Part shown: in pieces, positions 1-64,000 of the stretch
Layout of the letters: every line of letters begins with the position of its first letter
Numbering within the stretch: position 1 is the stretch's first letter
Assembly: GCF_036013935.1 (NCBI RefSeq)
Contig: NZ_CP107902.1
Span: 4,249,001 to 4,313,000, forward strand
Source: Streptomyces sp. NBC_00461
Lineage (GTDB): Bacteria > Actinomycetota > Actinomycetes > Streptomycetales > Streptomycetaceae
Direction of reading: 5' to 3'
DNA length: 64,000 nucleotides
Position numbers and translations under genes: made by a program
The notes under the pieces: model-generated
Seen by the model: the letters and a program-made list of their open reading frames with translations, nothing else
What the model was told of the DNA's origin: nothing
Databases searched by the model: none

Positions 1-11
1 GGAGTCGGACC

Positions 12-2354
12 TCACCTGGGGTCGCCGTAGATGATTCCGCGTCCGTTGGTCCCGAAGTAGACGCGACCGTGGACCCGGGGGTCTCCGGTGATGGTGTTGC
101 CGGTCCAGGCGTACTGGTGGCGGTCGTCGTTGATGCGGGTCCAGGTGCGGCCCGCGTCGTCGGAGCGGAAGATGCCGCGCACGCCGTGGATCTTGGAGCT
201 GGTGTAGACGGCGGGGTACTTGGCGCCGGGTGCGGCCTTGCCGAATCCGACGACGTCGCCCTGGTCCACCGCCGTGAACCTGGTGAAGGACGTACCGGAG
301 TCGGTCGACCGCCACATCCCGTACGGCGTGGGGGTGGCGGGCTTGGTGGTGCCGCCGGCCAGCCAGATGTCACCCTCGTGACCCGGGACCGGCTTGAACC
401 GGACGTTGCCCGCGGTGGGCAGACCGGTGGCCGCCGTGGCCGTGAAGCTCTTGCCGCCGTCGGTGCTGAGGTAGAAGACGCCGGAGTCGCAGGCGTAGAA
501 CTTCGCCGGGTTCACGCGGTCGGAGCGTACGGCGGCCCCGGCAGGCAGCCCCTTCGACGCCGTCCAGGTCGCTCCGTGGTCGTCGGACCAGCTGACCGGC
601 GCGCCGGCCGGTGACCACACGATCCGCCTGCCGTCGGCGCTGACGGCGACTGCCTGGTCGTCGACCCCGGCCCCGGTGACGCCGGGCGGCTCACTGCCCG
701 AGGGCGTCCAGGTCGCGCCGCTGTCGGTGGAGATGGCGAAGTGCTGGGTCCAGCCGCTGGTGGGGTTGCCGACCCGCACGATGGTGTGGGGCGCCAGCTC
801 CGCGTAGTCCATGGCCGGGGTCGCGCCGAAGGTCGGGCTGTCGTACATCTTCGGCGCCTTGTGGAGATCCGTGTGCCGGAAGCCGCCGACGTCGCCGACG
901 CCGGAGAAGAGGTGAGCGGCACCTGCGGGCGGGCTGATCACGCAGCCGATCGAGGTCTCCTCCAGGCCCTGCGCCCGCACGGACAGGTGAACCGTGCCGC
1001 CGCTGTCCCAGTCGGTCAGGTTGTCGGCGCCGTAGATCGTCGCGCCGGTTCCGTACATGAAGTGGCCGGAGTCGAAGGGGTCGATCTGGACGGACTCCAT
1101 CATCCAGCCCAGCTTGGGGGTCATCTCGGGCAGCGACGGCGAGGCGTTCCAGGTCAGCCAGGGGGCGGCGGAGATGTCCATGTCGTAGCGCAGGGTGCGC
1201 CCGGAATCCGTGCCCAGCTCCCAGGCGCGGGTCCAGCTCGCGCCGCCGTCGGTGGAGCGGAACAGGAGGCAGTCGGGATACCAGTTGATCTGGGTGGACA
1301 CCATCAGGGTGTCCGGGTTCTGCCGGTCGATGGTCAGGCCGCTGTAGCCGTACTTGTTGTCGTCGCTGGTGGAGGGGACCGGGCTGATGCGGGTCCAGGT
1401 GTCGGTGGCGGTGTCCAGCTTCCACACGTCGCCCTTGGAACCGTCGTAGGGGCCGGCGGTGTTGCTGGTCGCCAGGTACAGGTAGCCACCGGCGTGGTCG
1501 AACACCGCGTGGTGCGGGATGAAGCCGGTGGGCTGCCCGGGCACGCGTTCCCAGGTCACTCCCGCGTCGGTGGACCGGTACAGGATGTTGTCCTTGTCGG
1601 CGACGGTGACGTAGAGGGTCCGGGTGGCCCTGCCCGCTCTGCCGGTGCGCTTGTCGAAGACGACCTGCAGCACGCCCAGGTTGTCGCCGTTGTAACCGTC
1701 GGGGTCCGTGGGGTCGATGACGAAGTTGCCCGGGTTGGGGAAGCTGGTCACCTTCGCGAACGTCCTGCCGTGGTCGGTGCTGCGCCACAGCCCGTGGCCC
1801 CCGCGCACTCCCAGGTACAGGATGCCGTTGCGGTTCGGGTCGATCACCAGCCGCTCGCCGATGCCCCGGCCGGGCATGTTGCCGCCCAGCCGGAACGGCA
1901 GGGCAGTGGACTTCCAGGTGCGGCCGCGGTCGGTCGACCGCAGGATCGCCGCCATGCTCGGGTCCCATTCGGGCATGGTGTAGGTGCCCGCCGCCAGGTA
2001 GACGCGGTCGGGGTCCACCTCGTCGGTGGCGACGCTGATGATGCCGGTGTGTCCGTACTCGTCCCAGCCGATCCAGTCGGTGAGCGGAATCCACCGTTTG
2101 GTCGCCGTGTCCAGCCGGTAGGCGCCGCCGATGTCGGTGCGGGCGTACACGAGTCCGGGCTCGCGCTGGTTGAAGACGATGCCGTGGACGAAACCGCCAC
2201 CGACTATCTCCGCGTTGCGGAAGGTGTACGGCGTGCGTCTGGTCTTTCCGTTCGCGTGAGCAGATGCGGTGGAGGGGGCGAGCACAGGGAGTGCGGCCGC
2301 GGCCGCGCCGGCGGCCAGCAGCCCTCGGCGGGAGAGGTGCGAGTCAGGGGACAT
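12..2354 (-). CDS. Secreted GH74 xyloglucanase-type glycoside hydrolase
   Basis: Product of 780 residues. The N-terminus is a Tat signal (SRRGLLAAG, then an alanine-rich stretch and an ASA cleavage region near residue 32), so the enzyme is exported folded. The rest is two seven-bladed BNR/sortilin-type propellers with repeated S/T-x-D-x-G-x-T-W blades, as in GH74. The two catalytic Asp contexts of the family are visible: ARTDIGGAY (D about 74) and GVGDVGGFRH (D about 487). GH74 enzymes cut the beta-1,4-glucan backbone of xyloglucan. No carbohydrate-binding module is attached. The ATG at 2354 was chosen because AAAGG lies about 12 bases upstream; a TTG two codons earlier is the alternative. 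It is the only intact gene of what was probably a plant-polysaccharide locus; the neighbours upstream are all fragments. Confidence 0.9.
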   Translation of the reverse strand: MSPDSHLSRRGLLAAGAAAAALPVLAPSTASAHANGKTRRTPYTFRNAEIVGGGFVHGIVFNQREPGLVYARTDIGGAYRLDTATKRWIPLTDWIGWDEYGHTGIISVATDEVDPDRVYLAAGTYTMPEWDPSMAAILRSTDRGRTWKSTALPFRLGGNMPGRGIGERLVIDPNRNGILYLGVRGGHGLWRSTDHGRTFAKVTSFPNPGNFVIDPTDPDGYNGDNLGVLQVVFDKRTGRAGRATRTLYVTVADKDNILYRSTDAGVTWERVPGQPTGFIPHHAVFDHAGGYLYLATSNTAGPYDGSKGDVWKLDTATDTWTRISPVPSTSDDNKYGYSGLTIDRQNPDTLMVSTQINWYPDCLLFRSTDGGASWTRAWELGTDSGRTLRYDMDISAAPWLTWNASPSLPEMTPKLGWMMESVQIDPFDSGHFMYGTGATIYGADNLTDWDSGGTVHLSVRAQGLEETSIGCVISPPAGAAHLFSGVGDVGGFRHTDLHKAPKMYDSPTFGATPAMDYAELAPHTIVRVGNPTSGWTQHFAISTDSGATWTPSGSEPPGVTGAGVDDQAVAVSADGRRIVWSPAGAPVSWSDDHGATWTASKGLPAGAAVRSDRVNPAKFYACDSGVFYLSTDGGKSFTATAATGLPTAGNVRFKPVPGHEGDIWLAGGTTKPATPTPYGMWRSTDSGTSFTRFTAVDQGDVVGFGKAAPGAKYPAVYTSSKIHGVRGIFRSDDAGRTWTRINDDRHQYAWTGNTITGDPRVHGRVYFGTNGRGIIYGDPR

Positions 2355-2599
2355 CGGCAAGTCATGCCTTTCTGATGTGGACCGGTGGCCGTCGTGCCCA
2401 GGAGGAGCGAGCCAACGGCCCTGCGGTCAGGGGACTGGTGGTGTCCACTCGAAGCTGGAGCAGACGATGTGGTGGTCGCCACCGACGCGGCGGTCACCGG
2501 GGTCGGGGCGGAAGCCGGGGATCACCGGGTTGGCCACGGTGGCGTACGCCCGCAATGTCCTGACACTCCGTCAATCCCTTCCGGTGGGGGTAAGCGCGC

Positions 2600-3240
2600 T
2601 CAGGGTGCGTCCGGCGCTACGTGGCCGAGGCGGAGCAGTACCGCGGACGGGGCTGTGGGAAGCGTCAGCGTGAGGTCGGCGGTGTCGCGGTTCCAGGAGG
2701 AGACGGCCTGGGTCGCGGCGGGGTAGAGCACCTCGACGTCAACCGCGTGGCCGCGGAGGTGAGTCAGAGGAAGAGCCGTGGTGGCCTCGGTCCCGGGGCG
2801 GCGCCAGACGGTGAGGAACGTGGTGGTGGGTGTGTGCAGGGCGAGGGCGAGCCATGGGTCGTCCCAGGCCGGCAGCCCGAGCGGCCACGCGGGGACGGCC
2901 TGGGCCAGGTCGGCTCGGATGGTCTTGTACACGGTTACGGCCTCGTGGACGAGCGCGCGGGCCTGCGGGCGCAGTTCCGGGAGCAGCCCGGAGAGATGCA
3001 TACGGCCGAGCAGAGCGTTGGCCATGGTGAAGGCCACCTCGTCCGCCGAGTCCTCCGGCAGCGGCTAGGACCAGACGGCGCCCTGCTCGGGGTGACGGCG
3101 GTGGGCGCGGAGGCGGCGATGGGCGCGTAGAGCTGGAGGTTCTGCTGGTCGCTGGTGGACTGCAGTTGCAGCCGGGACAGCAGGGCGTGGTCCCAGCGCA
3201 TGCCGCCGGAGGAGCAGTTCTCCTCCGCCCGCGCAGCCGT
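2600..3240 (-). pseudogene. C-terminal remnant of GH36 alpha-galactosidase
   Basis: Two reading frames together give the end of a GH36-type alpha-galactosidase. The first has ENCSSGGMRWD (the conserved ENCSxGG region), followed by LSRLQLQSTSDQQN and YAPIAASAP. After a frameshift with an in-frame stop near 3060-3100, the second gives ADEVAFTMANALLGRMHLSG and a C-terminal beta-sandwich region. Most of the barrel is missing. The upstream junction near 3240 passes directly into a fragment of a different glycosidase family. Non-functional remnant. Confidence 0.75.
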
Positions 3241-3410
3241 CCCGCAGGGCCAGGTTTCGGCTCCGGCCCGGGACTGCCGCCGCATGAAGGGGACACCCCG
3301 CGAACCGCGTGCGATGTGGCCGGGTGTGTGGCGCAGGACGTCCCCAGGCTCCTTGGCGAGGACCCGATCACGGTCGTTGTCGGTGCTGGTGCCGTGCTCC
3401 ATCAGCAGCC
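3241..3410 (-). pseudogene. Internal fragment of GH42 beta-galactosidase
   Basis: About 55 codons, in the same frame as the downstream GH36 piece, contain LLMEHGTSTDN, AKEPGDVLRHTPGHIARGS and RQSRAGAETW. These match the GH42 pattern LMEHSTSAVNW ... RNSLxHVARGxDGVxFFQWRxSRxGAE. Both ends are missing and several conserved residues have changed. It is sandwiched between a lipoprotein N-terminus and a GH36 C-terminus, so it is a recombination relic. Confidence 0.6.
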
Positions 3411-3424
3411 GGAGTGAGGGCGGT

Positions 3425-3607
3425 GTACCTGCCGCCTTTGCCGGGCACATGGGCGGGCAGCGTCTTCTTCAGGCCCGCTGTGCCGTTCCCGTCGGTCTGC
3501 TGAGGCCCGCCGTCTCCGCACGCGGAGGGCACAGAGGCCATCGCGACCCCTCCCGCCACGACGGCGGCTCTGCCGACGAAGCGTCTGCGGTTCAACTCGT
3601 TTCTCAT
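3425..3607 (-). pseudogene. N-terminus of a sugar-ABC solute-binding lipoprotein
   Basis: The ATG at 3607 opens MRNELNRRRFVGRAAVV with a twin-arginine-like and hydrophobic signal, then a lipobox-like SVPSAC whose Cys would be lipidated, and TLPAHVPGKGG, resembling the start of Streptomyces extracellular solute-binding proteins. Similarity stops after about 60 residues, where the GH42 fragment begins in another frame. A LacI-type palindrome lies about 30 bases upstream, consistent with a former sugar-inducible transporter gene. The gene is truncated. Confidence 0.6.
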
Positions 3608-3634
3608 GACGGCGGCCCTTCCCCGAAGAGGGTG

Positions 3635-3648
3635 TCGAAGCGCTTCAC
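3635..3648. promoter_or_regulatory. LacI-family operator-like palindrome
   Basis: The sequence tcGAAGCGCTTCac contains a perfect 10-base palindrome (3637-3646) of the CGCG/GCGC-centred type bound by LacI-family sugar repressors. It sits just upstream of the truncated solute-binding protein gene. No LacI-family regulator gene is in the window. Confidence 0.55.
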
Positions 3649-3753
3649 TGGCGGCGAACGCTAACGGCGCATTTCACGCGGAACAAGAGGGCCCACAAGA
3701 AGAAATTTTCTTGCATTCCAGTCATTGACAATCCGACAGAAGCGGTGGCAGCG

Positions 3754-3767
3754 TCGAAGCGCTTCAA
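3754..3767. promoter_or_regulatory. Second LacI-type palindrome
   Basis: The sequence GTCGAAGCGCTTCAAC has the same 10-base core (3756-3765) as the site at 3637. It lies upstream of the GH3 N-terminal fragment on the plus strand. Together the two sites frame a divergent promoter region of a lost carbohydrate locus. Confidence 0.55.
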
Positions 3768-3800
3768 CACTCTGTACCAGCCCGCTTAGAGGTCATCCTC

Positions 3801-3900
3801 GTGCGTTCTCCGTCCCTGCCTGCCGCCGAGAGGCTTCCGTTCCGCACCGCCGCGCTGCCGATGGGCAAGCGCATCGACGATCTGCTCGGTCGGCTGCCGA
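3801..3900 (+). pseudogene. N-terminal fragment of GH3-type glycosidase
   Basis: A GTG at 3801 opens a frame with LPFRTAALPMGKRIDDLLGR, matching the usual GH3 beginning (PYRDPALPxxxRVDDLLGRMTLEEK). Similarity ends exactly where TLEEK would follow, and the next bases run into a third palindrome-bearing upstream region. About 33 codons remain. Confidence 0.5.
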
Positions 3901-3913
3901 CGCTCACCCTCTC

Positions 3914-3921
3914 AAGCGCTT
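3914..3921. promoter_or_regulatory. Third, shorter AAGCGCTT palindrome
   Basis: AAGCGCTT matches the inner part of the two LacI-type sites upstream. It lies 131 bases before the ATG of the SGNH-hydrolase fragment, so it may be the operator that travelled with that gene. An 8-base palindrome alone is weak evidence. Confidence 0.35.
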
Positions 3922-4052
3922 CCCCACCACGCCGTTCTGCCAGTACGTCAGGCGGCCGCCGATGCCAACGGGACGACACAGCAGCCGAGTTGCCGACACG
4001 AACGGCGAGCAGCCCCCAGATTCAGCGCTCACTCGCAGAAGAGGACGTCTGC

Positions 4053-4239
4053 ATGAGAAAGCCTTGGATCCTGCCCCTCATCACGCTGGTCACTGCCGCG
4101 CTCGGGATGACGGCAGCAGGTGTGGCACCTGCCTCCGCCGCCTCGAACACGCCTTTACGGGTCATGCCGTTGGGCGACTCCATAACCTGGGGGGGTGGGA
4201 AGCAGTACGGGCAACGGCTACCGGGGTCCGTTGTGGAAA
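4053..4239 (+). pseudogene. N-terminus of secreted SGNH/GDSL hydrolase
   Basis: The ATG at 4053 opens a Sec-type signal peptide (MRKPWILPLITLVTAALG, cleavage near ASAA), then TPLRVMPLGDSITWG, the block-I nucleophile motif GDSI of SGNH esterases. A G-run near 4190 shifts the frame; the expected continuation SSTGNGYRGPLW is still readable in another frame to about 4239. There the sequence changes abruptly into an oxidoreductase. The rest of the esterase is missing. Confidence 0.65.
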
Positions 4240-4241
4240 GG

Positions 4242-4781
4242 GTGTTGGTCACCGGGGCCTCCGGCGGGGTCGGCCGGTTCGCCGTCCAGCTGGCGGCGCG
4301 GGCCGGTGCTCACGTGATTGCGTCCGTGGGCTCGGCAGCCCGCGGGGAGGGGCTGGCCGAGGCCGGCGCCAACGAGGTGCTGATCGGACTGGACGGACTC
4401 CAGCGACCGGTCGACGTGGTTATCGACAGCGTCGGCGGACCTCAACTGGTCGCGGCATGGAACCTGCTCAGTCCCGGGGGCAGCGTGCAGAGCGTCGGCT
4501 GGACATCCGGGGAGCCGGCAGTCTTTCCGCCGTATGCGACCGTCGGCCCGGCAAAGTCGCTGACCTCCTTCGTCATCGAGGGCGGAGTCGGCGCGGACCT
4601 GGCGGTTCTCACGGAGCTGGCCGCTGAGGGGTTCCTCACCGTCGAGATCGGCTGGCAAGGATCCTGGGACCGCTTCGACGAGGCCTCCAAGGCCCTCCGC
4701 GGGCGCCGTGTCTCCGGAAAAGCGGTGCTGGCGGTGGCATCCGGTGAACTGCATGCCCCGGTACCTTCTCTGCAGGATTAG
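4242..4781 (+). pseudogene. C-terminal half of zinc-type MDR alcohol dehydrogenase/quinone oxidoreductase
   Basis: The segment has the Rossmann start VLVTGASGGVGRFAVQLA (GxGGVG nucleotide-binding motif), then VDVVIDSVGG, LLSPGGSVQSVG and the family ending RRVSGKAVLAVAS. It corresponds to the NADP-binding half of a medium-chain dehydrogenase. The catalytic N-terminal half is absent. By chance it is in frame with the signal peptide of the upstream SGNH fragment, so one open frame (4053-4781) encodes a chimera of an exported leader and half a dehydrogenase, with about 12 non-homologous residues at its end. Confidence 0.7.
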
Positions 4782-4925
4782 GAGGGTGACCCGACCCATG
4801 GCGTCACCGACGGCCAGACGGGTGCCTTCGCGACTGAACGCCACGACGCTGATCGTCTCGTCGCCGAGTACACGTGACTCCATGCGTCCCCGGCGCAGGT
4901 CGGCGACCAAGCCCTCCTGCGTCAC
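4781..4925 (-). pseudogene. WD40-repeat fragment
   Basis: About 48 codons read VADLRRGRMESRVLGD, ISVVAFSREGTRLAVGD and GRVTLL, one complete WD40-type blade, as found in Streptomyces NB-ARC/WD40 proteins. No start, no neighbouring blades and no stop of its own are recognisable. It abuts the end of the dehydrogenase fragment. Confidence 0.45.
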
Positions 4926-5427
4926 ACGCTGCCGTTGCCGGGGCGCAGGACCCTGCGCGCGGTCCCACTCGTCGGCTGAGGACGCGGACCGGCTGCTGCC
5001 TACCGTCTTCTCAGGGGATTCCGCCAGGACAGCGAGTCACCACTCCCGCTTCGACCAGTGCTACCCGCACAAGCACGTCCCTACCTACGGCGCCAACACC
5101 GCCCTCCTGATCTACATCGGCTACGCCTGGGTCGACAACTCCATCACCCGAGGCCTGGCCCATGGGCAATACGACCTCGCGGCCTGACCCCGTCATCCTC
5201 ACGGTCGGACGCCCGGCCCTGGGCTCCCACACCGGGCTGTCTGCCCGATCTGCCTTGCCACCCGGCAGCCGGCAAGACCAACGCCTCAGACACACCAGCG
5301 CCAGCCGCTACACTGTGGGCGGTGGCACGGCTGCACGCCAGCCATGCCGCCACACCCTGCCGGGAGCACGTCTGACGCCCGCACCATCTGGGCAATAGTT
5401 TTCAGACACGTTTTCCGACAGATCCCC
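4926..5427. other. Stretch without a recognisable gene before the tRNA
   Basis: No credible gene was found. A plus-strand frame ending at 5187 contains YGANTALLIYIGYAWVDNS, which looks protein-like but is not recognised; it may be another gene fragment, continuing the decayed zone to the left. The last 200 bases hold nothing identifiable. Confidence 0.4.
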
Positions 5428-5503
5428 GCCTTCGTAGCTCAGGGGATAGAGCACCGCTCTCCTAAAGCGGGTGTCGCAGGTTCGAATCCTGCCGGGGGCA
5501 CCA
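5428..5503 (+). tRNA. tRNA-Arg (anticodon CCT)
   Basis: A full cloverleaf is readable: acceptor GCCTTCG pairing with CGGGGGC, TA at positions 8-9, D-arm GCTCAGGGGATAGAGC, anticodon arm with loop CTCCTAA (anticodon CCT), T-arm GCAGG-TTCGAAT-CCTGC, discriminator A and an encoded CCA. Its 3' part (5459-5501) is repeated at three downstream places and is the apparent integration target of mobile elements. Confidence 0.95.
5459..5501. repeat. att core, copy 1 (inside the tRNA-Arg 3' half)
   Basis: These 43 bases, from the anticodon loop to the discriminator, are identical to 13302-13344. They match 42820-42860 over 41 bases and 54092-54134 with one difference. Re-forming the 3' end of a tRNA gene is the usual outcome of tyrosine-integrase integration in Streptomyces, so this is the attL-type end of the island. 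Confidence 0.85.
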
Positions 5504-5523
5504 CAAAGCTGCAGGTCAGCACA

Positions 5524-5562
5524 CTGAAGGCCTTCCAGGGAAACTCTTTGGAAGGCCTTCAG
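5524..5562. terminator. Hairpin after the tRNA
   Basis: CTGAAGGCCTTCC and GGAAGGCCTTCAG form a perfect 13-bp stem around a 13-base loop, about 20 bases after the tRNA. It probably terminates the tRNA transcript; there is no clear U-tract. Confidence 0.6.
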
Positions 5563-5570
5563 GCATGCAA

Positions 5571-5588
5571 TGGGAACGCCTTGGGAAC
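5571..5588. repeat. Paired TGGGAAC direct repeats (probable integrase arm sites)
   Basis: TGGGAAC occurs at 5571 and 5582, exactly 11 bases apart. The same pair with the same spacing occurs at 13155 and 13166, just inside the other end of segment A, plus an inverted copy at 13138. Paired repeats about one helical turn apart near both att cores are what arm-type integrase binding sites look like. Confidence 0.5.
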
Positions 5589-5726
5589 ATCGAACTGGAC
5601 ATTGCTCATATTTCTGACATTTTTGCGCTTCCGGGGTCACTCATCGACCACTTCGGGGTCCCCGTAGTACTCGCTGCGAAAACAACCGATACCGCTGACC
5701 AGCAGGGATGCGGCCCGGATCACTGA

Positions 5727-5938
5727 TCAGTCTTTGTGGCTGGTGCGCTCGCGGTGCTTGCGTAGCTCTCGGTACAGCGTGGAGCGGCTGACGCAGAGTT
5801 CGGCGGCGACCTGCTCGGGGATCGCGCCGTCCTCGATCCGCTGGGCGGCCTCGGCCCGGTTTGGTGGCGTTCAGCTTCGCCGGGCGTCCGGTCGGCAGTC
5901 CCCGGGCCTCCTTGGCGGCGCGGAACCTGCGTCAGCGG
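5727..5938 (-). pseudogene. C-terminal remnant of serine resolvase/invertase
   Basis: With one frame change the minus strand reads EARGLPTGRPAKLNATK, then EAAQRIEDGAIPEQVAAELC and VSRSTLYRELRKH, the HTH_7 DNA-binding tail of resolvase/DNA-invertase proteins. The catalytic serine domain is missing. It abuts an ISAzo13 transposase start at about 5938. Confidence 0.65.
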
Positions 5939-6062
5939 CGCCATGCACCAGCACGCGAGCCTCCACGGCCGTCAACAGCCGTTGCTGCCGCTCGTCCAGA
6001 TGTGGGAGCAACACCGCGAACTTCACGGCGAGTTGGTCACGAGTCTCGTCCGGGATGCGCAT
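5939..6062 (-). mobile_element. N-terminal fragment of ISAzo13-family transposase
   Basis: The ATG at 6062 opens MRIPDETRDQLAVKFAVLLP, HLDERQQRLL and VEARVL, matching the start of ISAzo13-type transposases (FAxLLPHLDERQRRLLxGAEA). Only about 40 codons remain before the sequence switches to the resolvase remnant. No terminal inverted repeats could be recognised. Confidence 0.65.
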
Positions 6063-6240
6063 ACCACACCAACAAGCATCAGGACGGGAAGCAACACCTT
6101 GATTCCCTGCAAGCCCCTAGCTGGGCAAAGAAGGAACGCAGTGGCCCGCGACGTCCTCGTCTGCGCGGTTCGATCTTGCATCTTCCATGTAGCACCACTG
6201 CTCAAGCTGACCGGACGGCCGGTGATTAAAATCGTCTCTC

Positions 6241-6600
6241 ATGTCGAAGCCTGACGAACTGCTCGTTGACGTCGCCGCCCTGGTGGAGTCCGGGCACAGC
6301 AATCAGATGTCTCTGACCGTGGTCGCCGGTGGTGCTGTTATCACGGGTCGGCTGGCTCCCGAAGCCGTCTGGAGGCAGCGGGTGTCGGAGGTTCTGGCGG
6401 ACTCGGCCCGCCTGAGCGATTTCTCCGCCGCCTTCACCGCTACTGCGCGCAAGGAGGGGCCGCCCACACATCTGCATTTCCATGTGGCGCGGATTCTGCA
6501 GGGCACGGTGGGGATCCCGGAGACGGGCGGGATGTACCGCGTGGCGATCGAGGACGTCAGTGCCTGGACCATGGGCGACTTCAGCTACTCCGACCACTGA
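6241..6600 (+). CDS. Small protein resembling gas-vesicle accessory protein GvpU
   Basis: Product of 119 residues, no signal or membrane segment. The pattern matches my memory of GvpU: an early beta-rich MSLTVVAGGAVITGRL (compare a SLNVNGAVISG segment), a middle HLHFHVARI, and an ending YRVAIEDVSAWTMGDFS (compare WRGKLSGVEGFSLGK). No other gas-vesicle gene is nearby, so it would be an orphan. The match is distant; 'conserved hypothetical' is the safe alternative. It is convergent with the next gene, and a strong hairpin separates them. Confidence 0.5.
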   Translation: MSKPDELLVDVAALVESGHSNQMSLTVVAGGAVITGRLAPEAVWRQRVSEVLADSARLSDFSAAFTATARKEGPPTHLHFHVARILQGTVGIPETGGMYRVAIEDVSAWTMGDFSYSDH

Positions 6601-6629
6601 CCCCTGCCGCGTGTGGAAGCCGCTGGTAT

Positions 6630-6672
6630 GCGTTGAGGGCCCGACCGGTGCATGCCGGTCGGGCCCTCAACG
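6630..6672. terminator. Bidirectional terminator hairpin
   Basis: GCGTTGAGGGCCCGACCGG and its exact complement form a 19-bp perfect stem with a six-base loop (6630-6672), between the convergent genes ending at 6600 and 6706. A TTTT follows on the plus strand. Confidence 0.8.
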
Positions 6673-6705
6673 CTGTTTTGGCGGCGGCTCGCGCCTGCCC
6701 GTCGG

Positions 6706-7017
6706 TCAGACGACCGCGGGGGCGCCGAGCATCGCGGAAGCGTGTTGGAACGGGTTGAGGACGCGCCTGGGCACGGCGGCCTTGGGAAGCCCGCGGCAGG
6801 TGAAGCCGAGCTGGGTCATGGCCCGGAGGACTTCGCCGGCGCTGAAATCGCGGCGGTCCTGGCGCGTGACGACCTGGCCGACCTGCTTGACGGGGTAGGT
6901 GCGGCGGCCGATGATCACGGACTCGCCGAAGACCTGCTCGGGCCTGATGCCCTTCATCGATTCCAGGACGCCGCTCTTGGTGAGGTCGAACGGGAAGCGG
7001 GCGATGACACAGCGCAT
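6706..7017 (-). CDS. Conserved hypothetical protein (103 aa)
   Basis: Product begins MRCVIARFPFDLTKSGVLES and contains VFGESVIIGRRTYPVKQVGQ and DFSAGEVLRAMTQLGFTCRG. The ATG at 7017 follows a GAGG. The family is unnamed to me. It is the last gene of a minus-strand group with the CBS protein and DEAD-box helicase, and its compact, basic, soluble character would fit RNA or nucleoid binding, though that is inferred from context only. Confidence 0.6.
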   Translation of the reverse strand: MRCVIARFPFDLTKSGVLESMKGIRPEQVFGESVIIGRRTYPVKQVGQVVTRQDRRDFSAGEVLRAMTQLGFTCRGLPKAAVPRRVLNPFQHASAMLGAPAVV

Positions 7018-7071
7018 GATGCCTCACAAGGAGAAGAACGAACTGGGATGGTTCTGCCGTGGTGAGGCGGT

Positions 7072-7473
7072 TCAGCCGGCAAGGGCGAGGACGCCCAGAG
7101 CACTGCCTTGTTCGTCGACGACAGGCAGGGCATCGAGCCGGCGGCAGCGCATGGCGTGCTCGGCTTCGGCCATCGAGGTCTCGGGCGAGGTGAACGGCAG
7201 GCGGTCGCCGAGGATGTCGCGCAGCTGGACCCGGTCCGTGTACGCGGAGCTGTCGCGGACTGCGGCGAGCTGGGCCTGGGTGACCAGTTGGGTGCACAGG
7301 TCGTCGTTGTCGCAGACGAGCAGGTGCCCACTGCGGGCGCTGTCCATGACGGACAGGGCGACCTCGATGGTCATGTCGTCGCAGACCTGCGGTGCGCCTG
7401 TGTCCATGTCGGCCGCCGTCCTGTGTACGGGGGTGGCATTCGCCGAGCGGGGCTGCATCTGAATAAGCGTCAC
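7072..7473 (-). CDS. CBS-domain protein
   Basis: Product of 133 residues with a CBS pair: an N-terminal half around DMTIEVALSVMDSARSGHLL and a C-terminal half ending AMRCRRLDALPVVDEQGSAL, then GVLALAG. CBS pairs bind adenosyl ligands and act as energy or redox sensors. The GTG at 7473 was chosen because AGGAGG is placed 7 bases upstream; the frame stays open further 5' without a ribosome site. It lies 46 bases downstream of the DEAD-box helicase, on the same strand. Confidence 0.7.
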   Translation of the reverse strand: MTLIQMQPRSANATPVHRTAADMDTGAPQVCDDMTIEVALSVMDSARSGHLLVCDNDDLCTQLVTQAQLAAVRDSSAYTDRVQLRDILGDRLPFTSPETSMAEAEHAMRCRRLDALPVVDEQGSALGVLALAG

Positions 7474-7519
7474 AACGTGCCTCCTGCAGAGATGGGTCAG
7501 TTTCCTGATCACGAAGGTT

Positions 7520-9028
7520 CTAGGCCGCCGCATTGAACGAGGACTGCCGCACGGTCACGCGCCGGGCAGCCGAAGCGGGGCTGCGTCGGCCGCGTGAGGC
7601 CGCGCTGCGCTTACGCCGCTCGGCCACCGGCGCGGTGATCGTCACGGGGATGCCGGAGGGGGTCTGGGCGCCGGTGATCCGGCTGAGTGCCTCTTCGCCG
7701 GAGCGGACCTGGGTGGTCTGGGGCACGATGCCGGCGGCCGTCATGAGCCGGGTCATGTCGCGGCGCTGGTTGGGGGTGACCAGAGTGACGACGCTGCCGG
7801 ACTCGCCGGCCCGCGCGGTACGGCCGCCGCGGTGGAGGTAGTCCTTGTGATCGGTCGGCGGGTCGACGTTGACGACAAGGTCGAGGTTGTCGACGTGGAT
7901 GCCGCGGGCGGCGACGTTGGTGGCGACGAGGACGGTGACGTGGCCGGTCTTGAACTGGGCCAGGGTCCGGGTGCGCTGCGGCTGCGACTTCCCGCCGTGC
8001 AGGGCGGCGGCCCGGACACCGCTGTTCAGCAGGTCCTGCGTCAGACGGTCGACGGCGTGCTTGGTGTCCAGGAACATGATCACCCTGCCCTCGCGCGCCG
8101 CGATCTCCGTCGTCGTCCGGTGCTTGTCGGCGCCGTGGACGTGCAGCACGTGATGCTCCATCGTGGTGACCGCGCCTGCGGACGGGTCGACGGAGTGGAC
8201 GACCGGATCGGTGAGGTAGCGGCGGACCAGCCGGTCGACGTTGCGGTCGAGGGTGGCCGAGAACAGCATCCGCTGGCCCTCGGGGCGGACCTGGTCCAAG
8301 AGCGAGGTGACCTGGGGCATGAAGCCCATGTCGGCCATCTGGTCGGCCTCGTCCAGGACGGTGATCGCGACCTGGTTCAGTCGGCAGTCACCGCGGTCGA
8401 TGAGGTCCTTGAGGCGGCCCGGCGTCGCGACGACGACCTCGGCGCCACCTCGCAGCGCATTGGCCTGCCTGCCGATCGACATTCCGCCGACGACCGTGGC
8501 CAGGCGCAGCTTGACCGAGCGGGCGTAGGGGGTGAGTGCGTCGGTCACCTGCTGGGCCAGCTCGCGGGTGGGAACAAGGATCAGGGCCAGCGGCTGGCGG
8601 GGCTCGGCGCGCTGTCCGGCGGTACGGGCCAGCAGGGCCAGGCCGAAGGCGAGGGTCTTGCCGGAGCCGGTGCGCCCGCGTCCCAGGGCGTCGCGGCCCG
8701 CGAGGGTGTTGGGCAGCGTCGCGCCCTGGATCGGGAACGGGACGCTCACGCCCTGCGCAGTGAGCGCGGCCAGCAACTGCTCGGGCATGTCGAGGTCCGC
8801 GAACGCCTCGACCGCGGGCAGCGCGGGAGTGATCGTTTCCGGCAGGGCGAACTCGCCCTGGACCGCTGCGGGCCGCCGGCCGTGGCCGTGGCCGCCAGAG
8901 CGGCTCGGACCCCCTGAACGGCTCGGGGCGAGGCGGTCGCCCCGCCCCGAACGGGCGCCGGAGCCGAAAGCGGGTCCGTCGGTGCGGCGGGGGCGGGAGG
9001 AGCGGCCGTTCGTACGTGTGGGGTTCAT
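7520..9028 (-). CDS. DEAD-box ATP-dependent RNA helicase
   Basis: Product of 502 residues. A basic Ser/Gly/Arg-rich N-terminus (about 1-70) precedes the helicase core: Q motif VPFPIQGATLP, Walker A GRTGSGKT (about 118), PTRELA, TPGR, DEAD in VLDEADQM (about 224), SAT, then in RecA domain 2 ATNVAARGIHVDNLD and HRGGRTARAGE. The C-terminal tail is basic. It unwinds RNA duplexes; the nearby cold-shock genes suggest a cold or RNA-structure stress role. AAGGAAGG just upstream of the ATG at 9028 sets the start. The upstream region to about 9290 would be a long leader. Confidence 0.93.
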   Translation of the reverse strand: MNPTRTNGRSSRPRRTDGPAFGSGARSGRGDRLAPSRSGGPSRSGGHGHGRRPAAVQGEFALPETITPALPAVEAFADLDMPEQLLAALTAQGVSVPFPIQGATLPNTLAGRDALGRGRTGSGKTLAFGLALLARTAGQRAEPRQPLALILVPTRELAQQVTDALTPYARSVKLRLATVVGGMSIGRQANALRGGAEVVVATPGRLKDLIDRGDCRLNQVAITVLDEADQMADMGFMPQVTSLLDQVRPEGQRMLFSATLDRNVDRLVRRYLTDPVVHSVDPSAGAVTTMEHHVLHVHGADKHRTTTEIAAREGRVIMFLDTKHAVDRLTQDLLNSGVRAAALHGGKSQPQRTRTLAQFKTGHVTVLVATNVAARGIHVDNLDLVVNVDPPTDHKDYLHRGGRTARAGESGSVVTLVTPNQRRDMTRLMTAAGIVPQTTQVRSGEEALSRITGAQTPSGIPVTITAPVAERRKRSAASRGRRSPASAARRVTVRQSSFNAAA

Positions 9029-9291
9029 CGAGAACCTTCCTTGATACGGCACGTATCAAGGAATTCCCGCAGCGGAAGAGCAGCGCGGGGGATCACAAGA
9101 ACGGGCCGAATGGAATGCGAATCTGGTTTGCAGCGAATCCGGTGCGAGGCACAGGCGATGAAATGGGTGACGTCATGTGGACGTGAAATCCCGGACGCCG
9201 ACGGGTGCAGCTCCGAAGAGGAGTGCATCCCTGGGTAAGGGGCTGCGGGCGGTGTTGTCCCACAGGTGGCACCACTGCGGGAAATGCCCGC

Positions 9292-9329
9292 AGCTGGGGC
9301 CCGCACCCCGAGGGATGCGGGCCCCAGCT
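9292..9329. terminator. Terminator of the cold-shock gene
   Basis: AGCTGGGGCCCGCA and TGCGGGCCCCAGCT form a perfect 14-bp stem with a ten-base loop, directly downstream of the minus-strand csp gene (stop at 9348). Confidence 0.75.
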
Positions 9330-9347
9330 ACAAAGTGCGCGTCAGTG

Positions 9348-9551
9348 TCAGGCGAGAACGATGTTCTCGGCCGTCGGACCCTTCTGACCCGGCGCGATGT
9401 CGAAGGTGACCTTCTGGCCTTCGAGCAGCTCACGGAAGCCCTGGGCGGCGATGTTCGAGAAGTGGGCGAACACGTCAGGGCCGCCACCGTCCTGCTCGAT
9501 GAAACCGAAACCCTTGGCTGCGTTGAACCACTTCACGGTGCCTGACGCCAT
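9348..9551 (-). CDS. Cold-shock protein, CspA family
   Basis: Product of 67 residues covering the whole single cold-shock domain: [20 protein letters not shown] with RNP-1 (KGFGFI), RNP-2 as VFAHF, and the C-terminal strand [10 protein letters not shown]. It binds single-stranded RNA/DNA and acts as an RNA chaperone. A GGAG-type ribosome site precedes the ATG. The roughly 250 bases upstream (9552-9803) contain no gene and are AT-richer than their surroundings, consistent with the long structured leaders common on csp genes. Confidence 0.95.
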
Positions 9552-9803
9552 GTCATATCTCCTTTTGGGGCAGTACGCCGGGACCCGCGATGCGCGGATA
9601 CCGGGTCGCCGCGATGATGCCCCGTCCGGAAAATGACCGGCAATACGCAAACGCTTCCAGTGGCCGAAAATACCGGCGAAGGCGCTCGAAGTTTTGGGAA
9701 CCACAACTGCAACTGAGATCAACAGTAGCATGCGGTAGCGGCCCGCGTACGATAAATAATTCCACTCTGTTAGTTGCGGTAAAAACACTCCCCGCGTGGC
9801 GCG

Positions 9804-9962
9804 TTAAACCCTCACCTCGCGGTCATAGATATTGATCCACCCGGCACGGAAGCCCGACGAGCTGATCGCGGAGTAGCGGGCGAAGACGTCCGCGCCGCCG
9901 CCGTCCTGGGCGATGGAGCCGAAGCCCTCTCCGCGTTGCCACTTCACAGATCCCGTAGCCAT
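9804..9962 (-). pseudogene. Truncated second cold-shock gene
   Basis: The frame reads MATGSVKWQRGEGFGSIAQD then GGGADVFARYSAISSSGFRA, followed by unrelated GWINIYDREVRV and a stop (52 codons). The FNAEK part of RNP-1 is deleted or altered (KWQRGEGFGSI) and the C-terminal two strands are lost. It is a decayed paralogue of the intact csp next to it. Confidence 0.65.
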
Positions 9963-10200
9963 GTCTCATGCCTTCCAGTCGATGAACGCCTCCCACGACA
10001 TGCGGAAGGCGGAGGTGATCGCCCCTGTCCGGCGGCAGCACAGCAGAATGCCCACGCCGACGACGTGGGCGAAGGGGAACTTCCGAACCATGACAGCTGA
10101 CGCAGACGCTAAACGTCCGCACAACCTGTCACCGCAGGAAGCGACCCATGCGCCACACCCCCGCGTGTGCGGGACCCCCCGGTACCTGGCGGGCGCCACC

Positions 10201-10539
10201 TCAGACTGTGGGCGGTGAATTGACCGACTCGGCGGCACGGCGGTATTCGGCGTTGATGCGCCGGGCCTCTTCGAGCTGGTCTTCGAGGATGATGATGCGG
10301 CAGGCGGCCTCGATGGGGGTGCCCTGGTCGACGAGCTCCCGCGCGCGGGCCGCGATGCGCAGCTGGTAGCGGGAGTATCGGCGGTGTCCGCCCTCGGAGC
10401 GGAGCGGGGTGATCAGCCGGGCTTCGCCGATGGCGCGGAGGAAGCCCTGGGTGGTATCGAGCATCTCGGCGGCCCGGCCCATGGTGTAGGCGGGGTAGTC
10501 GTCGTCATCGAGACGGCCGAACGAGTCGTCTGCTGTCAT
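10201..10539 (-). CDS. MerR-type HTH transcriptional regulator
   Basis: Product of 112 residues. After an acidic N-terminus comes a MerR winged helix: YTMGRAAEMLDTTQGFLRAI, then RLITPLRSEGGHRRYSRYQL, and a C-terminal helix (IIILEDQLEEARRINAEYRR) likely to form the dimer coiled coil. No effector-binding domain or metal-binding cysteines. The ATG at 10539 follows AGAGAGGTG. Target unknown; a perfect hairpin lies just upstream. Confidence 0.8.
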   Translation of the reverse strand: MTADDSFGRLDDDDYPAYTMGRAAEMLDTTQGFLRAIGEARLITPLRSEGGHRRYSRYQLRIAARARELVDQGTPIEAACRIIILEDQLEEARRINAEYRRAAESVNSPPTV

Positions 10540-10564
10540 TGCACCTCTCTGTGAAACGCGTGGA

Positions 10565-10596
10565 GGGGCCCTGGTGCCGTATGGCACCAGGGCCCC
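10565..10596. terminator. Strong hairpin upstream of merR-type gene
   Basis: GGGGCCCTGGTGCC and GGCACCAGGGCCCC form a 14-bp perfect stem with a GTAT loop. It could terminate transcription arriving from 10.6-11.2 kb or be a leader structure of the regulator mRNA; sequence alone does not decide. Confidence 0.5.
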
Positions 10597-10601
10597 GAAG
10601 G

Positions 10602-11168
10602 AACTGCTACACCATCTGCCGGCCCTAGTACTGCGCCGGCCTTCTGTTTCCGCGCGCCCACCTGGGAGAGGGCGGGGAATGCGGGGATCGCGGTTGCTTG
10701 ACCGGAGACCACCTCACTATCGATGTCCTGCGGTACCCGGACCCAAGACTTCCGGCCGGGCGATCCTGATGGCGCTCAACTCCTCCGTTCTTCCCTCTGG
10801 ATGAGCTACTTACCAAACGGGAACTGCGTACTGCTGGTACTGCGAACGGCGTGTGGCCTCGAACAGCGCCACTCTTCGGCAGCCAGCCCCGTCGCCCGTC
10901 CTGCGTCTGCTCTGGCTTGGAACCCCACTGCCGAACTTCCCGGTGCGCGCGTCCGCAGCCGACGCCTTCACCGAGGTACTGCTCACTGATTTCACTGCTG
11001 GGTACTGCGAACTGCACTTACGCGTATTGCCACTGCGGTACTGCTCACGGCGACCCCTCATCACTGCGGGCCACCCGGTCCGGCCGTCAGTCCCGTCGCC
11101 GTCCGTCAACAACCCTGGCTTCGGAACTCCACCACCGCACCGTCCTGCGAACTGCGTGTACTGCTGCC
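10602..11168. repeat. Array of short dispersed (T/C/A)ACTGC(G/T) repeats
   Basis: This 570-bp stretch carries about 17 copies of a heptamer of form (G)(T/A/C)ACTGC(G/T), mostly GTACTGC, AACTGCG or CACTGC, often 8-11 bases apart and all in the same orientation. The densest part is 10976-11080. No recognisable protein is encoded on either strand between 10540 and 11560. Iteron-like replication sites, regulator-binding arrays and a decayed simple repeat are all possible. Confidence 0.5.
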
Positions 11169-11561
11169 CGGCAGTTCGTCTCTGCCGGGCCTTGCTTGAT
11201 CTCGGCTACGAGAGAAACCATAACCACACCACCGCTCAATGTCTACTCTGGCTGACACAGATTTTTGTGCGCTGGTCAGAGAGATAGTCGTCCTCGACCA
11301 AAGAAGGGGCAGGCGGCGACCCCACTCCAGCCGGGGCACCCGCTCCAAGCAGTGCCGTTACGCCGCCTCGACTCCGGCGAGCACCACAGCCTCCCCGCCT
11401 GACTGCATGGGAGATCGGCCAGGCACGCTCCACAGCCAGGGCCAGGTGCGGTTAACGCGCCGCAGGCCGGGGCACAGCACCGGGCAGACAGGACCGGCAT
11501 TGACGATCCAGAGACCAGGGTGACCGGATGGACACGATGAGCGTCAACGTCGCATCCGTCC
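11169..11561. other. No gene recognised
   Basis: Open frames exist on both strands but none has recognisable motifs or a plausible start with a ribosome site. It continues the repeat-rich non-coding area toward the broken ATPase gene. Confidence 0.4.
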
Positions 11562-11929
11562 GCTCCGCGACGTCGCCGGCGCACGCGAGAGCACCCGGGA
11601 TTTCCTCGGAGGTCTCTCACAGCCGACGATCCCAGCCGAGACCGCCGATACCGTGATCCTCGTCGTCTCGGAGCTCGTCACCAACGCCCTGCGCCAGGGC
11701 GGCGGCACTGGACCTGACCACGGACCCGGACAGCATCGAGGTGGCCGTGGCCCACGCCGACGGCCACCGGCGCACCAGGGTGAACGTCGCTTCCTTCATC
11801 TCCGACTTCTGCGGCACGGACCTGAGCACGGAGAAGGGCCTGCGGGAGGCGCTGACACGTGCGACGGACACCCCGTCGAGGTCGAGCAGCAACGTCCTAT
11901 CGTTGACCAAGCCCGCGGCTCCTGCGTGA
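11562..11929 (+). pseudogene. Broken RsbW-like ATP-binding regulator (HATPase_c_2)
   Basis: The frame begins with DVAGARESTRDFLGGL and reaches TVILVVSELVTNALRQGGG, the N-box helix of the anti-sigma-factor type kinases abundant in Streptomyces. A deletion then shifts the frame; ALDLTTDPDSIEVAVAHADG continues the family in the next frame. The G-box ending (GGxGWPMV...) is not found. About 290 bases follow before the next gene with nothing recognisable. Confidence 0.6.
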
Positions 11930-12234
11930 TCGTTCTGCGTCGAGAACAGAAATGATCAGGTATGACCACGGGCGCTCTGCATTCGGATGCCGACAACCAC
12001 CACGACCGTCACCATCGTGACGACAGGTCAGCACCGCCAGCGAGTACAGGGCTCAAGTTCGAAGACCCGTCAAACGCCCCGATATCCGTAACCCCGAAAC
12101 TGCCCGGCGGGCTGTATCCGGGAGTATCCTGAAATTACCGAGGACATTTCGCATAAGAGTTTCTGAGCTCCTGTCGTTCTCGGCGATTCACAACACCGGG
12201 CCGGTGTACACCGGCCCGGGGACAGGTCCGCGTC

Positions 12235-12783
12235 ATGACCGCGACCATTCTGTATACGTCGGCGGTCGAGGAGCGGACCTTTTCGCTGCCGCTGCGTCTC
12301 GCGCTCGCCTCAACGGACACCCCTGGTGCTCTTCTGGACGGCGCCTGGTGGCCCCGCTCCCGCGACCTGGCGGCGGAACTTCCTGCGTTGGCAGCGGTGC
12401 TGGATCCCCTTTGGGGGCGCATCACGCATGTCACGGTGAACCCGACCCTGTGGCCGGTCATCCCACGGAAGGTGCCCGTTGATGGGCACGTGATGAGCGT
12501 CGGCTGGTTCAAGGCCGAACAAGACCCCCACAAGCTGTTGCTGCTCTCCTACACCGTCGGCCGCTGGGACCTGCTGGTGATTCCGCCGCAGACGGATCCG
12601 GCCATCGCCGCCTGGCTGATGACCGCGGCCACCGGTCCGCTGCGCAGCCACACAGCGAGTGATCTGCTGGAGAGGGCCGAATTCCAACGGATCGTGAGAG
12701 AAGCCGACCAGGCCCGAGAAGCAGTCTGGGACTCCGAGGGCGGCCGTGGCGCCCGTGTGACCGCGCCAGCACGCTCAGCGTGA
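12235..12783 (+). CDS. DUF5994 family protein
   Basis: Product of 182 residues, soluble. It carries the family signature: LDGAWWPRSRDLAAELP, LDPLWGRITHVTVN, DGHVMSVGWFKAEQDPH and VGRWDLLVIPP. A divergent paralogue is at 55827-56339, outside the third repeat, so one copy is inside the island and one beyond it. Function is unknown; in Streptomyces such proteins commonly sit near stress-regulator genes. The ATG at 12235 follows GGGGACAGG. Confidence 0.8.
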   Translation: MTATILYTSAVEERTFSLPLRLALASTDTPGALLDGAWWPRSRDLAAELPALAAVLDPLWGRITHVTVNPTLWPVIPRKVPVDGHVMSVGWFKAEQDPHKLLLLSYTVGRWDLLVIPPQTDPAIAAWLMTAATGPLRSHTASDLLERAEFQRIVREADQAREAVWDSEGGRGARVTAPARSA

Positions 12784-12791
12784 TCCCCGAA

Positions 12792-12819
12792 ACGGCCCCG
12801 GTGAAACCGCCGGGGCCGT
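12792..12819. terminator. Terminator of the DUF5994 gene
   Basis: ACGGCCCCGG and CCGGGGCCGT form a 10-bp stem 8 bases after the stop, followed by CCTTTC. Confidence 0.7.
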
Positions 12820-13301
12820 CCTTTCAGGCGCAACACGTGAGAGTGCGCAACCCACAATCCACGGTACACCTGCAGGCAGTTTCCGACGTGATTCCATAGG
12901 CTGACGCGAAGCATGAGCACATTCTGCTCGGCCTCAAGCACCGACGACCGGGCCCAGCAGCCGGCAGCGCCCGGCTAGCCTGCAGTGTCAGGAGGCTGAC
13001 CTGCGAAAACGTCCACTGGCCCAACTCCCGGGCCAAGGGAGCGAGCCCTGCTACTCCTCCAAAGCATGTGCGGTGCTCAATGGAACCCGACTGGGCGACG
13101 GAGCTTCATAGACACCTCCTGCCGGCTCTCGAAGACCGTTCCCAAGGCCTCAGTTGGGAACCTGATGGGAACAGCAGGACAGAGAAAGCCCGCGAAGGAT
13201 CGCGAAAGATCACTCCCCCGCCTTCCTCATCAGGCCGCTGACCTGCGAGAACAGCGAAACATCAAGCCGGACAAGGAAAGACAAGTAACCTTATGATCAT
13301 G
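12820..13301. other. Right flank of segment A, no gene
   Basis: No credible coding region. The stretch includes an inverted GTTCCCA at 13138 and the TGGGAAC pair at 13155 and 13166, which mirror the pair beside the tRNA, and ends at the att core. It appears to be the arm region of an integrated element. Confidence 0.5.
13138..13172. repeat. TGGGAAC arm-type repeats at the right end of segment A
   Basis: GTTCCCA at 13138-13144 faces TGGGAAC at 13155-13161 and 13166-13172. The last two are 11 bases apart, exactly as at 5571/5582. The shared motif and spacing at both borders support segment A being a single integrated unit. Confidence 0.5.
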
Positions 13302-13344
13302 CTCCTAAAGCGGGTGTCGCAGGTTCGAATCCTGCCGGGGGCAC
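13302..13344. repeat. att core, copy 2
   Basis: Forty-three bases identical to the tRNA-Arg 3' part at 5459-5501, here without any tRNA 5' half. It separates segment A from an integrase remnant and is read as the right end of A and left end of B. Confidence 0.85.
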
Positions 13345-13350
13345 ACAACT

Positions 13351-13392
13351 AAGGGCCAGTTCAGAGGCTTGATCCTCTCGAACTGGCCCTTT
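13351..13392. terminator. Perfect hairpin next to att copy 2
   Basis: AAGGGCCAGTTC and GAACTGGCCCTTT flank an inner AGAGG/CCTCT stem, giving a near-continuous 17-bp stem 6 bases after the core. It probably ended the tRNA transcript when this segment was directly attached to the tRNA. Confidence 0.65.
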
Positions 13393-13407
13393 CGCATGAT
13401 CACGGCC

Positions 13408-13425
13408 GTGCCACACCCGTGCCAC
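13408..13425. repeat. Paired GTGCCAC repeats (arm sites of a second integrase type)
   Basis: GTGCCAC occurs at 13408 and 13419, 11 bases apart, between att copy 2 and the integrase C-terminus. The spacing equals that of the TGGGAAC pairs but the motif differs, suggesting an unrelated integrase specificity using the same tRNA core. Confidence 0.45.
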
Positions 13426-13433
13426 AAAGCCCG

Positions 13434-13625
13434 CTAGGAGTTCGCTTCACCCCGTTCCTTGCGGATCATCGAACCGAGCCGATCGGCGATCTCGCGGTCA
13501 CGGCCGTTGACCATGTGCTGATAGATCAGTGCCGCCCTAGGTGTGCTGTGGCCCATCCTCGTCATCAGCTCACGCAGACCCGCGCCGGACGCGGCAAGAG
13601 TGTTCCCCGTGTGCCGCAATCGACA
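13434..13625 (-). pseudogene. C-terminal remnant of tyrosine integrase
   Basis: The frame RLRHTGNTLAASGAGLRELM, MGHSTPRAALIYQH and DREIADRLGSMIR holds the catalytic R-H (box II RLRHT), the second His (MGHS) and the nucleophile Tyr (IYQH) of phage-type integrases. The N-terminal two thirds are missing. The 3' end points at the att core 90 bases away, the standard arrangement for Streptomyces integrative elements. Confidence 0.8.
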
Positions 13626-13732
13626 CCAGACCCGTACCGGCCAGGCAGTTGTTACAGGTTTCTCTACCTCATCAAGCACCCGTCGTCGCTACGCCGACCG
13701 CCGAGTTCGAGACAGCCGTACAGACCTGGCGA

Positions 13733-14140
13733 TCACACGAGGCATCGGCCGAGCAGCCACCGCGCCCTGTGCGCGGACAGGGTCAGCTCGTCCTCGTCCC
13801 CGGCGTCGATCACCAGCACCACCTCATCGCTCGGCCAGCGAGAGGCCAGGTCCCGCAGGGTGACAGGCCTGTAGCAGGGCACCTGAGGAAAGGCACTGCG
13901 TAGCCGTTCCTCGGAGGTGAAGACCATGACCGCGGGGACGTCGTTGACGCTTTCGATCACCGGCAGCACAAGCCGCACAAGTTCACTGCGGTCACGCGTG
14001 TATCGGATGCCGCCGATCGCGGGAATCAGCACGTCACAGCCGGCCAGTGCTTCCAGCGCCCGCAGGTCCACCGCGGTGGACAGGTCTTGCAGAGCCTTCC
14101 GCGCCACCGATTCGAAAACCTCTGCCGGGATCTCAGTCAT
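13733..14140 (-). CDS. SseB-like protein
   Basis: Product of 135 residues (ATG at 14140, AGGG upstream). It has the SseB N-terminal-domain pattern: DVLIPAIGG, DVPAVMVFTSEERLRSAFP and a stretch of beta/alpha repeats ending EVVLVIDAGDEDELTLSAH. SseB-type proteins in actinobacteria are of unknown function, often linked to secretion or toxin loci. The frame stays open upstream to 14215, but that part is unlike protein. Confidence 0.5.
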   Translation of the reverse strand: MTEIPAEVFESVARKALQDLSTAVDLRALEALAGCDVLIPAIGGIRYTRDRSELVRLVLPVIESVNDVPAVMVFTSEERLRSAFPQVPCYRPVTLRDLASRWPSDEVVLVIDAGDEDELTLSAHRARWLLGRCLV

Positions 14141-14360
14141 AGCGCCGCACCCTTTACACGGAACCGCCCGCGGGACGACGGATCGTCGGGAGGCGCGTAC
14201 CCACGATCGGTCCAATCATGCGTGAGTTCGAGCGCCGTCCGGGCCGTCCGGGGGCCGTAAAAGGGCGCTCAACGACGACCAACGCTGACAACCACCGACA
14301 GCCAAGTCGGAGGTCGCAGGGTTGATCGATAACACGTTCGCAGGTCAGAGACCCGGCTCT

Positions 14361-14636
14361 TCACTTCTTCGGCTGCTGACCGTCTTGCCGTCCCTCAAGC
14401 ACAACCAAAGAGCCATCCTGCTCGAACCGCAGCACGCGGGGCCGGGGAGCTTCCTGGGCTGAGACCGGCTCAGGATGAAGCTCTCCGTAGCGCTGATGGT
14501 AAAGATCAACCGCTTCGTGGAGCGGGCATCCTTGTGCCTCACGAATCGCCTTCACTGCGAGGATGGTGCGCCCTTCCAGAATGTCGCGATCTACACTCTC
14601 CGGCAGTTCTGCCACACGTCCTCCCTGGTCCGGCAT
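14361..14636 (-). CDS. Small L7/L12-C-terminus-like protein
   Basis: Product of 91 residues starting MPDQGGRVAELPESVDRDIL. The middle, ILEGRTILAVKAIREAQG followed by CPLHEAVDLYHQRY, follows the pattern of the ribosomal L7/L12 C-terminal fold (x-GRKIxAIKxxRExTGLGLKEAKDxV), found also in small stand-alone actinobacterial proteins. Function unknown. About 500 bases without a gene lie upstream. Confidence 0.5.
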   Translation of the reverse strand: MPDQGGRVAELPESVDRDILEGRTILAVKAIREAQGCPLHEAVDLYHQRYGELHPEPVSAQEAPRPRVLRFEQDGSLVVLEGRQDGQQPKK

Positions 14637-15143
14637 CGCAGTAGAGCAACCGCGGCTCCTCCGGTCAACTGAGTTGAGCAGCCGACCACGGAAGCCCTCG
14701 GCCGTGCCACTCTCGTGCCAGAACGGACGGGGACTCACGGGGACTTGGGGTTCGCCGGGGCCAGGCCAGTGCGCCGACGTCCGCCCGAGGTAGGTAATCC
14801 GCTGGTCACGCCCATGATTGCCCAACCTCGCTCCTAAAGCGGGCGCCGCCATACCTGGGGCTGCGGGCCATGTCCCAGCGCCTGGCCCGCGTGGGAGGCC
14901 GGCTGAGTATCGGCCGCAGCGAGGACGGCGGGGCACCGTGCAGGCGTGGGCGGCGGAACCGCCACGGTGACCAGCCCGGCGCCGGACTGCTGAGTCCAGG
15001 GCCACCGCAGCGGCGATCCGCACGATCGAGCGATGTGATCACCCGTTCGTGAGTTCTTCCGGACTCACGCCGGGTGTGACGCGATGCTCGGAGGGACGGC
15101 GCGTGACCGGCGCCGCCCGGATGGGCTGTGGGTGGGGAAGAGC
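14637..15143. other. No gene; contains a partial att core
   Basis: No credible gene in about 500 bases. At 14831-14843 the first 13 bases of the att core (CTCCTAAAGCGGG) reappear and then diverge. This may be the scar of an imperfect excision or older insertion, or chance. Confidence 0.35.
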
Positions 15144-15422
15144 ATGACGCGAGAAACGGGACGGCGCGAAAGCCTGGACGGGCAGGCGTTGCTGCTGGTG
15201 GCCGGGCTGGCCGATCTGGCCGTGAGCACGCTGGGTTCGGCCGTCGGCGCGGTACGGGGGCTGTTGCGCCGCTCGGACGCCGCGGAGCTCGCCGCGCAGG
15301 CCGAGCACGACCTCGCGGCGCGTGGGCGCCTGGTGCTGGACCGGTACGCGGCCGTGCCTCCGGCTCACCTGGAGATCCTCGCCCGGCGCGTGTCGGCTCG
15401 GAAGAGCGCCGATGATGACTGA
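15144..15422 (+). CDS. Small protein preceding polyprenyl synthase
   Basis: Product of 92 residues with a hydrophobic stretch (ALLLVAGLADLAVSTLGSAV, residues about 15-34) and a charged C-terminal helix (AAELAAQAEHDLAARGRLVL). Not recognised. It overlaps the next gene by 11 bases, so the two are probably translationally coupled. A membrane anchor or partner of the prenyl enzymes is a guess from context. Confidence 0.6.
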   Translation: MTRETGRRESLDGQALLLVAGLADLAVSTLGSAVGAVRGLLRRSDAAELAAQAEHDLAARGRLVLDRYAAVPPAHLEILARRVSARKSADDD

Positions 15423-16467
15423 CCGGTGGGAGCCGGTCGCGTTCAAGGTCCGCATCGACGAGGTGCTGCGCCGGTTCGTCGCCCAGGAAGCCGATCAGTT
15501 CGCCGCGATCGATCCGCTCCTGGGCCCGGTGGCCGTGCAGTTGGAGGCCGCGGTCGCAGAGGGCAAACGCCTGCGCGCGGCGTTCTGCTACTGGGGCTGG
15601 CGCGCGGGGGGCCAGCCGGACAGCGACGCGCTGGTACGGGCGGCGGCGTCGATGGAGCTTGTGCACGCCGCCGCGGTCGTTCACGACGACCTCATCGACG
15701 GCAGTCCGCTGCGGCACGGGCGCCCCACGGCCCATGTCGCCCTGCGCGATGCCGTACGGCGTCGTCCGCGCGGTGCGGCGGCGGCGAGGTCGCTGGCGAT
15801 GCTGATGGGAGACCTGTTGATGGCGCTGGCCGGGCAGTTGTTCGCCACCAGCGGCCTGCCCGCCGCGTACCTCGCCCGTGCCCGCCCCCTGTGGTCGGTG
15901 ATGGCCCGGGAACTGATCGCGGGCGAGTGCCTGGAGATCCTGCGTACCGGAGCCGGTCCGGACACCGCGGCGTCGCTGAAGGTGATCCGCTACAAGACCG
16001 CCAAGTACACCGTCGAGCAGCCCCTGCTGATCGGCGGCGCCCTGGCCGGGGCCGGCACACGGCTGCGCGAGGGCTACTCCGCGTACGGGCTGCCGCTGGG
16101 CGAGGCGTTCCAGCTGCGGGACGACCTGCTCGGTCTGTTCGGGGACCCGGGACGCACCGGCAAGGCCAACGCCGACGATGTGGAAGGCCACCGGCCCACG
16201 GCCTTGCTGGCAGAGACCTGGCGCCTGGCCGGGGAGGACGACCGCGCGCGGTTGCGCGCCCTGCTGGGCCGGCGCCGCCTGGACTCGGAGGCCCTGGACA
16301 CGGTCCGCGAGGTGATGCGCGTGCTGAGGGCGCCCGACCGCATCGAGGACATGATCGGCGTACGGGTGGAGGAGGCGCTCGGTGCTCTCGACGAGCTGGA
16401 CGTGGCGGCCCCCGCCCACACCGCCCTGACCGCACTGGCCCGCTCCGCGGCGGACCGCCAGTTCTGA
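15412..16467 (+). CDS. Polyprenyl (geranylgeranyl-type) diphosphate synthase
   Basis: Product of 351 residues, all-alpha trans-prenyltransferase. The first Asp-rich motif is HDDLIDGSPLRHGRPT (DDxxD, D about 92). The second is FQLRDDLLGLFGD (D about 236), followed by the family's GKANADDVEGHRPT. It condenses isopentenyl diphosphate onto an allylic diphosphate. Chain length cannot be read reliably. It starts at ATG 15412 (or 15415) inside the end of the upstream gene and is followed 26 bases later by an MpaB-family oxygenase. Confidence 0.88.
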   Translation: MMTDRWEPVAFKVRIDEVLRRFVAQEADQFAAIDPLLGPVAVQLEAAVAEGKRLRAAFCYWGWRAGGQPDSDALVRAAASMELVHAAAVVHDDLIDGSPLRHGRPTAHVALRDAVRRRPRGAAAARSLAMLMGDLLMALAGQLFATSGLPAAYLARARPLWSVMARELIAGECLEILRTGAGPDTAASLKVIRYKTAKYTVEQPLLIGGALAGAGTRLREGYSAYGLPLGEAFQLRDDLLGLFGDPGRTGKANADDVEGHRPTALLAETWRLAGEDDRARLRALLGRRRLDSEALDTVREVMRVLRAPDRIEDMIGVRVEEALGALDELDVAAPAHTALTALARSAADRQF

Positions 16468-16493
16468 GAACTCAGCCACAACGGAGCCCCGCC

Positions 16494-17660
16494 ATGACGA
16501 TGACGTACACCGACGCGTCGATGGACGCCCTGCGGCAGGCCGGTGACGAACTCGCCGACGCCACCGTCGCCACGCTCTTCGAACGCGGCGAGGTGGGCAC
16601 GTTCAACACCCTGATGCGCTACGTCTCCAGCGCCGGCGCTCCCCTGCCGGAAGGTCTGCCCGACGTCGCGCGGGAGTACCTCGAGGCCACCCGTGTCCCG
16701 CCGGCGTGGGTGGACTGGTCGGAGATGGAGAAGGCCCGGCTGTTCTTCATCGACAACAACGTGCACATCTCCACCGCGCTGTCCTTCGCCTCCATGCCCG
16801 CCTGCTACGTCGTACCGCATGTGGCGAAGCTGCTGTCGGCCACCCACGGACTGAAATACCCCTCCAAACGGATGGCGGAGACAGGCCAGTTCACCGTCTA
16901 CCTGATGCAGCCCGACGCCTTCGAAGCCGGCGGCCGCTTCATCCCCGCCGCCCAGAAGGTCCGCCTCCTGCACGCCTCCATCCGCCACCACCTGGGGCGC
17001 GAGAACCGATGGGACGCCGACGCGCTGGGAGTGCCGATCTGCCAGGAGGACATGATCGGCGGCCAGATGTTCTTCTCCCTGCTCGTGCTGGACAGCCTGC
17101 ACCGCCTCGGCATCCACATGTCACAGGAAGGCGCGGAAGCCTACTACTACGCGTGGCGGGTGGTCGGAGCCGTGCTCGGCGTCGACCAGGACGCGGTCCC
17201 CCAGACCCTCGACGAGGCCCGCCAGTTCCTCGACCTGTACATGATCCGGCACATGGGGCCTTCCGAAGAGGGCGCGCAGCTGACCCGGCAGCTCATCGAC
17301 CTCTACGAGGAGATCGTGCCCGGCACCTTCTTCGACCCGATCGTCTCCGCTCTGATCCGCCACCTCATCGGCGACACCTGCGCCGGCTGGCTCGACGTAC
17401 CGCGCACGTCGTGGGACACCGTCGTGAAGGCCGTGCCCCACCTCCTCGGCGTCCTGGAGACCATCGAGGACCGCTCCCCCCTCGGTGCCTGGGCCCTGGA
17501 CCGCCTCGGCCACCTCACCACCGTATTCGAACTGTCCTCCCTCACCCGCGGGCGCGTCATGCACTACGCCATCCCCGACCAGCTCAAGAAGGACTACGGC
17601 ATCTCCCATCCGGTGCCCCGCACCCGCCGATGGGATCCACCGGCGGCCACAGTCTGTTGA
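16494..17660 (+). CDS. MpaB/rubber-oxygenase (Lcp)-like heme oxygenase, DUF2236 family
   Basis: Product of 388 residues without a signal peptide. It resembles the DUF2236/latex-clearing-protein family of b-type-heme dioxygenases: an N-terminal helical region (MEKARLFFIDNNVHISTALS), the core KRMAETGQFTVYLMQPDAFE and AAQKVRLLHASIRHHLG, with R, T and H candidates for heme-pocket residues, and QEDMIGGQMFFSLLVLDSL. Known members cleave isoprenoid double bonds in rubber, or farnesyl chains in mycophenolate biosynthesis (MpaB). Pairing with a prenyl-diphosphate synthase suggests oxidative cleavage of a polyprenyl product made next door (inference). No gene is seen in the 219 bases downstream. Confidence 0.75.
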   Translation: MTMTYTDASMDALRQAGDELADATVATLFERGEVGTFNTLMRYVSSAGAPLPEGLPDVAREYLEATRVPPAWVDWSEMEKARLFFIDNNVHISTALSFASMPACYVVPHVAKLLSATHGLKYPSKRMAETGQFTVYLMQPDAFEAGGRFIPAAQKVRLLHASIRHHLGRENRWDADALGVPICQEDMIGGQMFFSLLVLDSLHRLGIHMSQEGAEAYYYAWRVVGAVLGVDQDAVPQTLDEARQFLDLYMIRHMGPSEEGAQLTRQLIDLYEEIVPGTFFDPIVSALIRHLIGDTCAGWLDVPRTSWDTVVKAVPHLLGVLETIEDRSPLGAWALDRLGHLTTVFELSSLTRGRVMHYAIPDQLKKDYGISHPVPRTRRWDPPAATVC

Positions 17661-17879
17661 TCACGCACATGCCCAAGCTCCGTAGCAGTTCCTCCCGGTC
17701 GGCCGGAGGCTGGTCCAAAGGGAATTCCTCACTGACGCACCTTCAGCATCGGCCACGCTCAACAACGTGACAGTGCCGCCCACGGAGTTCGAACGAACCG
17801 TCACCGCGGCCCGGTCACGCTCGCACCTGGAGCCTCAAGCCGCATAAGGAAGTCCTCCGGGGGAGCCTCCCCTTGCCGC

Positions 17880-18740
17880 TCAGCCCCGGCCCTCCTGCAC
17901 ACCCAGGGCGACGCGGAGCATGGCGAGCACCTCCTCCTGCCTCGGAACCAGATAGAAGTGGTCTCCGGCGAACCTCTCCATCCGGAACCCGGCCTGCGTG
18001 GCCCCCGACCATCCGGCCATCTCCGCGCCGGTTACGTAAGGGTCGGCAACTGCGCTGAGCGCCAGAACCGGTGTCACTGCGAGTGGTTCAGCCAATGGCT
18101 CGTAAGCCTCAAGCAGGTTGAAATCTGCACGGATATAGGGCAGGACCAGATCGCGCAGCTCCAGATCCTCCAGGACCAGAGCATCGGTGCCTCCCATCTT
18201 CATCAGTTCTGCGGCGAGGGTCGCGTCGTCCAGCCCTGCGATGGGTGGTCTGCTGTCGGCGACCTGCGGCGAACGGCACGCCGAGGCGAACAGATGAACG
18301 GGTGCCTGACCGATCTCCTCAAGATGACGAGCCGCCTCATAGGCAACCAGAGCGCCCAGGCTGTGACCGAACAGGGCCGTCGGGCGCTCGTCCAGCGTGG
18401 CGATCGCTTCGCCGACTTCGCGGCCGAGTTGCTCCAGACTCTCGGGAAACGGGTCTCCGAAACGATCGGCCCGACCCGGATACTGGACACTGACCACCTC
18501 GACGTCGGGTCCCATGGTCCAGGAGCGGAAGGCCGCAGCAGAGCCGCCCGCGTGCGCGAAACAGACGAGGCGCGCCTGGGCACCGGGTATGGGCCGGGGG
18601 CAGCGGAACCAGATATCGGACGAGGTCCGCGGAGCAGGACGAATTCTCAACTCCCCACCATATCTTCCATCTCCGAGTGAATCACCGCCGATAATCCCTG
18701 CTCCGACGATCGCGACCTCGGCGGGTGTGCTGTCAGGCAT
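17880..18740 (-). CDS. Type II thioesterase (alpha/beta hydrolase)
   Basis: Product of 286 residues. From residue about 45 it follows type II thioesterases of NRPS/PKS clusters: RLVCFAHAGGSAAAFRSW, VQYPGRADRF, the nucleophile elbow GHSLGA (S about 126), a central Asp (VADPYVTG) and the catalytic His in GDHFYL (about 259). Such enzymes unload misprimed carrier proteins, here probably the A-PCP protein of the same block. The first 30 residues are odd: EVAIVGAGIIGGDS looks like the FAD-binding start of an oxidoreductase rather than a thioesterase leader. Confidence 0.85.
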   Translation of the reverse strand: MPDSTPAEVAIVGAGIIGGDSLGDGRYGGELRIRPAPRTSSDIWFRCPRPIPGAQARLVCFAHAGGSAAAFRSWTMGPDVEVVSVQYPGRADRFGDPFPESLEQLGREVGEAIATLDERPTALFGHSLGALVAYEAARHLEEIGQAPVHLFASACRSPQVADSRPPIAGLDDATLAAELMKMGGTDALVLEDLELRDLVLPYIRADFNLLEAYEPLAEPLAVTPVLALSAVADPYVTGAEMAGWSGATQAGFRMERFAGDHFYLVPRQEEVLAMLRVALGVQEGRG

Positions 18741-18900
18741 GCTGCCCTTTCGTCCAGGTGATCATGAGGCCGCCGAGTGGCGCCTGGAGTTCGTGATCGT
18801 CAAGCAGGCGAAGGACTTCCAGCGCGACCTGAGCGGCCCCGCCATTTCTCGTGAGTTATCGAGGTCACCCATCATCAACCGCCGATCACCGGAGAGGTTT

Positions 18901-19944
18901 TCACAAGCTGAGGCTCCACTGGACGGTGCACCAGTCCGGATGGTAGGCCGCCGGCATAAGCCCTTCGAGCCGCCATCCGCCCCCTTGCATGAGGGCAGTG
19001 GTCGCGGGCGACGCCGGCTGATGCGTATAGAGCTTCCGGCCCAGGGTTCCGAAGAGTCGGGGTATCTCGTCGAGCATGAAGCCGAACGCTTCGGGAGACT
19101 TCGCGCACAGCGGCATGAGCTTCACCGGGTCGCCCTTCTTGGGGCCGGCGGCGACGGTTCCCTGGATCGCCCCGGAGGAGTCGGCCGCCACATAAATGAT
19201 CTTGTATTTCTGATTGAGGTTCCTGCCGAACCTGCGGTCGTGGCCATCGAACAACGCCCGTACCCAGTCGTCGTCCACGCCCTGGAAGGCGCTGGGCATT
19301 GAATCCAGGATGAGATCGCGCACCACGGCCGCGTCGCCGTCCTCGAACAGGCGCATGTGCAGGTCACACGGTGACTCGCCGCCTGCCGCGACGAGCCCGC
19401 GGTAGAGAATCAGCTCGGTCATGCCGGGCTTGTACTGGCTCGGCGACTCCCCTGCGAGCCTGAACCCGTGGCGCGTGAAGAACGTGATGGCCGGTGTGTT
19501 CTCCGCGGCGACCGTGCAGTAGAGCTGCCGAGCGCCCTGCTCCCAGGCGAAATCCAGGGCGGCGCGGAGGAGCACGCTCCCGAAGCCGTCGCGCCGGCGA
19601 CGGCTCGGAATCAGGATCAGCGGGCTGATCTTGACAGTTCCCTGCCGTTTGACCGCGAGGTGCAGGACGCCCAGTCGCTGCGCTTGCGGCGAGCCGTCCG
19701 ACCAGAGGACAAAGGTTCGCTGCGCCACTGAGAAATGGCCGTAGCTGTCGGTTCCCGCGGCGAGATGAGCGTCGAGGACCCTGTCCGCGTGCGCCTCGTG
19801 ATCTCCGTCGTAGAAGGGGTCGAGACTGGACGCGAAGAGACTTCTCAAGAATTCCCGGTCGTCTTCAGTCGCGAGCGCTACGACGGGACCCGATGGACAT
19901 CGTGAGGCTTCATCGCTGAATTTGTTATTTATAAGGATTGTCAT
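18901..19944 (-). CDS. Two-domain GNAT acyl/aminoacyl transferase (block 1)
   Basis: Product of 347 residues. The first GNAT domain (about 20-180) has RQGTVKISPLILIPSRRRR, the acetyl-CoA loop DGFGSVLL and ENTPAITFFTRHGFRLAGES. A second, more divergent domain (195-347) contains NQKYKIIYVAADSSGAIQGT and LMPAAYHPDWCTVQW. It is a close paralogue of 32824-33924 in block 2 along its whole length. The role is unproven: N-acylation of the product (self-resistance) or transfer of an aminoacyl group from the A-PCP protein are both plausible. Confidence 0.8.
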   Translation of the reverse strand: MTILINNKFSDEASRCPSGPVVALATEDDREFLRSLFASSLDPFYDGDHEAHADRVLDAHLAAGTDSYGHFSVAQRTFVLWSDGSPQAQRLGVLHLAVKRQGTVKISPLILIPSRRRRDGFGSVLLRAALDFAWEQGARQLYCTVAAENTPAITFFTRHGFRLAGESPSQYKPGMTELILYRGLVAAGGESPCDLHMRLFEDGDAAVVRDLILDSMPSAFQGVDDDWVRALFDGHDRRFGRNLNQKYKIIYVAADSSGAIQGTVAAGPKKGDPVKLMPLCAKSPEAFGFMLDEIPRLFGTLGRKLYTHQPASPATTALMQGGGWRLEGLMPAAYHPDWCTVQWSLSL

Positions 19945-20025
19945 CGAACATCAGCCTTGTCTGGTCGGGTAATGTAAGACGCATTCAAGTGATCTCCGGG
20001 ACGCGTGAGCAGCGCGTCAGGCGGG

Positions 20026-20345
20026 TCATTCGCCAGGCCGGGCCATGAGGTGACGGCGCCCGCCGACCCCGGAGACCTCGATGACGAGCCCTCCGAGCTG
20101 TGTGCCGAGCGAACTGCCCGCGACGGTCCCCGTCATGACCCAGGTGAAAGCCTGCGCAGTGGTACCGCTGGGCGCATGGGTGCCGACCAGCTCGTACTGA
20201 ACCGCCGTCAGCGGCCCCAACGCCGTCCCGCCGACGGCTGGAGCCAGCGCCATCGTCCACAAATCCGTCGCGACCAGTGGCAGCAGAAGCCCCGCCGCGA
20301 ACAGGGCGACCAGAAGGTGACACCAGGAAAAGGGGACAGCCGTAG
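20026..20345 (-). pseudogene. C-terminal remnant of MFS exporter (block 1)
   Basis: With one frame change the strand reads LLVALFAAGLLLPLVATDL, MALAPAVGGTALGPLTAVQY, ELVGTHAPSGTTAQAFTWV and GSSLGTQLGGLVIEV. These align with ALALGGVIIAPVTAVEYELV ... APSGAITEAFTWVI in the intact exporter at 39533-40852. Roughly the last four helices remain; the ending is unrelated. The exporter of block 1 is lost. Confidence 0.75.
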
Positions 20346-20355
20346 GCTGAGGCCT

Positions 20356-21576
20356 TCACGACGCGTCCTCCGTCACGAGTTCGAAGGCGTCCAAGACCTC
20401 GGTCATCCGGTCCTCCACGACCTGACGGGACGGGCCGACAATCTGCACGTAACCGGCGGAGGCGTGGGAGGCCCGCTGATCGGGCAGGTCGTCGCCGCTC
20501 GCGACGTTCATCCGGCCGCGAACCACCCCGGGCATTGAGAGCAGCGTCTCCAGGGGCGTGACCTTGACGACGCGACCGGGCTTGTAGGGGAGCAACAGGT
20601 CTCCGGCACAGCGCGGCGCCGAGTACTCCAGCGATGGCACGCGGCCCAGGTATGTGTCGAGCGTCGCAGCCATCATGTCGAAGTTCCGGGCGAGCCCATG
20701 GTTGGTGGGCAGCTCGCAGCCGGCGAGCCTGGCTCCCACCTCGCTCATGTGGACGCCACCGTCGTCTGATCGAAAGAACTCCATGTGCAGGTAGCCGTGG
20801 TCGATGCGCATACCGTCGACGATGCGCTGAACCAGTTCCTTCGCGTCTACGCCCAGTTCATCGTCGACGCCGAGGCTGATGGAGCCGTTGATGCCGCCGT
20901 AGACGGTCTCCAGCAGCGCGCACGGCGTCCACGAGACGTAGGTGTCGAGGACCCGTCCGTGAGCGACGAGAGCGCACAACTGGTACTCGCGTCCGGTGAG
21001 GAACTCCTCCACCATCCACCGCCGTGAGGAAGGCAGTGGAAGGAGCCTCGCGAGATCATGCTCGTCGTCGAGCTTGTAGGTGTCGATGGATGACCAGCCA
21101 TCGACCGGCTTGAGGATAAGCGGCCATCCGTGCACGGACGCGAAGCCGAGGACGTCGTCGCCGTCCGCGACCTCAGCGAACTCCGCACAGGGGATGCCGA
21201 TTTCCCGGAACCGCCGCTTCATTGCGGTCTTGTCCCGGACCCAGGCGACCTGCTCGGCGTCGAGGTGTGGCAGGCCAACGAGGCCGGCGAACCTCTGGGA
21301 GATCTCCTGCAGGGGCTCCTGTGGGTTGCAGAAGTGGGCCGGTCGTACCGGGAGCCCCGCCACCCAGGTGAGGTAGCGCTCAGCCTCCCGCCAGATGTCG
21401 GCGTCGGCGGCGATTGTGAACGTGGGGATGTCCGCCGTGCGCAGGAGGTGGTCAGCGGGCAGTGAGGAGAGGTGCTCTTCGAACCTCAAGAGCACGAGGT
21501 CGAGATCGTCTCGGCTCAGGACGTGATCGGTGAAGGTGCCGGGCCGGCCATCGACGAGCAGGAGACAGGGACGCAT
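20356..21576 (-). CDS. ATP-grasp ligase (block 1)
   Basis: Product of 406 residues. An N-terminal Rossmann-like domain is followed by the ATP-grasp core: DKTAMKRRFREIGIPCAEFA, WPLILKPVDGWSS (ATP-binding Lys), MVEEFLTGREYQ, and the Mg-binding HMEFFRSDDGGVHMSEVGAR and LAGCELPTNHGLA. Enzymes of this type join a carboxylate to an amine through an acyl phosphate, commonly as amino-acid or dipeptide ligases in peptidyl-antibiotic pathways. Its start overlaps the end of the aminotransferase pseudogene by about 60 bases. Predicted job: attach an amino acid to the nucleoside or to another amino acid. Confidence 0.82.
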   Translation of the reverse strand: MRPCLLLVDGRPGTFTDHVLSRDDLDLVLLRFEEHLSSLPADHLLRTADIPTFTIAADADIWREAERYLTWVAGLPVRPAHFCNPQEPLQEISQRFAGLVGLPHLDAEQVAWVRDKTAMKRRFREIGIPCAEFAEVADGDDVLGFASVHGWPLILKPVDGWSSIDTYKLDDEHDLARLLPLPSSRRWMVEEFLTGREYQLCALVAHGRVLDTYVSWTPCALLETVYGGINGSISLGVDDELGVDAKELVQRIVDGMRIDHGYLHMEFFRSDDGGVHMSEVGARLAGCELPTNHGLARNFDMMAATLDTYLGRVPSLEYSAPRCAGDLLLPYKPGRVVKVTPLETLLSMPGVVRGRMNVASGDDLPDQRASHASAGYVQIVGPSRQVVEDRMTEVLDAFELVTEDAS

Positions 21577-22499
21577 GACTTCTTTCCGGAGAGGACGAAG
21601 CGGACGAGGTCGCTGAAGCGGATCTGTTCTTCGGACGAGTACTCGGGCGCGACCGGGATGCTGAACGTTCGGGCCAGCAGGTCCCTGGTCCGGTCGAATC
21701 CGTCACGGGAGATCGCGCATGAGTCGCCCTCGGCGGGGTTCCGGGGGAAGCCGTCGGAGTAGAGCGACTTGCGGTCTGTGAGGACAGGGTGGTCGAGGAG
21801 GAAATACCGATCGAGCGCAAATGTCGGAATGGATCGTTCTTCCAGGAGCCGAAGGAATCTGTCGCGGTGTTCGGCGGCAGGCGTCACGATGCGCACGCCC
21901 AGCTTCGAGTCGCCTGGCCCCCGCGGTGCGAGCTCCATGCCCGGCAGATCGCTCAGGGCGTCCTGCGGGATCGCGTGGTTGCCTTCGAGGTCGGCACCGG
22001 TCTCCTCGAGTAGTCGCAGCTGCTGTGGCTGGGTGGCGCGGACTGCCTAACTGACCCCGAGGTTCTCGCCGTAGAAGGAATTCTCCTGCCACGTCGGGTA
22101 CGTGACCGGCAACCGCTGCGAGCCGTGATCGTGGTGGCTGCGCATGGTCTTCCAGTCCGCCCTCGGCGCCGACCATGGCACCGTCTGGGGGGACTTCGCC
22201 CATGGCCCGGGCGCAGCCCTCAATGACGAGAAGGTCGCCGCCGGGAGGTGGCCCCGGTCTCCCACGGCCGGCCTCGTCGTGGGCGGCGCCAGACGCCGAG
22301 CTTGCGTCGCGTCGCCCACGACGAGCATGTGCCGTGCGCCCGGCATCTGACGGAACTCCTCCTCGACCTTGGTGGCGAGGCTCTCCGTGACAGGGCCGTA
22401 CCGGAAGAGCCCGTCATCGTCGATGGCCGCACGCCATTCAGGTAGGTCCCACCAAGACAGATGGTTGACCCCATAGGGCAGACGCCGCATTTCATTCAC
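21516..22499 (-). pseudogene. Decayed DegT/DnrJ-type aminotransferase (block 1)
   Basis: The N-terminal piece MRRLPYGVNHLSWWDLPEW, then GLFRYGPVTES, aligns with MLRPFPYGANYLSLADTPEL of the intact enzyme at 38302. The region holding the PLP-binding Lys is deleted (around 22180-22310). The rest (DWKTMRSHHDHGS, SFYGENLG) hits a stop near 22047, and the C-terminal part (GDSKLGVRIVTPAAEHRDRF, SLYSDGFPRNP) continues in another frame. At least one deletion of about 150 codons and one or more frameshifts make it inactive. Confidence 0.8.
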
Positions 22500-22524
22500 C
22501 CGCTCGCAGCACGGATCCCCTACC

Positions 22525-23553
22525 TCAGCCGATCACTCGGCAGGAGGATGAGCGACGCAGACTGCGCGAAGCGCGAAGGTTCCTTGTCACCGTGAGCTTC
22601 TTGAGCCAGCGGTCACGTCCGTCGTACTTCGCGCGGAAAGGACGTCGGCCGTGCACCGCGGTGAAGTTGTCGACGTAGACGATGTCGCCTGGCTCGAGGA
22701 CGACGTCGTACTCGGCGATCATGAGCTTCTCGCAGATCTCCTTGAGCGCCTCCTCGGCCTCGGGATCGGTCCCGAAGGTCGTCATGTAGAAGGGGTCAAG
22801 CCGCAGGTAAGGCTCATCGGGGTGACCGAAAAGGACGGCCACGGGCTCCGGACTGTCCTGCAGCTTCCGGATCTCTGACAGTCCGAAATGGGTTCCGTCG
22901 TCGAGGGTCTGACCCAGATGCTCGGTGTCGGGATAGATCACGTAACGGGGCTCGGAGAGGATCTTCTTGGCATCTTCGCTGAGCTCGATGTCCCGAATCG
23001 AGGCGACCGTCGTGGGAACCCGGTCGAGGTTACGGATGCAGAGCAGGCCGACGTAGTCGCACCGATAGGGATGGAACGCGTCCTCGGTGTGCCACCCGAG
23101 CAGGACGTCACTGCTGTGGCCGCTCTGCTCGTGCTCGACGCCCGGCAGGGGCAGGACGTTCTGAATCAGACTGCCGTTCTGGAGGGTCGACCAACCGTAG
23201 ACCTCGCCGAGGCACATACCGGTGAGCGCGAGGAAGAGTTCCTCTCTCCGCAACGAGTCGGGTTCGGCCCAGCTCACCGGGGTCGGCTCGATCCCGTCCG
23301 GGTCCAGGCGGAAGCCTCGTATCGCGAACGCGCTACCGGTCTCCGCGTTGCGGAAACCGCTCAGCGCCTCGCGCAGACCGGCGGGGACGCCGGCCAGATA
23401 CCGCCACGCAAGGTCGTACAGGTCACCGGACCTCGGGTCGTGCCCCGCTCGCGCAATGTCGTGGATGACAGCGTCGAGCGCCTCGACATCTTCTTCGCTC
23501 AGCACATAGGTCACGAGCGTCTTGGGGGGCATGCGTGTATCCGCCTCTCTCAT
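22525..23553 (-). CDS. VioC/AsnO-type alpha-ketoglutarate dioxygenase (amino-acid beta-hydroxylase)
   Basis: Product of 342 residues. It matches VioC/OrfP-type non-heme iron oxygenases in order: LGEVYGWSTLQNG, the iron ligands in LGWHTEDAFHPYR (H about 154, E about 156), DYVGLLCIRN, the distal ligand in AVHGRRPF (H about 301) and the ketoglutarate-side Arg in YDGRDRWLK. These enzymes hydroxylate Arg (VioC) or Asn (AsnO) at the beta carbon. The VioC stretch RVDGD that contacts the guanidine is RLDPFY here (about 250), so the exact substrate is open. The ATG overlaps the NRPS stop by 4 bases (ATGA), giving tight coupling to the arginine-type A-PCP-methyltransferase. Confidence 0.85.
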   Translation of the reverse strand: MREADTRMPPKTLVTYVLSEEDVEALDAVIHDIARAGHDPRSGDLYDLAWRYLAGVPAGLREALSGFRNAETGSAFAIRGFRLDPDGIEPTPVSWAEPDSLRREELFLALTGMCLGEVYGWSTLQNGSLIQNVLPLPGVEHEQSGHSSDVLLGWHTEDAFHPYRCDYVGLLCIRNLDRVPTTVASIRDIELSEDAKKILSEPRYVIYPDTEHLGQTLDDGTHFGLSEIRKLQDSPEPVAVLFGHPDEPYLRLDPFYMTTFGTDPEAEEALKEICEKLMIAEYDVVLEPGDIVYVDNFTAVHGRRPFRAKYDGRDRWLKKLTVTRNLRASRSLRRSSSCRVIG

Positions 23554-26150
23554 TTAACGGCTTTGACGGCGACCATCGAGTCGGCCCACCAGTAGGTGCA
23601 GTCACTCGGCGGCGCGAGATCGCGCACCACCTCCACCGAGAACGAGGAGAAATGCCTGAGCAAGCTGCGCTGGTGGGAGCGTCCGACGGTGTCGATCTCG
23701 TTGGTGTAGTAGGAGAAGACGCCTCCGGTCCGAAGATGGGCGGCGGCCGCCTCGAAGAAGCTCTCCGCGTAGTTAGTGCTGTGCACGACCGTGTCGCGAT
23801 ACTCGCGCTCGTTGGTCGGATAGGTGTCGAAGAAGATCGCGTCGAACTGTGCGAGCTGGTCGATCGCCTCGTCCCAGAACCCGCGAACCAGCCGGATGTC
23901 GCGGTCCGGGTAGCCTTCGCGCCACCGTTCGAAGGCGACGATGACGTCTTCGTTCGGCTCGATGACCGTGTGGGAAGCTGCTCCGAACTCCTGGATGAAG
24001 GTGGCCGAGATTCCCATGCCGAAGCCCACCTCCAGCACGTGCCCTCGGCTCTCGGTGACGTGGGCCGCCATCGCCCGCATCAGCGGGCGCTCCCAGTCCT
24101 GCATGACCTCCTGGCCCTCGATGACCAGCTGCGAGGGCGTGTACCGAGCTCCGCTCCGATCCCAGGACCCGTTGATGACAGGTCGGTCGACACCGCGTGT
24201 CTGCGACGCGACGAGCCGGTCCAGATGCTCCAGATCCGACTGGAATTCGCTGAGAGAACGTTCCAGCGTCCAGGTGCGACGGTGACCAATCGGCGTCCCG
24301 AGAAATTTTGGATCGCTGACCGAGACCGTCACGTCGAACGCTGCGGAACGCGTCTTGAAGGTCTCCTTGGCGGCGGGACGGGCAGAGTCGCGCCGTACCA
24401 GGTCCTCCACGAGCTCCGTGAGATCCGACAGACGGCTGTGCTCCATGAGTTGACGCAGCGGAACCCGGACCCCGAACACCGTGCCGATTCGCGCACTGAG
24501 ACGTGCGATCTTCAGCGAATCGCCACCGAGATCGAAGAAATCATCTGTCCCAGTGGCCGGGGCAGTGCCCAGCAGCGACTCCCAGATGTCCGAGAGCTCG
24601 GCTTCGGTGCGAGAGAAGGACCGGGCCCCCTTCGGGTCGGCGACGATAGGCCCGGCAGCGGGCAGCGCCGCCCGGTCGACCTTGCCCCCAGGCGTGAACG
24701 GCAGCGCGTCGAGCGTTGCCCACTTCGCCGGGACCATGTGGTCCGGGAGCCGCTTCCGGAGGTCCTCGGCGAGCTCCCGCACATCCACCTCTCCCACGAC
24801 GTAAGCCGTGATCGCGACCTCGTCGCGGTCCTTTTCGGCCTGAGCGTGAGCCGCGCGAACGCCCGGATGAGTACGCAGAGCGTGCTCCACCTCGCCGAGC
24901 TCGACCCGGAAACCACGGATCTTGACCTGGCCGTCCCGTCTGCCGTGAAACTCAAGACCGCCATCCGACCGCCTGCGGACCATGTCCCCAGTCCGATACA
25001 TGCGTGTACCGGAGTCACCCGCGAACGGGTCGTGCAGGAAGCGGGCGGCGGTCTCCTCGGCACGGTTCAGATAGCCGGCGGCGACTCGCGGCCCGGATAT
25101 GAACAGTTCCCCGACAGCACCGTCCTCGACGGGGTGCAGCTGTTCGTCCAGCACATGGACACGGGTTCCGGGGAGCGGCGACCCGATCGGGACCGACGCT
25201 GACGGGTTCTTCCCCTCAGCCATCGCCGGAGTGACCGGGTACACGGTGGCGGTGATCGTGCCCTCAGTGGGCCCGTAGCAGCAGATGACATCCGCCGGAA
25301 CGTCCTTGGCGAACCACTCTTGGAGGTCCCCGTAGCGGATGACGTCATTGCCGATGTTCAGCAGCCGCAGGGTGCGCAGCCGGGGATCGCGGCGTTCGAC
25401 ATGGGCGAGCGTCTCGCGGAGGTAGGCCGGAGAGATGTCAACCACCGTGATGCCCAGCTCCGCGATCTTGTCGGGGATCTCCTGCGGCATCCAGAAATCG
25501 GCGTCGGGCAGGACAAGCGTGGCCCCGCTGAGGACCGCGAGGCCGACCTGCTCGAGTGACACGTCGAAGACCGGGCCTGCCAGCATCAGGATCCGATCGC
25601 CTGAGCTGCAGCCGTAGGCGTCCCGGACCCTCGTCAGGTGGTGGAGGAACGCCTCGTGGCTGACCATCACGCCTTTTGGCGTACCGGTTGAGCCAGAAGT
25701 GTGGATGACGTAGGCGAGATCACGCGTATCAGGCGCCGCCGCCGCGAACGCCGACAGACGTTCAATGCTCAGGCCTCGACCAATGAGAACGTGGACCTGT
25801 GCGGCTTCAACGATCGACTGCCTGCGCTCGGCCGGCTGGTCCGGATCGATCGGGACGTGGGTCCCGCCGGCCCGGAAGATTGCCAGGAGCGCCACGAAGT
25901 GGTCGATCGAGCGCGGGATCTCCACCGCGACCCGCGCTCGATGCGCGACGCCCAGGTCTCGCAAACGGATCGCGAGCTGCGTCGCCTGTTCGTCGAGCTC
26001 GGCGTAGGTCAGCACGGCATCGCCATGCTGGATGGCCGGCGCGTCGGGTGTGAGCAAAGCGTACTTCGCCAGGTGGTCAGCGAGGGTCCTGGGGACCGGC
26101 TGCCCCGGGCCGTCCAGGGGTGGTGCGCCACGCCGATCAGCGTCTGCCAT
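23550..26150 (-). CDS. NRPS A-PCP protein fused to a guanidino N-methyltransferase-like domain
   Basis: Product of 866 residues (ATG at 26150). The adenylation domain has A3 HTSGSTGTPKGV, A5 CYGPTEGTIT, A7 YRTGD, A8 GQVKIRGFRVELGEVE and A10 PFTPGGKVDR. The PCP is DDFFDLGGDSL (Ser about 543). The binding-pocket residues I read are D-V-E-D-L-I-C-I-T-K; two acidic residues point to a basic substrate such as Arg. From about 610 the protein matches guanidinoacetate methyltransferase: EVMQDWERPLMRAMA, VLEVGFGMGISA (SAM site), FFDTYP and PPSDCTYWWA. No condensation or thioesterase domain. It opens the minus-strand block 1 operon and carries regulator-type palindromes about 170 bases upstream. Confidence 0.88.
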   Translation of the reverse strand: MADADRRGAPPLDGPGQPVPRTLADHLAKYALLTPDAPAIQHGDAVLTYAELDEQATQLAIRLRDLGVAHRARVAVEIPRSIDHFVALLAIFRAGGTHVPIDPDQPAERRQSIVEAAQVHVLIGRGLSIERLSAFAAAAPDTRDLAYVIHTSGSTGTPKGVMVSHEAFLHHLTRVRDAYGCSSGDRILMLAGPVFDVSLEQVGLAVLSGATLVLPDADFWMPQEIPDKIAELGITVVDISPAYLRETLAHVERRDPRLRTLRLLNIGNDVIRYGDLQEWFAKDVPADVICCYGPTEGTITATVYPVTPAMAEGKNPSASVPIGSPLPGTRVHVLDEQLHPVEDGAVGELFISGPRVAAGYLNRAEETAARFLHDPFAGDSGTRMYRTGDMVRRRSDGGLEFHGRRDGQVKIRGFRVELGEVEHALRTHPGVRAAHAQAEKDRDEVAITAYVVGEVDVRELAEDLRKRLPDHMVPAKWATLDALPFTPGGKVDRAALPAAGPIVADPKGARSFSRTEAELSDIWESLLGTAPATGTDDFFDLGGDSLKIARLSARIGTVFGVRVPLRQLMEHSRLSDLTELVEDLVRRDSARPAAKETFKTRSAAFDVTVSVSDPKFLGTPIGHRRTWTLERSLSEFQSDLEHLDRLVASQTRGVDRPVINGSWDRSGARYTPSQLVIEGQEVMQDWERPLMRAMAAHVTESRGHVLEVGFGMGISATFIQEFGAASHTVIEPNEDVIVAFERWREGYPDRDIRLVRGFWDEAIDQLAQFDAIFFDTYPTNEREYRDTVVHSTNYAESFFEAAAAHLRTGGVFSYYTNEIDTVGRSHQRSLLRHFSSFSVEVVRDLAPPSDCTYWWADSMVAVKAVK

Positions 26151-26314
26151 CGTCCGGTGCTCCACGTGTGCATGAAGGGCTGACAATCGAGACCCTCCTC
26201 CGTATCTCCTGTGGTCCAGCGGCAGCGGTCGAGCCCTGCCACAGTTGCGCTTCAGCCGAAAGGAGCCCCCGCCGCATAGCTGGGAGATCCTCGGCACTGA
26301 GACGATGTTGCTGC

Positions 26315-26344
26315 AGTTGACAAAACGATGTCAACTCTTGACAA
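26315..26344. promoter_or_regulatory. Regulator palindromes upstream of the NRPS gene
   Basis: Two overlapping dyads: AGTTGACA-N6-TGTCAACT (26315-26336) and TGTCAACTCTTGACA (26329-26343, perfect 15-mer). The second is almost identical to TTGTCAACTCTTGGCAA at 31766 in block 2. Likely operator for the XRE-TPR regulators and control point of the block 1 operon. Confidence 0.6.
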
Positions 26345-26379
26345 CTTCTCTTGCCTAAAATGTGCCTGGAGGGCAACTT

Positions 26380-26650
26380 GCCGTCGATCGCGACGAAGAC
26401 CTCTTCCGGGTTCCATCCGCCCCCGGGCCACGGGCGGCATCGGCGCAGCCGGCTCGCGTACTCCTGGCCGAACTCGGCGCACCAGCGGCGGACGGTCTCG
26501 CAGGAGACCTCGATGCCGCGCTCGGGCATCAGCTGCTCGACCTCGCGACAGGAGGGCGGGAAGCGGAAGTCACAGCCGCACGCAGTGGAGATGATCTCCA
26601 CCGGGTAGCGGTCGCCCTTGTGCGACGGCGCTGCGGACTCCGCGGCCAGA
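26380..26650 (-). mobile_element. IS6-family transposase N-terminal remnant
   Basis: The strand reads HKGDRYPVEIISTACGCDFR, FPPSCREVEQLMPERGIEVS, CETVRRWCAEFGQEYASRLR and GWNPEEVFVAIDGKL. This is the characteristic IS6 beginning (HRYPVE-IS ... FRFPLSFREVEELMxERG ... ETVRRWCxKFG ... WHLDEVFI) up to the first catalytic Asp region. The rest of the DDE domain is gone. It lies between the NRPS promoter and the regulator gene and may have separated them. Confidence 0.7.
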
Positions 26651-26726
26651 CGCTCCCGAGACGATCAACATCAAGATCATCTCGCGGGTCCGGCTCAACG
26701 TGACAGCGCCTCAGCCGGGCCTCGGC

Positions 26727-26795
26727 TCAGGTGGCGAAGTGCAGATCGCCCCCGGCGAGGAGGGTCCCTGTGGCGAGATTACGAAGCTTCACCAC
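26727..26795 (-). CDS. Tiny ORF resembling a truncated signal peptide
   Basis: A GTG at 26795 with AGGA about 7 bases upstream opens VVKLRNLATGTLLAGGDLHF and stops after 22 codons. The start (basic residues then TGTLLAG) looks like the n- and h-regions of an exported peptide, then breaks off. It occupies the place, divergent from the XRE regulator and beside its operator, where a partner peptide gene would be expected by analogy with block 2. It may be a remnant of one, or chance. Confidence 0.25.
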   Translation of the reverse strand: MVKLRNLATGTLLAGGDLHFAT

Positions 26796-26861
26796 TGCGT
26801 GTCCTAAAGTAGTGGGTACAGACCCCTTAGCACGTCTGTGGTGCCAGAAATTTCCAACATC

Positions 26862-26877
26862 TTGCCAAATCTGGCAA
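26862..26877. promoter_or_regulatory. Palindrome upstream of XRE-TPR regulator 1
   Basis: TTGCCAAATCTGGCAA is a perfect 6+4+6 inverted repeat 72 bases before the chosen start of the regulator gene. It matches half-sites of the block 2 operators (TTGCCAA), consistent with autoregulation. Confidence 0.6.
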
Positions 26878-26948
26878 CGATGTGGTGAGTTCCGAGTGAT
26901 CTGACACAGCCGCCCTGCACGTACGTGAATCGATCTGACGAGTGGAAC

Positions 26949-28169
26949 GTGGAATCTCTGAAGCAGCCCGACTTCGGGCGCCGCCTCAAGCAACTGAGAA
27001 CCGAGCGACACCTGTCGCAGGCGGCCCTTGCCGGTGAAGGCGTGTCGCCGGGATATCTCTCCCGCCTGGAATCCGGCGCCAGGCCGCCCACCGCGCAGGT
27101 GGTCGCCTACATCGCCCAGCGACTGAACATCACTGTGGAGGAGCTCTCAGGAGAGCCCAGTGAAGTCAGTTCGCTTGCACGGGCACTCATTTCCGCGACC
27201 TCTGCGGGGTCGGACGCGGCAGTGAAGGCATTGGCGGACCAGGGGGCCCTCGACCCCGAGGAGGACCCGCTACTTCGCGCCCAGGCTCTTTGGCTACTGG
27301 CTGATGTGTCAGGACGGACTGGATGCCGAGAAGAGGAACAGGACTATCTGGAGCGCCTCGTCTCACTCAGTGATGACCTGGGGCTCGATGACCTGAGATC
27401 CCGAGCCCGGTCCCGACTGGGCCGCTCCCTCCGGGCGACAGGAGCGATGCGTCGGGCAAGGGAGATCGCAACAGGGGCCTTGGAGATCGCTCGCGGAACG
27501 CCGCTGGACGCGCCCGAGACCGCCGGTGCCCTGATTACGATGATCTCCATCGAGGCCGAGGACGGGCAGCTCACTGCTGCCCTGTCCTACGCGGACGAAT
27601 TGCGCAAGCTCGTCCCGAATGACAGGCCCGACCTGCGGGTCGAGGCACTGTGGGCGTCGGCAACCGTCCGGGTGCGGCTGGGCGACTACGCGACCGCGGA
27701 GCGGCACCTGGAAGAAGTGCTGCAGCTGCTCACCACTCACCACGATCCGAATCTCTGGCTCCGCGCCAGGCTCGCGACCGCCTCCCTGTTTCTGCAACTG
27801 TCTCCGCCCAACACCGAGATGGCGCGCCGCCGGCTTATTGAGGTCTCCAACGCGGTCGAGATCACCGGAAGCCCCCTGTACCGCCAGGAGATGGAGCTTC
27901 TCTTTGGCTACCTGGCCTACCACGAAGGCCGGTTGACCGACGCCAGGGCGGCCTACCAAGCCCTTCACGACTCCACGCTGTTGCTTACATACCGTGATAA
28001 AGCGCGATTGGCGGCGCTCGACGGCCTACTCCTCATCAGTGAAGGAAAGACCACAGAAGGTACAGAGACTCTCGAGCGAGTGGCGTCGAGCGCCCGTGAC
28101 GAGGGCAGCTTGGATCTCGCCGCCGACACCTGGCGCCTCTTGGCCAAGGCGCTGGTAGGACTCCGTTAG
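26949..28169 (+). CDS. XRE-family HTH regulator with TPR sensor domain (block 1)
   Basis: Product of 406 residues. The N-terminal XRE helix-turn-helix (FGRRLKQLRTERHLSQAALA, GVSPGYLSRLESGARPPTAQ) is followed by about 330 residues of TPR-like helical hairpins with repeated ALWxxAxVRxRxGDYATAERH-type units. This architecture is that of the RRNPP regulators, whose TPR groove binds small peptides. It is a full-length paralogue of the regulator at 30429-31694. The GTG at 26949 was chosen by alignment with that paralogue (VESLKQPDFG against MLEQPEFG); a GTG at 26925 is the alternative. Confidence 0.85.
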   Translation: MESLKQPDFGRRLKQLRTERHLSQAALAGEGVSPGYLSRLESGARPPTAQVVAYIAQRLNITVEELSGEPSEVSSLARALISATSAGSDAAVKALADQGALDPEEDPLLRAQALWLLADVSGRTGCREEEQDYLERLVSLSDDLGLDDLRSRARSRLGRSLRATGAMRRAREIATGALEIARGTPLDAPETAGALITMISIEAEDGQLTAALSYADELRKLVPNDRPDLRVEALWASATVRVRLGDYATAERHLEEVLQLLTTHHDPNLWLRARLATASLFLQLSPPNTEMARRRLIEVSNAVEITGSPLYRQEMELLFGYLAYHEGRLTDARAAYQALHDSTLLLTYRDKARLAALDGLLLISEGKTTEGTETLERVASSARDEGSLDLAADTWRLLAKALVGLR

Positions 28170-28356
28170 GTCGAAGCGGATCTTGCTGGGGGGTGTCTGG
28201 CCCGGGGCCGGCCGCTGCCCGGTGGAGATCATTGCGCCCCCGGGAGCGGTGGGCCCAGGTCTGCGCCGTGCCCTGGTGCATCCCCAGGTCCCGCGCGACC
28301 TCCGCCGTCGCGATTCCGCGAAGACGGGGGCACGCACGTCCGGGACGGCTCGGGGA
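28170..28356. other. Boundary between the two blocks; possible transposase-HTH scrap
   Basis: No intact gene. The minus strand contains RGIATAEVARDLGMHQGTAQ, which looks like a transposase helix-turn-helix (AxVARDLGVHxxTVxxW) and could be insertion-sequence debris between block 1 and block 2. Confidence 0.3.
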
Positions 28357-30429
28357 TCAGCTCGGTACGACGCCGAAGTGGCGGCGGGCCATCGTCACGG
28401 CGAGGTCCTGCACGGCGTACGCGGTCAGGTAGTAGGCCTGGGGCGAGGTGTCGGCGGACAGACTCAAAATGAACTCGGCCTCACGGTCCTCATCGGGCGC
28501 GACGCGGATCCTGTGCAGTGCGGGCTCCACCGCGCAGTCGGCGCGCAGGTAGCGCGGAACGTAAACGCCGAGGCGCAGCGGGCCGGTGCGGGCGCCGCGA
28601 ACCACCAGCCGTACCCGGAGGGTGCCGCCCTGGGGCGCCTCGTCGTCGGCGTGGATCAGCACCGTTGGCGCGCCGGGCAGGCGCAAGGAGACGTCCCCGC
28701 AGCGCGGGCAGATGACGCACTCGGTGTCGAGCGCGGTGGGCACCAGGGCCCTGCGGGTGTACCGCTCGGCGGGCCGACCGCAGTGGCACAGCACCTGCGC
28801 CGTGGAGGACGTGTCGAGACGACTGCGGTCGCCGAAGTGGGCCGGGTAGTCGCTGAGCTCGTTCTCCGGGTCCTCGGCGATCCGTGCAGCTATGGCCTGG
28901 TCCAGGGACTGCAGATCGTCCAGGAGGCTGCGCATCGTGCCAGTCTGGTCACGGACCGCCAGTGAGCGGCGGGTGACCAGTCCCTCGACCTTGGCGGCGA
29001 GCTTGCCCAGCCGGGGACGCAGCGGGTTGTTGGGGGGCAGCAGCCCGCCGGCGAGGTAGGCGGTGAGGCGGGCTGAGGTGGTGAGGAGCAGCGGCTCGGG
29101 GTCCACGGACGGCGGCTCGGGTATGGGGCCCGCGTCGTCGGCGGCCATGCCGAAGTGGAGGTAGGCGGGGAAGGGCTGGGCGGTGGAGATGCCGGCGTTC
29201 AGGCTCGGGGCGGAGGGAGCTCCGGAGAGGGCGGCGTCCATCCAGACCCGGTTCTCCACGCGGTCGGAGTCATGGATGGTGACCGCGGCGACAACGTCCT
29301 TGGCGGTGCCGTCGATCGCGTTGAGCATCAGCTGGTACTTCGGGTCGTAGATGGCCGCGTCGGCGAAGGGAGCGTTGTTGCACGAGCTCAGGACGATCTC
29401 GGCGGCGCGGACCTCGCGCAGCTGGATCAGCTTGTCCATGGGCTTGTAGCAGGTGGGGCCGTAGGCGCAGGCCGGACCGAGAAGCCCTGGGGCACGCGGG
29501 GCGGTCTCGTTCAGGCCGCACACGGTGAAGTCGGCGAGGTTGAGCGAGTCGTCCTTGCCGTGGCCCTGGAAGAAGATGCGCCTCCAGCGGGCGCCGAGGA
29601 TTTCGGTTTTGACGTCCTCGCTCTCCACGTCGCGTTCGTCACGCAGGTGGATGCCCGCCGGGGCCAGGGGGCGGTCGGTGGAGGTGTACATGCCCAGCTG
29701 CTGGACGTCCACGGCGATGCGGGCGTACTGCTTGGCGGTGAACCAGGCGAGGGACGCAGCGTCACGGCCGGTGAGGAAGGTGATCGACACGTCGGCGCGG
29801 TGGGCGGCAGCCAGCAGGGCGGCCCACAGCGGGTCGAGGGTGAAGTGCTCGTACAGGCCGGCGATCACCAGGGAACGCGCGGGGGCGGGTCCGGCTGCGC
29901 CCGAAGTACCCCCGTCCCGGCTCCCCTTGAGCATGTCGCCGTCCTTCGCCGTGCCCCCGACGCCAGGCCCGTCCGCCGGGCCGACACCCAGACGGCTCTC
30001 CGCCACTCCCGTGGTCCGAGGCCCGTCCGTGGTGGTGCCATCGCCAGGACCCTCCCCCTCGTCCGGCGCTACGCGTCGCGCGCCGGGTTCATCGAAGAGC
30101 GCGGCTGTGAGTTCCTTCTCGTCGAGCCACTCCTCGGCCAGCGGTGCGATCAGTGCCGCGAGCCCGGCGGGCAGGGTGCCGGGGCTCAGCAGGATGCCGC
30201 GTGCGTGGGGGGGCGGGCGGCGCACCCCCGCGTACACCGTGGCTGCGCGCCCGACGGAGGCGATGAGGTCCGGGCGGCCACCGGTCCACACCGGGACGGT
30301 CGCGGGCGAGGGGTCGGTGAGGAACTGCTCGACGGCCGCGGTGTACGTGGCCGGGTCGTCCACCGCCAGGAAGGGGGAGGAGGCCGGGACCGCCGTCCCG
30401 TCGGCGTCAGCGTGGAGCGCGGACTGCAT
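28357..30429 (-). CDS. Caspase-fold (CHAT-like) protein with C-terminal zinc ribbon
   Basis: Product of 690 residues. The core has the His-Cys dyad arrangement of caspase/CHAT proteases: RRIFFQGHGKDDSLNL (H about 288) and EIVLSSCNNAPF (C about 349), each after a hydrophobic strand. A low-complexity Gly/Asp-rich linker (about 120-180) precedes it. Near the C-terminus CHCGRP ... CVICPRCGD (about 546-580) forms a zinc ribbon, followed by a beta-rich tail. Its ATG overlaps the stop of the XRE-TPR regulator by one base (TGATG), so the two are translationally coupled. Protease activity and substrate are inferred, not shown; cleavage of a signal peptide, a cluster protein or a defence role are options. 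Confidence 0.6.
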   Translation of the reverse strand: MQSALHADADGTAVPASSPFLAVDDPATYTAAVEQFLTDPSPATVPVWTGGRPDLIASVGRAATVYAGVRRPPPHARGILLSPGTLPAGLAALIAPLAEEWLDEKELTAALFDEPGARRVAPDEGEGPGDGTTTDGPRTTGVAESRLGVGPADGPGVGGTAKDGDMLKGSRDGGTSGAAGPAPARSLVIAGLYEHFTLDPLWAALLAAAHRADVSITFLTGRDAASLAWFTAKQYARIAVDVQQLGMYTSTDRPLAPAGIHLRDERDVESEDVKTEILGARWRRIFFQGHGKDDSLNLADFTVCGLNETAPRAPGLLGPACAYGPTCYKPMDKLIQLREVRAAEIVLSSCNNAPFADAAIYDPKYQLMLNAIDGTAKDVVAAVTIHDSDRVENRVWMDAALSGAPSAPSLNAGISTAQPFPAYLHFGMAADDAGPIPEPPSVDPEPLLLTTSARLTAYLAGGLLPPNNPLRPRLGKLAAKVEGLVTRRSLAVRDQTGTMRSLLDDLQSLDQAIAARIAEDPENELSDYPAHFGDRSRLDTSSTAQVLCHCGRPAERYTRRALVPTALDTECVICPRCGDVSLRLPGAPTVLIHADDEAPQGGTLRVRLVVRGARTGPLRLGVYVPRYLRADCAVEPALHRIRVAPDEDREAEFILSLSADTSPQAYYLTAYAVQDLAVTMARRHFGVVPS

Positions 30430-31694
30430 CAGCGGGTGACTCCTTCGTGGAGGTTCGAGGGCTCGCGGAGGCTGGGGGCGGCCTGCCTCTCCGAGGCCCA
30501 GGCCAGGGTCTCGGCCAGCGTGCGCCAGATCTCAGAGGCCAGGTGGACGTTGGAGGCGCTCTGGGCCTCCTGGGCGAGTTCCTCGATACGGCGGACGCCG
30601 GCTTCGCGGTCGCCCTCAAGGATGCGGATCTGGTGGGCGAGGACCTCAAGCCGGATCCGGTCGCGGAAGGTCAGCTGCGGCAGGGCGTCCGTGAGCTGTT
30701 CGCACAGCCCCTTGGCCTGCACCAAGTCCCGTTGGTGAAAGGCGAGATGGGCCTTGATGACGAGAAGCTCCTGGCGGTGCAGCGGGCCTCCGAAGAGACC
30801 CACGGCGCGTTCGGCCTCGGCCAGCCACTGTTGGGCCTCGGTCACCCGGCGCGGGGTCATCTGCAGGTACAGGGAAGAGGCGGCCAGCCGCAGCCGCAGC
30901 ATCAGGTCGTCGTGGCTGGGCAGTTCGGTCAGGGCCCGCTGCAACAGCTCGGCGGCGCCCGGGTAGTCACCCTGGCGGATGCGTACGTTGGCGGCCGACC
31001 ACAGGGCCTCGGCACGCAGCACGGGGGGCAGGACGTCGATCGGTTCCAGCAGCTGGTCGGCGAGCCGGCGCGCCTCCGTGATCAGGCCCGACTCCGCCGC
31101 GACAGAGACGAGTACCAGTTGGGCGCGGATGGTGTCCGCCACTGGGACGGCCCCGTTGTCGGCGGTACCGAGGGCGGTCTGGGCGACGGCGCGGGCCTCG
31201 TCGATGTCACCGACGGCACGCAAGCAGCGGGCGAGGAGAGTGCGGGAGCGCACCTGGAGGGTGGACACCCCGAGGCGGTCGCTCAGCTCAATGAGTTCGC
31301 GTGCCGCGGCGAGTTCGTCCTGGCGCTTGCCCTGCTTGGCGTGCAGCTGGGCCAGCTTCCACAGGGACAGCCAGCGCAAGGAGAGATCCTCGCCGCTCCC
31401 TGCCTGGACGGCCTCGCCGAGCAGCCGTATGGCGTCGTCGGTGTCGTCCGAGGAGCTGGCGGAGGCGAGGGCCTGACCCAGCAGCGAGGTGTGGGTGCCC
31501 TGGAAGACGGACGCGGGCACGCCCAGTCGCCGGGTGAGGTGGTCGAGCACCTTGGCGGTCGGGCGCCGGGCCCCGGACTCCAGGCGTGACAGATACGCGG
31601 TGGACATGCCCCCCTCGGCAACCTCGGCCTGGGACAGGCCCCGCTCCTGTCTGAGGGTCTTCAATAGCTGTCCGAACTCGGGTTGTTCGAGCAC
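30429..31694 (-). CDS. XRE-family HTH regulator with TPR sensor domain (block 2)
   Basis: Product of 421 residues: HTH FGQLLKTLRQERGLSQAEVA, GMSTAYLSRLESGARRPTAK, then TPR-type repeats (LWSAANVRIRQGDYPGAAEL, LAASSLYLQM and others). It is paralogous to the block 1 regulator throughout. It is followed, with a one-base overlap, by the caspase-fold gene. A 37-base dyad lies 62 bases upstream of its ATG and an exported small peptide is encoded 450 bases upstream on the same strand, so a peptide ligand is a reasonable hypothesis. Confidence 0.87.
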   Translation of the reverse strand: MLEQPEFGQLLKTLRQERGLSQAEVAEGGMSTAYLSRLESGARRPTAKVLDHLTRRLGVPASVFQGTHTSLLGQALASASSSDDTDDAIRLLGEAVQAGSGEDLSLRWLSLWKLAQLHAKQGKRQDELAAARELIELSDRLGVSTLQVRSRTLLARCLRAVGDIDEARAVAQTALGTADNGAVPVADTIRAQLVLVSVAAESGLITEARRLADQLLEPIDVLPPVLRAEALWSAANVRIRQGDYPGAAELLQRALTELPSHDDLMLRLRLAASSLYLQMTPRRVTEAQQWLAEAERAVGLFGGPLHRQELLVIKAHLAFHQRDLVQAKGLCEQLTDALPQLTFRDRIRLEVLAHQIRILEGDREAGVRRIEELAQEAQSASNVHLASEIWRTLAETLAWASERQAAPSLREPSNLHEGVTR

Positions 31695-31755
31695 TTAGCC
31701 ATCCCTGCCATCCCTGAGCCTGTTGCCCCCGTGAACGGAACCATATTCAGTGCGG

Positions 31756-31792
31756 GACACAGGGTTGTCAACTCTTGGCAACCCTGTGTCCG
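31756..31792. promoter_or_regulatory. Large operator palindrome upstream of regulator 2
   Basis: GGACACAGGGTTGTCAA and TTGGCAACCCTGTGTCC are nearly perfect inverted arms around CTC. The inner 17-mer TTGTCAACTCTTGGCAA (31766-31782) is almost the same as the one upstream of the block 1 NRPS gene. Best candidate site for autoregulation by the XRE-TPR protein. Confidence 0.7.
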
Positions 31793-32145
31793 GCGAGGGG
31801 ACGGCGACCCGGCAAACCGGGCCTGGCACCGGGACCGCGGACTTCGCAAGCCCCGCCCGGACACCGCTTCCGCCCGGCGTGGGACGCCGCACGGCGGCCC
31901 GCCGGTCCCAGGCCGGAACGCAGAGCGGTCCGTCGCGGCGAGCGGGGGCCGGCCGCGGATGTCCGGCGCCCGTCGTCGGGGCACGAGCAGTAACCCCGGC
32001 CGCCCACGACGCAGGCCACAGCCCGCCGCACTGGACGCTCCGCGCAGGTCAGCCCGTCACCGCAGATGCCGTACAGGTCAAGGCCGGTCGCAGCGGCCCG
32101 TACCGCACCGGGCGCAAACCCTCTCAGCGATCGGGCGCCCGCAGG
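31793..32145. other. Intergenic stretch without a recognised gene
   Basis: About 350 GC-rich bases between the regulator operator and the small peptide gene. Frames on both strands lack recognisable motifs. Confidence 0.4.
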
Positions 32146-32349
32146 TTACGGCCAGTCGATGGGGTTCGCCACGGCGGCCGTAGCGGACTGCACGCGGACG
32201 TCGTGCGCGCCGTGAAGCGGCCAGTCGATCCTCGCGTGCGCGGCCTGCACCGTACGGCCCTCGGTGCCGACGTGGACGGCGGCCGCCCCGAGTGCGAGGA
32301 CGGCGGCCGACAGAACGGCGGTGGTGGTGCGACGACGGGCGATCTTCAT
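32146..32349 (-). CDS. Small exported peptide with two IDWP motifs (candidate signalling peptide)
   Basis: Product of 67 residues. ATG at 32349 preceded by GGGGGAAG at ideal distance. MKIARRRTTTAVLSAAVLAL then GAAA is a clear Sec signal (basic n-region, hydrophobic core). The mature part of about 40 residues contains HARIDWPLHG and ends exactly with NPIDWP, so the tetrapeptide IDWP occurs twice, once at the extreme C-terminus. Small exported pre-peptides with the active peptide at the C-terminus are typical partners of TPR-type regulators. Operators lie about 140 bases upstream. Not recognised as a known family. Confidence 0.6.
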   Translation of the reverse strand: MKIARRRTTTAVLSAAVLALGAAAVHVGTEGRTVQAAHARIDWPLHGAHDVRVQSATAAVANPIDWP

Positions 32350-32488
32350 GAATCTTCCCCCGGAATGTTGAGTGCGGTGGTGTCTGTAGGCCCACCGGAG
32401 GCTGGCAAGTGCGCGGTCGGACCGGCCCGGAACGGGGTGTCCCCCGGAAGCCGGCGGCGGCCGCTCGGTCAGTTCGAAGCTAGATCAC

Positions 32489-32505
32489 TTGCCAAAGTTT
32501 GACAA
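32489..32505. promoter_or_regulatory. Operator palindrome of XRE-TPR type
   Basis: TTGCCAAAGTTTGACAA has arms TTGCCAA/TTGACAA around AGT, the same design and length as the 17-mers at 31766 and 26328. Confidence 0.65.
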
Positions 32506-32519
32506 GCCTCAATGAGTGA

Positions 32520-32533
32520 TTGACAAACTTGTC
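32520..32533. promoter_or_regulatory. Second palindrome / possible -35 region
   Basis: TTGACAAACTTGTC contains GACAA-AC-TTGTC. TTGACA is also a consensus -35 box, so this may be the promoter of the biosynthetic operon overlapped by a regulator half-site. Confidence 0.4.
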
Positions 32534-32823
32534 CGGCCGCGCCTAGCGTCCTGTCACGAACGAGAGAGCCGCGGTGATGTCGAGGCCCTGTCCCGGACGT
32601 CTCGGCGCCCGCCGCGGCGGGCGCGCGGTGACGACAGGGCGTGTGGTCCCGCGGCAGACGGCGACCCACGATGCGGAGTCCCATGGCACCAACCGCTGGC
32701 TGAAGAAGACCCCGCCCACCCGGTACATGCGCAAGTCCCGTGCCATGCGGGACCTTTCGGCCGGACGGCACCTGGTGTGAACAGCGACAGCAGCCCAGCG
32801 ACCCAGACCAAGGTGATCACACG

Positions 32824-33924
32824 GTGACAGCCCTGACACACATGCCCTTGCCCATGACTGAGCCGCCCCAGGCCGGTTCCCCGCGCATCCGCGCGGCCGG
32901 CGAGGACGACCGAGACTTCCTCAGGTCCCTCTTCACCAGCACGCTCAGCCCGTTCTACGACGGTGACCACGCCGCGCACGCCGATCGCGTCCTCGATGCG
33001 CACCTCGCCTCCGGAGGCGACCCGTTCGGCCACTTCTCCCACTCCCAGCGCACCTTCGTGCTGTGTTCGGACGACACACCCGACGCCGAGCGGCTGGGTG
33101 TGCTGCACCTGGTGATCAAGCGCCAGGGCACGGTGAAGATCAGTCCGCTGATCCTCGTGCCGGAGCACCGCAGCCGCTCCAGACTCGGCACCACGCTGTT
33201 GCGCGCGGCGGAGGACTTCGCCCGCGAGGCCGGCGCCCGGCAGCTCTACTGCACGGTCGCCGCCGCCAACACCGCCGCGATCGACTTCTTCCTCTGGCAT
33301 GGCTTCGTGCTGGCGGGCGGCGCGCCCGGCCAGTACAAGTCGGACAGCACCGAGCACATGCTCTACAAGGACCTGACCCGGCGCACGGGGCCCGCCGGGG
33401 ACGACCACAGCGGCGCAGTGAGCGGCGCCCGCATCCGCCTGTTCCGGCCACAGGACGCGCCCGGGCTACGTGAGCTGGTGCTGCGCGCGATGCAGCCCGC
33501 GTACCGGGGTGTGAACGCGGACTGGGTGGACGCGCTGATAGCCGGGCACAACCGGCGCCACCACGGTGATGTCAACCAGAAGTTCAAGATCGTGCACGTG
33601 GCGGTGGACGAAACGAACACCGTGCGCGGAGTGGCCGCCGCCGGCCCGAAGAAGGGCCTGTCCGTCAAGCTGATGCCGCTGTGCGCGGACCATCCAGCCG
33701 TCCTCGCCCAACTCCTGGACCAGCTGCCCGACTTGCACCGCGGGCTCGGTCGCAAGCTCTACAGTCACCAGCCGCCGGATCCCGCCATCACCGCGCTCAT
33801 GCAGAGCCGCGGCTGGTCCCTGGAGGGCCTGATGCCGGCCGCGTACCACCCCGACACCTGCATCGTTCAATGGGGCCTGATCCTGCCCGCAGCGCCACAC
33901 CGCACCGGAGACGCACATGAGTGA
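32824..33924 (+). CDS. Two-domain GNAT acyl/aminoacyl transferase (block 2)
   Basis: Product of 366 residues, paralogous end to end with the block 1 GNAT at 18901. Shared landmarks: LFTSTLSPFYDGDHAAHADR, RQGTVKISPLILVPEH, ANTAAIDFFLWHGFVLAGG, NQKFKIVHVAVDETN and LMPAAYHPDTCIVQWGL. The acetyl-CoA loop is SRLGTTLLRAA. The GTG at 32824 follows AAGGTGA. It heads a plus-strand run of closely spaced genes to 42756; its stop overlaps the next start by 8 bases. Function by context: acyl or aminoacyl transfer in the nucleoside pathway, or resistance by N-acylation. Confidence 0.82.
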   Translation: MTALTHMPLPMTEPPQAGSPRIRAAGEDDRDFLRSLFTSTLSPFYDGDHAAHADRVLDAHLASGGDPFGHFSHSQRTFVLCSDDTPDAERLGVLHLVIKRQGTVKISPLILVPEHRSRSRLGTTLLRAAEDFAREAGARQLYCTVAAANTAAIDFFLWHGFVLAGGAPGQYKSDSTEHMLYKDLTRRTGPAGDDHSGAVSGARIRLFRPQDAPGLRELVLRAMQPAYRGVNADWVDALIAGHNRRHHGDVNQKFKIVHVAVDETNTVRGVAAAGPKKGLSVKLMPLCADHPAVLAQLLDQLPDLHRGLGRKLYSHQPPDPAITALMQSRGWSLEGLMPAAYHPDTCIVQWGLILPAAPHRTGDAHE

Positions 33925-34294
33925 CCTGGACCAGTACGCCGTCGAACTGCACTCCTTCGTAGCCGCACGCGGCTGGGACGCCTTCCAGAACCCCAAGAAC
34001 CTGGCGATGGCCCTCGGCGGCGAGAGCGGGGAACTGCTGGCGCTTCTGCAGTGGCTCACCCCGGAGGAGGCCGCGGCACGCCCCTTCGAGGACCCCGAGT
34101 TCCGCCGCGAACTCGCCCACGAGCTGGCCGACATCCTCAACTATCTGCTGCGGCTGTCCCGTTCGGCCGGTATCGACCTGCTCGCGGCCGCCCGCGAGAA
34201 GCTCGCCGTCAACGAGCAGCGTTACCCGGTGGAGCTGGCACGCGGTAATGCCCTGAAGTACGACCGGCTGGCCGAGGCAGGTGAGCAGGCATGA
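33917..34294 (+). CDS. MazG-like nucleotide pyrophosphohydrolase
   Basis: Product of 125 residues with the all-alpha NTP-PPase pattern: NPKNLAMALGGESGELLALL (EExxE-like metal site), then ELAHELADILNYLLRLSRSA (second ExxxD metal site). These hydrolyse (d)NTPs to monophosphates. In a cytosine-nucleoside cluster it could supply CMP from CTP for the downstream CMP hydrolase. It overlaps that gene by 4 bases (ATGA). Confidence 0.85.
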   Translation: MSDLDQYAVELHSFVAARGWDAFQNPKNLAMALGGESGELLALLQWLTPEEAAARPFEDPEFRRELAHELADILNYLLRLSRSAGIDLLAAAREKLAVNEQRYPVELARGNALKYDRLAEAGEQA

Positions 34295-34965
34295 GCGGCA
34301 CCACTCCCCTGCCCCCTACGTCCGCTGCCGCGGCGCACACCGCGGCCGGCCGGCGCTTCGGCGACGGCCTCACCGGTGGCCTGCGTGTCTTTCTCGCCGC
34401 GCCGTTCGTGCAGTTCATCGATCCGGCCGATGGCGTGGTCCGTCCGCAGTGGCGGCAGCGGCTGTCGGCCTTGCGTGAGGCACTTCTCGACGGCGGGCAT
34501 GCAGTCTTCAACGCCCACCACAACGAGGGGTGGGGCGAGTGGGGTCTGCCCCCACAGGAGTGCGTCCCCTCCGACTTCCGCGCGATGCAGTGCGCCGACC
34601 TGGTCCTCGCCTACCCGGGGACCCCGCCCTCCACGGGCGTCGCGCTCGAACTGGGCTGGGCCTCCGCGCTGCGCAAGCCCGTCGCCCTGCTGCTCGACCC
34701 CGGCACCACCTACAGCCCGATGATTTCGGCACTCGGCGAGATCTCCCCGGTGCTGCAGCTGCCGTTCGACGGCAGCTGGTCCGCGCAGTGCCTCGACGGC
34801 GCGGTCCGCACCGCCCTGGACTGGGCGGCCGGTCTCGGCGTCCGGCCGGGGCCGTGGAGCGCACCGGAGCTGGACCCGGCCCTGGCCTACCACCGGCACG
34901 CGGCGGACCGCCCCGACACGCCCGCGGTGGAGCCGGCCGCTGCGGAAACGGTGGTGCCGGCATGA
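34291..34965 (+). CDS. CMP N-glycoside hydrolase-like protein (MilB/BlsM, nucleoside 2-deoxyribosyltransferase superfamily)
   Basis: Product of 224 residues. Motifs of the superfamily: GGLRVFLAAPFVQFID, HAVFNAHHNEGWGE, SDFRAMQCADLVLAYPGTPP and the catalytic Glu in GVALELGWASAL (E about 120). In the blasticidin and mildiomycin pathways this enzyme releases free cytosine or hydroxymethylcytosine from CMP. It is sandwiched with 4-base overlaps between the nucleotide pyrophosphohydrolase and a cytosylglucuronate-synthase-like gene, which favours that reading over a general salvage deoxyribosyltransferase. Confidence 0.65.
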   Translation: MSGTTPLPPTSAAAAHTAAGRRFGDGLTGGLRVFLAAPFVQFIDPADGVVRPQWRQRLSALREALLDGGHAVFNAHHNEGWGEWGLPPQECVPSDFRAMQCADLVLAYPGTPPSTGVALELGWASALRKPVALLLDPGTTYSPMISALGEISPVLQLPFDGSWSAQCLDGAVRTALDWAAGLGVRPGPWSAPELDPALAYHRHAADRPDTPAVEPAAAETVVPA

Positions 34966-36248
34966 CGACCGCACTGCGGACACTCCCCGCGGCCGCCGGG
35001 CCCGGCCGGCCGCCCACCGCCGTGACCGTCGCCCTGTGCGGTGTCGAGTTCGGCTGGGGCAGCGCCGGAAAGCTCGGTGCGATCGTGCACGCGCTGCGGG
35101 CGGAGCTCGGCGACTGCGTGCGCTTCGTCGGGCTCGGCTCGCGGCTCGGCCGCGAGATCGTGCGCGGCCACGGTGTCGAAGAGTGGCACGACGTCGACCT
35201 CACGGATGCGCGGGCGCTGCGCGCCCTGGTGGACGAGCGGTCCCTGGACGCCGCCGTGTGCGTCCTGGACCGGGCCGCTGCAGTGGCGCTGGAGGACGCA
35301 GGCTGCCCCGTCGTGTTCGTCGACAGCCTGCCGTTCCTGTGGACGAAGGACGATCTGGACAGCCTGCCGCTGCGAGCCAGCGCCTACTGCGCGCAGCTGG
35401 TTCCCGGGCTGCCGGGTCCGGCCTGGCCCGTGCTCGCGCGTGTGGAGAACCTGCGCTGGGTCGAGTCGGTGGTCGTCCCCGGGCCGGTTCGGACAGGAGG
35501 CGAGATGCGGCCGGCCGGCGAACGCCGAGCGGTGGTCAGCCTGGGCGGCCTGCTGTCACCGCTGCTGGACGATCCCTCCGCCTACCTGTCCCTGACGGTG
35601 CCGGCCGCGCTTGACGCTCTCGCCGCGTGGGGCACCCGGCAGGTCACGCTGTGCGGCAACGTGCCCGAGGGGGTGTTCGACGGCATCACCGTTCCGGCGG
35701 GCCTCGACGTACGAAGCGGCGCCCTCGGCCACCAGGGCTTCCTGACCGAGATCGCTGAGGCCGACGTCCTGCTCACCTCCCCCGGTCTGACCACGCTGCT
35801 GGAGACCAGCACGCGCGGGGTGCCCGTGGTGTGCCTGCCCCCGCAGAACATCAGCCAGATCCTCAACGCCTCCTTCTACGCGCAGGCCACCGAGGCACCG
35901 GTCGCCGAGTGGCCTGAGGAGGTGTTCCGCGCCCAGGAGGTGCTCGACGCCCGCCTGGCCACGGCACCCGGTGACGTCGCGGACGGCGGTGGATCGCCCG
36001 GCGAGGATGCCGCCCTGGAACTGATCTACGGCGGGATCGAGCGCGCCGCCCGCACCCCCGCGCCGGTCCGCGCGGCCCTGACCGAGCGCATCGGCGCCTG
36101 CCTCGCCGCGGTCGAGCGGCAGCAAGGCCAATGGACCGCCCTGGCCCGGCTCGTCGGCACCGGCGGCGCGGCCCAGGTCGCCGACATCGTACTGGCCACC
36201 GCGGCTCGCCGCGGCACCAGTCACCGCCCCGCCGACCTCCCTTCCTGA
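34962..36248 (+). CDS. Cytosylglucuronate synthase-like GT-B glycosyltransferase (BlsD/MilC type)
   Basis: Product of 428 residues with a two-Rossmann GT-B layout. The N-terminal domain begins VALCGVEFGWGSAGKLGAIV, VRFVGLGSRLGREI. The C-terminal domain has the donor-binding pattern EADVLLTSPGLTTLLETSTR and GVPVVCLPPQNISQILNA. In the family named hydroxymethylcytosylglucuronate/cytosylglucuronate synthase, the enzyme couples UDP-glucuronate to cytosine. The neighbours on both sides fit this pathway. The assignment rests on remembered family features and context; other nucleobase acceptors are possible. Confidence 0.65.
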   Translation: MTTALRTLPAAAGPGRPPTAVTVALCGVEFGWGSAGKLGAIVHALRAELGDCVRFVGLGSRLGREIVRGHGVEEWHDVDLTDARALRALVDERSLDAAVCVLDRAAAVALEDAGCPVVFVDSLPFLWTKDDLDSLPLRASAYCAQLVPGLPGPAWPVLARVENLRWVESVVVPGPVRTGGEMRPAGERRAVVSLGGLLSPLLDDPSAYLSLTVPAALDALAAWGTRQVTLCGNVPEGVFDGITVPAGLDVRSGALGHQGFLTEIAEADVLLTSPGLTTLLETSTRGVPVVCLPPQNISQILNASFYAQATEAPVAEWPEEVFRAQEVLDARLATAPGDVADGGGSPGEDAALELIYGGIERAARTPAPVRAALTERIGACLAAVERQQGQWTALARLVGTGGAAQVADIVLATAARRGTSHRPADLPS

Positions 36249-36262
36249 AAGGCTGACCGATC

Positions 36263-37255
36263 ATGCAGGAACGACACCGGTATCTGTTCATCCGTGTGCT
36301 GGAGGCATGCAACGCCGACTGCTTCATGTGCGAGTTCGCCCTCTCCCGGGACACCTACCGGTTCAGCCCGGAGGACTTCGCCGAATTGCTGCCGGAGGCG
36401 GTGGCGAAGGGGGTGGGTTACGTCCGCTTCACCGGCGGCGAGCCGCTGATGCACCGGGACGTCGTCGATCTGGTGCGCATGGGCACGGAGCACGGCATGC
36501 GCATGTCGCTGATCACGAATGGCATGTTCCTGCCCCGCCTCGTCGACCGGCTCGCCGACGCCGGGCTGGCCCAGGTGATCGTCAGCCTGGACGGCTCCTC
36601 CGCTGCCACCCACGACGTCTACCGCCGCTCTCCCGGCATGTTCGACAACGGCCTGGAAGGGCTGCGCCGGGCAAAGGAGTTGGGGATCATCCCGCGCGTC
36701 AACTCCGTCGTGGGACCGCACAACTTCGCGCAGATGCCCGAGCTGCAGCGGGTGCTGACCGACCTCGGCGTCCAGCAGTGGGAGCTGTCCGCGATCAAGC
36801 TGGACCGTGAGATCCGCTATCCGTCGGCGGAGGAGGTCATCGCCGCCTGTGAGCCCATCTACACCGCCGACCCGGCCACCACGCTCGTACCGCTCGGCAA
36901 GCGCTTCTACGGCGACACACCCGAGGAGCAGAAGGCCTTCTTCGAGGAGTCCCTGCCGCCGCGCGCCTCGGAGCCGCTGTGTCTGGTCACCGACGACGTG
37001 ATCTACCTGGACGGCAAGAACGGCCGGATGTTCTCGTGCAGTTGCCTTCCGCACAAGGAGGGGGACGAGGGCCCCGGCGGCGCGCCGCTGCGCACCGACG
37101 ACGGCAAGGTCATGCTCGACAGCCCGGTCTTCCGCACCCACGCGGGTCTCTTCAAGCAGCAGGGCCCGACGATGTGCGGCGGCTGCTCCGCGACCGCCGC
37201 CGGCTACAGCGACGACCTCGCCCGCATGGGCTCCGTACCGGCCTGGAACTACTGA
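36263..37255 (+). CDS. Radical SAM enzyme, cytosylglucuronate decarboxylase-like (BlsE/MilG type)
   Basis: Product of 330 residues. The radical SAM cluster motif is CNADCFMC (C16, C20, C23), followed by RFTGGEPLMHRDVVDLV (GGEP motif) and VIVSLDGSSAATHDVYRRSP. The C-terminal region adds further cysteines (FSCSCL, MCGGCS), suggesting a second cluster or SPASM-like site. BlsE-type enzymes decarboxylate and dehydrate cytosylglucuronic acid at C5'. It follows the presumed cytosylglucuronate synthase by 14 bases, in the order known for blasticidin-type clusters. AAAGG precedes the ATG. Confidence 0.7.
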   Translation: MQERHRYLFIRVLEACNADCFMCEFALSRDTYRFSPEDFAELLPEAVAKGVGYVRFTGGEPLMHRDVVDLVRMGTEHGMRMSLITNGMFLPRLVDRLADAGLAQVIVSLDGSSAATHDVYRRSPGMFDNGLEGLRRAKELGIIPRVNSVVGPHNFAQMPELQRVLTDLGVQQWELSAIKLDREIRYPSAEEVIAACEPIYTADPATTLVPLGKRFYGDTPEEQKAFFEESLPPRASEPLCLVTDDVIYLDGKNGRMFSCSCLPHKEGDEGPGGAPLRTDDGKVMLDSPVFRTHAGLFKQQGPTMCGGCSATAAGYSDDLARMGSVPAWNY

Positions 37256-37310
37256 CGGCCCCGCCTTCCCCTCACGCCCGCGTCTGGAACCGACCGCGCC
37301 CGGAGCCACC

Positions 37311-38249
37311 ATGTCCTCACCCACCACCGCCCCGCATCCCGCCCCGCCGCGGCTGCGCGTGCTCGCCGCCGCCCGACCCACGCTGGAGTCCCAGGCCGCG
37401 CTGCGCCATGTCAGCGCCCACCTCACCGAAGTCGAGCTGACCGGTGAGCCGGACGCAGGCCCCGCCCTCGGCGCCGCCGTGGTGTGCGACGACGATGTGC
37501 TCGCCGCGCGCCTGAGCGCCTCCGGCGTGCCGGTTGTGTTCGTCGCCTCCGGTGGCCCCCCGCCCGGCGACACCTGGCCGCCGTCGGCCGTCCGCTGCCT
37601 GCACCGGCCGGGCTGGCTGGGCGGGCAGCGCGCCATGGGCGTGCACACGGTCGGCACGATCGCCCCGCCCCGGGCCGCCCGGGCGCGTGCGGCGCGCGGC
37701 GCGGTCGTCCAGCTGTCCACACCGGATCTGCACCCCGCCGACCACGCGGCCGTCGCCCGGGCGGGCGCGGCCCTGCGCGCCGCCGCGGAGGCGGCACAGT
37801 ACGACGGGAAACCGCTGCTCGGTGTGGTCCTGGACGCGCCGGTGCTCGCGCGGTCCGCCCTGCTGTCCGCGGCCGGAGAGGACACCGGCGCGCTGCCCGT
37901 CGTAGGGGTCGAGGAGGCCGCCACGGAGCGGCTGCTGGCAGAGGCGTCGCTGCTGGTCTCCTCGCCCCTGCTGACTGCCGTCAACCAGGCGCACGTCGCT
38001 CGGGTCCCGCTGCTGCTGCTCCCAGCGCTGGACGCGGACCAGGCCACTCGGCTTAACGGGATCACGGAGGCGGCCGGCGTCGAGGTGCTCGACGCGGCCG
38101 CACCGGACACCTCGGCCGACCGTGCCGTCCGAGGTGCCGACCCGCTCTGGAACCGCATCTCCCGGGCACTGGAGCACGCCGGCGACGACCGGCGCGGCGC
38201 CCAGCGCGTCGCCCGTCAGGTCCGGCAGCTCCTGCTCGCCCCGTTCTGA
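37311..38249 (+). CDS. GT-B-like protein of unknown role
   Basis: Product of 312 residues. Its second half (ATERLLAEASLLVSSPLLTA, RVPLLLLPALDADQATRLNG) copies the donor-domain pattern of the upstream glycosyltransferase (LLTSPGLTTLLETSTR ... QNISQILNA). The first half (LRVLAAARPTLESQAALRHV) is weaker and shorter. It may be a degenerate partner subunit of the glycosyltransferase or an independent enzyme. No catalytic residue can be named. Confidence 0.5.
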   Translation: MSSPTTAPHPAPPRLRVLAAARPTLESQAALRHVSAHLTEVELTGEPDAGPALGAAVVCDDDVLAARLSASGVPVVFVASGGPPPGDTWPPSAVRCLHRPGWLGGQRAMGVHTVGTIAPPRAARARAARGAVVQLSTPDLHPADHAAVARAGAALRAAAEAAQYDGKPLLGVVLDAPVLARSALLSAAGEDTGALPVVGVEEAATERLLAEASLLVSSPLLTAVNQAHVARVPLLLLPALDADQATRLNGITEAAGVEVLDAAAPDTSADRAVRGADPLWNRISRALEHAGDDRRGAQRVARQVRQLLLAPF

Positions 38250-38301
38250 CGCGGCCTCTCCCCGCAGCCCCTGTCCACCCATCTCGAACGGAAGCCTGCT
38301 G

Positions 38302-39465
38302 ATGCTGCGTCCCTTCCCCTACGGCGCCAACTACCTCTCCCTGGCGGACACCCCAGAACTGCACCGGTCCCTCAACAACAAGGTCCTCTTCCGCTACAGC
38401 GCCCCTGCGCCGAGCAACGCCGACCTGCTGGAGGCGTACGCGGCCGAGCGGCTCGGCGCGGGGCGGGCGCTGACCGTGCCGAACGGCACACAGGCCCTGC
38501 GTGTGGCGCTGATGGGCACCCGACCGCGGGCCGGCGACCCCGTGTACATACCGGCGGTCACGTTCGTCGCGGTGGCCGGTGCCGTGCTGTCCTGCGGACT
38601 GGTTCCGGTCCTCGTCGACGTCGATGAGCGGTTCGGCCTGGACGCCTCGCTGCTGCCCGCGGACGCGGAGCGAGTGGTGGTGGCGCACATGGAGGGCACC
38701 GTCGTCGACCTGCCCGAGCGGGTGCCGTACCTGATCGAGGACAGCGCGCAGGCCATGGGCGGACGCCACACGGACGGGCGGCACGCCGGCACCGTCGGCT
38801 ATGCGGGCACGTACAGCTTTCACCACGCCAAGATCCTCACCTCCGGCGAGGGCGGCCTGGTCGTGGTCCGCGACCCCGCCCATTGGGACGTCCTGCGCTC
38901 CTACACCGACCATGGCTCGGCCCGTGAGCAGGGCAAGTACCCGGGCTGGAACCCCGGCGCGTTCTACGGCGAGAACTTGTGTGCCAACGAGGCCGTGGCC
39001 GCCGTACAGCTCCAGCAGTTCCGGCGGCTGGACGAGATCCTCTCCTCTCTGGAGCGGCACTACGCCCTGACGCTGGAGGCACTCGGCGAGCGCTCGGACG
39101 TCAGCGTGATTCCCAAGCGCCCCGGTGACGTCAAGACCAGCGTGCGGCTGCGGCTGGAGTCGCCACATCTTCGAGACCGGGCCATGGAGCGGCTGGAGGA
39201 ACGGGGGCTGCCCTGCTGGAGCCTGGACAAGTACCTTTTGCCGGAGCACCCGGTGGTGGCGGGCCGCGCCTCGCTGTACGCGGACGGGTTCCCGTGGAAC
39301 CTGGCCGACGGCGACGACCGTTACGCGCCGTTGAGCCGGGACGGTTTCGCCGCAACTCGCGACGGGCTGAGCCGCACCCTGTGCGTACCGCTCACCCCGG
39401 AACTCGACGAGGCGGAACAGATCCTGCTGGCCAAGGAGATCGCCGCCGTCATTGCCGCGCTCTGA
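38302..39465 (+). CDS. DegT/DnrJ/EryC1-type PLP aminotransferase
   Basis: Product of 387 residues, full length for the family. PLP-binding Lys is in TYSFHHAKILTSGEGG (K about 177), preceded by the cofactor-contacting YLIEDSAQAMGG and by PAVTFVAVAG. The N-terminus MLRPFPYGANYLSLADTPEL is unusual and shared with the decayed copy in block 1. In the blasticidin pathway a DegT enzyme (BlsH) installs the amino group on the dehydrated sugar, which fits the position after the radical SAM gene. Confidence 0.85.
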   Translation: MLRPFPYGANYLSLADTPELHRSLNNKVLFRYSAPAPSNADLLEAYAAERLGAGRALTVPNGTQALRVALMGTRPRAGDPVYIPAVTFVAVAGAVLSCGLVPVLVDVDERFGLDASLLPADAERVVVAHMEGTVVDLPERVPYLIEDSAQAMGGRHTDGRHAGTVGYAGTYSFHHAKILTSGEGGLVVVRDPAHWDVLRSYTDHGSAREQGKYPGWNPGAFYGENLCANEAVAAVQLQQFRRLDEILSSLERHYALTLEALGERSDVSVIPKRPGDVKTSVRLRLESPHLRDRAMERLEERGLPCWSLDKYLLPEHPVVAGRASLYADGFPWNLADGDDRYAPLSRDGFAATRDGLSRTLCVPLTPELDEAEQILLAKEIAAVIAAL

Positions 39466-39532
39466 CGGCACCTCCCTGCCCGGCGGACCGTCCCTCCTCG
39501 TGGACCGTCCCCACGAGAACCGAGAGAATGCC

Positions 39533-40852
39533 ATGACTCACGCCGCATCCGACACCTGGCCCGAAGAGCCGTCCACCGAAACCGACTCCAAGCCCCCGCC
39601 GGCCGGGAACCGGTTCCTCACAGTCCTGAGCGACAAGGCCATGCGCGCCCCACTGCTGTGGAGCACCGTCGGCCGGTTCCCGCTGTACCTGGTCACGCTC
39701 GCCCTCGTGGTGTTCGCCACCTCGCGCGGCACGGGCTACGGCTCAGCGGGCCTGCTGCTGGCCTGCTACACGCTGGGCGGTGCGGTGCTTGCGCCGGTCG
39801 TCGCCCGCCGCGTCGACGTGCACGGCCAGACTCCCCTGCTCCTCCTGACCGGTGTCGTCCACCCGCTGGCACTGATCGGCCTGGTGTGCACGGCGTCCGA
39901 CGCCCGCATCCCGCAGCTGGTGTGCGCGAGCGTCGCGGGCGCCACGATCCCACCGGTCAGCGGCTGTGTCCGGTCGCTGTGGAGCGCGCTGCCCAGCGGC
40001 CGGGAGGCGGCATTCTCCCTGGAAGCGGTGCTCAGCGAGGTCTTCGTCATCGGCGGACCGCTGCTGCTCAGCGCCGTACTGTTCTGGGGAACCCCGGCCA
40101 CGGCCCTGGTCGTCGGCGGGCTTCTGGCGGGCGTGGGGGCCATCGGTTTCGCCACCACGCAAGCCTCGCGCAACTGGCGCGCCGAGGAGACCGAGAGCGA
40201 CCTGCTGGGCGCGCTGCGCTCGCCGGGCCTGGTCCGGCTGCTGGCCGTCCTGGTCTGCGCGGCCGTGTCCATGGGCGTGTTCAACCTGGTCCTGCCCGCC
40301 TTTGCCGAGGAACACGGCTCCGCGGACAGCATCGGCCTGATCTTCGGTGCCTGGGGCGTCGGCGGGCTCGTCGGCGGGCTCTGGTACGGCAGCCGTACCC
40401 GGGACTGGCCCGCCGAACGCACCTTCGCCATCGGCCTGCTCATCCTGTCCGCGTTCACCGCACTACCCCTGCTCGCCTGGGACAACTGGTCGATGGGCGT
40501 GGCCCTCGCCCTGGGCGGCGTGATCATCGCCCCGGTGACGGCCGTGGAGTACGAACTCGTCGCGCGCACGGCCCCGTCGGGCGCCATCACCGAGGCCTTC
40601 ACCTGGGTCATCACCGTGAACGTCGTCGGCACCGCCGTCGGCGCCCAGCTCGGCGGTCTCCTCGTCAGCGCCTACGGCACCTGGGCGGCCTTCGTCGCCG
40701 CGGTCGCCGCCCTGCTCGCGGGCGCCGCCATCGCCTTCGCCGTACGCCACCGGTTCACGGCCCCGGCCGGCACCCCCGGCTCTGCCCACCCCGATCCAGC
40801 GGACCCGGAGCTGTACGACTCCACCACCCTCGGCCCACCCGATGGCGCATGA
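39533..40852 (+). CDS. MFS exporter
   Basis: Product of 439 residues with about 12 hydrophobic segments and short loops, e.g. FPLYLVTLALVVFA, GLLLACYTLGGAVLAPVVAR (motif A-like), ALALGGVIIAPVTAVEYELV. Probably a proton-driven exporter of the cluster product and thus self-protection. The block 1 copy is reduced to a C-terminal fragment, so this would be the only exporter of the locus. It overlaps the next small frame by 4 bases (ATGA). Confidence 0.85.
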   Translation: MTHAASDTWPEEPSTETDSKPPPAGNRFLTVLSDKAMRAPLLWSTVGRFPLYLVTLALVVFATSRGTGYGSAGLLLACYTLGGAVLAPVVARRVDVHGQTPLLLLTGVVHPLALIGLVCTASDARIPQLVCASVAGATIPPVSGCVRSLWSALPSGREAAFSLEAVLSEVFVIGGPLLLSAVLFWGTPATALVVGGLLAGVGAIGFATTQASRNWRAEETESDLLGALRSPGLVRLLAVLVCAAVSMGVFNLVLPAFAEEHGSADSIGLIFGAWGVGGLVGGLWYGSRTRDWPAERTFAIGLLILSAFTALPLLAWDNWSMGVALALGGVIIAPVTAVEYELVARTAPSGAITEAFTWVITVNVVGTAVGAQLGGLLVSAYGTWAAFVAAVAALLAGAAIAFAVRHRFTAPAGTPGSAHPDPADPELYDSTTLGPPDGA

Positions 40853-40983
40853 CCGATCCCCCCGGCGCCGCTGGGTGGGCGACCTGTACGCACGTGGAGG
40901 GCAGCGACGTGGCCGAAACCATCTCCCGGATGCAAGCCGTGCTGGACCATTTCCGGATGAAGGTCCTCGACCAGGCAGCCTGA
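40849..40983 (+). CDS. Small ORF coupled to the exporter gene
   Basis: An ATG overlapping the exporter stop (ATGA) opens 44 codons ending SRMQAVLDHFRMKVLDQAA. Inside it, a GTG near 40910 has GGAGGG at good distance and would give a 24-residue amphipathic helix. The 150 bases after it lack a gene. It could be a small regulatory or leader-type peptide; coding is not certain. Confidence 0.4.
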   Translation: MTDPPGAAGWATCTHVEGSDVAETISRMQAVLDHFRMKVLDQAA

Positions 40984-41136
40984 ACGGATGCCCCGGCGGC
41001 CCGGAAATTAATGAGCAGCCGTCGACCAAGCTCGCCTGGCACCGTGGTCCGGGAGCCGCCTGCCCCACACAGCGCGCCGGCGCACCCACGCCGTATCCGT
41101 ACAGCAGCCGTACAGCAGACAAGGACACAGGAAAGA

Positions 41137-42756
41137 ATGGGACATCTGGAGGCCTCTCACCTCGAGTACTACCTGCCCGACGGGCGGATACTGCTCGGCG
41201 ACGTGTCGTTCCGGGTGGGCGAGGGAGCGGTGGCGGCCCTGGTCGGCGCGAACGGCGCCGGCAAGACGACCCTGCTGCGGCTGCTGTCCGGCGAGCTGAA
41301 GCCGCACGGCGGCACGGTCACGTCGAGCGGCGGTGTCGGGGTGATGCGGCAGTTCGTCGGTTCGGTGCGGGACGAGAGCACGGTCCGCGACCTGCTGGTG
41401 TCAGTGGCGTCGCCGGGCATCCGGCGAGCCGCGCAGGCCGTGGACGCGGCCGAGCACCTGATCCTGACGGTGGACGACGAGGCCTCTCAGATGAAGTACG
41501 CCCAGGCCCTGGCCGACTGGGCGGAGGTACGCGGCTACGAGGCGGAGACCCTGTGGGACATGTGCACCATGGCCGCGCTCGGCGTGCCGTACGAGAAGGC
41601 GCAGTGGCGTCAGATTCGCACGCTCTCGGGCGGTGAGCAGAAGCGGCTCGTCCTGGAGGCGCTGCTGCGCGGTCCCGATGAGGTGCTCCTGCTGGACGAG
41701 CCCGACAACTACCTGGACGTACCGGGCAAACGATGGCTGGAGAACCGGCTCGGTGAGACCGGCAAGACGGTGCTGTTCGTCTCGCACGACCGGGAGCTGC
41801 TGGCGCGGGCCGCCGAGCGGATCATCGCGGTGGAACCGAGCCCGGCCGGCTCCGACGTCTGGGTGCACGGCGGCGGTTTCGGCACCTTCCACGAGGCGCG
41901 GCAGGAGCGGTTCGCCCGGTTTCAGGAGCTGCGCCGCCGCTGGGACGAGAAGCACGCCCAACTCAAGAAGTTGGTGCGCGACCTGCAGCAGTACGCCGCG
42001 CGCAGCGACGACATGGCTTCTCGCTACCAGGCGGCGCGGACCCGGCTGCGCAAGTTCGAGGAGGCCGGTCCGCCGCCGGAGCCACCGCGCAAGCAGGAGA
42101 TCCGGATGCGTCTGCACGGCGGGCGCACCGGGGTGAGGGCCGTCACCTGTGCGCAGTTGGAGCTGACTGGGCTGATGAAGCCTTTCTCTCTGGAGATCTT
42201 CTACGGCGAGCGGGTGGCGGTGCTCGGCTCCAACGGGTCGGGCAAGTCGCACTTCCTGCGGCTGCTGGCCGGAGAGGGCGTGGCGCACACGGGCACGGCG
42301 ACACTGGGCGCACGGGTGGTACCGGGTCATTTCGCCCAGACACATGCGCATCCCGAACTGATGGGGCGCACCCTGGTGGACATCCTGTGGACCGAGCACG
42401 CCCGGGACCGCGGCGCGGCCATGTCGGCGCTCCGCCGCTACGAATTGGACCGGCAGGGTGACCAGGCTTTCGACCGGCTCTCCGGCGGGCAGCAGGCGCG
42501 CTTTCAGATCCTGCTGCTGGAACTGCAGGGAACCACCGCCCTGCTCCTGGACGAGCCGACCGATAACCTGGACTTGGAGTCGGCGGAGGCCCTGCAGGAG
42601 GGGCTGGAGGCGTACGAGGGGACGGTCTTGACGGTCACCCACGACCGCTGGTTTGCACGGTCCTTCGACCGCTTCCTGGTGTTCGGCAGCGACGGCCGGG
42701 TACGCGAGACGCCGGAGCCGGTGTGGGACGAGCGCCGCGTGGAACGGGCACGCTGA
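41137..42756 (+). CDS. ABC-F ATPase, probable ribosome-protection/self-resistance protein
   Basis: Product of 539 residues with two ABC domains and no membrane segments. Domain 1: Walker A GANGAGKTTLL, signature LSGGEQKR, Walker B LLLDEPDNYLD. A charged helical linker (RRRWDEKHAQLKKLVRDLQQ) is the P-site tRNA-interaction motif region. Domain 2: GSNGSGKSHFL, LSGGQQARFQ, LLLDEPTDNLD. ABC-F proteins dislodge ribosome-bound antibiotics. This fits a product that, like blasticidin, acts on the ribosome. AGGAAAG precedes the ATG; it is the last gene of block 2. Confidence 0.88.
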   Translation: MGHLEASHLEYYLPDGRILLGDVSFRVGEGAVAALVGANGAGKTTLLRLLSGELKPHGGTVTSSGGVGVMRQFVGSVRDESTVRDLLVSVASPGIRRAAQAVDAAEHLILTVDDEASQMKYAQALADWAEVRGYEAETLWDMCTMAALGVPYEKAQWRQIRTLSGGEQKRLVLEALLRGPDEVLLLDEPDNYLDVPGKRWLENRLGETGKTVLFVSHDRELLARAAERIIAVEPSPAGSDVWVHGGGFGTFHEARQERFARFQELRRRWDEKHAQLKKLVRDLQQYAARSDDMASRYQAARTRLRKFEEAGPPPEPPRKQEIRMRLHGGRTGVRAVTCAQLELTGLMKPFSLEIFYGERVAVLGSNGSGKSHFLRLLAGEGVAHTGTATLGARVVPGHFAQTHAHPELMGRTLVDILWTEHARDRGAAMSALRRYELDRQGDQAFDRLSGGQQARFQILLLELQGTTALLLDEPTDNLDLESAEALQEGLEAYEGTVLTVTHDRWFARSFDRFLVFGSDGRVRETPEPVWDERRVERAR

Positions 42757-42819
42757 CGGAGTGCTGCGTGTGCCGTTCAGAAGTGCGCCGCTGCAGCTCA
42801 TAGGGGGTCTGGCGGGAAC

Positions 42820-42860
42820 CCTAAAGCGGGTGTCGCAGGTTCGAATCCTGCCGGGGGCAC
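42820..42860. repeat. att core, copy 3
   Basis: Forty-one bases from CCTAAAG to GGGGGCAC are identical to the tRNA-Arg 3' part. The bases to its left do not form a tRNA 5' half. It separates the biosynthetic segment B from segment C, 63 bases after the ABC-F stop. Confidence 0.85.
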
Positions 42861-43010
42861 AACGCATTGATCCGCTGAACTGGGCTTTCACCCCCAAGGA
42901 GGCGCTCCATTCGGCCTCGGACTCCTCGTCCGGGGCCGTTTGCGTGAGCGGAAGGAGTGGCAGGCCCGAGCGACGAGCCGCTGTTCCACCGGGGTCGGCG
43001 CGTTCAGGAC

Positions 43011-45152
43011 TTACTCACTGTTGGCAGGGCTGATGCCGGGACGGCGGTTCCGGTGTGCGCGTCTGGACGGCGCCCTTTCGTCGGGTTGCTCGGCCGTGTC
43101 GTAGTTGCGCCAGCCGGTGAGGCGTCCTTCCGGGTTGTACCTGGCTGACAGTCCGGGAGGATCCATGTGATCTTCGTGTTCCCGGACCAGTTGCTGGGGC
43201 AGCATGACCACTGCTGTGATGCCGTGGGGCGACGAACTGCGGAGCTGGACGCGGATGTCGTGGCGGCCGGAAAGTCGGCCTACGACGAACATGCCCATGC
43301 GTCGCGCCACCGCGACGTCGACGACCGGAGGGTTCAGGAGCCTCTCGTTGGCCTCCACAAGGTCCTCGGCGGACATGCAGATGCCGTTGTCCTGGATCTC
43401 GACCTTCGCGCCGCCGCCGGACAGCAGCCGGCAGGTGACCCGCACCTCGGTGTCCGGAGAGGAGAACGTAGTCGCGTTCTCCAGCAGCTCCGCGATGAGA
43501 TGAACGATGTCGTTCACCGCCCGGCCGTCGACGTCCGCGGTGACCAGTCCGCGCAGCTGCACCCGCTGGTATTGCTCGATCTCGCCGATGGCGGCCCGGA
43601 GGACATCCACGAGCCGGACCGGGGCGCTCCAGCGGCGGCCCGCCTTTCCGCCCGCCAGGACGAGCAGGTTCTCCCCGTTGCGGCGCAGGCGGGTGGCCAG
43701 GTGGTCGAGTTTGAAGAGGCTGGCGAGCAGGTCGGGGTCCTGTTCGCCGTTCTCCAGGTGGTCGATCAGCTCCAGCTGCCGTTCCACGAGGCTCTGGCTG
43801 CGCTGCGACAGGTTGACGAACATCGTGTTGATGCGCCCGCGCAGGTGCGCTTGCTCGAACGCCAGCCGCACGGAATCGCGATGGACATCGTCGAACGCGC
43901 GGGCGACAGTTCCGATCTCGTCAGTCGAGTCGACGGCCGTGGATTCGACCTCGATGGGCTTGAGTTGGGTGCCGCCGGCCTCCCGCAGCAACCGGACCAC
44001 CTCGGGCAGGCGGCGTTGCGCGATATCGCGGGTAGAGGCACGCAGGGTGTGCAGCGGGCCGACGATCGACTGCACGAGGACGTGCGTCACGCCGATCACG
44101 AGCAGGAGGATCAACAGCTCGACGAGCGACGCTGTGAACAGTGAGTGCTCGGCCTGGCGCTGCTCGCGCGAGCTCTCGTCCTCGACCGATCCGACGAGCC
44201 GCTGCTCGACCCGTCGCATCAGGTCCAGCTTGCTCGTCATGGTGTCGAACCACACGTCGGCGTCGAGGTTGGGGCGACGGGTGCCCTGCAGGGCGAGTGC
44301 CTGCTTCTGGAACGTGTCGGCCCTGTCGACGTCCCTTCCGGTGAGGGTGCGCTCGTAGAACTGACGCTGGCCGGCCGGCGCACCGGACAGGAACTGGTCG
44401 ATCAATGCCTGTTGCCGACGGCCGGCCAGGGTCAGGCTCTGGGCCTCGTTCGAATCGAAGTGTCCATCGGCCAGTGCGCCGCCGAGCAGTGCGCGTTGCT
44501 GGGACGCTTTCTCCGTGGCCTGGGCGAAGGTCTCGAGTGTGCCGGCCCTCATGAAAAGGGCCTGGCCGGCGATGCCCGGCGCCAGAAGGTCAAGGGCGTC
44601 GGTGAGCTCGGTGAGCAAGACCGTGTATGCGTCGACCACGGTCGGCCAGCGCATCGTCGCCCCGGCCACCGTGTGGCGCAGCGACGCCACCTTCGGGCCG
44701 AGGGCGTCGAGCACCGCGAGCTGAGTGCCCAGGACCGAGTTCGTCCTTCGGTGGACACGAGCGGCTTCGCCACGGACCCGGGCCAGCGCCGCGTCTGTCT
44801 TCGAGCGCTGCGTGTCGATTCGGCTCGTGTTGCCCGTACGGCCTGCGGCGACGTGGACGGCGGTGAGATCGCGTTCGTCCTCGATCTCCTGCACCAGCGT
44901 CGCGCCCTTGTCGACGACGCGGACGAGCTGACGGGCCTTGTCGATGTCCCGTGCCTTGTGCACGGCGGATCCGACCCGCAGACCGCCCAGTACGAGCGCG
45001 GTGACGATCGGGATGACGACCACAGCCAGCAGCTGGGTGCGCACGCTCCAGTCACTCGGGGTGAACCGCCTCTGGTTGCTGCCAGGTTGTGCTTGCACTT
45101 GCCCTCGTACCCTCTCCCCGTCCTTGAACGTGCGCGATGCAGGGGCGTCCAC
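43011..45152 (-). CDS. Sensor histidine kinase with nitrate/nitrite-sensing (NIT) domain
   Basis: Product of 713 residues. TM1 (LLAVVVIPIVTALVLGGL, about 40-58), an extracellular helical NIT domain (about 70-330, with IEDERDLTAVHVAAGR and QQALIDQFLSG), TM2 (SLVELLILLLVIGVTHVLV), HAMP with DEIGTVARAFDDVH, a dimer region (LDHLATRLRRNGENLLVLAG) and an HATPase domain with N-box LLENATTFSSPD. The G1 box reads DNGICMS where DxGxG is expected, so Gly is replaced by Cys. It resembles CvnA of actinobacterial conservons, but no cvnB-D partners follow. The 332 bases upstream hold no gene, only a TCGTG simple repeat. Confidence 0.8.
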   Translation of the reverse strand: MDAPASRTFKDGERVRGQVQAQPGSNQRRFTPSDWSVRTQLLAVVVIPIVTALVLGGLRVGSAVHKARDIDKARQLVRVVDKGATLVQEIEDERDLTAVHVAAGRTGNTSRIDTQRSKTDAALARVRGEAARVHRRTNSVLGTQLAVLDALGPKVASLRHTVAGATMRWPTVVDAYTVLLTELTDALDLLAPGIAGQALFMRAGTLETFAQATEKASQQRALLGGALADGHFDSNEAQSLTLAGRRQQALIDQFLSGAPAGQRQFYERTLTGRDVDRADTFQKQALALQGTRRPNLDADVWFDTMTSKLDLMRRVEQRLVGSVEDESSREQRQAEHSLFTASLVELLILLLVIGVTHVLVQSIVGPLHTLRASTRDIAQRRLPEVVRLLREAGGTQLKPIEVESTAVDSTDEIGTVARAFDDVHRDSVRLAFEQAHLRGRINTMFVNLSQRSQSLVERQLELIDHLENGEQDPDLLASLFKLDHLATRLRRNGENLLVLAGGKAGRRWSAPVRLVDVLRAAIGEIEQYQRVQLRGLVTADVDGRAVNDIVHLIAELLENATTFSSPDTEVRVTCRLLSGGGAKVEIQDNGICMSAEDLVEANERLLNPPVVDVAVARRMGMFVVGRLSGRHDIRVQLRSSSPHGITAVVMLPQQLVREHEDHMDPPGLSARYNPEGRLTGWRNYDTAEQPDERAPSRRAHRNRRPGISPANSE

Positions 45153-45484
45153 GTGTCGCAGGCACGCCGCTCATCGCGCGAGTGCGCTTGTCGTGTCGTG
45201 TCGTGTCATGTCTTGATGAACGTGCCGTCGATGGATGAGGCCATTGCCTCGTCCGTCCGCCGGCAGGTTCCTGCGGACGCGAACCACGCGTCGGCCTCGG
45301 AGCTGTTCGAGACCTCGGCCACTTCCTCGGCGGGGGTCGCTGTGGCGATCCGCTCAGTACCGGGGCTCAGCCGTCCGTCGTGTTCGCCAGGCGGGGTGGG
45401 CCTGGCATCGGCGGCGAGGTCGGCCGTGTCTTTGCCGGTGGCGAGGCCGCCTTCGCCACCGGGCCAACCAAACGTGCAAGGGGC
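45153..45484. other. No gene; short TCGTG tandem repeat
   Basis: Between the sensor kinase start and the DhaL stop. A 5-base unit TCGTG is repeated about 3.4 times at 45191-45207. Nothing else was recognised. Confidence 0.4.
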
Positions 45485-46138
45485 TTACTTAAGACCGTCC
45501 GCACGCCGCTCGCCTGCCGAGCAGACCGTCGCGAGTGCGGACAGAATGAGCACGGTCGACGCCGCGCCGGGGTCCTGGTGGCCGATGGTGCGGGCTCCGA
45601 GATAGCTCGCGCGGCCCTTCCGGGCCTGCATGTCGGCGGTCTGCTTCAGCCCCCGCATGGCGGCGTCGGACGCCGCGCGGGTGGCGCCGGTCAGCTCGCC
45701 GCCGGTGTCGATGACGGCCTGATAGGCGGTCACGGCGGGGCTGAGGGCGTCGATCATGGTCTTGTCTCCCTCCAGCGCCGCGCCGATCCGCTGGATGCCC
45801 GTGAGGGCGGCCGCAAGCGCGGCACCGAGTTGTGCGGCGGAGACGTCGGGATGCCGGCCCAGGGTCTGCGCGGCCTGCCGGAACCCGGTGCCGTACAGCG
45901 GTCCTGATGCGCCGCCGGTCTTGCTTATCAATGCCCGGCCTACGGTGGCGAGCACTGCGCCGGGGGTGGAAGGGGTGGTTTCGTCCAGCATCGCCACCGC
46001 CGCCTGGAGGCCACGGCGCATGTTGATGCCGTGGTCGGCGTCGCCGACAGCGGAGTCGAGGCGGGTCAGGTGATCGGCATTCTCGGTCACCGATCGGGCG
46101 GCCTCATGGATCCAGGCCCGGAACATGCTTGCGTCCAT
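45485..46138 (-). CDS. dhaL: Dihydroxyacetone kinase subunit DhaL, copy 1
   Basis: Product of 217 residues, the ADP-binding subunit of PTS-dependent dihydroxyacetone kinase. The Mg-ADP site shows as LDSAVGDADHGINM (D-x4-D-x-D) plus GGASGPLYGTGF and ARKGRASYLGARTIGHQDPG. DhaL phosphorylates dihydroxyacetone held by DhaK and is recharged by DhaM. It is the last gene of a minus-strand operon that holds two DhaK-DhaL pairs. Confidence 0.92.
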   Translation of the reverse strand: MDASMFRAWIHEAARSVTENADHLTRLDSAVGDADHGINMRRGLQAAVAMLDETTPSTPGAVLATVGRALISKTGGASGPLYGTGFRQAAQTLGRHPDVSAAQLGAALAAALTGIQRIGAALEGDKTMIDALSPAVTAYQAVIDTGGELTGATRAASDAAMRGLKQTADMQARKGRASYLGARTIGHQDPGAASTVLILSALATVCSAGERRADGLK

Positions 46139-46196
46139 CGTCGTCCCTGCTCCCTCGTACGTTCTCGTACGGTCCGGCGTCGATGGGCTTGGCCGC

Positions 46197-47189
46197 TCAG
46201 CGTCCCCAGCGCAGCGCGGGGGTCACGACCGGGGCGTCCCACAGATGGGTGAGCTGTGGTGTGAGCCGGCACACGGTGATCGTGCAGCCGGCCATCTCCA
46301 GGCTGGTGACGTAGTTGCCGACCAGGTTGCGGGTGATCCACACGCGACGGCCGGCGAGCCACTCGGCGACCGCGGCATACACCACGTACAGCTCGATCAG
46401 CGGGGTGCCGCCCAGGCCGTTGACCATCACGAGCACGTCGCCCGAGAGCGGCATGTCGGTGTGGATGGCGTCCAGTGCGACACCGACCAGTTCCCTGGCG
46501 GAGGTGAGCCTGCCGCGGGCGCGGCCGGGCTCGCCGTGGATGCCGACGCCCAGCTCGACCTCGTCCTCGCCCAGCTCGAAGCCGGGTGTGCCGGATGCGG
46601 GCACGGTGCACGGCGTGAGCGCGACTCCGAAGGATCGGGAGCGGTCGTTGACCTCCTGGCCCAGAGCCGCGGTCGTGCCCAGGTCCGCGCCGAGTTCGGC
46701 GGCCGCACCGACGATCTTCTCCACGAACACGGTCGCCCCGGTGCCGCGTCGGCCCGCCGTCCACGTGCTGTTCTCCACGGCGACGTCGTCGTTGACCACG
46801 ACGCCCTCCACCCGCACGCCGTCGTCGGCGGCCAAGTCGGCTGCCATCTGGAAGTTCAGTACGTCGCCGGTGTAGTTCTTCACGATGTGCAGGACCCCCG
46901 CCCCGCTGTCCACGGCGCGCGTGGCGGCGAGGATCTGGTCCGGCACGGGAGAGGTGAACACCTCACCGGGGCAGGCCGCGTCGAGCATCCCGTATCCGAC
47001 GAAGCCGCCGTGCAGGGGTTCGTGCCCGGATCCGCCGCCTGAGACCAGGCCGACCTTCCCGGGGGTCGGCCCGCCCGCGCGGGCGATGTAGCGGTCGGAG
47101 GTGTTGACCGTCAGCGACGGGTGCGCGGCGGCCACACCGACGAGAGCGTCGTCGAGCACGTGATCGGGCGAGTTGATGAGCTTCTTCAT
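46197..47189 (-). CDS. dhaK: Dihydroxyacetone kinase subunit DhaK, copy 1
   Basis: Product of 330 residues, the substrate-binding subunit. The His that binds dihydroxyacetone as a hemiaminal is in VGIHGEPGR (H about 214). Other family blocks are [43 protein letters not shown] and [13 protein letters not shown]. It lies 18 bases after the enzyme I gene and 58 before DhaL copy 1. Confidence 0.92.
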   Translation of the reverse strand: MKKLINSPDHVLDDALVGVAAAHPSLTVNTSDRYIARAGGPTPGKVGLVSGGGSGHEPLHGGFVGYGMLDAACPGEVFTSPVPDQILAATRAVDSGAGVLHIVKNYTGDVLNFQMAADLAADDGVRVEGVVVNDDVAVENSTWTAGRRGTGATVFVEKIVGAAAELGADLGTTAALGQEVNDRSRSFGVALTPCTVPASGTPGFELGEDEVELGVGIHGEPGRARGRLTSARELVGVALDAIHTDMPLSGDVLVMVNGLGGTPLIELYVVYAAVAEWLAGRRVWITRNLVGNYVTSLEMAGCTITVCRLTPQLTHLWDAPVVTPALRWGR

Positions 47190-47207
47190 GCTTCCGGCCT
47201 CTTCTTC

Positions 47208-48896
47208 TCACGGCAGCGAGAGCCGGCCGCACTGCTCGACGAGTCGCCAGACCTCTTCGGGGGTTTCGCGGGTGAGGGCGACGGCGGCCAGGGAGGCACA
47301 GGTGTCGTGGCGGAGCCGGCGGATGCGGGCCCGGACCTCGTCGAGTGCGGCGGGGCCGACCGAGAGGCTGTCGCAGCCGAGGCCGATGAGGAGGGGTGTC
47401 ACGAGGGGGTGTGCGGCGGCGTCGCCGCAGACGGAGACCTGACGATCGTGTCGGTGGGCGGCGGTGACGACCCGTGAGATGGCGTCGAGTACGGCGGGGT
47501 GTGCCGTCATGGCGGGGGTGGCGGTGGGGTCGCGCCGGTCCAGGCCCAGGATCTGGCAGGTGAGGTCGTTGCTGCCGATGGAGAAGAAGGAGGCTTCGCG
47601 GGCGAGGTCGTCGGCCGCGGCGACCGCTTCGGGGAGTTCCACCATGATGCCCAGGGGTGGTATCGGAACGCCGGCCTCGGTGGCCGCGGCCTCGAGGAGG
47701 CGTCGGCAGGCGCGCAGTTCGTCGACGCTCGCGACCATGGGGATCATGATGCGCAGGTCGGTGTCGGCTCCGGCGCAGAGCAGGCTGCGGAACTGGTCGG
47801 CGAAGACGTCCGGTTGGGCCAGCATGAGGGGGAGGCCGCGCCCGAGCCGCCCGCCCTCGCGGCCTTCGGCGAGGAACGGCGGCAGTTTGTCGTCGGCGAA
47901 GTCGAGCGTGCGAGCCGTGACGACCTGCCCGGCGAGAACGCGCAGGACGGGGACGAGGGTGGCCGCGTGCTGCTCGCGGGTGGGCCAGGCGGGGTGGTTG
48001 AGGAAGGGCAGCTCAGTGCGGAGCAGGCCGATGCCTTCGGCGCCCGTGGTCAGGGCCGCGCGGGTGTCGGCCGGGGTGGCCACGTTGGCCCGCAGAATGA
48101 TGCGGTGCCGGTCGAGAGTCTCCGCGGGCAGGTGACGTTCTTCGGCGAGGGCGAGCCTGCGCGCTCGGGCGGTCTCCATGGCTCGCAGGGCCCTGGTGCG
48201 TTCCTCGTCGTCGGGGTGGGCGACTGCGCTGGCCCGACCGGCGTCGAGCAGGATCTCCTGCCCGTCCGGCAGTTCGAGCAGCAGGGGGTTGACGGCGAGG
48301 AGGAAGGGGATGCCCAGCGAACGGGCGACGATCGCGGCGTGGGAGTTCGGGCCGCCGGTCACGGAGATGGCGGCGGTCACCGTCAGGCCGGGTTCCAGCA
48401 GGTCGGCGGCGCCGATCTCGTGGGCGACCAGGACGAGCGGCTGGTCGGGGGCGGGGCCCGTCTCGCCGTGCAGGTGGGCCAGCACACGGCGGCCGACCTG
48501 CCGGACGTCCGCCGCCCGTTCGGCGAGGGTGGGATCGTCCAGTGCGGCAATGGTTCCGGCGTAGGCGTCGATGGCCTGGCGGACGGCGATGGGTACCGGC
48601 CGGCCGTCGTCCGCCCTCTTGACGGCCTGGTCGCGCAGATCCTGGTCCTGGGCGATGTAGCTGTTGACCTCCATGATGTCGGCCTGTTCGTCCTTGCCCT
48701 GTTCGCGCAGCAAGGTGGACAGGTCGAGCAGTCGGGTGGCTACGGCGTCGAAGGCGTCGGTGATCTGCTGCGTGGGGTCGCCGCCGATGCGGTGCGGCAG
48801 CGCTGTCCTGGTGAGTGGCCGGTCGGTGCGGTGGACGACGCCGAGGGCTGTGCCGGGTGCGGCGGCGTGCCCGGTGTAGGTGCGGCGGTCGGTCAT
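47208..48896 (-). CDS. PTS enzyme I (PEP-protein phosphotransferase)
   Basis: Product of 562 residues, the usual length. Phospho-His in VTGGPNSHAAIVARSLGIPF (H about 184), the PEP-binding barrel with LLRTELPFL, IMVELPEAVA, SIGSNDLTCQ and VCGDAAAHP. It passes phosphate from PEP to HPr. Its ATG overlaps the stop of DhaL copy 2 by 4 bases, so it appears dedicated to the dihydroxyacetone system together with the HPr encoded at 52967. Confidence 0.92.
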   Translation of the reverse strand: MTDRRTYTGHAAAPGTALGVVHRTDRPLTRTALPHRIGGDPTQQITDAFDAVATRLLDLSTLLREQGKDEQADIMEVNSYIAQDQDLRDQAVKRADDGRPVPIAVRQAIDAYAGTIAALDDPTLAERAADVRQVGRRVLAHLHGETGPAPDQPLVLVAHEIGAADLLEPGLTVTAAISVTGGPNSHAAIVARSLGIPFLLAVNPLLLELPDGQEILLDAGRASAVAHPDDEERTRALRAMETARARRLALAEERHLPAETLDRHRIILRANVATPADTRAALTTGAEGIGLLRTELPFLNHPAWPTREQHAATLVPVLRVLAGQVVTARTLDFADDKLPPFLAEGREGGRLGRGLPLMLAQPDVFADQFRSLLCAGADTDLRIMIPMVASVDELRACRRLLEAAATEAGVPIPPLGIMVELPEAVAAADDLAREASFFSIGSNDLTCQILGLDRRDPTATPAMTAHPAVLDAISRVVTAAHRHDRQVSVCGDAAAHPLVTPLLIGLGCDSLSVGPAALDEVRARIRRLRHDTCASLAAVALTRETPEEVWRLVEQCGRLSLP

Positions 48897-49555
48897 CGGG
48901 CCCCCGGCGTCTCGGCGTGGTCCCCCACCGTCTCGGCGAGGGCGCGGAAGACGAGGGCGGTGGAGGTGGCGCCGGGGTCCTGATGGCCGACGCTGCGGGC
49001 GCCTAGGTAGGAGGCACGGCCCTTGCGGGCCTGCATCGGGGTGGTGGCTCGCATGCCCTCCTCGGCGGCGTCGGCGGCGGCCAGGGCCGCGGCGGCCAAG
49101 CCGGCTCCGGCGTCGGCCTGTTGCTGGAACGCGGCCAGTGCCGGGGCATAGGCGTCGATCATGGTCTTGTCGCCGGGTGCGGCCGCACCGAGCTTCTGGA
49201 CGCTCGCGAGGCCGGCGGCCAGGGCGGCGGCGAACTGCGGTGAGTCAGCCGTCGGGATGTCCAGGGCCTTGCCGATGGCGCGGAAGGCACCGCCATAGAG
49301 CGGTCCGGAGGCGCCGCCGACGGTGGAGATGAGGGTGGTGCCGGTCTTGACCAGTACGGCCCCTACGGTGTCCGGCTCGTAGTCGGCCACGGCCGTGGCG
49401 GCGGCGGAGAAGCCACGGTGCATGTTGGTGCCGTGGTCGGCGTCGCCGATGGCCGAGTCGAGCTGGGTGAGGTGGTCCTTGTTCTTGTCCACGGCGGCTG
49501 CGATGGCCTGCACCCACGTGCGGGCGAGGTCGGTGTCCACGGAGACTCCGTTCAT
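48893..49555 (-). CDS. dhaL: Dihydroxyacetone kinase subunit DhaL, copy 2
   Basis: Product of 220 residues, with the same Mg-ADP motif LDSAIGDADHGTNM and ARKGRASYLGARSVGHQDPG as copy 1. The 136 bases between it and DhaK copy 2 are non-coding. Two DhaL/DhaK pairs in one operon may have different substrates or be an old tandem duplication. Confidence 0.92.
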   Translation of the reverse strand: MNGVSVDTDLARTWVQAIAAAVDKNKDHLTQLDSAIGDADHGTNMHRGFSAAATAVADYEPDTVGAVLVKTGTTLISTVGGASGPLYGGAFRAIGKALDIPTADSPQFAAALAAGLASVQKLGAAAPGDKTMIDAYAPALAAFQQQADAGAGLAAAALAAADAAEEGMRATTPMQARKGRASYLGARSVGHQDPGATSTALVFRALAETVGDHAETPGAR

Positions 49556-49691
49556 GGTCGGTACGGGGCTGTTCGGAGGTTGGTTGAGCCGAGGGCCGAG
49601 GGAAGACGCGAGGGGTGCGGTCCGGGCGGGCGGGCGGCGGGAAGGACCCGGCCCGGCCCTCGCGTCGCGCGTGGCCCGGCCCCCGGCTCGG

Positions 49692-50690
49692 TCAGATGCC
49701 CCAGCGCAGGGCCGGGGTGTTCACGGGAGCGTCCCACAGGGACAGCATGTCGGCATCGGCCTTGCACACGGTGACGGAAACACCGGCCATGTCGAGGCTG
49801 GTCACGTAGTTGCCGACGAGGTTGCGGGCGATGACCACACCCTTGTCCGCGAGTGCGACGGCTACCTCGTTGAAGACCACGTACAGCTCGATGAGCGGGG
49901 TGCCGCCCAGGCCGTTGACCATGACGATGGTCTCGTCACCGGCCCTCAGTGGCTGGTCGGCGAGGATCGCGTCCAGCGCGGTCGCCACGATGTCCTTGGC
50001 GGGTCGGAGCTTCTCGCGGCGGCGGCCGGGCTCGCCATGGATGCCGACGCCGACCTCCATCTCGTCCTCGGGCAGGTCGAAACCGGGCTTGCCGGAGGCG
50101 GGGGTGGTGCAGGCGGTCAGCGCCACCGCGAAGGACCGGGACGCGGCGTTGACCCGCTTGCCCATCTCGGCGACCTCGGTGAGGCTGCCGCCCTGCTCGG
50201 CGAGGGCTCCGGCGATCTTCTCGACGAAGACGGTGGCTCCGGTGCCGCGGCGCCCTGCGGTGTAGGTGGAGTCCTGGACGGCGACGTCGTCGTCGACCAG
50301 GACGGTCTCCACCGTGATGCCCTCGTCGACGGCCAGTTCGGCGGCCATCTGGAAGTTGAGGACGTCGCCGGTGTAGTTCTTCACGATGAACAGCACGCCC
50401 GCGCCACCATCGACGGCCTGGGCCGCGGCCAGCATCTGACCCGGCACGGGCGAGGTGAAGACCTCGCCGGGGCAGGCCGCGTCGAGCATGCCCCCGCCCA
50501 CGAAGCCGCCGTGCAGGGGCTCGTGCCCGGAACCGCCGCCGGAGACGAGGGCGACCTTGCCCGGCTTGGTACCCGAGGCGCGGGCGATCACCTTGTTCTC
50601 GGCGTCGACCTTCAGGCCGGGGTGGGCGGCGGCGATCCCGGACAGTGCCTGGGCCAGCACCGCTTCGGGGGCGTTGATCAGCTTCTTCAT
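49692..50690 (-). CDS. dhaK: Dihydroxyacetone kinase subunit DhaK, copy 2
   Basis: Product of 332 residues; substrate-binding His in [10 protein letters not shown] (about 214), [29 protein letters not shown] and [14 protein letters not shown]. It overlaps the glycerol-channel gene stop/start by 4 bases (ATGA), so channel and kinase are translationally coupled. Confidence 0.92.
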
Positions 50691-51457
50691 GACAGGGCTC
50701 CTTCAGCGGCGGCGACCGGCGCGGTCGTTGCCTCGGTGGCGGTGGTGACGCCGCGGCGGGCGTTCAGGGCGACGTAAAGGAAACCGGCGGCGACCGCGCC
50801 GATGACTTCGGCGGCGAGATAGACCGGCAGCTGGTTCCAGTGGACCGTGCCGCCGAACAACTGGCCGGTGATCATCGGACCGAGCGTCCTGGCCGGGTTG
50901 ATGGACGCCGCGGTGGCCGGTGCCACCGGGATGATGATCGCGAACACGCCGAGGCCGATGGCCAGACCGGCGAAACCTCCGGCCGCGCGGCGATCGATGG
51001 CACCGAAGACGATGAAGGCGAGGATGAAGGTGCCCACGGCTTCGGCGAAGAAGGCCTGGCCGGCGCCGACTCCGCTGCCGTAGGCGGCGATGCCGAGGCC
51101 GACGTCGACCGCCTTCTTCCCCAACACCCCGACGATGGCAAGAGCTCCCAGCGCCGCCCCGGCCACCTGGGCCGCGATGTAGCCGGGAACGTCCCGCCAG
51201 GGCATCTTCTTCGTCGCGGCCAGCGCCAGGGTGATGGCCGGGTTGATCTGACAGCCGGAGACATGGCCGATCGCGTAGACCATGGCGATGACGGCGGTGG
51301 CGAAGGCCAGCGAGATCATTCCCAGCTGCGCCATGGTGAACGGGGCGTCGCCGCCGACGATGAGCGTCGCGGGGACCGAGCCGACGCCGATGAACACCAG
51401 CACTGCGGTGCCCAGCATCTCGGCCACGAGCTTCTGTGAGTAAGTGTTTTCTTCCAT
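50687..51457 (-). CDS. Aquaglyceroporin (glycerol/dihydroxyacetone facilitator)
   Basis: Product of 256 residues with six membrane helices and both NPA half-helices: [12 protein letters not shown] (about 72) and [11 protein letters not shown] (about 187). It would admit glycerol or dihydroxyacetone for phosphorylation by the downstream kinases. It is the first gene of the operon; the palindromic IclR-type site lies 155 bases upstream. Confidence 0.9.
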
Positions 51458-51611
51458 GGAAGGCGCCCAGCGCCGAGCGGCGGCTTGGGCGTCTCACCTC
51501 CTCGCGTGGAGCGGGCTGTGAAGGGGGAGGTGGCCGCCAGGTGGTCAGGGGTCGGGCAACCTGGCGGCCGCTCAGGGGGAAGCCGGGGAGCTTTAAGTTC
51601 CGGCTGTAGAG

Positions 51612-51630
51612 CGTTCATCATGGATGAACG
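51612..51630. promoter_or_regulatory. IclR operator-like palindrome at the glpF-dha promoter
   Basis: CGTTCATCATGGATGAACG is a perfect 19-base dyad with the form GTTCA-N7-TGAAC. The same spaced form is found at 52546-52562 on the other side of the iclR gene. Confidence 0.7.
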
Positions 51631-51705
51631 TTGTTCTGGAAATTAAGGCCGCGTTTCCGGCCTGTCAAGGGCTTCGACAGCCCTCGCGTTCCGTCGATAC
51701 GAAAA

Positions 51706-51733
51706 AGGCCCCTCGGCAGCTGCCGAGGGGCCT
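51706..51733 (-). terminator. Rho-independent terminator of the iclR gene
   Basis: AGGCCCCTCGGCA / TGCCGAGGGGCCT forms a 13-bp stem followed on the minus strand by TTTTTC, 16 bases after the iclR stop. It insulates the dha operon from iclR. Confidence 0.85.
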
Positions 51734-51749
51734 GGATCAGAGGGGCGGG

Positions 51750-52529
51750 TCAGGTCACCGTGCTGCGTGCGGCCGTCCCACGGGGAGCGCCCAGGTCACG
51801 GGAAAGGTTGCGGGCGGTCTCCCGGACGGCGACCGCAAGCTCCTGACGTGCCGATTCTGCGAGCAACCGCTCGACGGGCCCGACGATGCCGAGAGCGCCG
51901 ACCACCTCGCCGGAACGGTCGAAGACGGGAGACGCGATACCCGCGTCCCCGATGGCGGACTCCTGGTCCTCGATCGCGTACCCCGTCCTGAGGACTTCCT
52001 TCAACTGACCTGCCAGCTCCTGGGCATCGGTGAGGCTGGCACCGGTGAGCACCGCCGGCTCACCCGCGAGCAGCCGCTCACGCTCGCCGACCGGAAGAAA
52101 GGCCACGATGGCCTTGCCCAGAGCACACGTGCTCCACGGGATGCTGGCGCCCACCTCGAGAATCTGCACAGCCCCCTCGGGCCGGAACGCATGGTGCACC
52201 ACCAGGACGTGGTCACCGGTGAGCACGGCCACCCAGACCGCCTCATTCGTCCGGTTCGCGAGCTGGTCCGCCCAGGTCAGTGAGCGGGTCCGCAGCTCCT
52301 GGGTGTCCAGGTAGGCATTGCCAAGCTGCACCAGATCGGGTCCGAGCTGGTACTTCGAACTGTCCCGGTCCTGTACGACCAGCCCCTCGGCCTCCAGCGT
52401 GCGCAGCAGCGCATGCACGGTCGGCTTGGCCACGCCCAGACGGTCGGCCAGCTCGGTCACTCCGAGCCGCGGACCGGTGGACGCGAGCTCCCGCAGGATC
52501 TGCACCGCCCGCTGCACCGCCTGCACCAT
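51750..52529 (-). CDS. IclR-family transcriptional regulator of the dihydroxyacetone system
   Basis: Product of 259 residues. Winged helix GVTELADRLGVAKPTVHALL, RTLEAEGLVVQD, then an effector-binding domain with GASIPWSTCALGKAIVAFL and ASPVFDRSGEVVGALGIVGP. GylR, the glycerol regulator of Streptomyces, belongs to this family. AGGAG precedes the ATG. It lies between the channel-kinase operon and the divergent dhaM-HPr operon, with a matching palindrome at each promoter. Confidence 0.88.
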   Translation of the reverse strand: MVQAVQRAVQILRELASTGPRLGVTELADRLGVAKPTVHALLRTLEAEGLVVQDRDSSKYQLGPDLVQLGNAYLDTQELRTRSLTWADQLANRTNEAVWVAVLTGDHVLVVHHAFRPEGAVQILEVGASIPWSTCALGKAIVAFLPVGERERLLAGEPAVLTGASLTDAQELAGQLKEVLRTGYAIEDQESAIGDAGIASPVFDRSGEVVGALGIVGPVERLLAESARQELAVAVRETARNLSRDLGAPRGTAARSTVT

Positions 52530-52545
52530 CGAGATTTTCTCCTTA

Positions 52546-52562
52546 GTTCACTATTGCTGAAC
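52546..52562. promoter_or_regulatory. IclR operator-like palindrome at the iclR/dhaM promoters
   Basis: GTTCACTATTGCTGAAC has the same GTTCA-N7-TGAAC form as the site at 51613-51629, supporting control of both sides by the IclR protein. Confidence 0.65.
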
Positions 52563-52590
52563 AGTGTTCCGACATTTAATGTAGCTGTTC

Positions 52591-52983
52591 ATGAGCGCAT
52601 CTGTCGGCATCGTACTCGTGTCCCACAGCGCCGAGCTCGCCGCGGGCCTTCGCCTGCTGGTGGAGCAGATCGGCTCCGACACGGTTCCCCTCGCCACCGC
52701 CGGAGGCACCGACGACGGCCGGATCGGCACCAGCTACGACCTCGTCCTCGCTGCCATCCGCAGCGTCGACCGCGGAGCCGGCGTCGTTGTGCTGCCCGAC
52801 CTCGGCAGCTCCGTCCTGACCACACGCACCGTCCTGGAAGACCATCCCCACCCCGACGTGCTGATCGTCGACGCGCCCTTCGTCGAAGGAGCCGTTGCAG
52901 CCGTCGTCACCGCCGCGTCCGGCGCCGACCTGAAGACCGTCGCCGACGCCGCCAAGGAGGCCCGTCATGTCCACAAGCTCTGA
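52591..52983 (+). CDS. dhaM: Phosphotransfer subunit DhaM (EIIA-Man domain)
   Basis: Product of 130 residues, the single EIIA-Man-like domain form. Active His in GIVLVSHSAELAAGL (H12); further blocks GTSYDLVLAAIRSVDRGAGV and VVLPDLGSSVLTT. It takes phosphate from HPr and recharges ADP on DhaL. Its last 17 bases overlap the start of the HPr gene. Confidence 0.9.
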   Translation: MSASVGIVLVSHSAELAAGLRLLVEQIGSDTVPLATAGGTDDGRIGTSYDLVLAAIRSVDRGAGVVVLPDLGSSVLTTRTVLEDHPHPDVLIVDAPFVEGAVAAVVTAASGADLKTVADAAKEARHVHKL

Positions 52984-53266
52984 GTCCACCACCACGAACG
53001 CGACGATCCCGTCCACACACGAGACGACCGTCGTCCTGCCCGCCAACCTCCACGCCCGTCCCGCAGGCCAACTCGCCCGCGCCGCAGCGATATTCACCAG
53101 TGCCATACAACTGGAGTACGCCGACCGGACGGTCAACCCGACCGGTGTCCTCGCCGTCATGGGCCTGGGCGCCACCGTCGGCAGCACCGTGACCGTCCGC
53201 GCCGAAGGCCACGACGCCGAACAGGCCGTCACGACATTGGCCCAGATCCTCTCCAATGCCGAGTGA
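52967..53266 (+). CDS. HPr-type phosphocarrier
   Basis: Product of 99 residues, somewhat longer than usual because of a Ser/Thr-rich N-terminus of about 18 residues. Active site LPANLHARPAGQLARA (H29), then VNPTGVLAVMGLGATVGSTV. It links enzyme I to DhaM. It overlaps dhaM upstream and the next gene downstream. Confidence 0.9.
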   Translation: MSTSSESTTTNATIPSTHETTVVLPANLHARPAGQLARAAAIFTSAIQLEYADRTVNPTGVLAVMGLGATVGSTVTVRAEGHDAEQAVTTLAQILSNAE

Positions 53267-53798
53267 CCCGGCCGCCACCAGCGGCATGAAGCCAGCAGCT
53301 GCTTCCGGCATGAGAAGCAAGGACCGGTGGACATGGCCGAGAGTGGGCGCACCTGCCACGAGCGCGTCTGCCGCCCAGGTGGACCCGCCCGCGCAGGTCG
53401 AGCACGTCTGCCGGCTGCCGCACATCCCCGAGGCCGTCTCCGCCGTACGCCGACGGGCACGCACCGCCCTCGCCCAGTGGCGCGTGCCCACCCCGACAGC
53501 CGACGACGCCCTCCTGGTGATCTCGGAACTGGCAACCAACGCGATCGTCCACGCACTGCCGCCGGCAGTGCTGCGGTTGTCCCTGCCCGAGGTCGGCGGC
53601 CGCCGCGCCCTGTGCATCGAGGTCACGGACTCGGGGCCGGTACCTCGACGACGCCCGTCGCACGACAGCCCCCGCCCTGCCGAACACAGGGAAAACGGTC
53701 GTGGGACCGGCATCGTGGCGGCCCTCTCCGCACGACACGGGGTATCACGCCACCCCGAGAGGACCACCCGCTGGGCGGTTCTCCAGATGGGGGCTTGA
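53256..53798 (+). CDS. RsbW-like ATP-binding regulator (HATPase_c_2)
   Basis: Product of 180 residues. After a 45-residue unstructured start, RLPHIPEAVSAVRRRARTAL and the N-box LLVISELATNAIVHALPP lead to EVTDSGPVPRRR and the G-box ENGRGTGIVAALSARHGVSR. Proteins of this type act as anti-sigma kinases or their relatives. The ATG at 53256 overlaps the HPr stop, suggesting co-transcription. The 293 bases after it, to the att core, hold no recognisable gene. Confidence 0.75.
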   Translation: MPSDPAATSGMKPAAASGMRSKDRWTWPRVGAPATSASAAQVDPPAQVEHVCRLPHIPEAVSAVRRRARTALAQWRVPTPTADDALLVISELATNAIVHALPPAVLRLSLPEVGGRRALCIEVTDSGPVPRRRPSHDSPRPAEHRENGRGTGIVAALSARHGVSRHPERTTRWAVLQMGA

Positions 53799-54091
53799 CC
53801 AGCCGTGGACGGCAGCCATACCTCCCTGGGCACTTCGCGGCAGGCCACGAGGAACGGCCGGACCGGCGAGGTGCCGACTGGTGCCGCGGCGCCATCCGGC
53901 AGACACGAGCACTTGGCCGTGCCCGGCCATCGACCCGGCAGCGTGCCCACTGCCATGCGTGCGCGATGCGTGAGCGACGGCGGAGCACGATCCGCCTCAG
54001 CCAGGACCGATCGAGCTGCCGGTCGGCACTGACCTGCGAGGACGGCACCATCCGGCACGAGCGAACACCCTCGGTCAAGGATTCGATCCCA

Positions 54092-54134
54092 CTCCTGAAG
54101 CGGGTGTCGCAGGTTCGAATCCTGCCGGGGGCAC
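54092..54134. repeat. att core, copy 4 (right end of the island)
   Basis: Forty-three bases that match the tRNA-Arg 3' part with a single change (A to G at 54097). Last recognisable copy; to its right the gene content looks chromosomal. Confidence 0.8.
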
Positions 54135-54606
54135 AGAGAAACACCTGGTCAGCGGCCCTTCCGTCCCAGGGACGGTAGAGCCTTACGGGAGAGGGAGTGA
54201 GGAGGGCGTTCGGTTCACCACGTCATAGGGGTGGAGGACAACGCTGGAAGCGGTCTTCGCAAGCCGGGCCTGGCGCCTGGCGCGAACCCCTGCTCCGTAC
54301 TCGCCCCGGAGCCCGGACCGGGAGACGGCCCGTGAGGTGATGCGGCCCCTGCCGTGCCGCGCGTCCGTCGAAGCATCCGCTTCCGGTTGCGGCCGACGTA
54401 CGGTTGAAGTACCGAGGGCATCACGCACTCCGGCCGCCACGCCGGGTCGTCCTCAGCGAAAACGAATCCGGGCCGCCCCAGTGGTCGGCGCGGAGACGGG
54501 TCGGCATCATGTCCGCCGCTGTCGGAGCAACGCCGCGCAAGCCCATCATGGCTGGGGCCGCGGTGAGTACCCGCGCTGGTCCACGTCTCGGCGGAGGGGA
54601 AGCGTG
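54135..54606. other. No gene recognised
   Basis: About 470 bases between the last att core and the STAS-GNAT gene. Frames on both strands lack known motifs. It is probably promoter and flank sequence. Confidence 0.4.
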
Positions 54607-55578
54607 ATGGCCTCTTCCCGGCTGGACATCCACCGGCGGAACCGAGGAGAACGGACCCTCGTCACGCTTGCCGGTGACATCGGGTCGGCCACGACGCCGC
54701 TGCTGCGGGCCGCAATGGAGCAGTGTCTGCTGGACGGTGTCACCGTGATCGACATCGACCTGACGACGGTCGGCTCCTGCGACGCCAGGGGCTTGGACAT
54801 CCTGCTTTCGGCATCGCGGCGCGCCGGCCGGGTCCATGCTCGCCTGCAGCTGCACCATCCGTGCGCGCAGATCACCCGGCTCCTCGATGCCACCGGATCC
54901 ACTTCGCTGCTCCTTACCCCCGTGAGTCCCGTGCCGCCCGCAGCACCCGGCGATCTCATGGGTACCGCGACGCGGGCGCCCGGGGACGCCGCTCGTCGGC
55001 CGGACCAGCCTGTCCTCAAGGACGGGATCCGCCTTCGCCGGCTGACCCGCTGGCAGGCCGAAGACATGCGCGAGGACATCGCGGACCTGGCTGCGGAGTC
55101 CGTCGCGGGCACCCCCGGCGAGGCGTACCACGACCGTGGACTCTTCCTGCACCACCTGGCGGTCGCCGCCCACCGCCCCGGCTTCGCCCTGCTCGTCGCC
55201 GAGACGACGGCGCTGGTCGGTTGCGTCTTCGGTTGTCCAGTGGGCCCTGACGGCTCCGGCCGCCGGTGGTTCGACGGAATGCTCCAGGAGATCATCCAGC
55301 GGCTCACCTCCCGCGCGCGGTTCGTCGTCCTCACCCAGGTCGTGGCCCATCCGCACGCTCAGCGACGCGATATCGCCGGCCGCCTGCAACGGCGTCTGCT
55401 CACGGACCTGCACGCCTTCCTCGGGGTCACCCTGCTGCATCCCGCCGACCAGGCAGGACAAGCCGCCTTCGCGTCCTGGGGCTGGCAGAACATGGGTGAG
55501 GTCGTCGGGCTGCCCGGCCCCGTCGCCCCCTGCGTGTTGATCCTGCCTGTCGAAGGGCTGCCGCCGGCACGCCGATGA
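54607..55578 (+). CDS. STAS domain-GNAT-like fusion protein
   Basis: Product of 323 residues. Residues 1-110 are a STAS (anti-sigma-factor antagonist) domain: ERTLVTLAGDIGSATTPLLR, VTVIDIDLTTVGSCDARGLD, LLSASRRAGRVHARL. The usual phosphorylatable Ser of the DxSGL motif is not there (CDARGL). After a Pro/Ala-rich linker, residues 135-320 look like an acetyltransferase fold (IRLRRLTRWQAEDMREDIAD, GFALLVAETTALVGCVFGCP, HPHAQRRDIAGRLQRRLL). A GNAT attached to a STAS module suggests stress-pathway-linked acetylation; the targets are unknown. The ATG at 54607 was chosen where STAS similarity begins. Confidence 0.7.
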   Translation: MASSRLDIHRRNRGERTLVTLAGDIGSATTPLLRAAMEQCLLDGVTVIDIDLTTVGSCDARGLDILLSASRRAGRVHARLQLHHPCAQITRLLDATGSTSLLLTPVSPVPPAAPGDLMGTATRAPGDAARRPDQPVLKDGIRLRRLTRWQAEDMREDIADLAAESVAGTPGEAYHDRGLFLHHLAVAAHRPGFALLVAETTALVGCVFGCPVGPDGSGRRWFDGMLQEIIQRLTSRARFVVLTQVVAHPHAQRRDIAGRLQRRLLTDLHAFLGVTLLHPADQAGQAAFASWGWQNMGEVVGLPGPVAPCVLILPVEGLPPARR

Positions 55579-55826
55579 TCTGACGAAGGGGCGTGAATCG
55601 GCCGTCGTGCCGGCCGGGGCGGTCACGCCACGGCCCGCGTCCGCCGTAGACGTGTCCCCGCGCGATGGTTGCCTGCCTCCACGCGATACCGCGGGCCGCG
55701 CCGCCCGCCACGGCCGGGCGTAGCCTGACAGGTACCGAGAACCTTCGGGCGCACGAGCACGGCAGCGCCGTGCCCGGCGAGGGACAGAGACGGGCAGCCG
55801 GAAGCCGCCCGGAACGGGATCGCACG

Positions 55827-56339
55827 ATGGACGCCATCACAAAGCCCGCCGAAGGTGCGGCACCAGGTGACGGACACTCCTACCGGATGCCCTTGCCCCG
55901 GCTGCGCCTCACGCCGGACGTCAGCCACGGCCCTCTGGACGGGGCCTGGTGGCCGCGCTGCGACGCACTGGAACTGGAGCTGCCCGCGCTGGTCGGCTCC
56001 TTGGATCCGAGCGTCGGCACGGTCACCCGCGTCACCGTGGGGACCGCCGCCTGGCCCGACGCCCCGCAGGAGGTGATGGCGCCCGGGCATGTGATCGAGG
56101 TGGTCCTGACCGACCTCGACGCCGAGGCGCATGCCATCACCGTGGACTGCGGCACCGTGGGACGCTGGGAACTGCTGGTGATCCCACCCGACGAGCCTGC
56201 CGGAGCCGCCGCCCGGCTGCTGGCCTCTGCCGCCGACCCCGGGAACCCACTGTCGGCACCGCGCCTGCTGGCACTCGCCGAGAGCGGCCTCGACGGACAG
56301 AACACATGGGAGTCGGAAGGAGGGACGGGACTCAGGTGA
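55827..56339 (+). CDS. DUF5994 family protein, second copy
   Basis: Product of 170 residues with LDGAWWPRCDALELELPALV, SVGTVTRVTVGTAAWPDAPQ and GRWELLVIPPDEPAG, the same signature as the protein at 12235. Unknown function; here it is next to SpoIIE-type phosphatases. No terminator is visible before the next gene. The 248 bases upstream have no gene. Confidence 0.75.
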   Translation: MDAITKPAEGAAPGDGHSYRMPLPRLRLTPDVSHGPLDGAWWPRCDALELELPALVGSLDPSVGTVTRVTVGTAAWPDAPQEVMAPGHVIEVVLTDLDAEAHAITVDCGTVGRWELLVIPPDEPAGAAARLLASAADPGNPLSAPRLLALAESGLDGQNTWESEGGTGLR

Positions 56340-56464
56340 GAGGCCCGACGTTGTCAGGCCCAGGTGACCGGTCGGCTGGTCCGGTCGCCGACGACCTCCG
56401 GTGGAGCGATGACTCTGACATTCCCTTCGTCGTCCCACCCCGCCGCAACCGATAGGCGCGGACC

Positions 56465-57673
56465 ATGGCGGGTGAGCGGATGACGCCCGAACGGCGAGCG
56501 GACCGTTCCGAGAGCTTCGGGGAAGCGCTGCTGGGAATGGTCCTCGATCGCGCGCACGAGCTTCCTCCCCATCTCATCGGGCCGCTGGTCGCCGACGTGG
56601 TGGAGCGGCTGGGGGGCCGCCGTCCGCAGGTACTGCTGCAGGACTACGGCCAGCTGAACCTCGTACCCCTGCCCGGCGAGGGCCTCACGGAGGGGGAGCC
56701 GCAGATGATCGACGGCTCCGAGGCGGGGCGCTGCTTCCTCGACGCGGCCCCCGTCGAGGAGTCCGATGGCGACGGAGTACGGCTCCATTTGCCGCTGCTG
56801 GACGGCGGTGACCAGGTGGGCGTCATGGCCGTGACGCTGGACAGCGTCGACGACCACGACCGCCGCCTGCTGGGCAGGATCTCCGGCCTGGTGGCCGACC
56901 TGCTGGTGACCAAGCACGGCTACTCCGACCTGTTCTTCACTGTCCGGCGTGATGAGCCGATGAGCGTCGCCGCGGAGATCCAGTGGTCCCTGCTGCCACC
57001 GCTGGCGATGATCATGCCCAGGGTCGCGGTGGCCGGGATCCTGGAACCCGCCTATGACGTGGCGGGTGACAGCTTCGACTACGCGCTCAACGGGGACATC
57101 CTCCACGTGGTCATGATCGACGCGATGGGGCACGGCCTGGACGCGGCCACGATGGCCACCGTGGCCATCGGCGCCTACCGCCACGCCCGCCGCTTCGGCA
57201 TCGGGCTGTCGGAGATCTACGACTTCATGGACCGCGCAGTGGCGGAGCAGTTCGGTCCCGAGCACTTCGTCACCGCGCAGATGATGCAGCTGGATACGAC
57301 GACGGGACAGGTCCAGTGGGTCAACGCAGGGCACCCGCCGCCGATCCTCGTCCGCAACCACCGCGTCACGGACCGCCTGATCGCTCCGACGACCCTCCCT
57401 GTCGGCCTGGGTGGTGCGGAACCACGGATCAGCGAGCTGAGACTGGAACGCGGGGACCGCGTCGTCTGCTTCTCCGACGGACTGATCGAGGAGCACGGGA
57501 CCGGTGGGGAGGAGTTCGGGGAAGAGCAGCTGATCGACTGTGTGAACCGGCTGGAGAAGACCGGCCGCGGGATCCGGTCGGTGGCCCGCTCCCTGTCCAA
57601 CACACTCAAACGGGCGCGGGGCGGACGCACCACGGATGACGCGACGCTGCTCATGGTGGAGTGGCGCGGCTGA
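56465..57673 (+). CDS. SpoIIE/RsbU-type PP2C phosphatase
   Basis: Product of 402 residues. A poorly defined N-terminal sensory region (about 1-165) precedes the PP2C domain: EIQWSLLPPLAMIMPRVAVA, the metal-binding VAGDSFDY, VVMIDAMGHGLDAATMATVA, WVNAGHPPPILV, VCFSDGLIEEHG and the final metal motif TTDDATLLMVEW. Such phosphatases dephosphorylate STAS antagonists in partner-switching control of sigma factors, so the STAS protein upstream is a candidate partner. Confidence 0.85.
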   Translation: MAGERMTPERRADRSESFGEALLGMVLDRAHELPPHLIGPLVADVVERLGGRRPQVLLQDYGQLNLVPLPGEGLTEGEPQMIDGSEAGRCFLDAAPVEESDGDGVRLHLPLLDGGDQVGVMAVTLDSVDDHDRRLLGRISGLVADLLVTKHGYSDLFFTVRRDEPMSVAAEIQWSLLPPLAMIMPRVAVAGILEPAYDVAGDSFDYALNGDILHVVMIDAMGHGLDAATMATVAIGAYRHARRFGIGLSEIYDFMDRAVAEQFGPEHFVTAQMMQLDTTTGQVQWVNAGHPPPILVRNHRVTDRLIAPTTLPVGLGGAEPRISELRLERGDRVVCFSDGLIEEHGTGGEEFGEEQLIDCVNRLEKTGRGIRSVARSLSNTLKRARGGRTTDDATLLMVEWRG

Positions 57674-57937
57674 CCTCACCATTGGTGTCCGCCGCCGCTC
57701 TGCCACCGCGGCCCGCTCGTCAGTCCGGCGGCTGGGCGGCCAGGACGGCCGCCGCGATCCCTACGGGCAGTGACGAACACGACCGGAGCAGTCGTACAGC
57801 GGTGTCGCGGAGGCGCCGTCGTGTCGGGCGTGCGGCCGGATTCTCGTTCTCGTACGGGACCGACGGGCACCGGCGTCCGCTGCGGCCTCGCAGGCCGAGG
57901 CACCGGTGGAGTGCGCCGTGAAGGGGATAGCGGCATC

Positions 57938-59707
57938 GTGGAGGACGTGAGGCCCGGCCAAGAGCACGAGTGGCGGCTGTCGGCGGCGGAACCGGGACTG
58001 TGGCAGCGGGTCGTCGAGCAGCTGGGCACGGCGGTGACCGTGATCGACCCGGCGGGGCGGATCGTCGCGGTCAACCCGGCCGCCGAGCGACTGCTGGGGC
58101 GTGCGGCAGCGGTGGTGGACGGGCAGGACCTGCACGACCTGTGCCATCGGGATCCGGGAGGCGCCCGGATCCCGCGCGAGCACTGCCCGCTGCTGCGGGC
58201 ACTGGCCGAGGGGCGTCCGGCACGCGGGGACGACGACTGGTTCCTGCGGGGTGACGGACGGCTGGTCCCGATCTCCTGGTCGGCCACTCCTCTGACGCGG
58301 GACGGTGTCTGCCTGGGCATGGTCGTGCTCGTCGTCGAGACCGCGGCGGTCCAGAGCGCCCACAGGGAACGCGCGGAACGTGCCGAGTGGGCGGAACGTA
58401 CCGAACAGGCGGAACGAGCCGCTCGTACGACCGCTCTGGAGAGCCGCGCCGAGCGGTTGACGCTCGTCGCGGAGATCACCGAGGTGCTCGGTCAGACCCT
58501 GGAGGTGGACGAGGCCCTCGCCCGGTTGAGCCGGCTCCTGGTTCCCCGTTTCGCCGACTTCGCGGCGGTGGACCTGCGAGTAGGCGCCCGTCAGGTGCAC
58601 CGGGTGGCGGTGACCGGCCCGGAGGGTCGCGACGCCGGGCAGGAGGACTGGCGTGGGCACCTTCCGCCGCCGACCGGGGAAGCGGCCCACTCGGCCCTGG
58701 TCCAAGTGCTGAACGGAGCCGGGCCCGTCCTGCAGGAGCGTTCGGACATGGAGGCAACCCCCGACTCGCCGTTGGCCGCCGTCCACCACGCCTTCCTCGA
58801 AGCGACCGGCGCGGCATCGGTCATCACGGTGCCGTTGAACGTCGGCCAACAGGTCACCGGCGCCCTGACACTGGTGCGCAGCGACCCGGCACGGCCCTTC
58901 GACACCGGCGATCTGGATGTGGCGGGCGACATCGGCCGCCGGGTCGGCCCGGTCATCGACAACGCCCGCCGGTTCGGCCGGCAGCGCGAGGTCGCCGAGG
59001 CCATGCAGCGCAACCTCCTGCCCCCGCTGCCGGAGCACGGCCGGGTCCAGCTGGCAGCGCGGTACCAGCCCGCTCCGGCCGGCTCGCAGGTCGGCGGCGA
59101 CTGGTACGACGCGTTCACGCTGAGGGACGGCACGCTCGCCCTGGTCATCGGCGACGTCGTGGGCCACGATCTGACCGCCGCGGCCGGTATGGCGCAGTTG
59201 CACGGCATCCTGCGCTCCCTCGCCTGGGACCACCCCGGCCCGACCGGTCCCGTCGTGGACCGACTCGACGACGCCATGCACGCCATCACGGCCGTGTCGA
59301 TGGCCACCCTCGTCCTCGCCCGGGTGGAAGGTCCGGACACCGGCCCCTGGACGCTGCACTGGACCAGTGCCGGGCACCCGCCGCCCCTGCTGCTGACCCC
59401 CGATGGGAACGCGCGGTACCTCGAAGCCGGGCAGGGGCTGATCCTCGGAACCCACCTGGGCGGCAGCAGCCATCGGCCGAGCGCCACCCACGCCCTGGCG
59501 CCGGGATCGACACTCCTTCTCTACACCGACGGCCTGATCGAGGTTCCCGGCAGCGACCTGGACACCGGGCTCGGCCGGCTGCGCCGCCACGCCCTCGCCC
59601 TCGCGCACGAACCGCTGGACACCCTCTGCGACCAGTTGTCCGCCCGGGTGCCCCCCGGCAGCACCGACGACATCGCCCTCCTCGCCGTGCGCCTGCCCAT
59701 GCCCTGA
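57938..59707 (+). CDS. PAS-GAF-SpoIIE phosphatase
   Basis: Product of 589 residues from the GTG at 57938 (AAGGGG upstream). A PAS domain (VVEQLGTAVTVIDPAGRIVA ... LLGRAAAVVDG), a coiled coil rich in RAERAEWAERTEQAERAAR, a GAF domain (ADFAAVDLRV ... ASVITVPLNVGQQVTGALTL) and a PP2C domain with LLPPLPEHGRVQLAARYQPA, VGGDWYDAF, GDVVGHDLTAAAGMA, TSAGHPPPLLL, LYTDGLIEVPG and STDDIALLAV. It dephosphorylates an anti-sigma antagonist in response to a ligand or redox signal sensed by PAS/GAF. Confidence 0.88.
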   Translation: MEDVRPGQEHEWRLSAAEPGLWQRVVEQLGTAVTVIDPAGRIVAVNPAAERLLGRAAAVVDGQDLHDLCHRDPGGARIPREHCPLLRALAEGRPARGDDDWFLRGDGRLVPISWSATPLTRDGVCLGMVVLVVETAAVQSAHRERAERAEWAERTEQAERAARTTALESRAERLTLVAEITEVLGQTLEVDEALARLSRLLVPRFADFAAVDLRVGARQVHRVAVTGPEGRDAGQEDWRGHLPPPTGEAAHSALVQVLNGAGPVLQERSDMEATPDSPLAAVHHAFLEATGAASVITVPLNVGQQVTGALTLVRSDPARPFDTGDLDVAGDIGRRVGPVIDNARRFGRQREVAEAMQRNLLPPLPEHGRVQLAARYQPAPAGSQVGGDWYDAFTLRDGTLALVIGDVVGHDLTAAAGMAQLHGILRSLAWDHPGPTGPVVDRLDDAMHAITAVSMATLVLARVEGPDTGPWTLHWTSAGHPPPLLLTPDGNARYLEAGQGLILGTHLGGSSHRPSATHALAPGSTLLLYTDGLIEVPGSDLDTGLGRLRRHALALAHEPLDTLCDQLSARVPPGSTDDIALLAVRLPMP

Positions 59708-60097
59708 TCCGGGCGGGGGCGTGATCGACGCCGGGGGCACACAGGACGCCTGGGAGGGACGATCCGCCGACACATGCCCGGCCACGCCGCCCTGGGCCAC
59801 GCGGGCCGACGAGCCTGCCTCGATCGGCGAGGTTTTCCAGTACGACGGCAGATCAAGCGTGCTTTACGGGTTGGAAGGCCAAGGATGTGGCACTCGGCCT
59901 ATGAGCGGGCCGAACGCGCGAACCGCGTCCCGCAGGGGCCAACGGTTCGGCAGTGAGCCGCAAGCCGCACGAGGCCGGTGCGACCCACTCAGCCCGGTCG
60001 GTTGTCGCCGCGAGGCTGCCTCGGCGACAACCGTCCGTCCGAGCTGGTGCCCTCCATCTTCCGGGTGCCGCGTTGATCGCTGGTGGTACAGCGCTGG
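59708..60097. other. No gene recognised
   Basis: About 390 bases between convergent genes. No known motif in any frame. Confidence 0.4.
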
Positions 60098-60361
60098 TCA
60101 TCCGCTGAGAATCTGACGCTTCTGGTCCTCGAACTCGGTTTCCGTCAGCACACCCTGTTCTTTCAGTTCGCCCAGCTCCTTGAGCATGTCGATCTTGTCT
60201 TCTGTCGATCGTGATGCGGCCGGAGGCTGCGCGGGCGGGGCCTGCTGTGCGTCCTGCTGGGCCCACCGGCCCGCCTGCCGCCGGGACACGCGATTGGAGA
60301 CGGCCGTCGCGGTACCGGCTACGACAGCTGTGCGGGCGATGCCGCGAATGAGGCCTGGCAT
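60098..60361 (-). CDS. SHOCT-domain small protein
   Basis: Product of 87 residues. A short hydrophobic N-terminus (GIARTAVVAGTATAVSNRVS), a Gln/Ala/Pro-rich linker and a C-terminal SHOCT module (KIDMLKELGELKEQGVLTET, EFEDQKRQIL). SHOCT modules are oligomerisation tails of unknown function. It is likely co-transcribed with the DUF6325 gene 34 bases upstream. Confidence 0.8.
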   Translation of the reverse strand: MPGLIRGIARTAVVAGTATAVSNRVSRRQAGRWAQQDAQQAPPAQPPAASRSTEDKIDMLKELGELKEQGVLTETEFEDQKRQILSG

Positions 60362-60395
60362 GTCGAACCTCCTGTGATCTGCACGCTGTTCACCG

Positions 60396-60875
60396 TCAGG
60401 TGCCGGCGGCTGCGGCCTCCGCCGAGTCGAGTGCCGCGATGACGTCCTGGACGGGGATCCTTCCGGCGGCCACCAGTCGGGCGCCGCCGCGCCTCAGGGC
60501 TTGGGCAAATGGTGCGGCCCAGCGGTTCTCGTACATCGCGATGACGGCCGTACTGCCGGGTCCGATCGCCTTCCCTGCCTCTTCGATGTCGGCCTGACCG
60601 AGAAGTCCGGAGGTGGCGCCGTCGAATACCGCGAGGTTCGTGTTCCCGTCCCGGGTGAGATCCGCCATTTCGACCGCTGCCACGGAGCCGTCGGAGGCCT
60701 TGCGGACGAAGGCCATGTCGAGGATGCGAATCAGGCCCCGGTCGACCAGGTCGACGAGGTACGGAAGGGCTTCGCCGGTGGGGCTCTTGCCCGGGTATTC
60801 GACCACCAGGTAGTCGATGGGGCCCAGGTCGTCGATGGGGCCCAGGTCGTCGAATGCGTCGCTTTCGTTTCTCAA
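60396..60875 (-). CDS. DUF6325 family protein
   Basis: Product of 159 residues with the family blocks DLGPIDYLVVEYPGKSPTGE, LPYLVDLVDRGLIRILDMAF, TSGLLGQADI, STAVIAMYENRWAAPFAQAL and GRIPVQDVIAALD. The start is set at a TTG (60875) because AGGAGG lies 9 bases before it; reading from the upstream GTG would put the ribosome site inside the gene. An 18-bp tandem duplication (60813-60848) doubles DDLGPI near the N-terminus. Function unknown, often linked to SHOCT proteins. Confidence 0.75.
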   Translation of the reverse strand: MRNESDAFDDLGPIDDLGPIDYLVVEYPGKSPTGEALPYLVDLVDRGLIRILDMAFVRKASDGSVAAVEMADLTRDGNTNLAVFDGATSGLLGQADIEEAGKAIGPGSTAVIAMYENRWAAPFAQALRRGGARLVAAGRIPVQDVIAALDSAEAAAAGT

Positions 60876-61179
60876 GGCAAGCTCCTCCTGGTGCGGAAAT
60901 CTCGGCACCCGGCCTCAGCCGGACGTTCGGCTGCGGTGGCCACGAGGATCGGGAGGCCGGAACCGCCCCCTCATTCCAGTGGACCACCCGGCTGGGGGAG
61001 ACGCACGTTGGTCGGGCCCGACGGTTCCCGCCTGCCGAGGGCCGCCATGGGCGACGGCCGCGCCCGGCCGCCGACGGCCGGCCGGTCATCCGCACCGGGT
61101 GATGCGGTCCGGCGTACGTCGGGGCTCTCCTGAAGACGTAAGTCATCCCAAAGCGCCGGAACAGAGCAAGGAGTCCGAG
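60876..61179. other. Divergent intergenic region, no gene
   Basis: About 300 bases carrying the promoters of the DUF6325-SHOCT and CMD-SHOCT units. No motif was identified with confidence. Confidence 0.4.
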
Positions 61180-61527
61180 ATGGCTGAGCAACCGACAGGT
61201 GCAAGTGGCTTCGCCGCCCTCGCCGAAGCCGACGCACCTGTGTTCGAGACGCTCGTCCAGATGACGCTCGACACGTTCGAGCGGTCGGGACTGGATCAGG
61301 AGACCTACCTGCTGGCACGCATCGCCGCTCTGGTGGCCATGGATGCCTCCGCTCCCTCGTACCTGCTCAACATCGGCACCGCCGCGGAAGCCGGCGTGCC
61401 GCTGGAGAAGATCCAGGGAACGCTCGTGGCGATCGCCCCCGTGGTGGGCAGCGCCCGTGTCGTGTCCGCCGCCCGCGCCATCGACGACGCCTTCGCGCTG
61501 GAACTCCCCGCGGAGAACGAGCAGTGA
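61180..61527 (+). CDS. Carboxymuconolactone decarboxylase (CMD)-family protein
   Basis: Product of 115 residues, all alpha: APVFETLVQMTLDTFERSGL, YLLARIAALVAMDASAPSYL, GTAAEAGVPLEKIQGTLVAI, VGSARVVSAARAIDDAFAL. It lacks the CxxC of the AhpD peroxidase branch, so a redox role is unlikely. The ATG at 61180 follows AAGGAG. It is followed by a membrane SHOCT protein on the same strand. Confidence 0.75.
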   Translation: MAEQPTGASGFAALAEADAPVFETLVQMTLDTFERSGLDQETYLLARIAALVAMDASAPSYLLNIGTAAEAGVPLEKIQGTLVAIAPVVGSARVVSAARAIDDAFALELPAENEQ

Positions 61528-61640
61528 CCACCGGCCCGGCAGGGGCGGCGAGCCCCGGCCGGGCTCGGCAACGGTCCTGAGGCCCCTCCTCCCGCACAAA
61601 CCGCGAACCTCGACACGGACGACACCACACAGGAGAAGCA

Positions 61641-62060
61641 ATGGGCAGCAATGTGTACCTGGCCTACGACTATCCGGTCCTCGGAGCCTTCTGGACGATC
61701 ATGTGGATCTTCCTGTGGGTCATATGGATCTTCCTGCTCTTCCGCGTCATCGTCGACATCTTCCGCGACGACTCCATGAGTGGCTGGGGCAAGACGGGAT
61801 GGCTGGTCTTCACGATCGTCCTCCCCTTCCTGGGCGTCTTCGTCTACCTCATCGCCCGGGGCAAGGACATGGGCAGGCGTGAACAGAAGCACGCCCAGGC
61901 CAAGATGGAGGAGACGGACCGGTACATCCGCGAGACGGTCGGCACCACCGGCCCGGCCAGCGAGGCGGACCAACTCGCCAAGCTCTCGGAGATCCGGGCC
62001 CGCGGCGACATCTCCGACGAGGAGTTCCGCCAGGCCAAGGAAAAGGTGCTCCACTCGTAA
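61641..62060 (+). CDS. PLDc_N-type membrane protein with SHOCT tail
   Basis: Product of 139 residues. Two membrane segments (FWTIMWIFLWVIWIFLLFRV and WLVFTIVLPFLGVFVYLIAR) match the PLDc_N module, then a charged helix (RREQKHAQAKMEETDRYIRE) and a SHOCT motif (ASEADQLAKLSEIRARGDIS, DEEFRQAKEKVL). Probably a small envelope stress protein; function unknown. AGGAGAAG precedes the ATG. Confidence 0.85.
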   Translation: MGSNVYLAYDYPVLGAFWTIMWIFLWVIWIFLLFRVIVDIFRDDSMSGWGKTGWLVFTIVLPFLGVFVYLIARGKDMGRREQKHAQAKMEETDRYIRETVGTTGPASEADQLAKLSEIRARGDISDEEFRQAKEKVLHS

Positions 62061-62194
62061 CCCCACGCACCTGTGACGGCAGCCCGCGTCGGGCCCTCGG
62101 GCCCGTGTGTCAGGTTCGCGAGCCCGTCACGTCTCGAACCGGACCCGGAGCCCTGTCGAACAGATCACCACCGGTGACGCCGCGCCGCGGGGCG

Positions 62195-63613
62195 TCAGGC
62201 TGCTTCGGCCGGGACCCGTCCGGCCTGGATGGCGTCGACCAGGGCCTGGTGGTCCTTCTCGTTCTGGTCGGCATACAGCTCGGCGAACGTCGCCAGCGCG
62301 CGGTCGAAGACGTCGCCGCCGCCCAGGTAGGCGGCGATCGCGATACGGTCCCCGGACCTGGCGTGGGCGCGGGCCAGCGTGGCACCGCACAGCCGGCCGA
62401 ACAGGGCCATCCTCTTCGGCGACATGTTCTCGGCCACCGCGATTCCCTTCCAGTCCCGCAACTGGCGTATGTAGAAGTCCCGCTGTCTGCCGTCCATGCC
62501 CGTGAGGCGTTCCCAGCCCAGGAAGATGTCACTGGTGGCCTGCATGAGCCGCTGGCCGGCGACGACGCGCTCGCCCTGGGTGGCGAACGCACTGCCGCCG
62601 ACGTAAGGCGCCAGAACCGACTCGTCGGCCTCCTTGGCCTGGAGGAACAAGGGATCCTCGTCGTCCTTGCCGAGCAGCAGGATGATCCAGCAGCGGGTTC
62701 CCACACTGCCCACACCGACCACCTTGCGGGCCACGTCGGCGAAGCGATAGCCGTCCAGCAGGAACCGGCGGTCCGTCTGCAGGGTCTGGCCATAGCGCTC
62801 GATCAGCCGGCTGAGCTCCTTCTCCAACTCGCCGCGTGCGGCGTCCGGCAGCAGATCCTGCAGCCGCATCAGCAGCGGCGGATCGGGAGCGATCAGACGC
62901 CTTCCGTCAACGACGTGCGTGAGCTTGTCGAAGACCTGCAGCGTGTCATGAGCACGAGCCCGCTCCCGGGTCTTCTCCCAGCGATCGCGCACCCCCGCAC
63001 TCAGCAACGGGGCGAACTGCTCCTGCAACTCGTCCGCGTCGAAGCGGGTGTACCAGACCTCGAGATTGCCCAGCCCGGCGAAGCTCCGCATGCGCTCGCG
63101 ATAGGACTGCACCGCCGCCCGCACCACCGACGCCCGCTCCTTGGCGCTGAAGCCGTTCGCCCGGCCCGCGATGACGAAGCTGGCCGACAACCGTTTGACG
63201 TCCCATTCCCACGGTCCGGGCAGCGTCTCGTCGAAGTCGTTGATGTCGAACATCAGACGGCGTTCCGGCGAGGCCAGCAACCGGAAGTTCAACATGTGCG
63301 CGTCACCGCAGCACTGCACCCTGAACCCGCTGCGCGGCGTCTCCGCAAGGTCCGCGGCCATGATGGAGGCGGCCCCTCGATAGAAGCGGAACGGCGCCTC
63401 ACTCATCCTGCCGTAGCGGATCGGCACGAGTTCCGGCACCCGCGTCGCGGACTGCCTCTCGATGATCTCCACCGGGTCCGTTCGCTTCGGCGGAGCCGTG
63501 AACTCGGCGTGACTCGACCGGGGTACGTCGGCTCGCGCGGCCTTGCCGCGAGCCACCCGCTCCTGGGGAGTGAGGTGCCGCGTCTCGTGGCCGGAGAGAT
63601 GGTTCTGGGTCAT
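62195..63613 (-). CDS. DUF2252 family protein
   Basis: Product of 472 residues from the ATG at 63613. Family blocks: PIRYGRMSEAPFRFYRGAAS, CCGDAHMLNFRLLASPERRL, FDINDFDETLPGPWEWDVKR, VVGVGSVGTRCWIILLLGKD and GQRLMQATSDIFLGW. The fold is related to aminoglycoside-phosphotransferase-like kinases (GDAHMLNF resembles a catalytic HGD-type loop), but activity is unknown. The frame stays open upstream to 63937, but that part lacks family similarity. The 387 bases to the window end hold no recognised gene. Confidence 0.8.
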   Translation of the reverse strand: MTQNHLSGHETRHLTPQERVARGKAARADVPRSSHAEFTAPPKRTDPVEIIERQSATRVPELVPIRYGRMSEAPFRFYRGAASIMAADLAETPRSGFRVQCCGDAHMLNFRLLASPERRLMFDINDFDETLPGPWEWDVKRLSASFVIAGRANGFSAKERASVVRAAVQSYRERMRSFAGLGNLEVWYTRFDADELQEQFAPLLSAGVRDRWEKTRERARAHDTLQVFDKLTHVVDGRRLIAPDPPLLMRLQDLLPDAARGELEKELSRLIERYGQTLQTDRRFLLDGYRFADVARKVVGVGSVGTRCWIILLLGKDDEDPLFLQAKEADESVLAPYVGGSAFATQGERVVAGQRLMQATSDIFLGWERLTGMDGRQRDFYIRQLRDWKGIAVAENMSPKRMALFGRLCGATLARAHARSGDRIAIAAYLGGGDVFDRALATFAELYADQNEKDHQALVDAIQAGRVPAEAA

Positions 63614-64000
63614 TGCAGACGCTCCACGATGGGATGTGGTGGCCGATGCGCAGGCGTTGGCCATGCCCGCCGGAACGGGATCGACTGCGCCGAGGCTCGG
63701 GACGAAGGTCGCGCCAACGACATGAACGTCGCCGAGGTCGTGAGCCGTGCCGTTGACGTGGGGTGCGGGACCGGCCGGGCCACAGCCACAGCGGACGGTG
63801 CGGCTCCGGTCCCGTCGAAGGAGGTACGCGCGCGTGGATACAACGTAACTCCGGACGGCACTCCCGACGACTTGGGCCAGCCTGGCCGCCGGACCGCCCG
63901 GCCGCCCGGGTTTCTCTGCGATGGGCCACGCCGGCACGGTGAAGACCGCTACTGCCGACGTGGCCCCGATCCCTCCCCTGGCTTCGGGGGAAGAGGCGTC
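63614..64000. other. Upstream region to window end, no gene recognised
   Basis: No frame on either strand shows known motifs or a convincing start. It may hold the DUF2252 promoter and the edge of a gene beyond the window. Confidence 0.35.

Follow-up and report, generated by a model that had tools for sequence, protein, structure and literature searches.

Blasticidin S, as outlined in PMC5572114, traps a deformed P-site tRNA, blocks translation, and has been used as a fungicide and is also a drug for selection. With the window, meaning the whole stretch of 64,000 nucleotides analysed, 28 related loci were compared: 23 are of the blasticidin type, three of the arginomycin type, one belongs to Streptomyces sp. 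uw30, and one (G008), on a 6-kb contig, is untypable and is the only locus without BlsF. The BlsE genome G500 was left out of these counts, some plasmid records in the set may belong to the same species as some genomes, the samples of genus, family, relatives and class overlap, and an Embleya plasmid stretch was compared as DNA only. The blasticidin S comparator (bls) is the locus of Kitasatospora sp. NBC_00039 (L011), whose genes, by their position, we take to carry the letters H to M, and the arginomycin-type comparator is that of Streptomyces sp. NBC_00467 (L010), typed by its annotated beta-methylarginine genes. The compared types differ in the genes for the arginine side chain. The blasticidin S cluster has in common with the window the BlsD, E, F, H, I, K and M homologues, an ABC-F gene and, in the position of BlsJ, an MFS exporter gene; in contrast, the window shows no detected BlsG, carries its methyltransferase as a domain of an A-PCP enzyme instead of a free-standing BlsL, adds a hydroxylase, a MazG-like protein, two GNATs and a thioesterase, and distributes its genes on two divergent arms. 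The arginomycin-type cluster shares the order M-D-E-F-H-MFS, but the window has a hydroxylase and no methylarginine genes were found in it. We consider it probable that the window contains a third type of cluster of the blasticidin/arginomycin family, located on a tRNA-Arg island and encoding a two-arm pathway. Its product is likely a new blasticidin relative, with an arginine side chain probably made differently.

The right arm (32824-42756, plus strand) shows nine intact, co-directional genes without inner stops, all in the order and on the strand given by the initial annotation: a two-domain GNAT acetyltransferase with a GTG start (32824-33924), a MazG-like nucleotide pyrophosphohydrolase (33917-34294), a CMP N-glycosidase of BlsM type (34291-34965) with the motif FLAAPFV and Glu120, a cytosylglucuronate (CGA) synthase (BlsD/MilC, 34962-36248), a radical SAM cytosylglucuronate decarboxylase (BlsE, 36263-37255), a CGA-synthase-related protein (BlsF, 37311-38249), a DegT aminotransferase (BlsH, 38302-39465), an MFS exporter at the BlsJ position (39533-40852) and an ABC-F ribosome-protection-like protein (41137-42756). 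Among the first four, neighbouring genes overlap by 4-8 bp and so may form an operon. Three of the proteins score above curated equivalog cut-offs, far past chance: the CGA synthase (TIGR04467, 366.6 bits against 300, E 1.5e-109), BlsE (TIGR04466, 648 bits against 400, E 3.1e-195) and BlsF (TIGR04469, 182.8 bits against 150, E 1.1e-53). The families initially assigned to the synthase and the decarboxylase are borne out, and the supposed extra glycosyltransferase-like protein, read at first as the mark of a new product, is BlsF, which is present in 27 of the 28 comparison loci. The radical SAM protein contains CxxxCxxC as CNADCFMC, from residue 16. The MazG-like and the NDT-like (CMP-hydrolase-like) proteins are slightly below the Pfam gathering scores; the latter matches the solved MilB and BlsM with an E value of about 1e-23 and, as a CMP N-glycosidase of the BlsM/MilB family, has the catalytic Glu. 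A MazG-like domain and a GNAT of the window type are fused in one protein in P0130. The DegT aminotransferase, with a Schiff-base lysine that, from the family motif, is presumably Lys177, is 58-71% identical to BlsE-linked copies and 96% to that of uw30. The ABC-F protein reaches 265 bits with NF000355, below the cut-off of 380, and is 61-78% identical to its counterparts next to BlsE elsewhere and 92% to that of uw30. This arm covers the steps from CMP through cytosine, cytosylglucuronate and the decarboxylated sugar to the amine, in the manner of BlsM/D/E/H, includes an exporter as well as an ABC-F protein, and to this extent agrees with the full route claimed by the initial annotation; the route is not complete inside 32824-42756, because the ligase, BlsK and the arginine-tailoring genes are outside, mostly on the opposite strand. 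The cluster is wider and extends from about 17880 to 42756. The early idea that the end product differs is probably correct, though on account of the genes in the left half, which that annotation had not covered.

The left half contains, at 17880-30429, the BlsI and BlsK homologues, the arginine hydroxylase, the A-PCP enzyme and the thioesterase; all its genes are on the minus strand except one regulator. It shows a type II thioesterase (17880-18740; GHSLG, Pfam Thioesterase 2.8e-40), proposed to free the carrier-bound amino acid, a second two-domain GNAT (18901-19944) 60% identical to the first, an MFS gene remnant (20068-20355), and a BlsI homologue with ATP-grasp and LAL_C2 Pfam domains (20356-21576), 51% identical to the protein at the blsI position of the Kitasatospora cluster and the proposed ligase of the arginine unit and the aminosugar. 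These are followed by an interrupted second DegT/BlsH copy (21588-22490), which has lost approximately residues 95-192, the site of the PLP lysine, an Fe(II)- and 2-oxoglutarate-dependent arginine hydroxylase akin to VioC, OrfP and GntD (22525-23553; above the cut-off of the GntD family NF041363, 380.5 against 345 bits), and an A-PCP enzyme (23550-26150; 866 aa) that includes, as a fusion, a domain resembling guanidinoacetate N-methyltransferase. The HTH-TPR regulator a (26925-28169, plus strand) and regulator b (30429-31694), which are 39% identical, enclose the BlsK homologue (28357-30429), 49% identical to the arginomycin-type protein and 56%, over 507 residues, to the blasticidin-type one; a label of CHAT-like for this protein was rejected. 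Since BlsI and BlsK homologues are found in the left half, both halves fit one pathway. The first 30 or so residues of the thioesterase show no alignment with the uw30 copy, so that its start may be misplaced or the gene damaged. The GC content is 0.64-0.67 in 18-28 kb and 0.70-0.735 in 28 to 42 kb, and with its lower GC and two decayed genes the 18-28 kb stretch may be in decay or have come from elsewhere.

The hydroxylase matches arginine hydroxylases of solved structure (6daw and 4m23) and reaches 309 bits with TIGR03946 (VioC), under the cut-off of 418.6. It has in common with the VioC, OrfP, NapI and GntD arginine oxygenases the family and the conserved His-x-Glu, His and Arg (His155-x-Glu, His301 and Arg315, which we take to be the ligands), whereas its partner genes differ from theirs. 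Among the 120 matches listed, identity is at most 54%, apart from a fragment of the hydroxylase itself and the NPDC058646 copy at 91%; the 69 plasmid records are all below 60%, the best listed being near 39%. The GntD family name would allow enduracididine as substrate in place of arginine. A GNAT of the window type and a related hydroxylase occur on contigs that have equal recorded lengths in two other sources, NPDC048416 (261567) and JGI (11285). This GNAT type is also present in Streptomyces sp. NPDC006660 and 2231.1 and in S. puniciscabiei. The pocket of the A domain, DVED..CITK, contains two acidic residues, as expected for a basic amino acid; it was read against the GrsA sequence as we presume it to be, with two of the ten positions being alignment-dependent. 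The methyltransferase domain matches guanidinoacetate N-methyltransferase (6e-22) and is about 35% identical to BlsL over 100-140 residues; that the A-PCP protein carries BlsL itself was rejected, since this region is nearer to NRPS-linked domains of other bacteria (43-57% among the 119 matches listed besides its own protein).

A whole-genome search for BlsG at E 0.001, which had no positive control of its own, gave no match, and by tblastn at 1e-6 BlsG matches 23 of the 28 comparison loci and nothing in the window. The beta-methylarginine aminotransferase and 2-ketoarginine methyltransferase of the arginomycin type show no match at 1e-6 within the window, and no free-standing BlsL is present there. 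The window is nearer to the arginomycin than to the blasticidin type in E (76-80% against 69-75%), H (69-71% against 58-64%) and MFS (49-50% against 35-43%), but not in the CGA synthase (41% over 69% of the length against 44-51%). By distance, E, H and MFS favour this kinship, and the ligase is almost equally far from both types (1.9-2.04 against 2.09); the trees, which are midpoint-rooted only, show the three groups as separate clades and do not prove a sister relation of window and arginomycin type. The related-locus search returned only uw30. The GNAT search gave the own genome, uw30 and one 40% match among 395 genomes of relatives, and no added match in a second genus sample of 340 genomes; a class-level search for BlsE found it in three of 394 genomes, none of them new. 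No description of such a cluster appeared in the open-access library for the topics searched, judged mostly by titles and abstract openings.

From these gene families we infer that the most likely product would be a cytosine aminosugar bearing an arginine unit that is hydroxylated and probably N-methylated, with steps in the following presumed order. The MazG-like protein would trim CTP to CMP, BlsM would split CMP to cytosine, BlsD would couple cytosine to glucuronate, BlsE would decarboxylate cytosylglucuronate by radical SAM chemistry, and BlsH would aminate the result to the cytosine aminosugar. In the second arm the A-PCP enzyme probably loads arginine, the fused methyltransferase would methylate its guanidine, the VioC-like oxygenase would hydroxylate the arginine unit at a presumed site, the thioesterase would release it from the carrier, and the BlsI-like ligase would attach it to the aminosugar. 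Masking of the toxic amine inside the cell probably falls to BlsK and the GNATs, the MFS protein would export the product, and the ABC-F protein would protect the ribosome. It is possible, and put forward tentatively, that the arginine unit is built on the carrier by the A-PCP enzyme with its built-in methyltransferase, the oxygenase, the thioesterase and BlsI, in replacement of BlsG and of the late BlsL methylation of a leucylated nucleoside, to give a hydroxy-N-methylarginyl cytosine nucleoside, which to our knowledge is known nowhere. VioC-family enzymes use free arginine, so a carrier would be unnecessary for the hydroxylation. If true, the exchange of an aminomutase for a carrier-bound hydroxylation and methylation module would show evolutionary exchange of the arginine side chain, give a defined product to seek by mass, and offer a way to ask when guanidine methylation occurs. 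Blasticidin S has an [M+H]+ near 423, and an analogue with hydroxy-N-methylarginine would be expected roughly one oxygen above it.

The uw30 locus shares the third type in decayed form: its stretches matching the window span 17885-42819, scars of the left half included, and the left half is cut down to pieces while the right operon is retained. Its nine right-operon genes have no inner stops in the aligned parts (the MFS gene aligns over 430 of 439 residues), and dN/dS is 0.11-0.48 in eight of them, with 1.5 on few changes in BlsM; of the BlsI homologue only residues 154-406 are seen in the uw30 genome, along with two distant ATP-grasp proteins at 28% identity, and BlsK is there only in pieces. 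Together with the two decayed left genes of the window, this speaks for a functional right operon only, giving a cytosine aminosugar akin to pentopyranine and cytosinine (unacylated, perhaps N-acetylated), with the left half as a decaying relic. We regard this as unlikely, since the BlsI, BlsK, hydroxylase, A-PCP-methyltransferase, second GNAT and thioesterase genes are all open frames in the window, the motifs checked in the hydroxylase, carrier, methyltransferase and thioesterase are all kept, and for both decayed genes the right operon supplies an intact version, so that their loss may be of no consequence. The GC step at about 28 kb, the opposite strands of the halves and the NRPS nature of the A-PCP enzyme and thioesterase would agree with a separate hydroxyarginine-peptide cluster (17.9-26.2 kb) merely adjoining a blasticidin-type core. 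However, the left half has a BlsI homologue, DegT/BlsH and MFS remnants and a sister of the right-operon GNAT, its order hydroxylase-H-I-MFS resembles G-H-I-J of L011, and the scanned proteins of that half show no condensation domain, which makes two adjoining clusters improbable.

An ordinary producer of blasticidin S or arginomycin would also have the D, E, F, H, I, K and M homologues, but is very improbable in view of the BlsG result for the genome, the methylarginine aminotransferase and methyltransferase not found in the window, and the extra hydroxylase and A-PCP-methyltransferase. The mildiomycin cluster (mil) has the CGA synthase and decarboxylase families in common with the window, as far as PMC11784345 outlines it. 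A cluster of this type, with hydroxymethylcytosine and an arginine-derived side chain, had been named by the initial annotation and is rejected as extremely improbable: the CMP hydrolase shows PFV, with Val in place of the Arg or Lys of the PF(R/K) motif of hydroxymethyl-CMP enzymes, no MilA-family gene is linked, the only match to PF00303 (thymidylate-synthase family) found in the genome is about 1 Mb from the cluster, and a BlsI-type ligase is present in the window.

Judged by its sequence, the cluster is carried on a tRNA-Arg island, with 41-bp direct repeats at both borders and an integrase fragment. The tRNA-Arg (CCT) gene is at 5428-5503 on the plus strand, and its 3' part (5461-5501) is the repeat, copied exactly (41/41 bp, plus strand) at the left border (13304-13344) and at the right border (42820-42860), 63 bp past the ABC-F stop. 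Adjoining the left border is the C-terminal fragment of a site-specific integrase (13434-13679, minus strand), with a PHROG integrase match of 1.3e-5 and no Pfam match at 0.01; by tblastn it matches five plasmid records, in one of which it is annotated as a site-specific integrase. The island suggests a route of cluster movement. In uw30 the flanks show no alignment, and behind the corresponding tRNA lies another stretch, of 13.6 kb, which closes with a copy of the repeat that has four mismatches.

The genome of Streptomyces sp. NBC_00461 is a single contig of 10.37 Mb, with the window at 4,249,001-4,313,000, and the nine genes proposed in the initial annotation between 32824 and 42756 are real and all have open frames. 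The CGA synthase (TIGR04467, 366.6 bits against a cut-off of 300), the CGA decarboxylase (TIGR04466, 648 against 400) and a CGA-synthase-related protein (TIGR04469, 182.8 against 150) exceed the curated NCBIfam equivalog cut-offs. The proposed core pathway is nearly certain from family membership. The extra GT-like protein, which had been taken as a sign of a different product, does not have that meaning, since it is the TIGR04469 protein, labelled BlsF in annotated relatives and found in 27 of the 28 comparison loci; the sole exception, G008, is on a 6-kb contig.

The NDT-like protein (34291-34965) matches the solved structures of MilB (6.2e-24) and BlsM (8.3e-24), and shows a FLAAPFV motif and the catalytic Glu at position 120. 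PMC4081090 reports that hydroxymethyl-CMP enzymes show Arg or Lys at the position of this Val and occur in genetic linkage with MilA homologues, whereas BlsM and others have I/M/Q/T/G-like residues and lack the MilA link; a table gives BlsM kcat/KM values of 675 with CMP and 205 with hydroxymethyl-CMP, although another passage describes BlsM as having no special preference. The genome has a single match to the thymidylate-synthase family, which is separated from the cluster by about 1 Mb (position 5.34 Mb). Because of the Val and the distant thymidylate-synthase-family gene, the base is most likely plain cytosine, and the mildiomycin type, also proposed initially, is rejected. CMP may be made from CTP by the MazG-like protein. 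A joint role with the GNAT is supported by the metagenomic protein P0130, a single chain in which a MazG-like domain is fused to such a GNAT (55% identity).

The core steps are already known, and the novelty is carried by genes in the left half (17880-30429), a mostly minus-strand block which the initial annotation overlooked. This block contains an ATP-grasp ligase with 51% identity to the protein in the BlsI position, and a BlsK homologue of 690 aa with 49-56% identity to BlsK. BlsK is involved in leucylation and BlsI in amide bond formation. The 2-oxoglutarate oxygenase (22525..23553, minus strand) is above the GntD cut-off (380.5 against 345 bits) and below that of VioC (309 against 418.6 bits). 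Its relatives among solved structures are the arginine hydroxylases 6daw (NapI) and 4m23 (OrfP), and His-x-Glu, the distal His and the Arg are all retained. An A-PCP protein of 866 aa retains the carrier Ser, and its C-terminal domain matches guanidinoacetate N-methyltransferase (6e-22). The A-domain pocket of this protein, aligned to a GrsA segment, reads DVED..CITK, and the two acidic residues are a weak hint at a basic substrate, for instance arginine. We infer, with moderate confidence, that the product would be a cytosine nucleoside whose arginine unit is both hydroxylated and methylated, which is the best supported reading. The block also contains a type II thioesterase (Pfam, 2.8e-40); the first 30 or so residues of its frame (about 18650-18740) resemble, by eye, a dinucleotide-binding N-terminus and may have been left behind when an oxidoreductase gene was deleted.

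BlsE is present in 12 of 392 genomes of the genus, 16 of 297 of the family and three of 394 of the class, in overlapping samples that each include the own genome, and the class sample added no new genome. The comparison set of 28 loci contains 25 of the 26 other BlsE genomes and three plasmid records: 23 loci carry BlsG and are blasticidin-type, three have beta-methylarginine genes and belong to the arginomycin type, one is on a contig that is too short, and one belongs to Streptomyces sp. uw30 (G063), assigned to the same genus. Across the 28 loci and the window, this GNAT and MazG are found only in the window and uw30, and the oxygenase only in the window. A search of the entire own genome, run without a positive control of its own, gave no BlsG; in the locus comparison the same query protein does match the 23 loci. 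In trees of BlsE, BlsH, the ligase and the MFS protein, the window groups with uw30 in a clade separate from a blasticidin and an arginomycin clade.

The left arm shows the order hydroxylase, DegT remnant, BlsI, MFS remnant, GNAT2 and thioesterase, which matches BlsG-H-I-J in the blasticidin cluster of Kitasatospora sp. NBC_00039. In the left DegT copy, which is interrupted, the segment bearing the PLP lysine is missing, the left MFS copy is a short piece, and the right operon has intact counterparts of both. The state of the cluster in uw30 favours a rival reading, in which the right operon can, at least in that strain, be retained for a simpler product. The uw30 sequence is 95.6% identical over 30451-40812 and 88.4% in the ABC-F region, and its right operon has been kept, with dN/dS of 0.11-0.48 in eight of the nine genes (1.5 in BlsM, with few changes), while only pieces of the left arm remain; its genome contains BlsK as fragments, part of a BlsI homologue but no full one, and two remote ATP-grasp proteins (28%). 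The C-terminal part of this BlsI homologue (G063:C119:448600-449358, L109) lies within a 708-aa open frame beside a deletion, and is probably a relic that became fused to a remnant upstream of it. In the own genome, a further stretch resembling the ABC-F gene of the cluster (82% DNA identity) is located 3.8 Mb away (G000:C1:8056653-8058268, L002).

Among the matches listed, the closest GNAT relatives belong to uw30 (95%), S. puniciscabiei (87%), NPDC048416 (74%), NPDC006660 (72%) and Streptomyces sp. 2231.1 (67%). For NPDC048416, the longest contigs recorded for the GNAT and for a 50%-identical oxygenase relative are both 261,567 bases long, and in a JGI source the contigs recorded for a GNAT (65%) and an oxygenase (49%) relative likewise share a length of 11,285 bases. 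Since the recorded contigs are of equal size, both genes are likely co-located in these sources, which suggests that the GNAT-plus-hydroxylase type extends beyond this strain. The GNAT structure, predicted from 24 sequences (pLDDT 84.7, pTM 0.60), shows two GNAT folds, and its first Foldseek match is a tandem GNAT from clavulanate biosynthesis; the TM-score is low (0.33) owing to a different or uncertain placement of the two domains. By sequence, the solved structure nearest to the first domain is nourseothricin acetyltransferase (6.6e-6), and the GNAT may plausibly serve to mask an amine on the product. Many relatives among the matches listed (P0135, P0137 and similar proteins) show an ASCH domain on the same two-domain GNAT, and two of these are named Candidatus Nanosynbacter.

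The tRNA-Arg(CCT) gene (5428-5503) contains a 41-bp repeat at 5461-5501, ending 2 bp before the gene end, with exact copies at 13304-13344 and 42820-42860 and a copy with one mismatch at 54094-54134. The block 13304-42860 contains the whole cluster, has an integrase fragment at its left end (PHROG, 1.3e-5), and its right repeat starts 63 bp past the ABC-F stop codon. In a comparison with 60 kb of uw30, the shared stretches longer than 150 bp (E 1e-10) cover 17885-42819 with gaps, ending directly before the 42820 repeat. In uw30 they are on a different contig from its tRNA-Arg, with no tRNA in the 59 kb scanned around them, and that tRNA-Arg is followed by a different 13.6-kb stretch, closed by a repeat with four mismatches. 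Judged from sequence, the cluster looks mobile because of the exact repeats, the integrase fragment, the uw30 match ending at a repeat and the other location in uw30. The window seems to hold three tandem islands at the tRNA, of about 7.8, 29.5 and 11.2 kb, with the antibiotic cluster in the middle one. Left of the cluster, outside the uw30-shared stretches, the middle island also contains genes encoding a polyprenyl synthetase and then an MpaB/rubber-oxygenase-type protein (15322-17660). At 43011-52529 the third island contains genes encoding a nitrate-sensor-type histidine kinase, two Dak1 and one Dak2 proteins, an IclR regulator, a PEP-utilising (PTS enzyme I-like) protein and a glycerol-facilitator-family protein, which together form a set for dihydroxyacetone/glycerol use.
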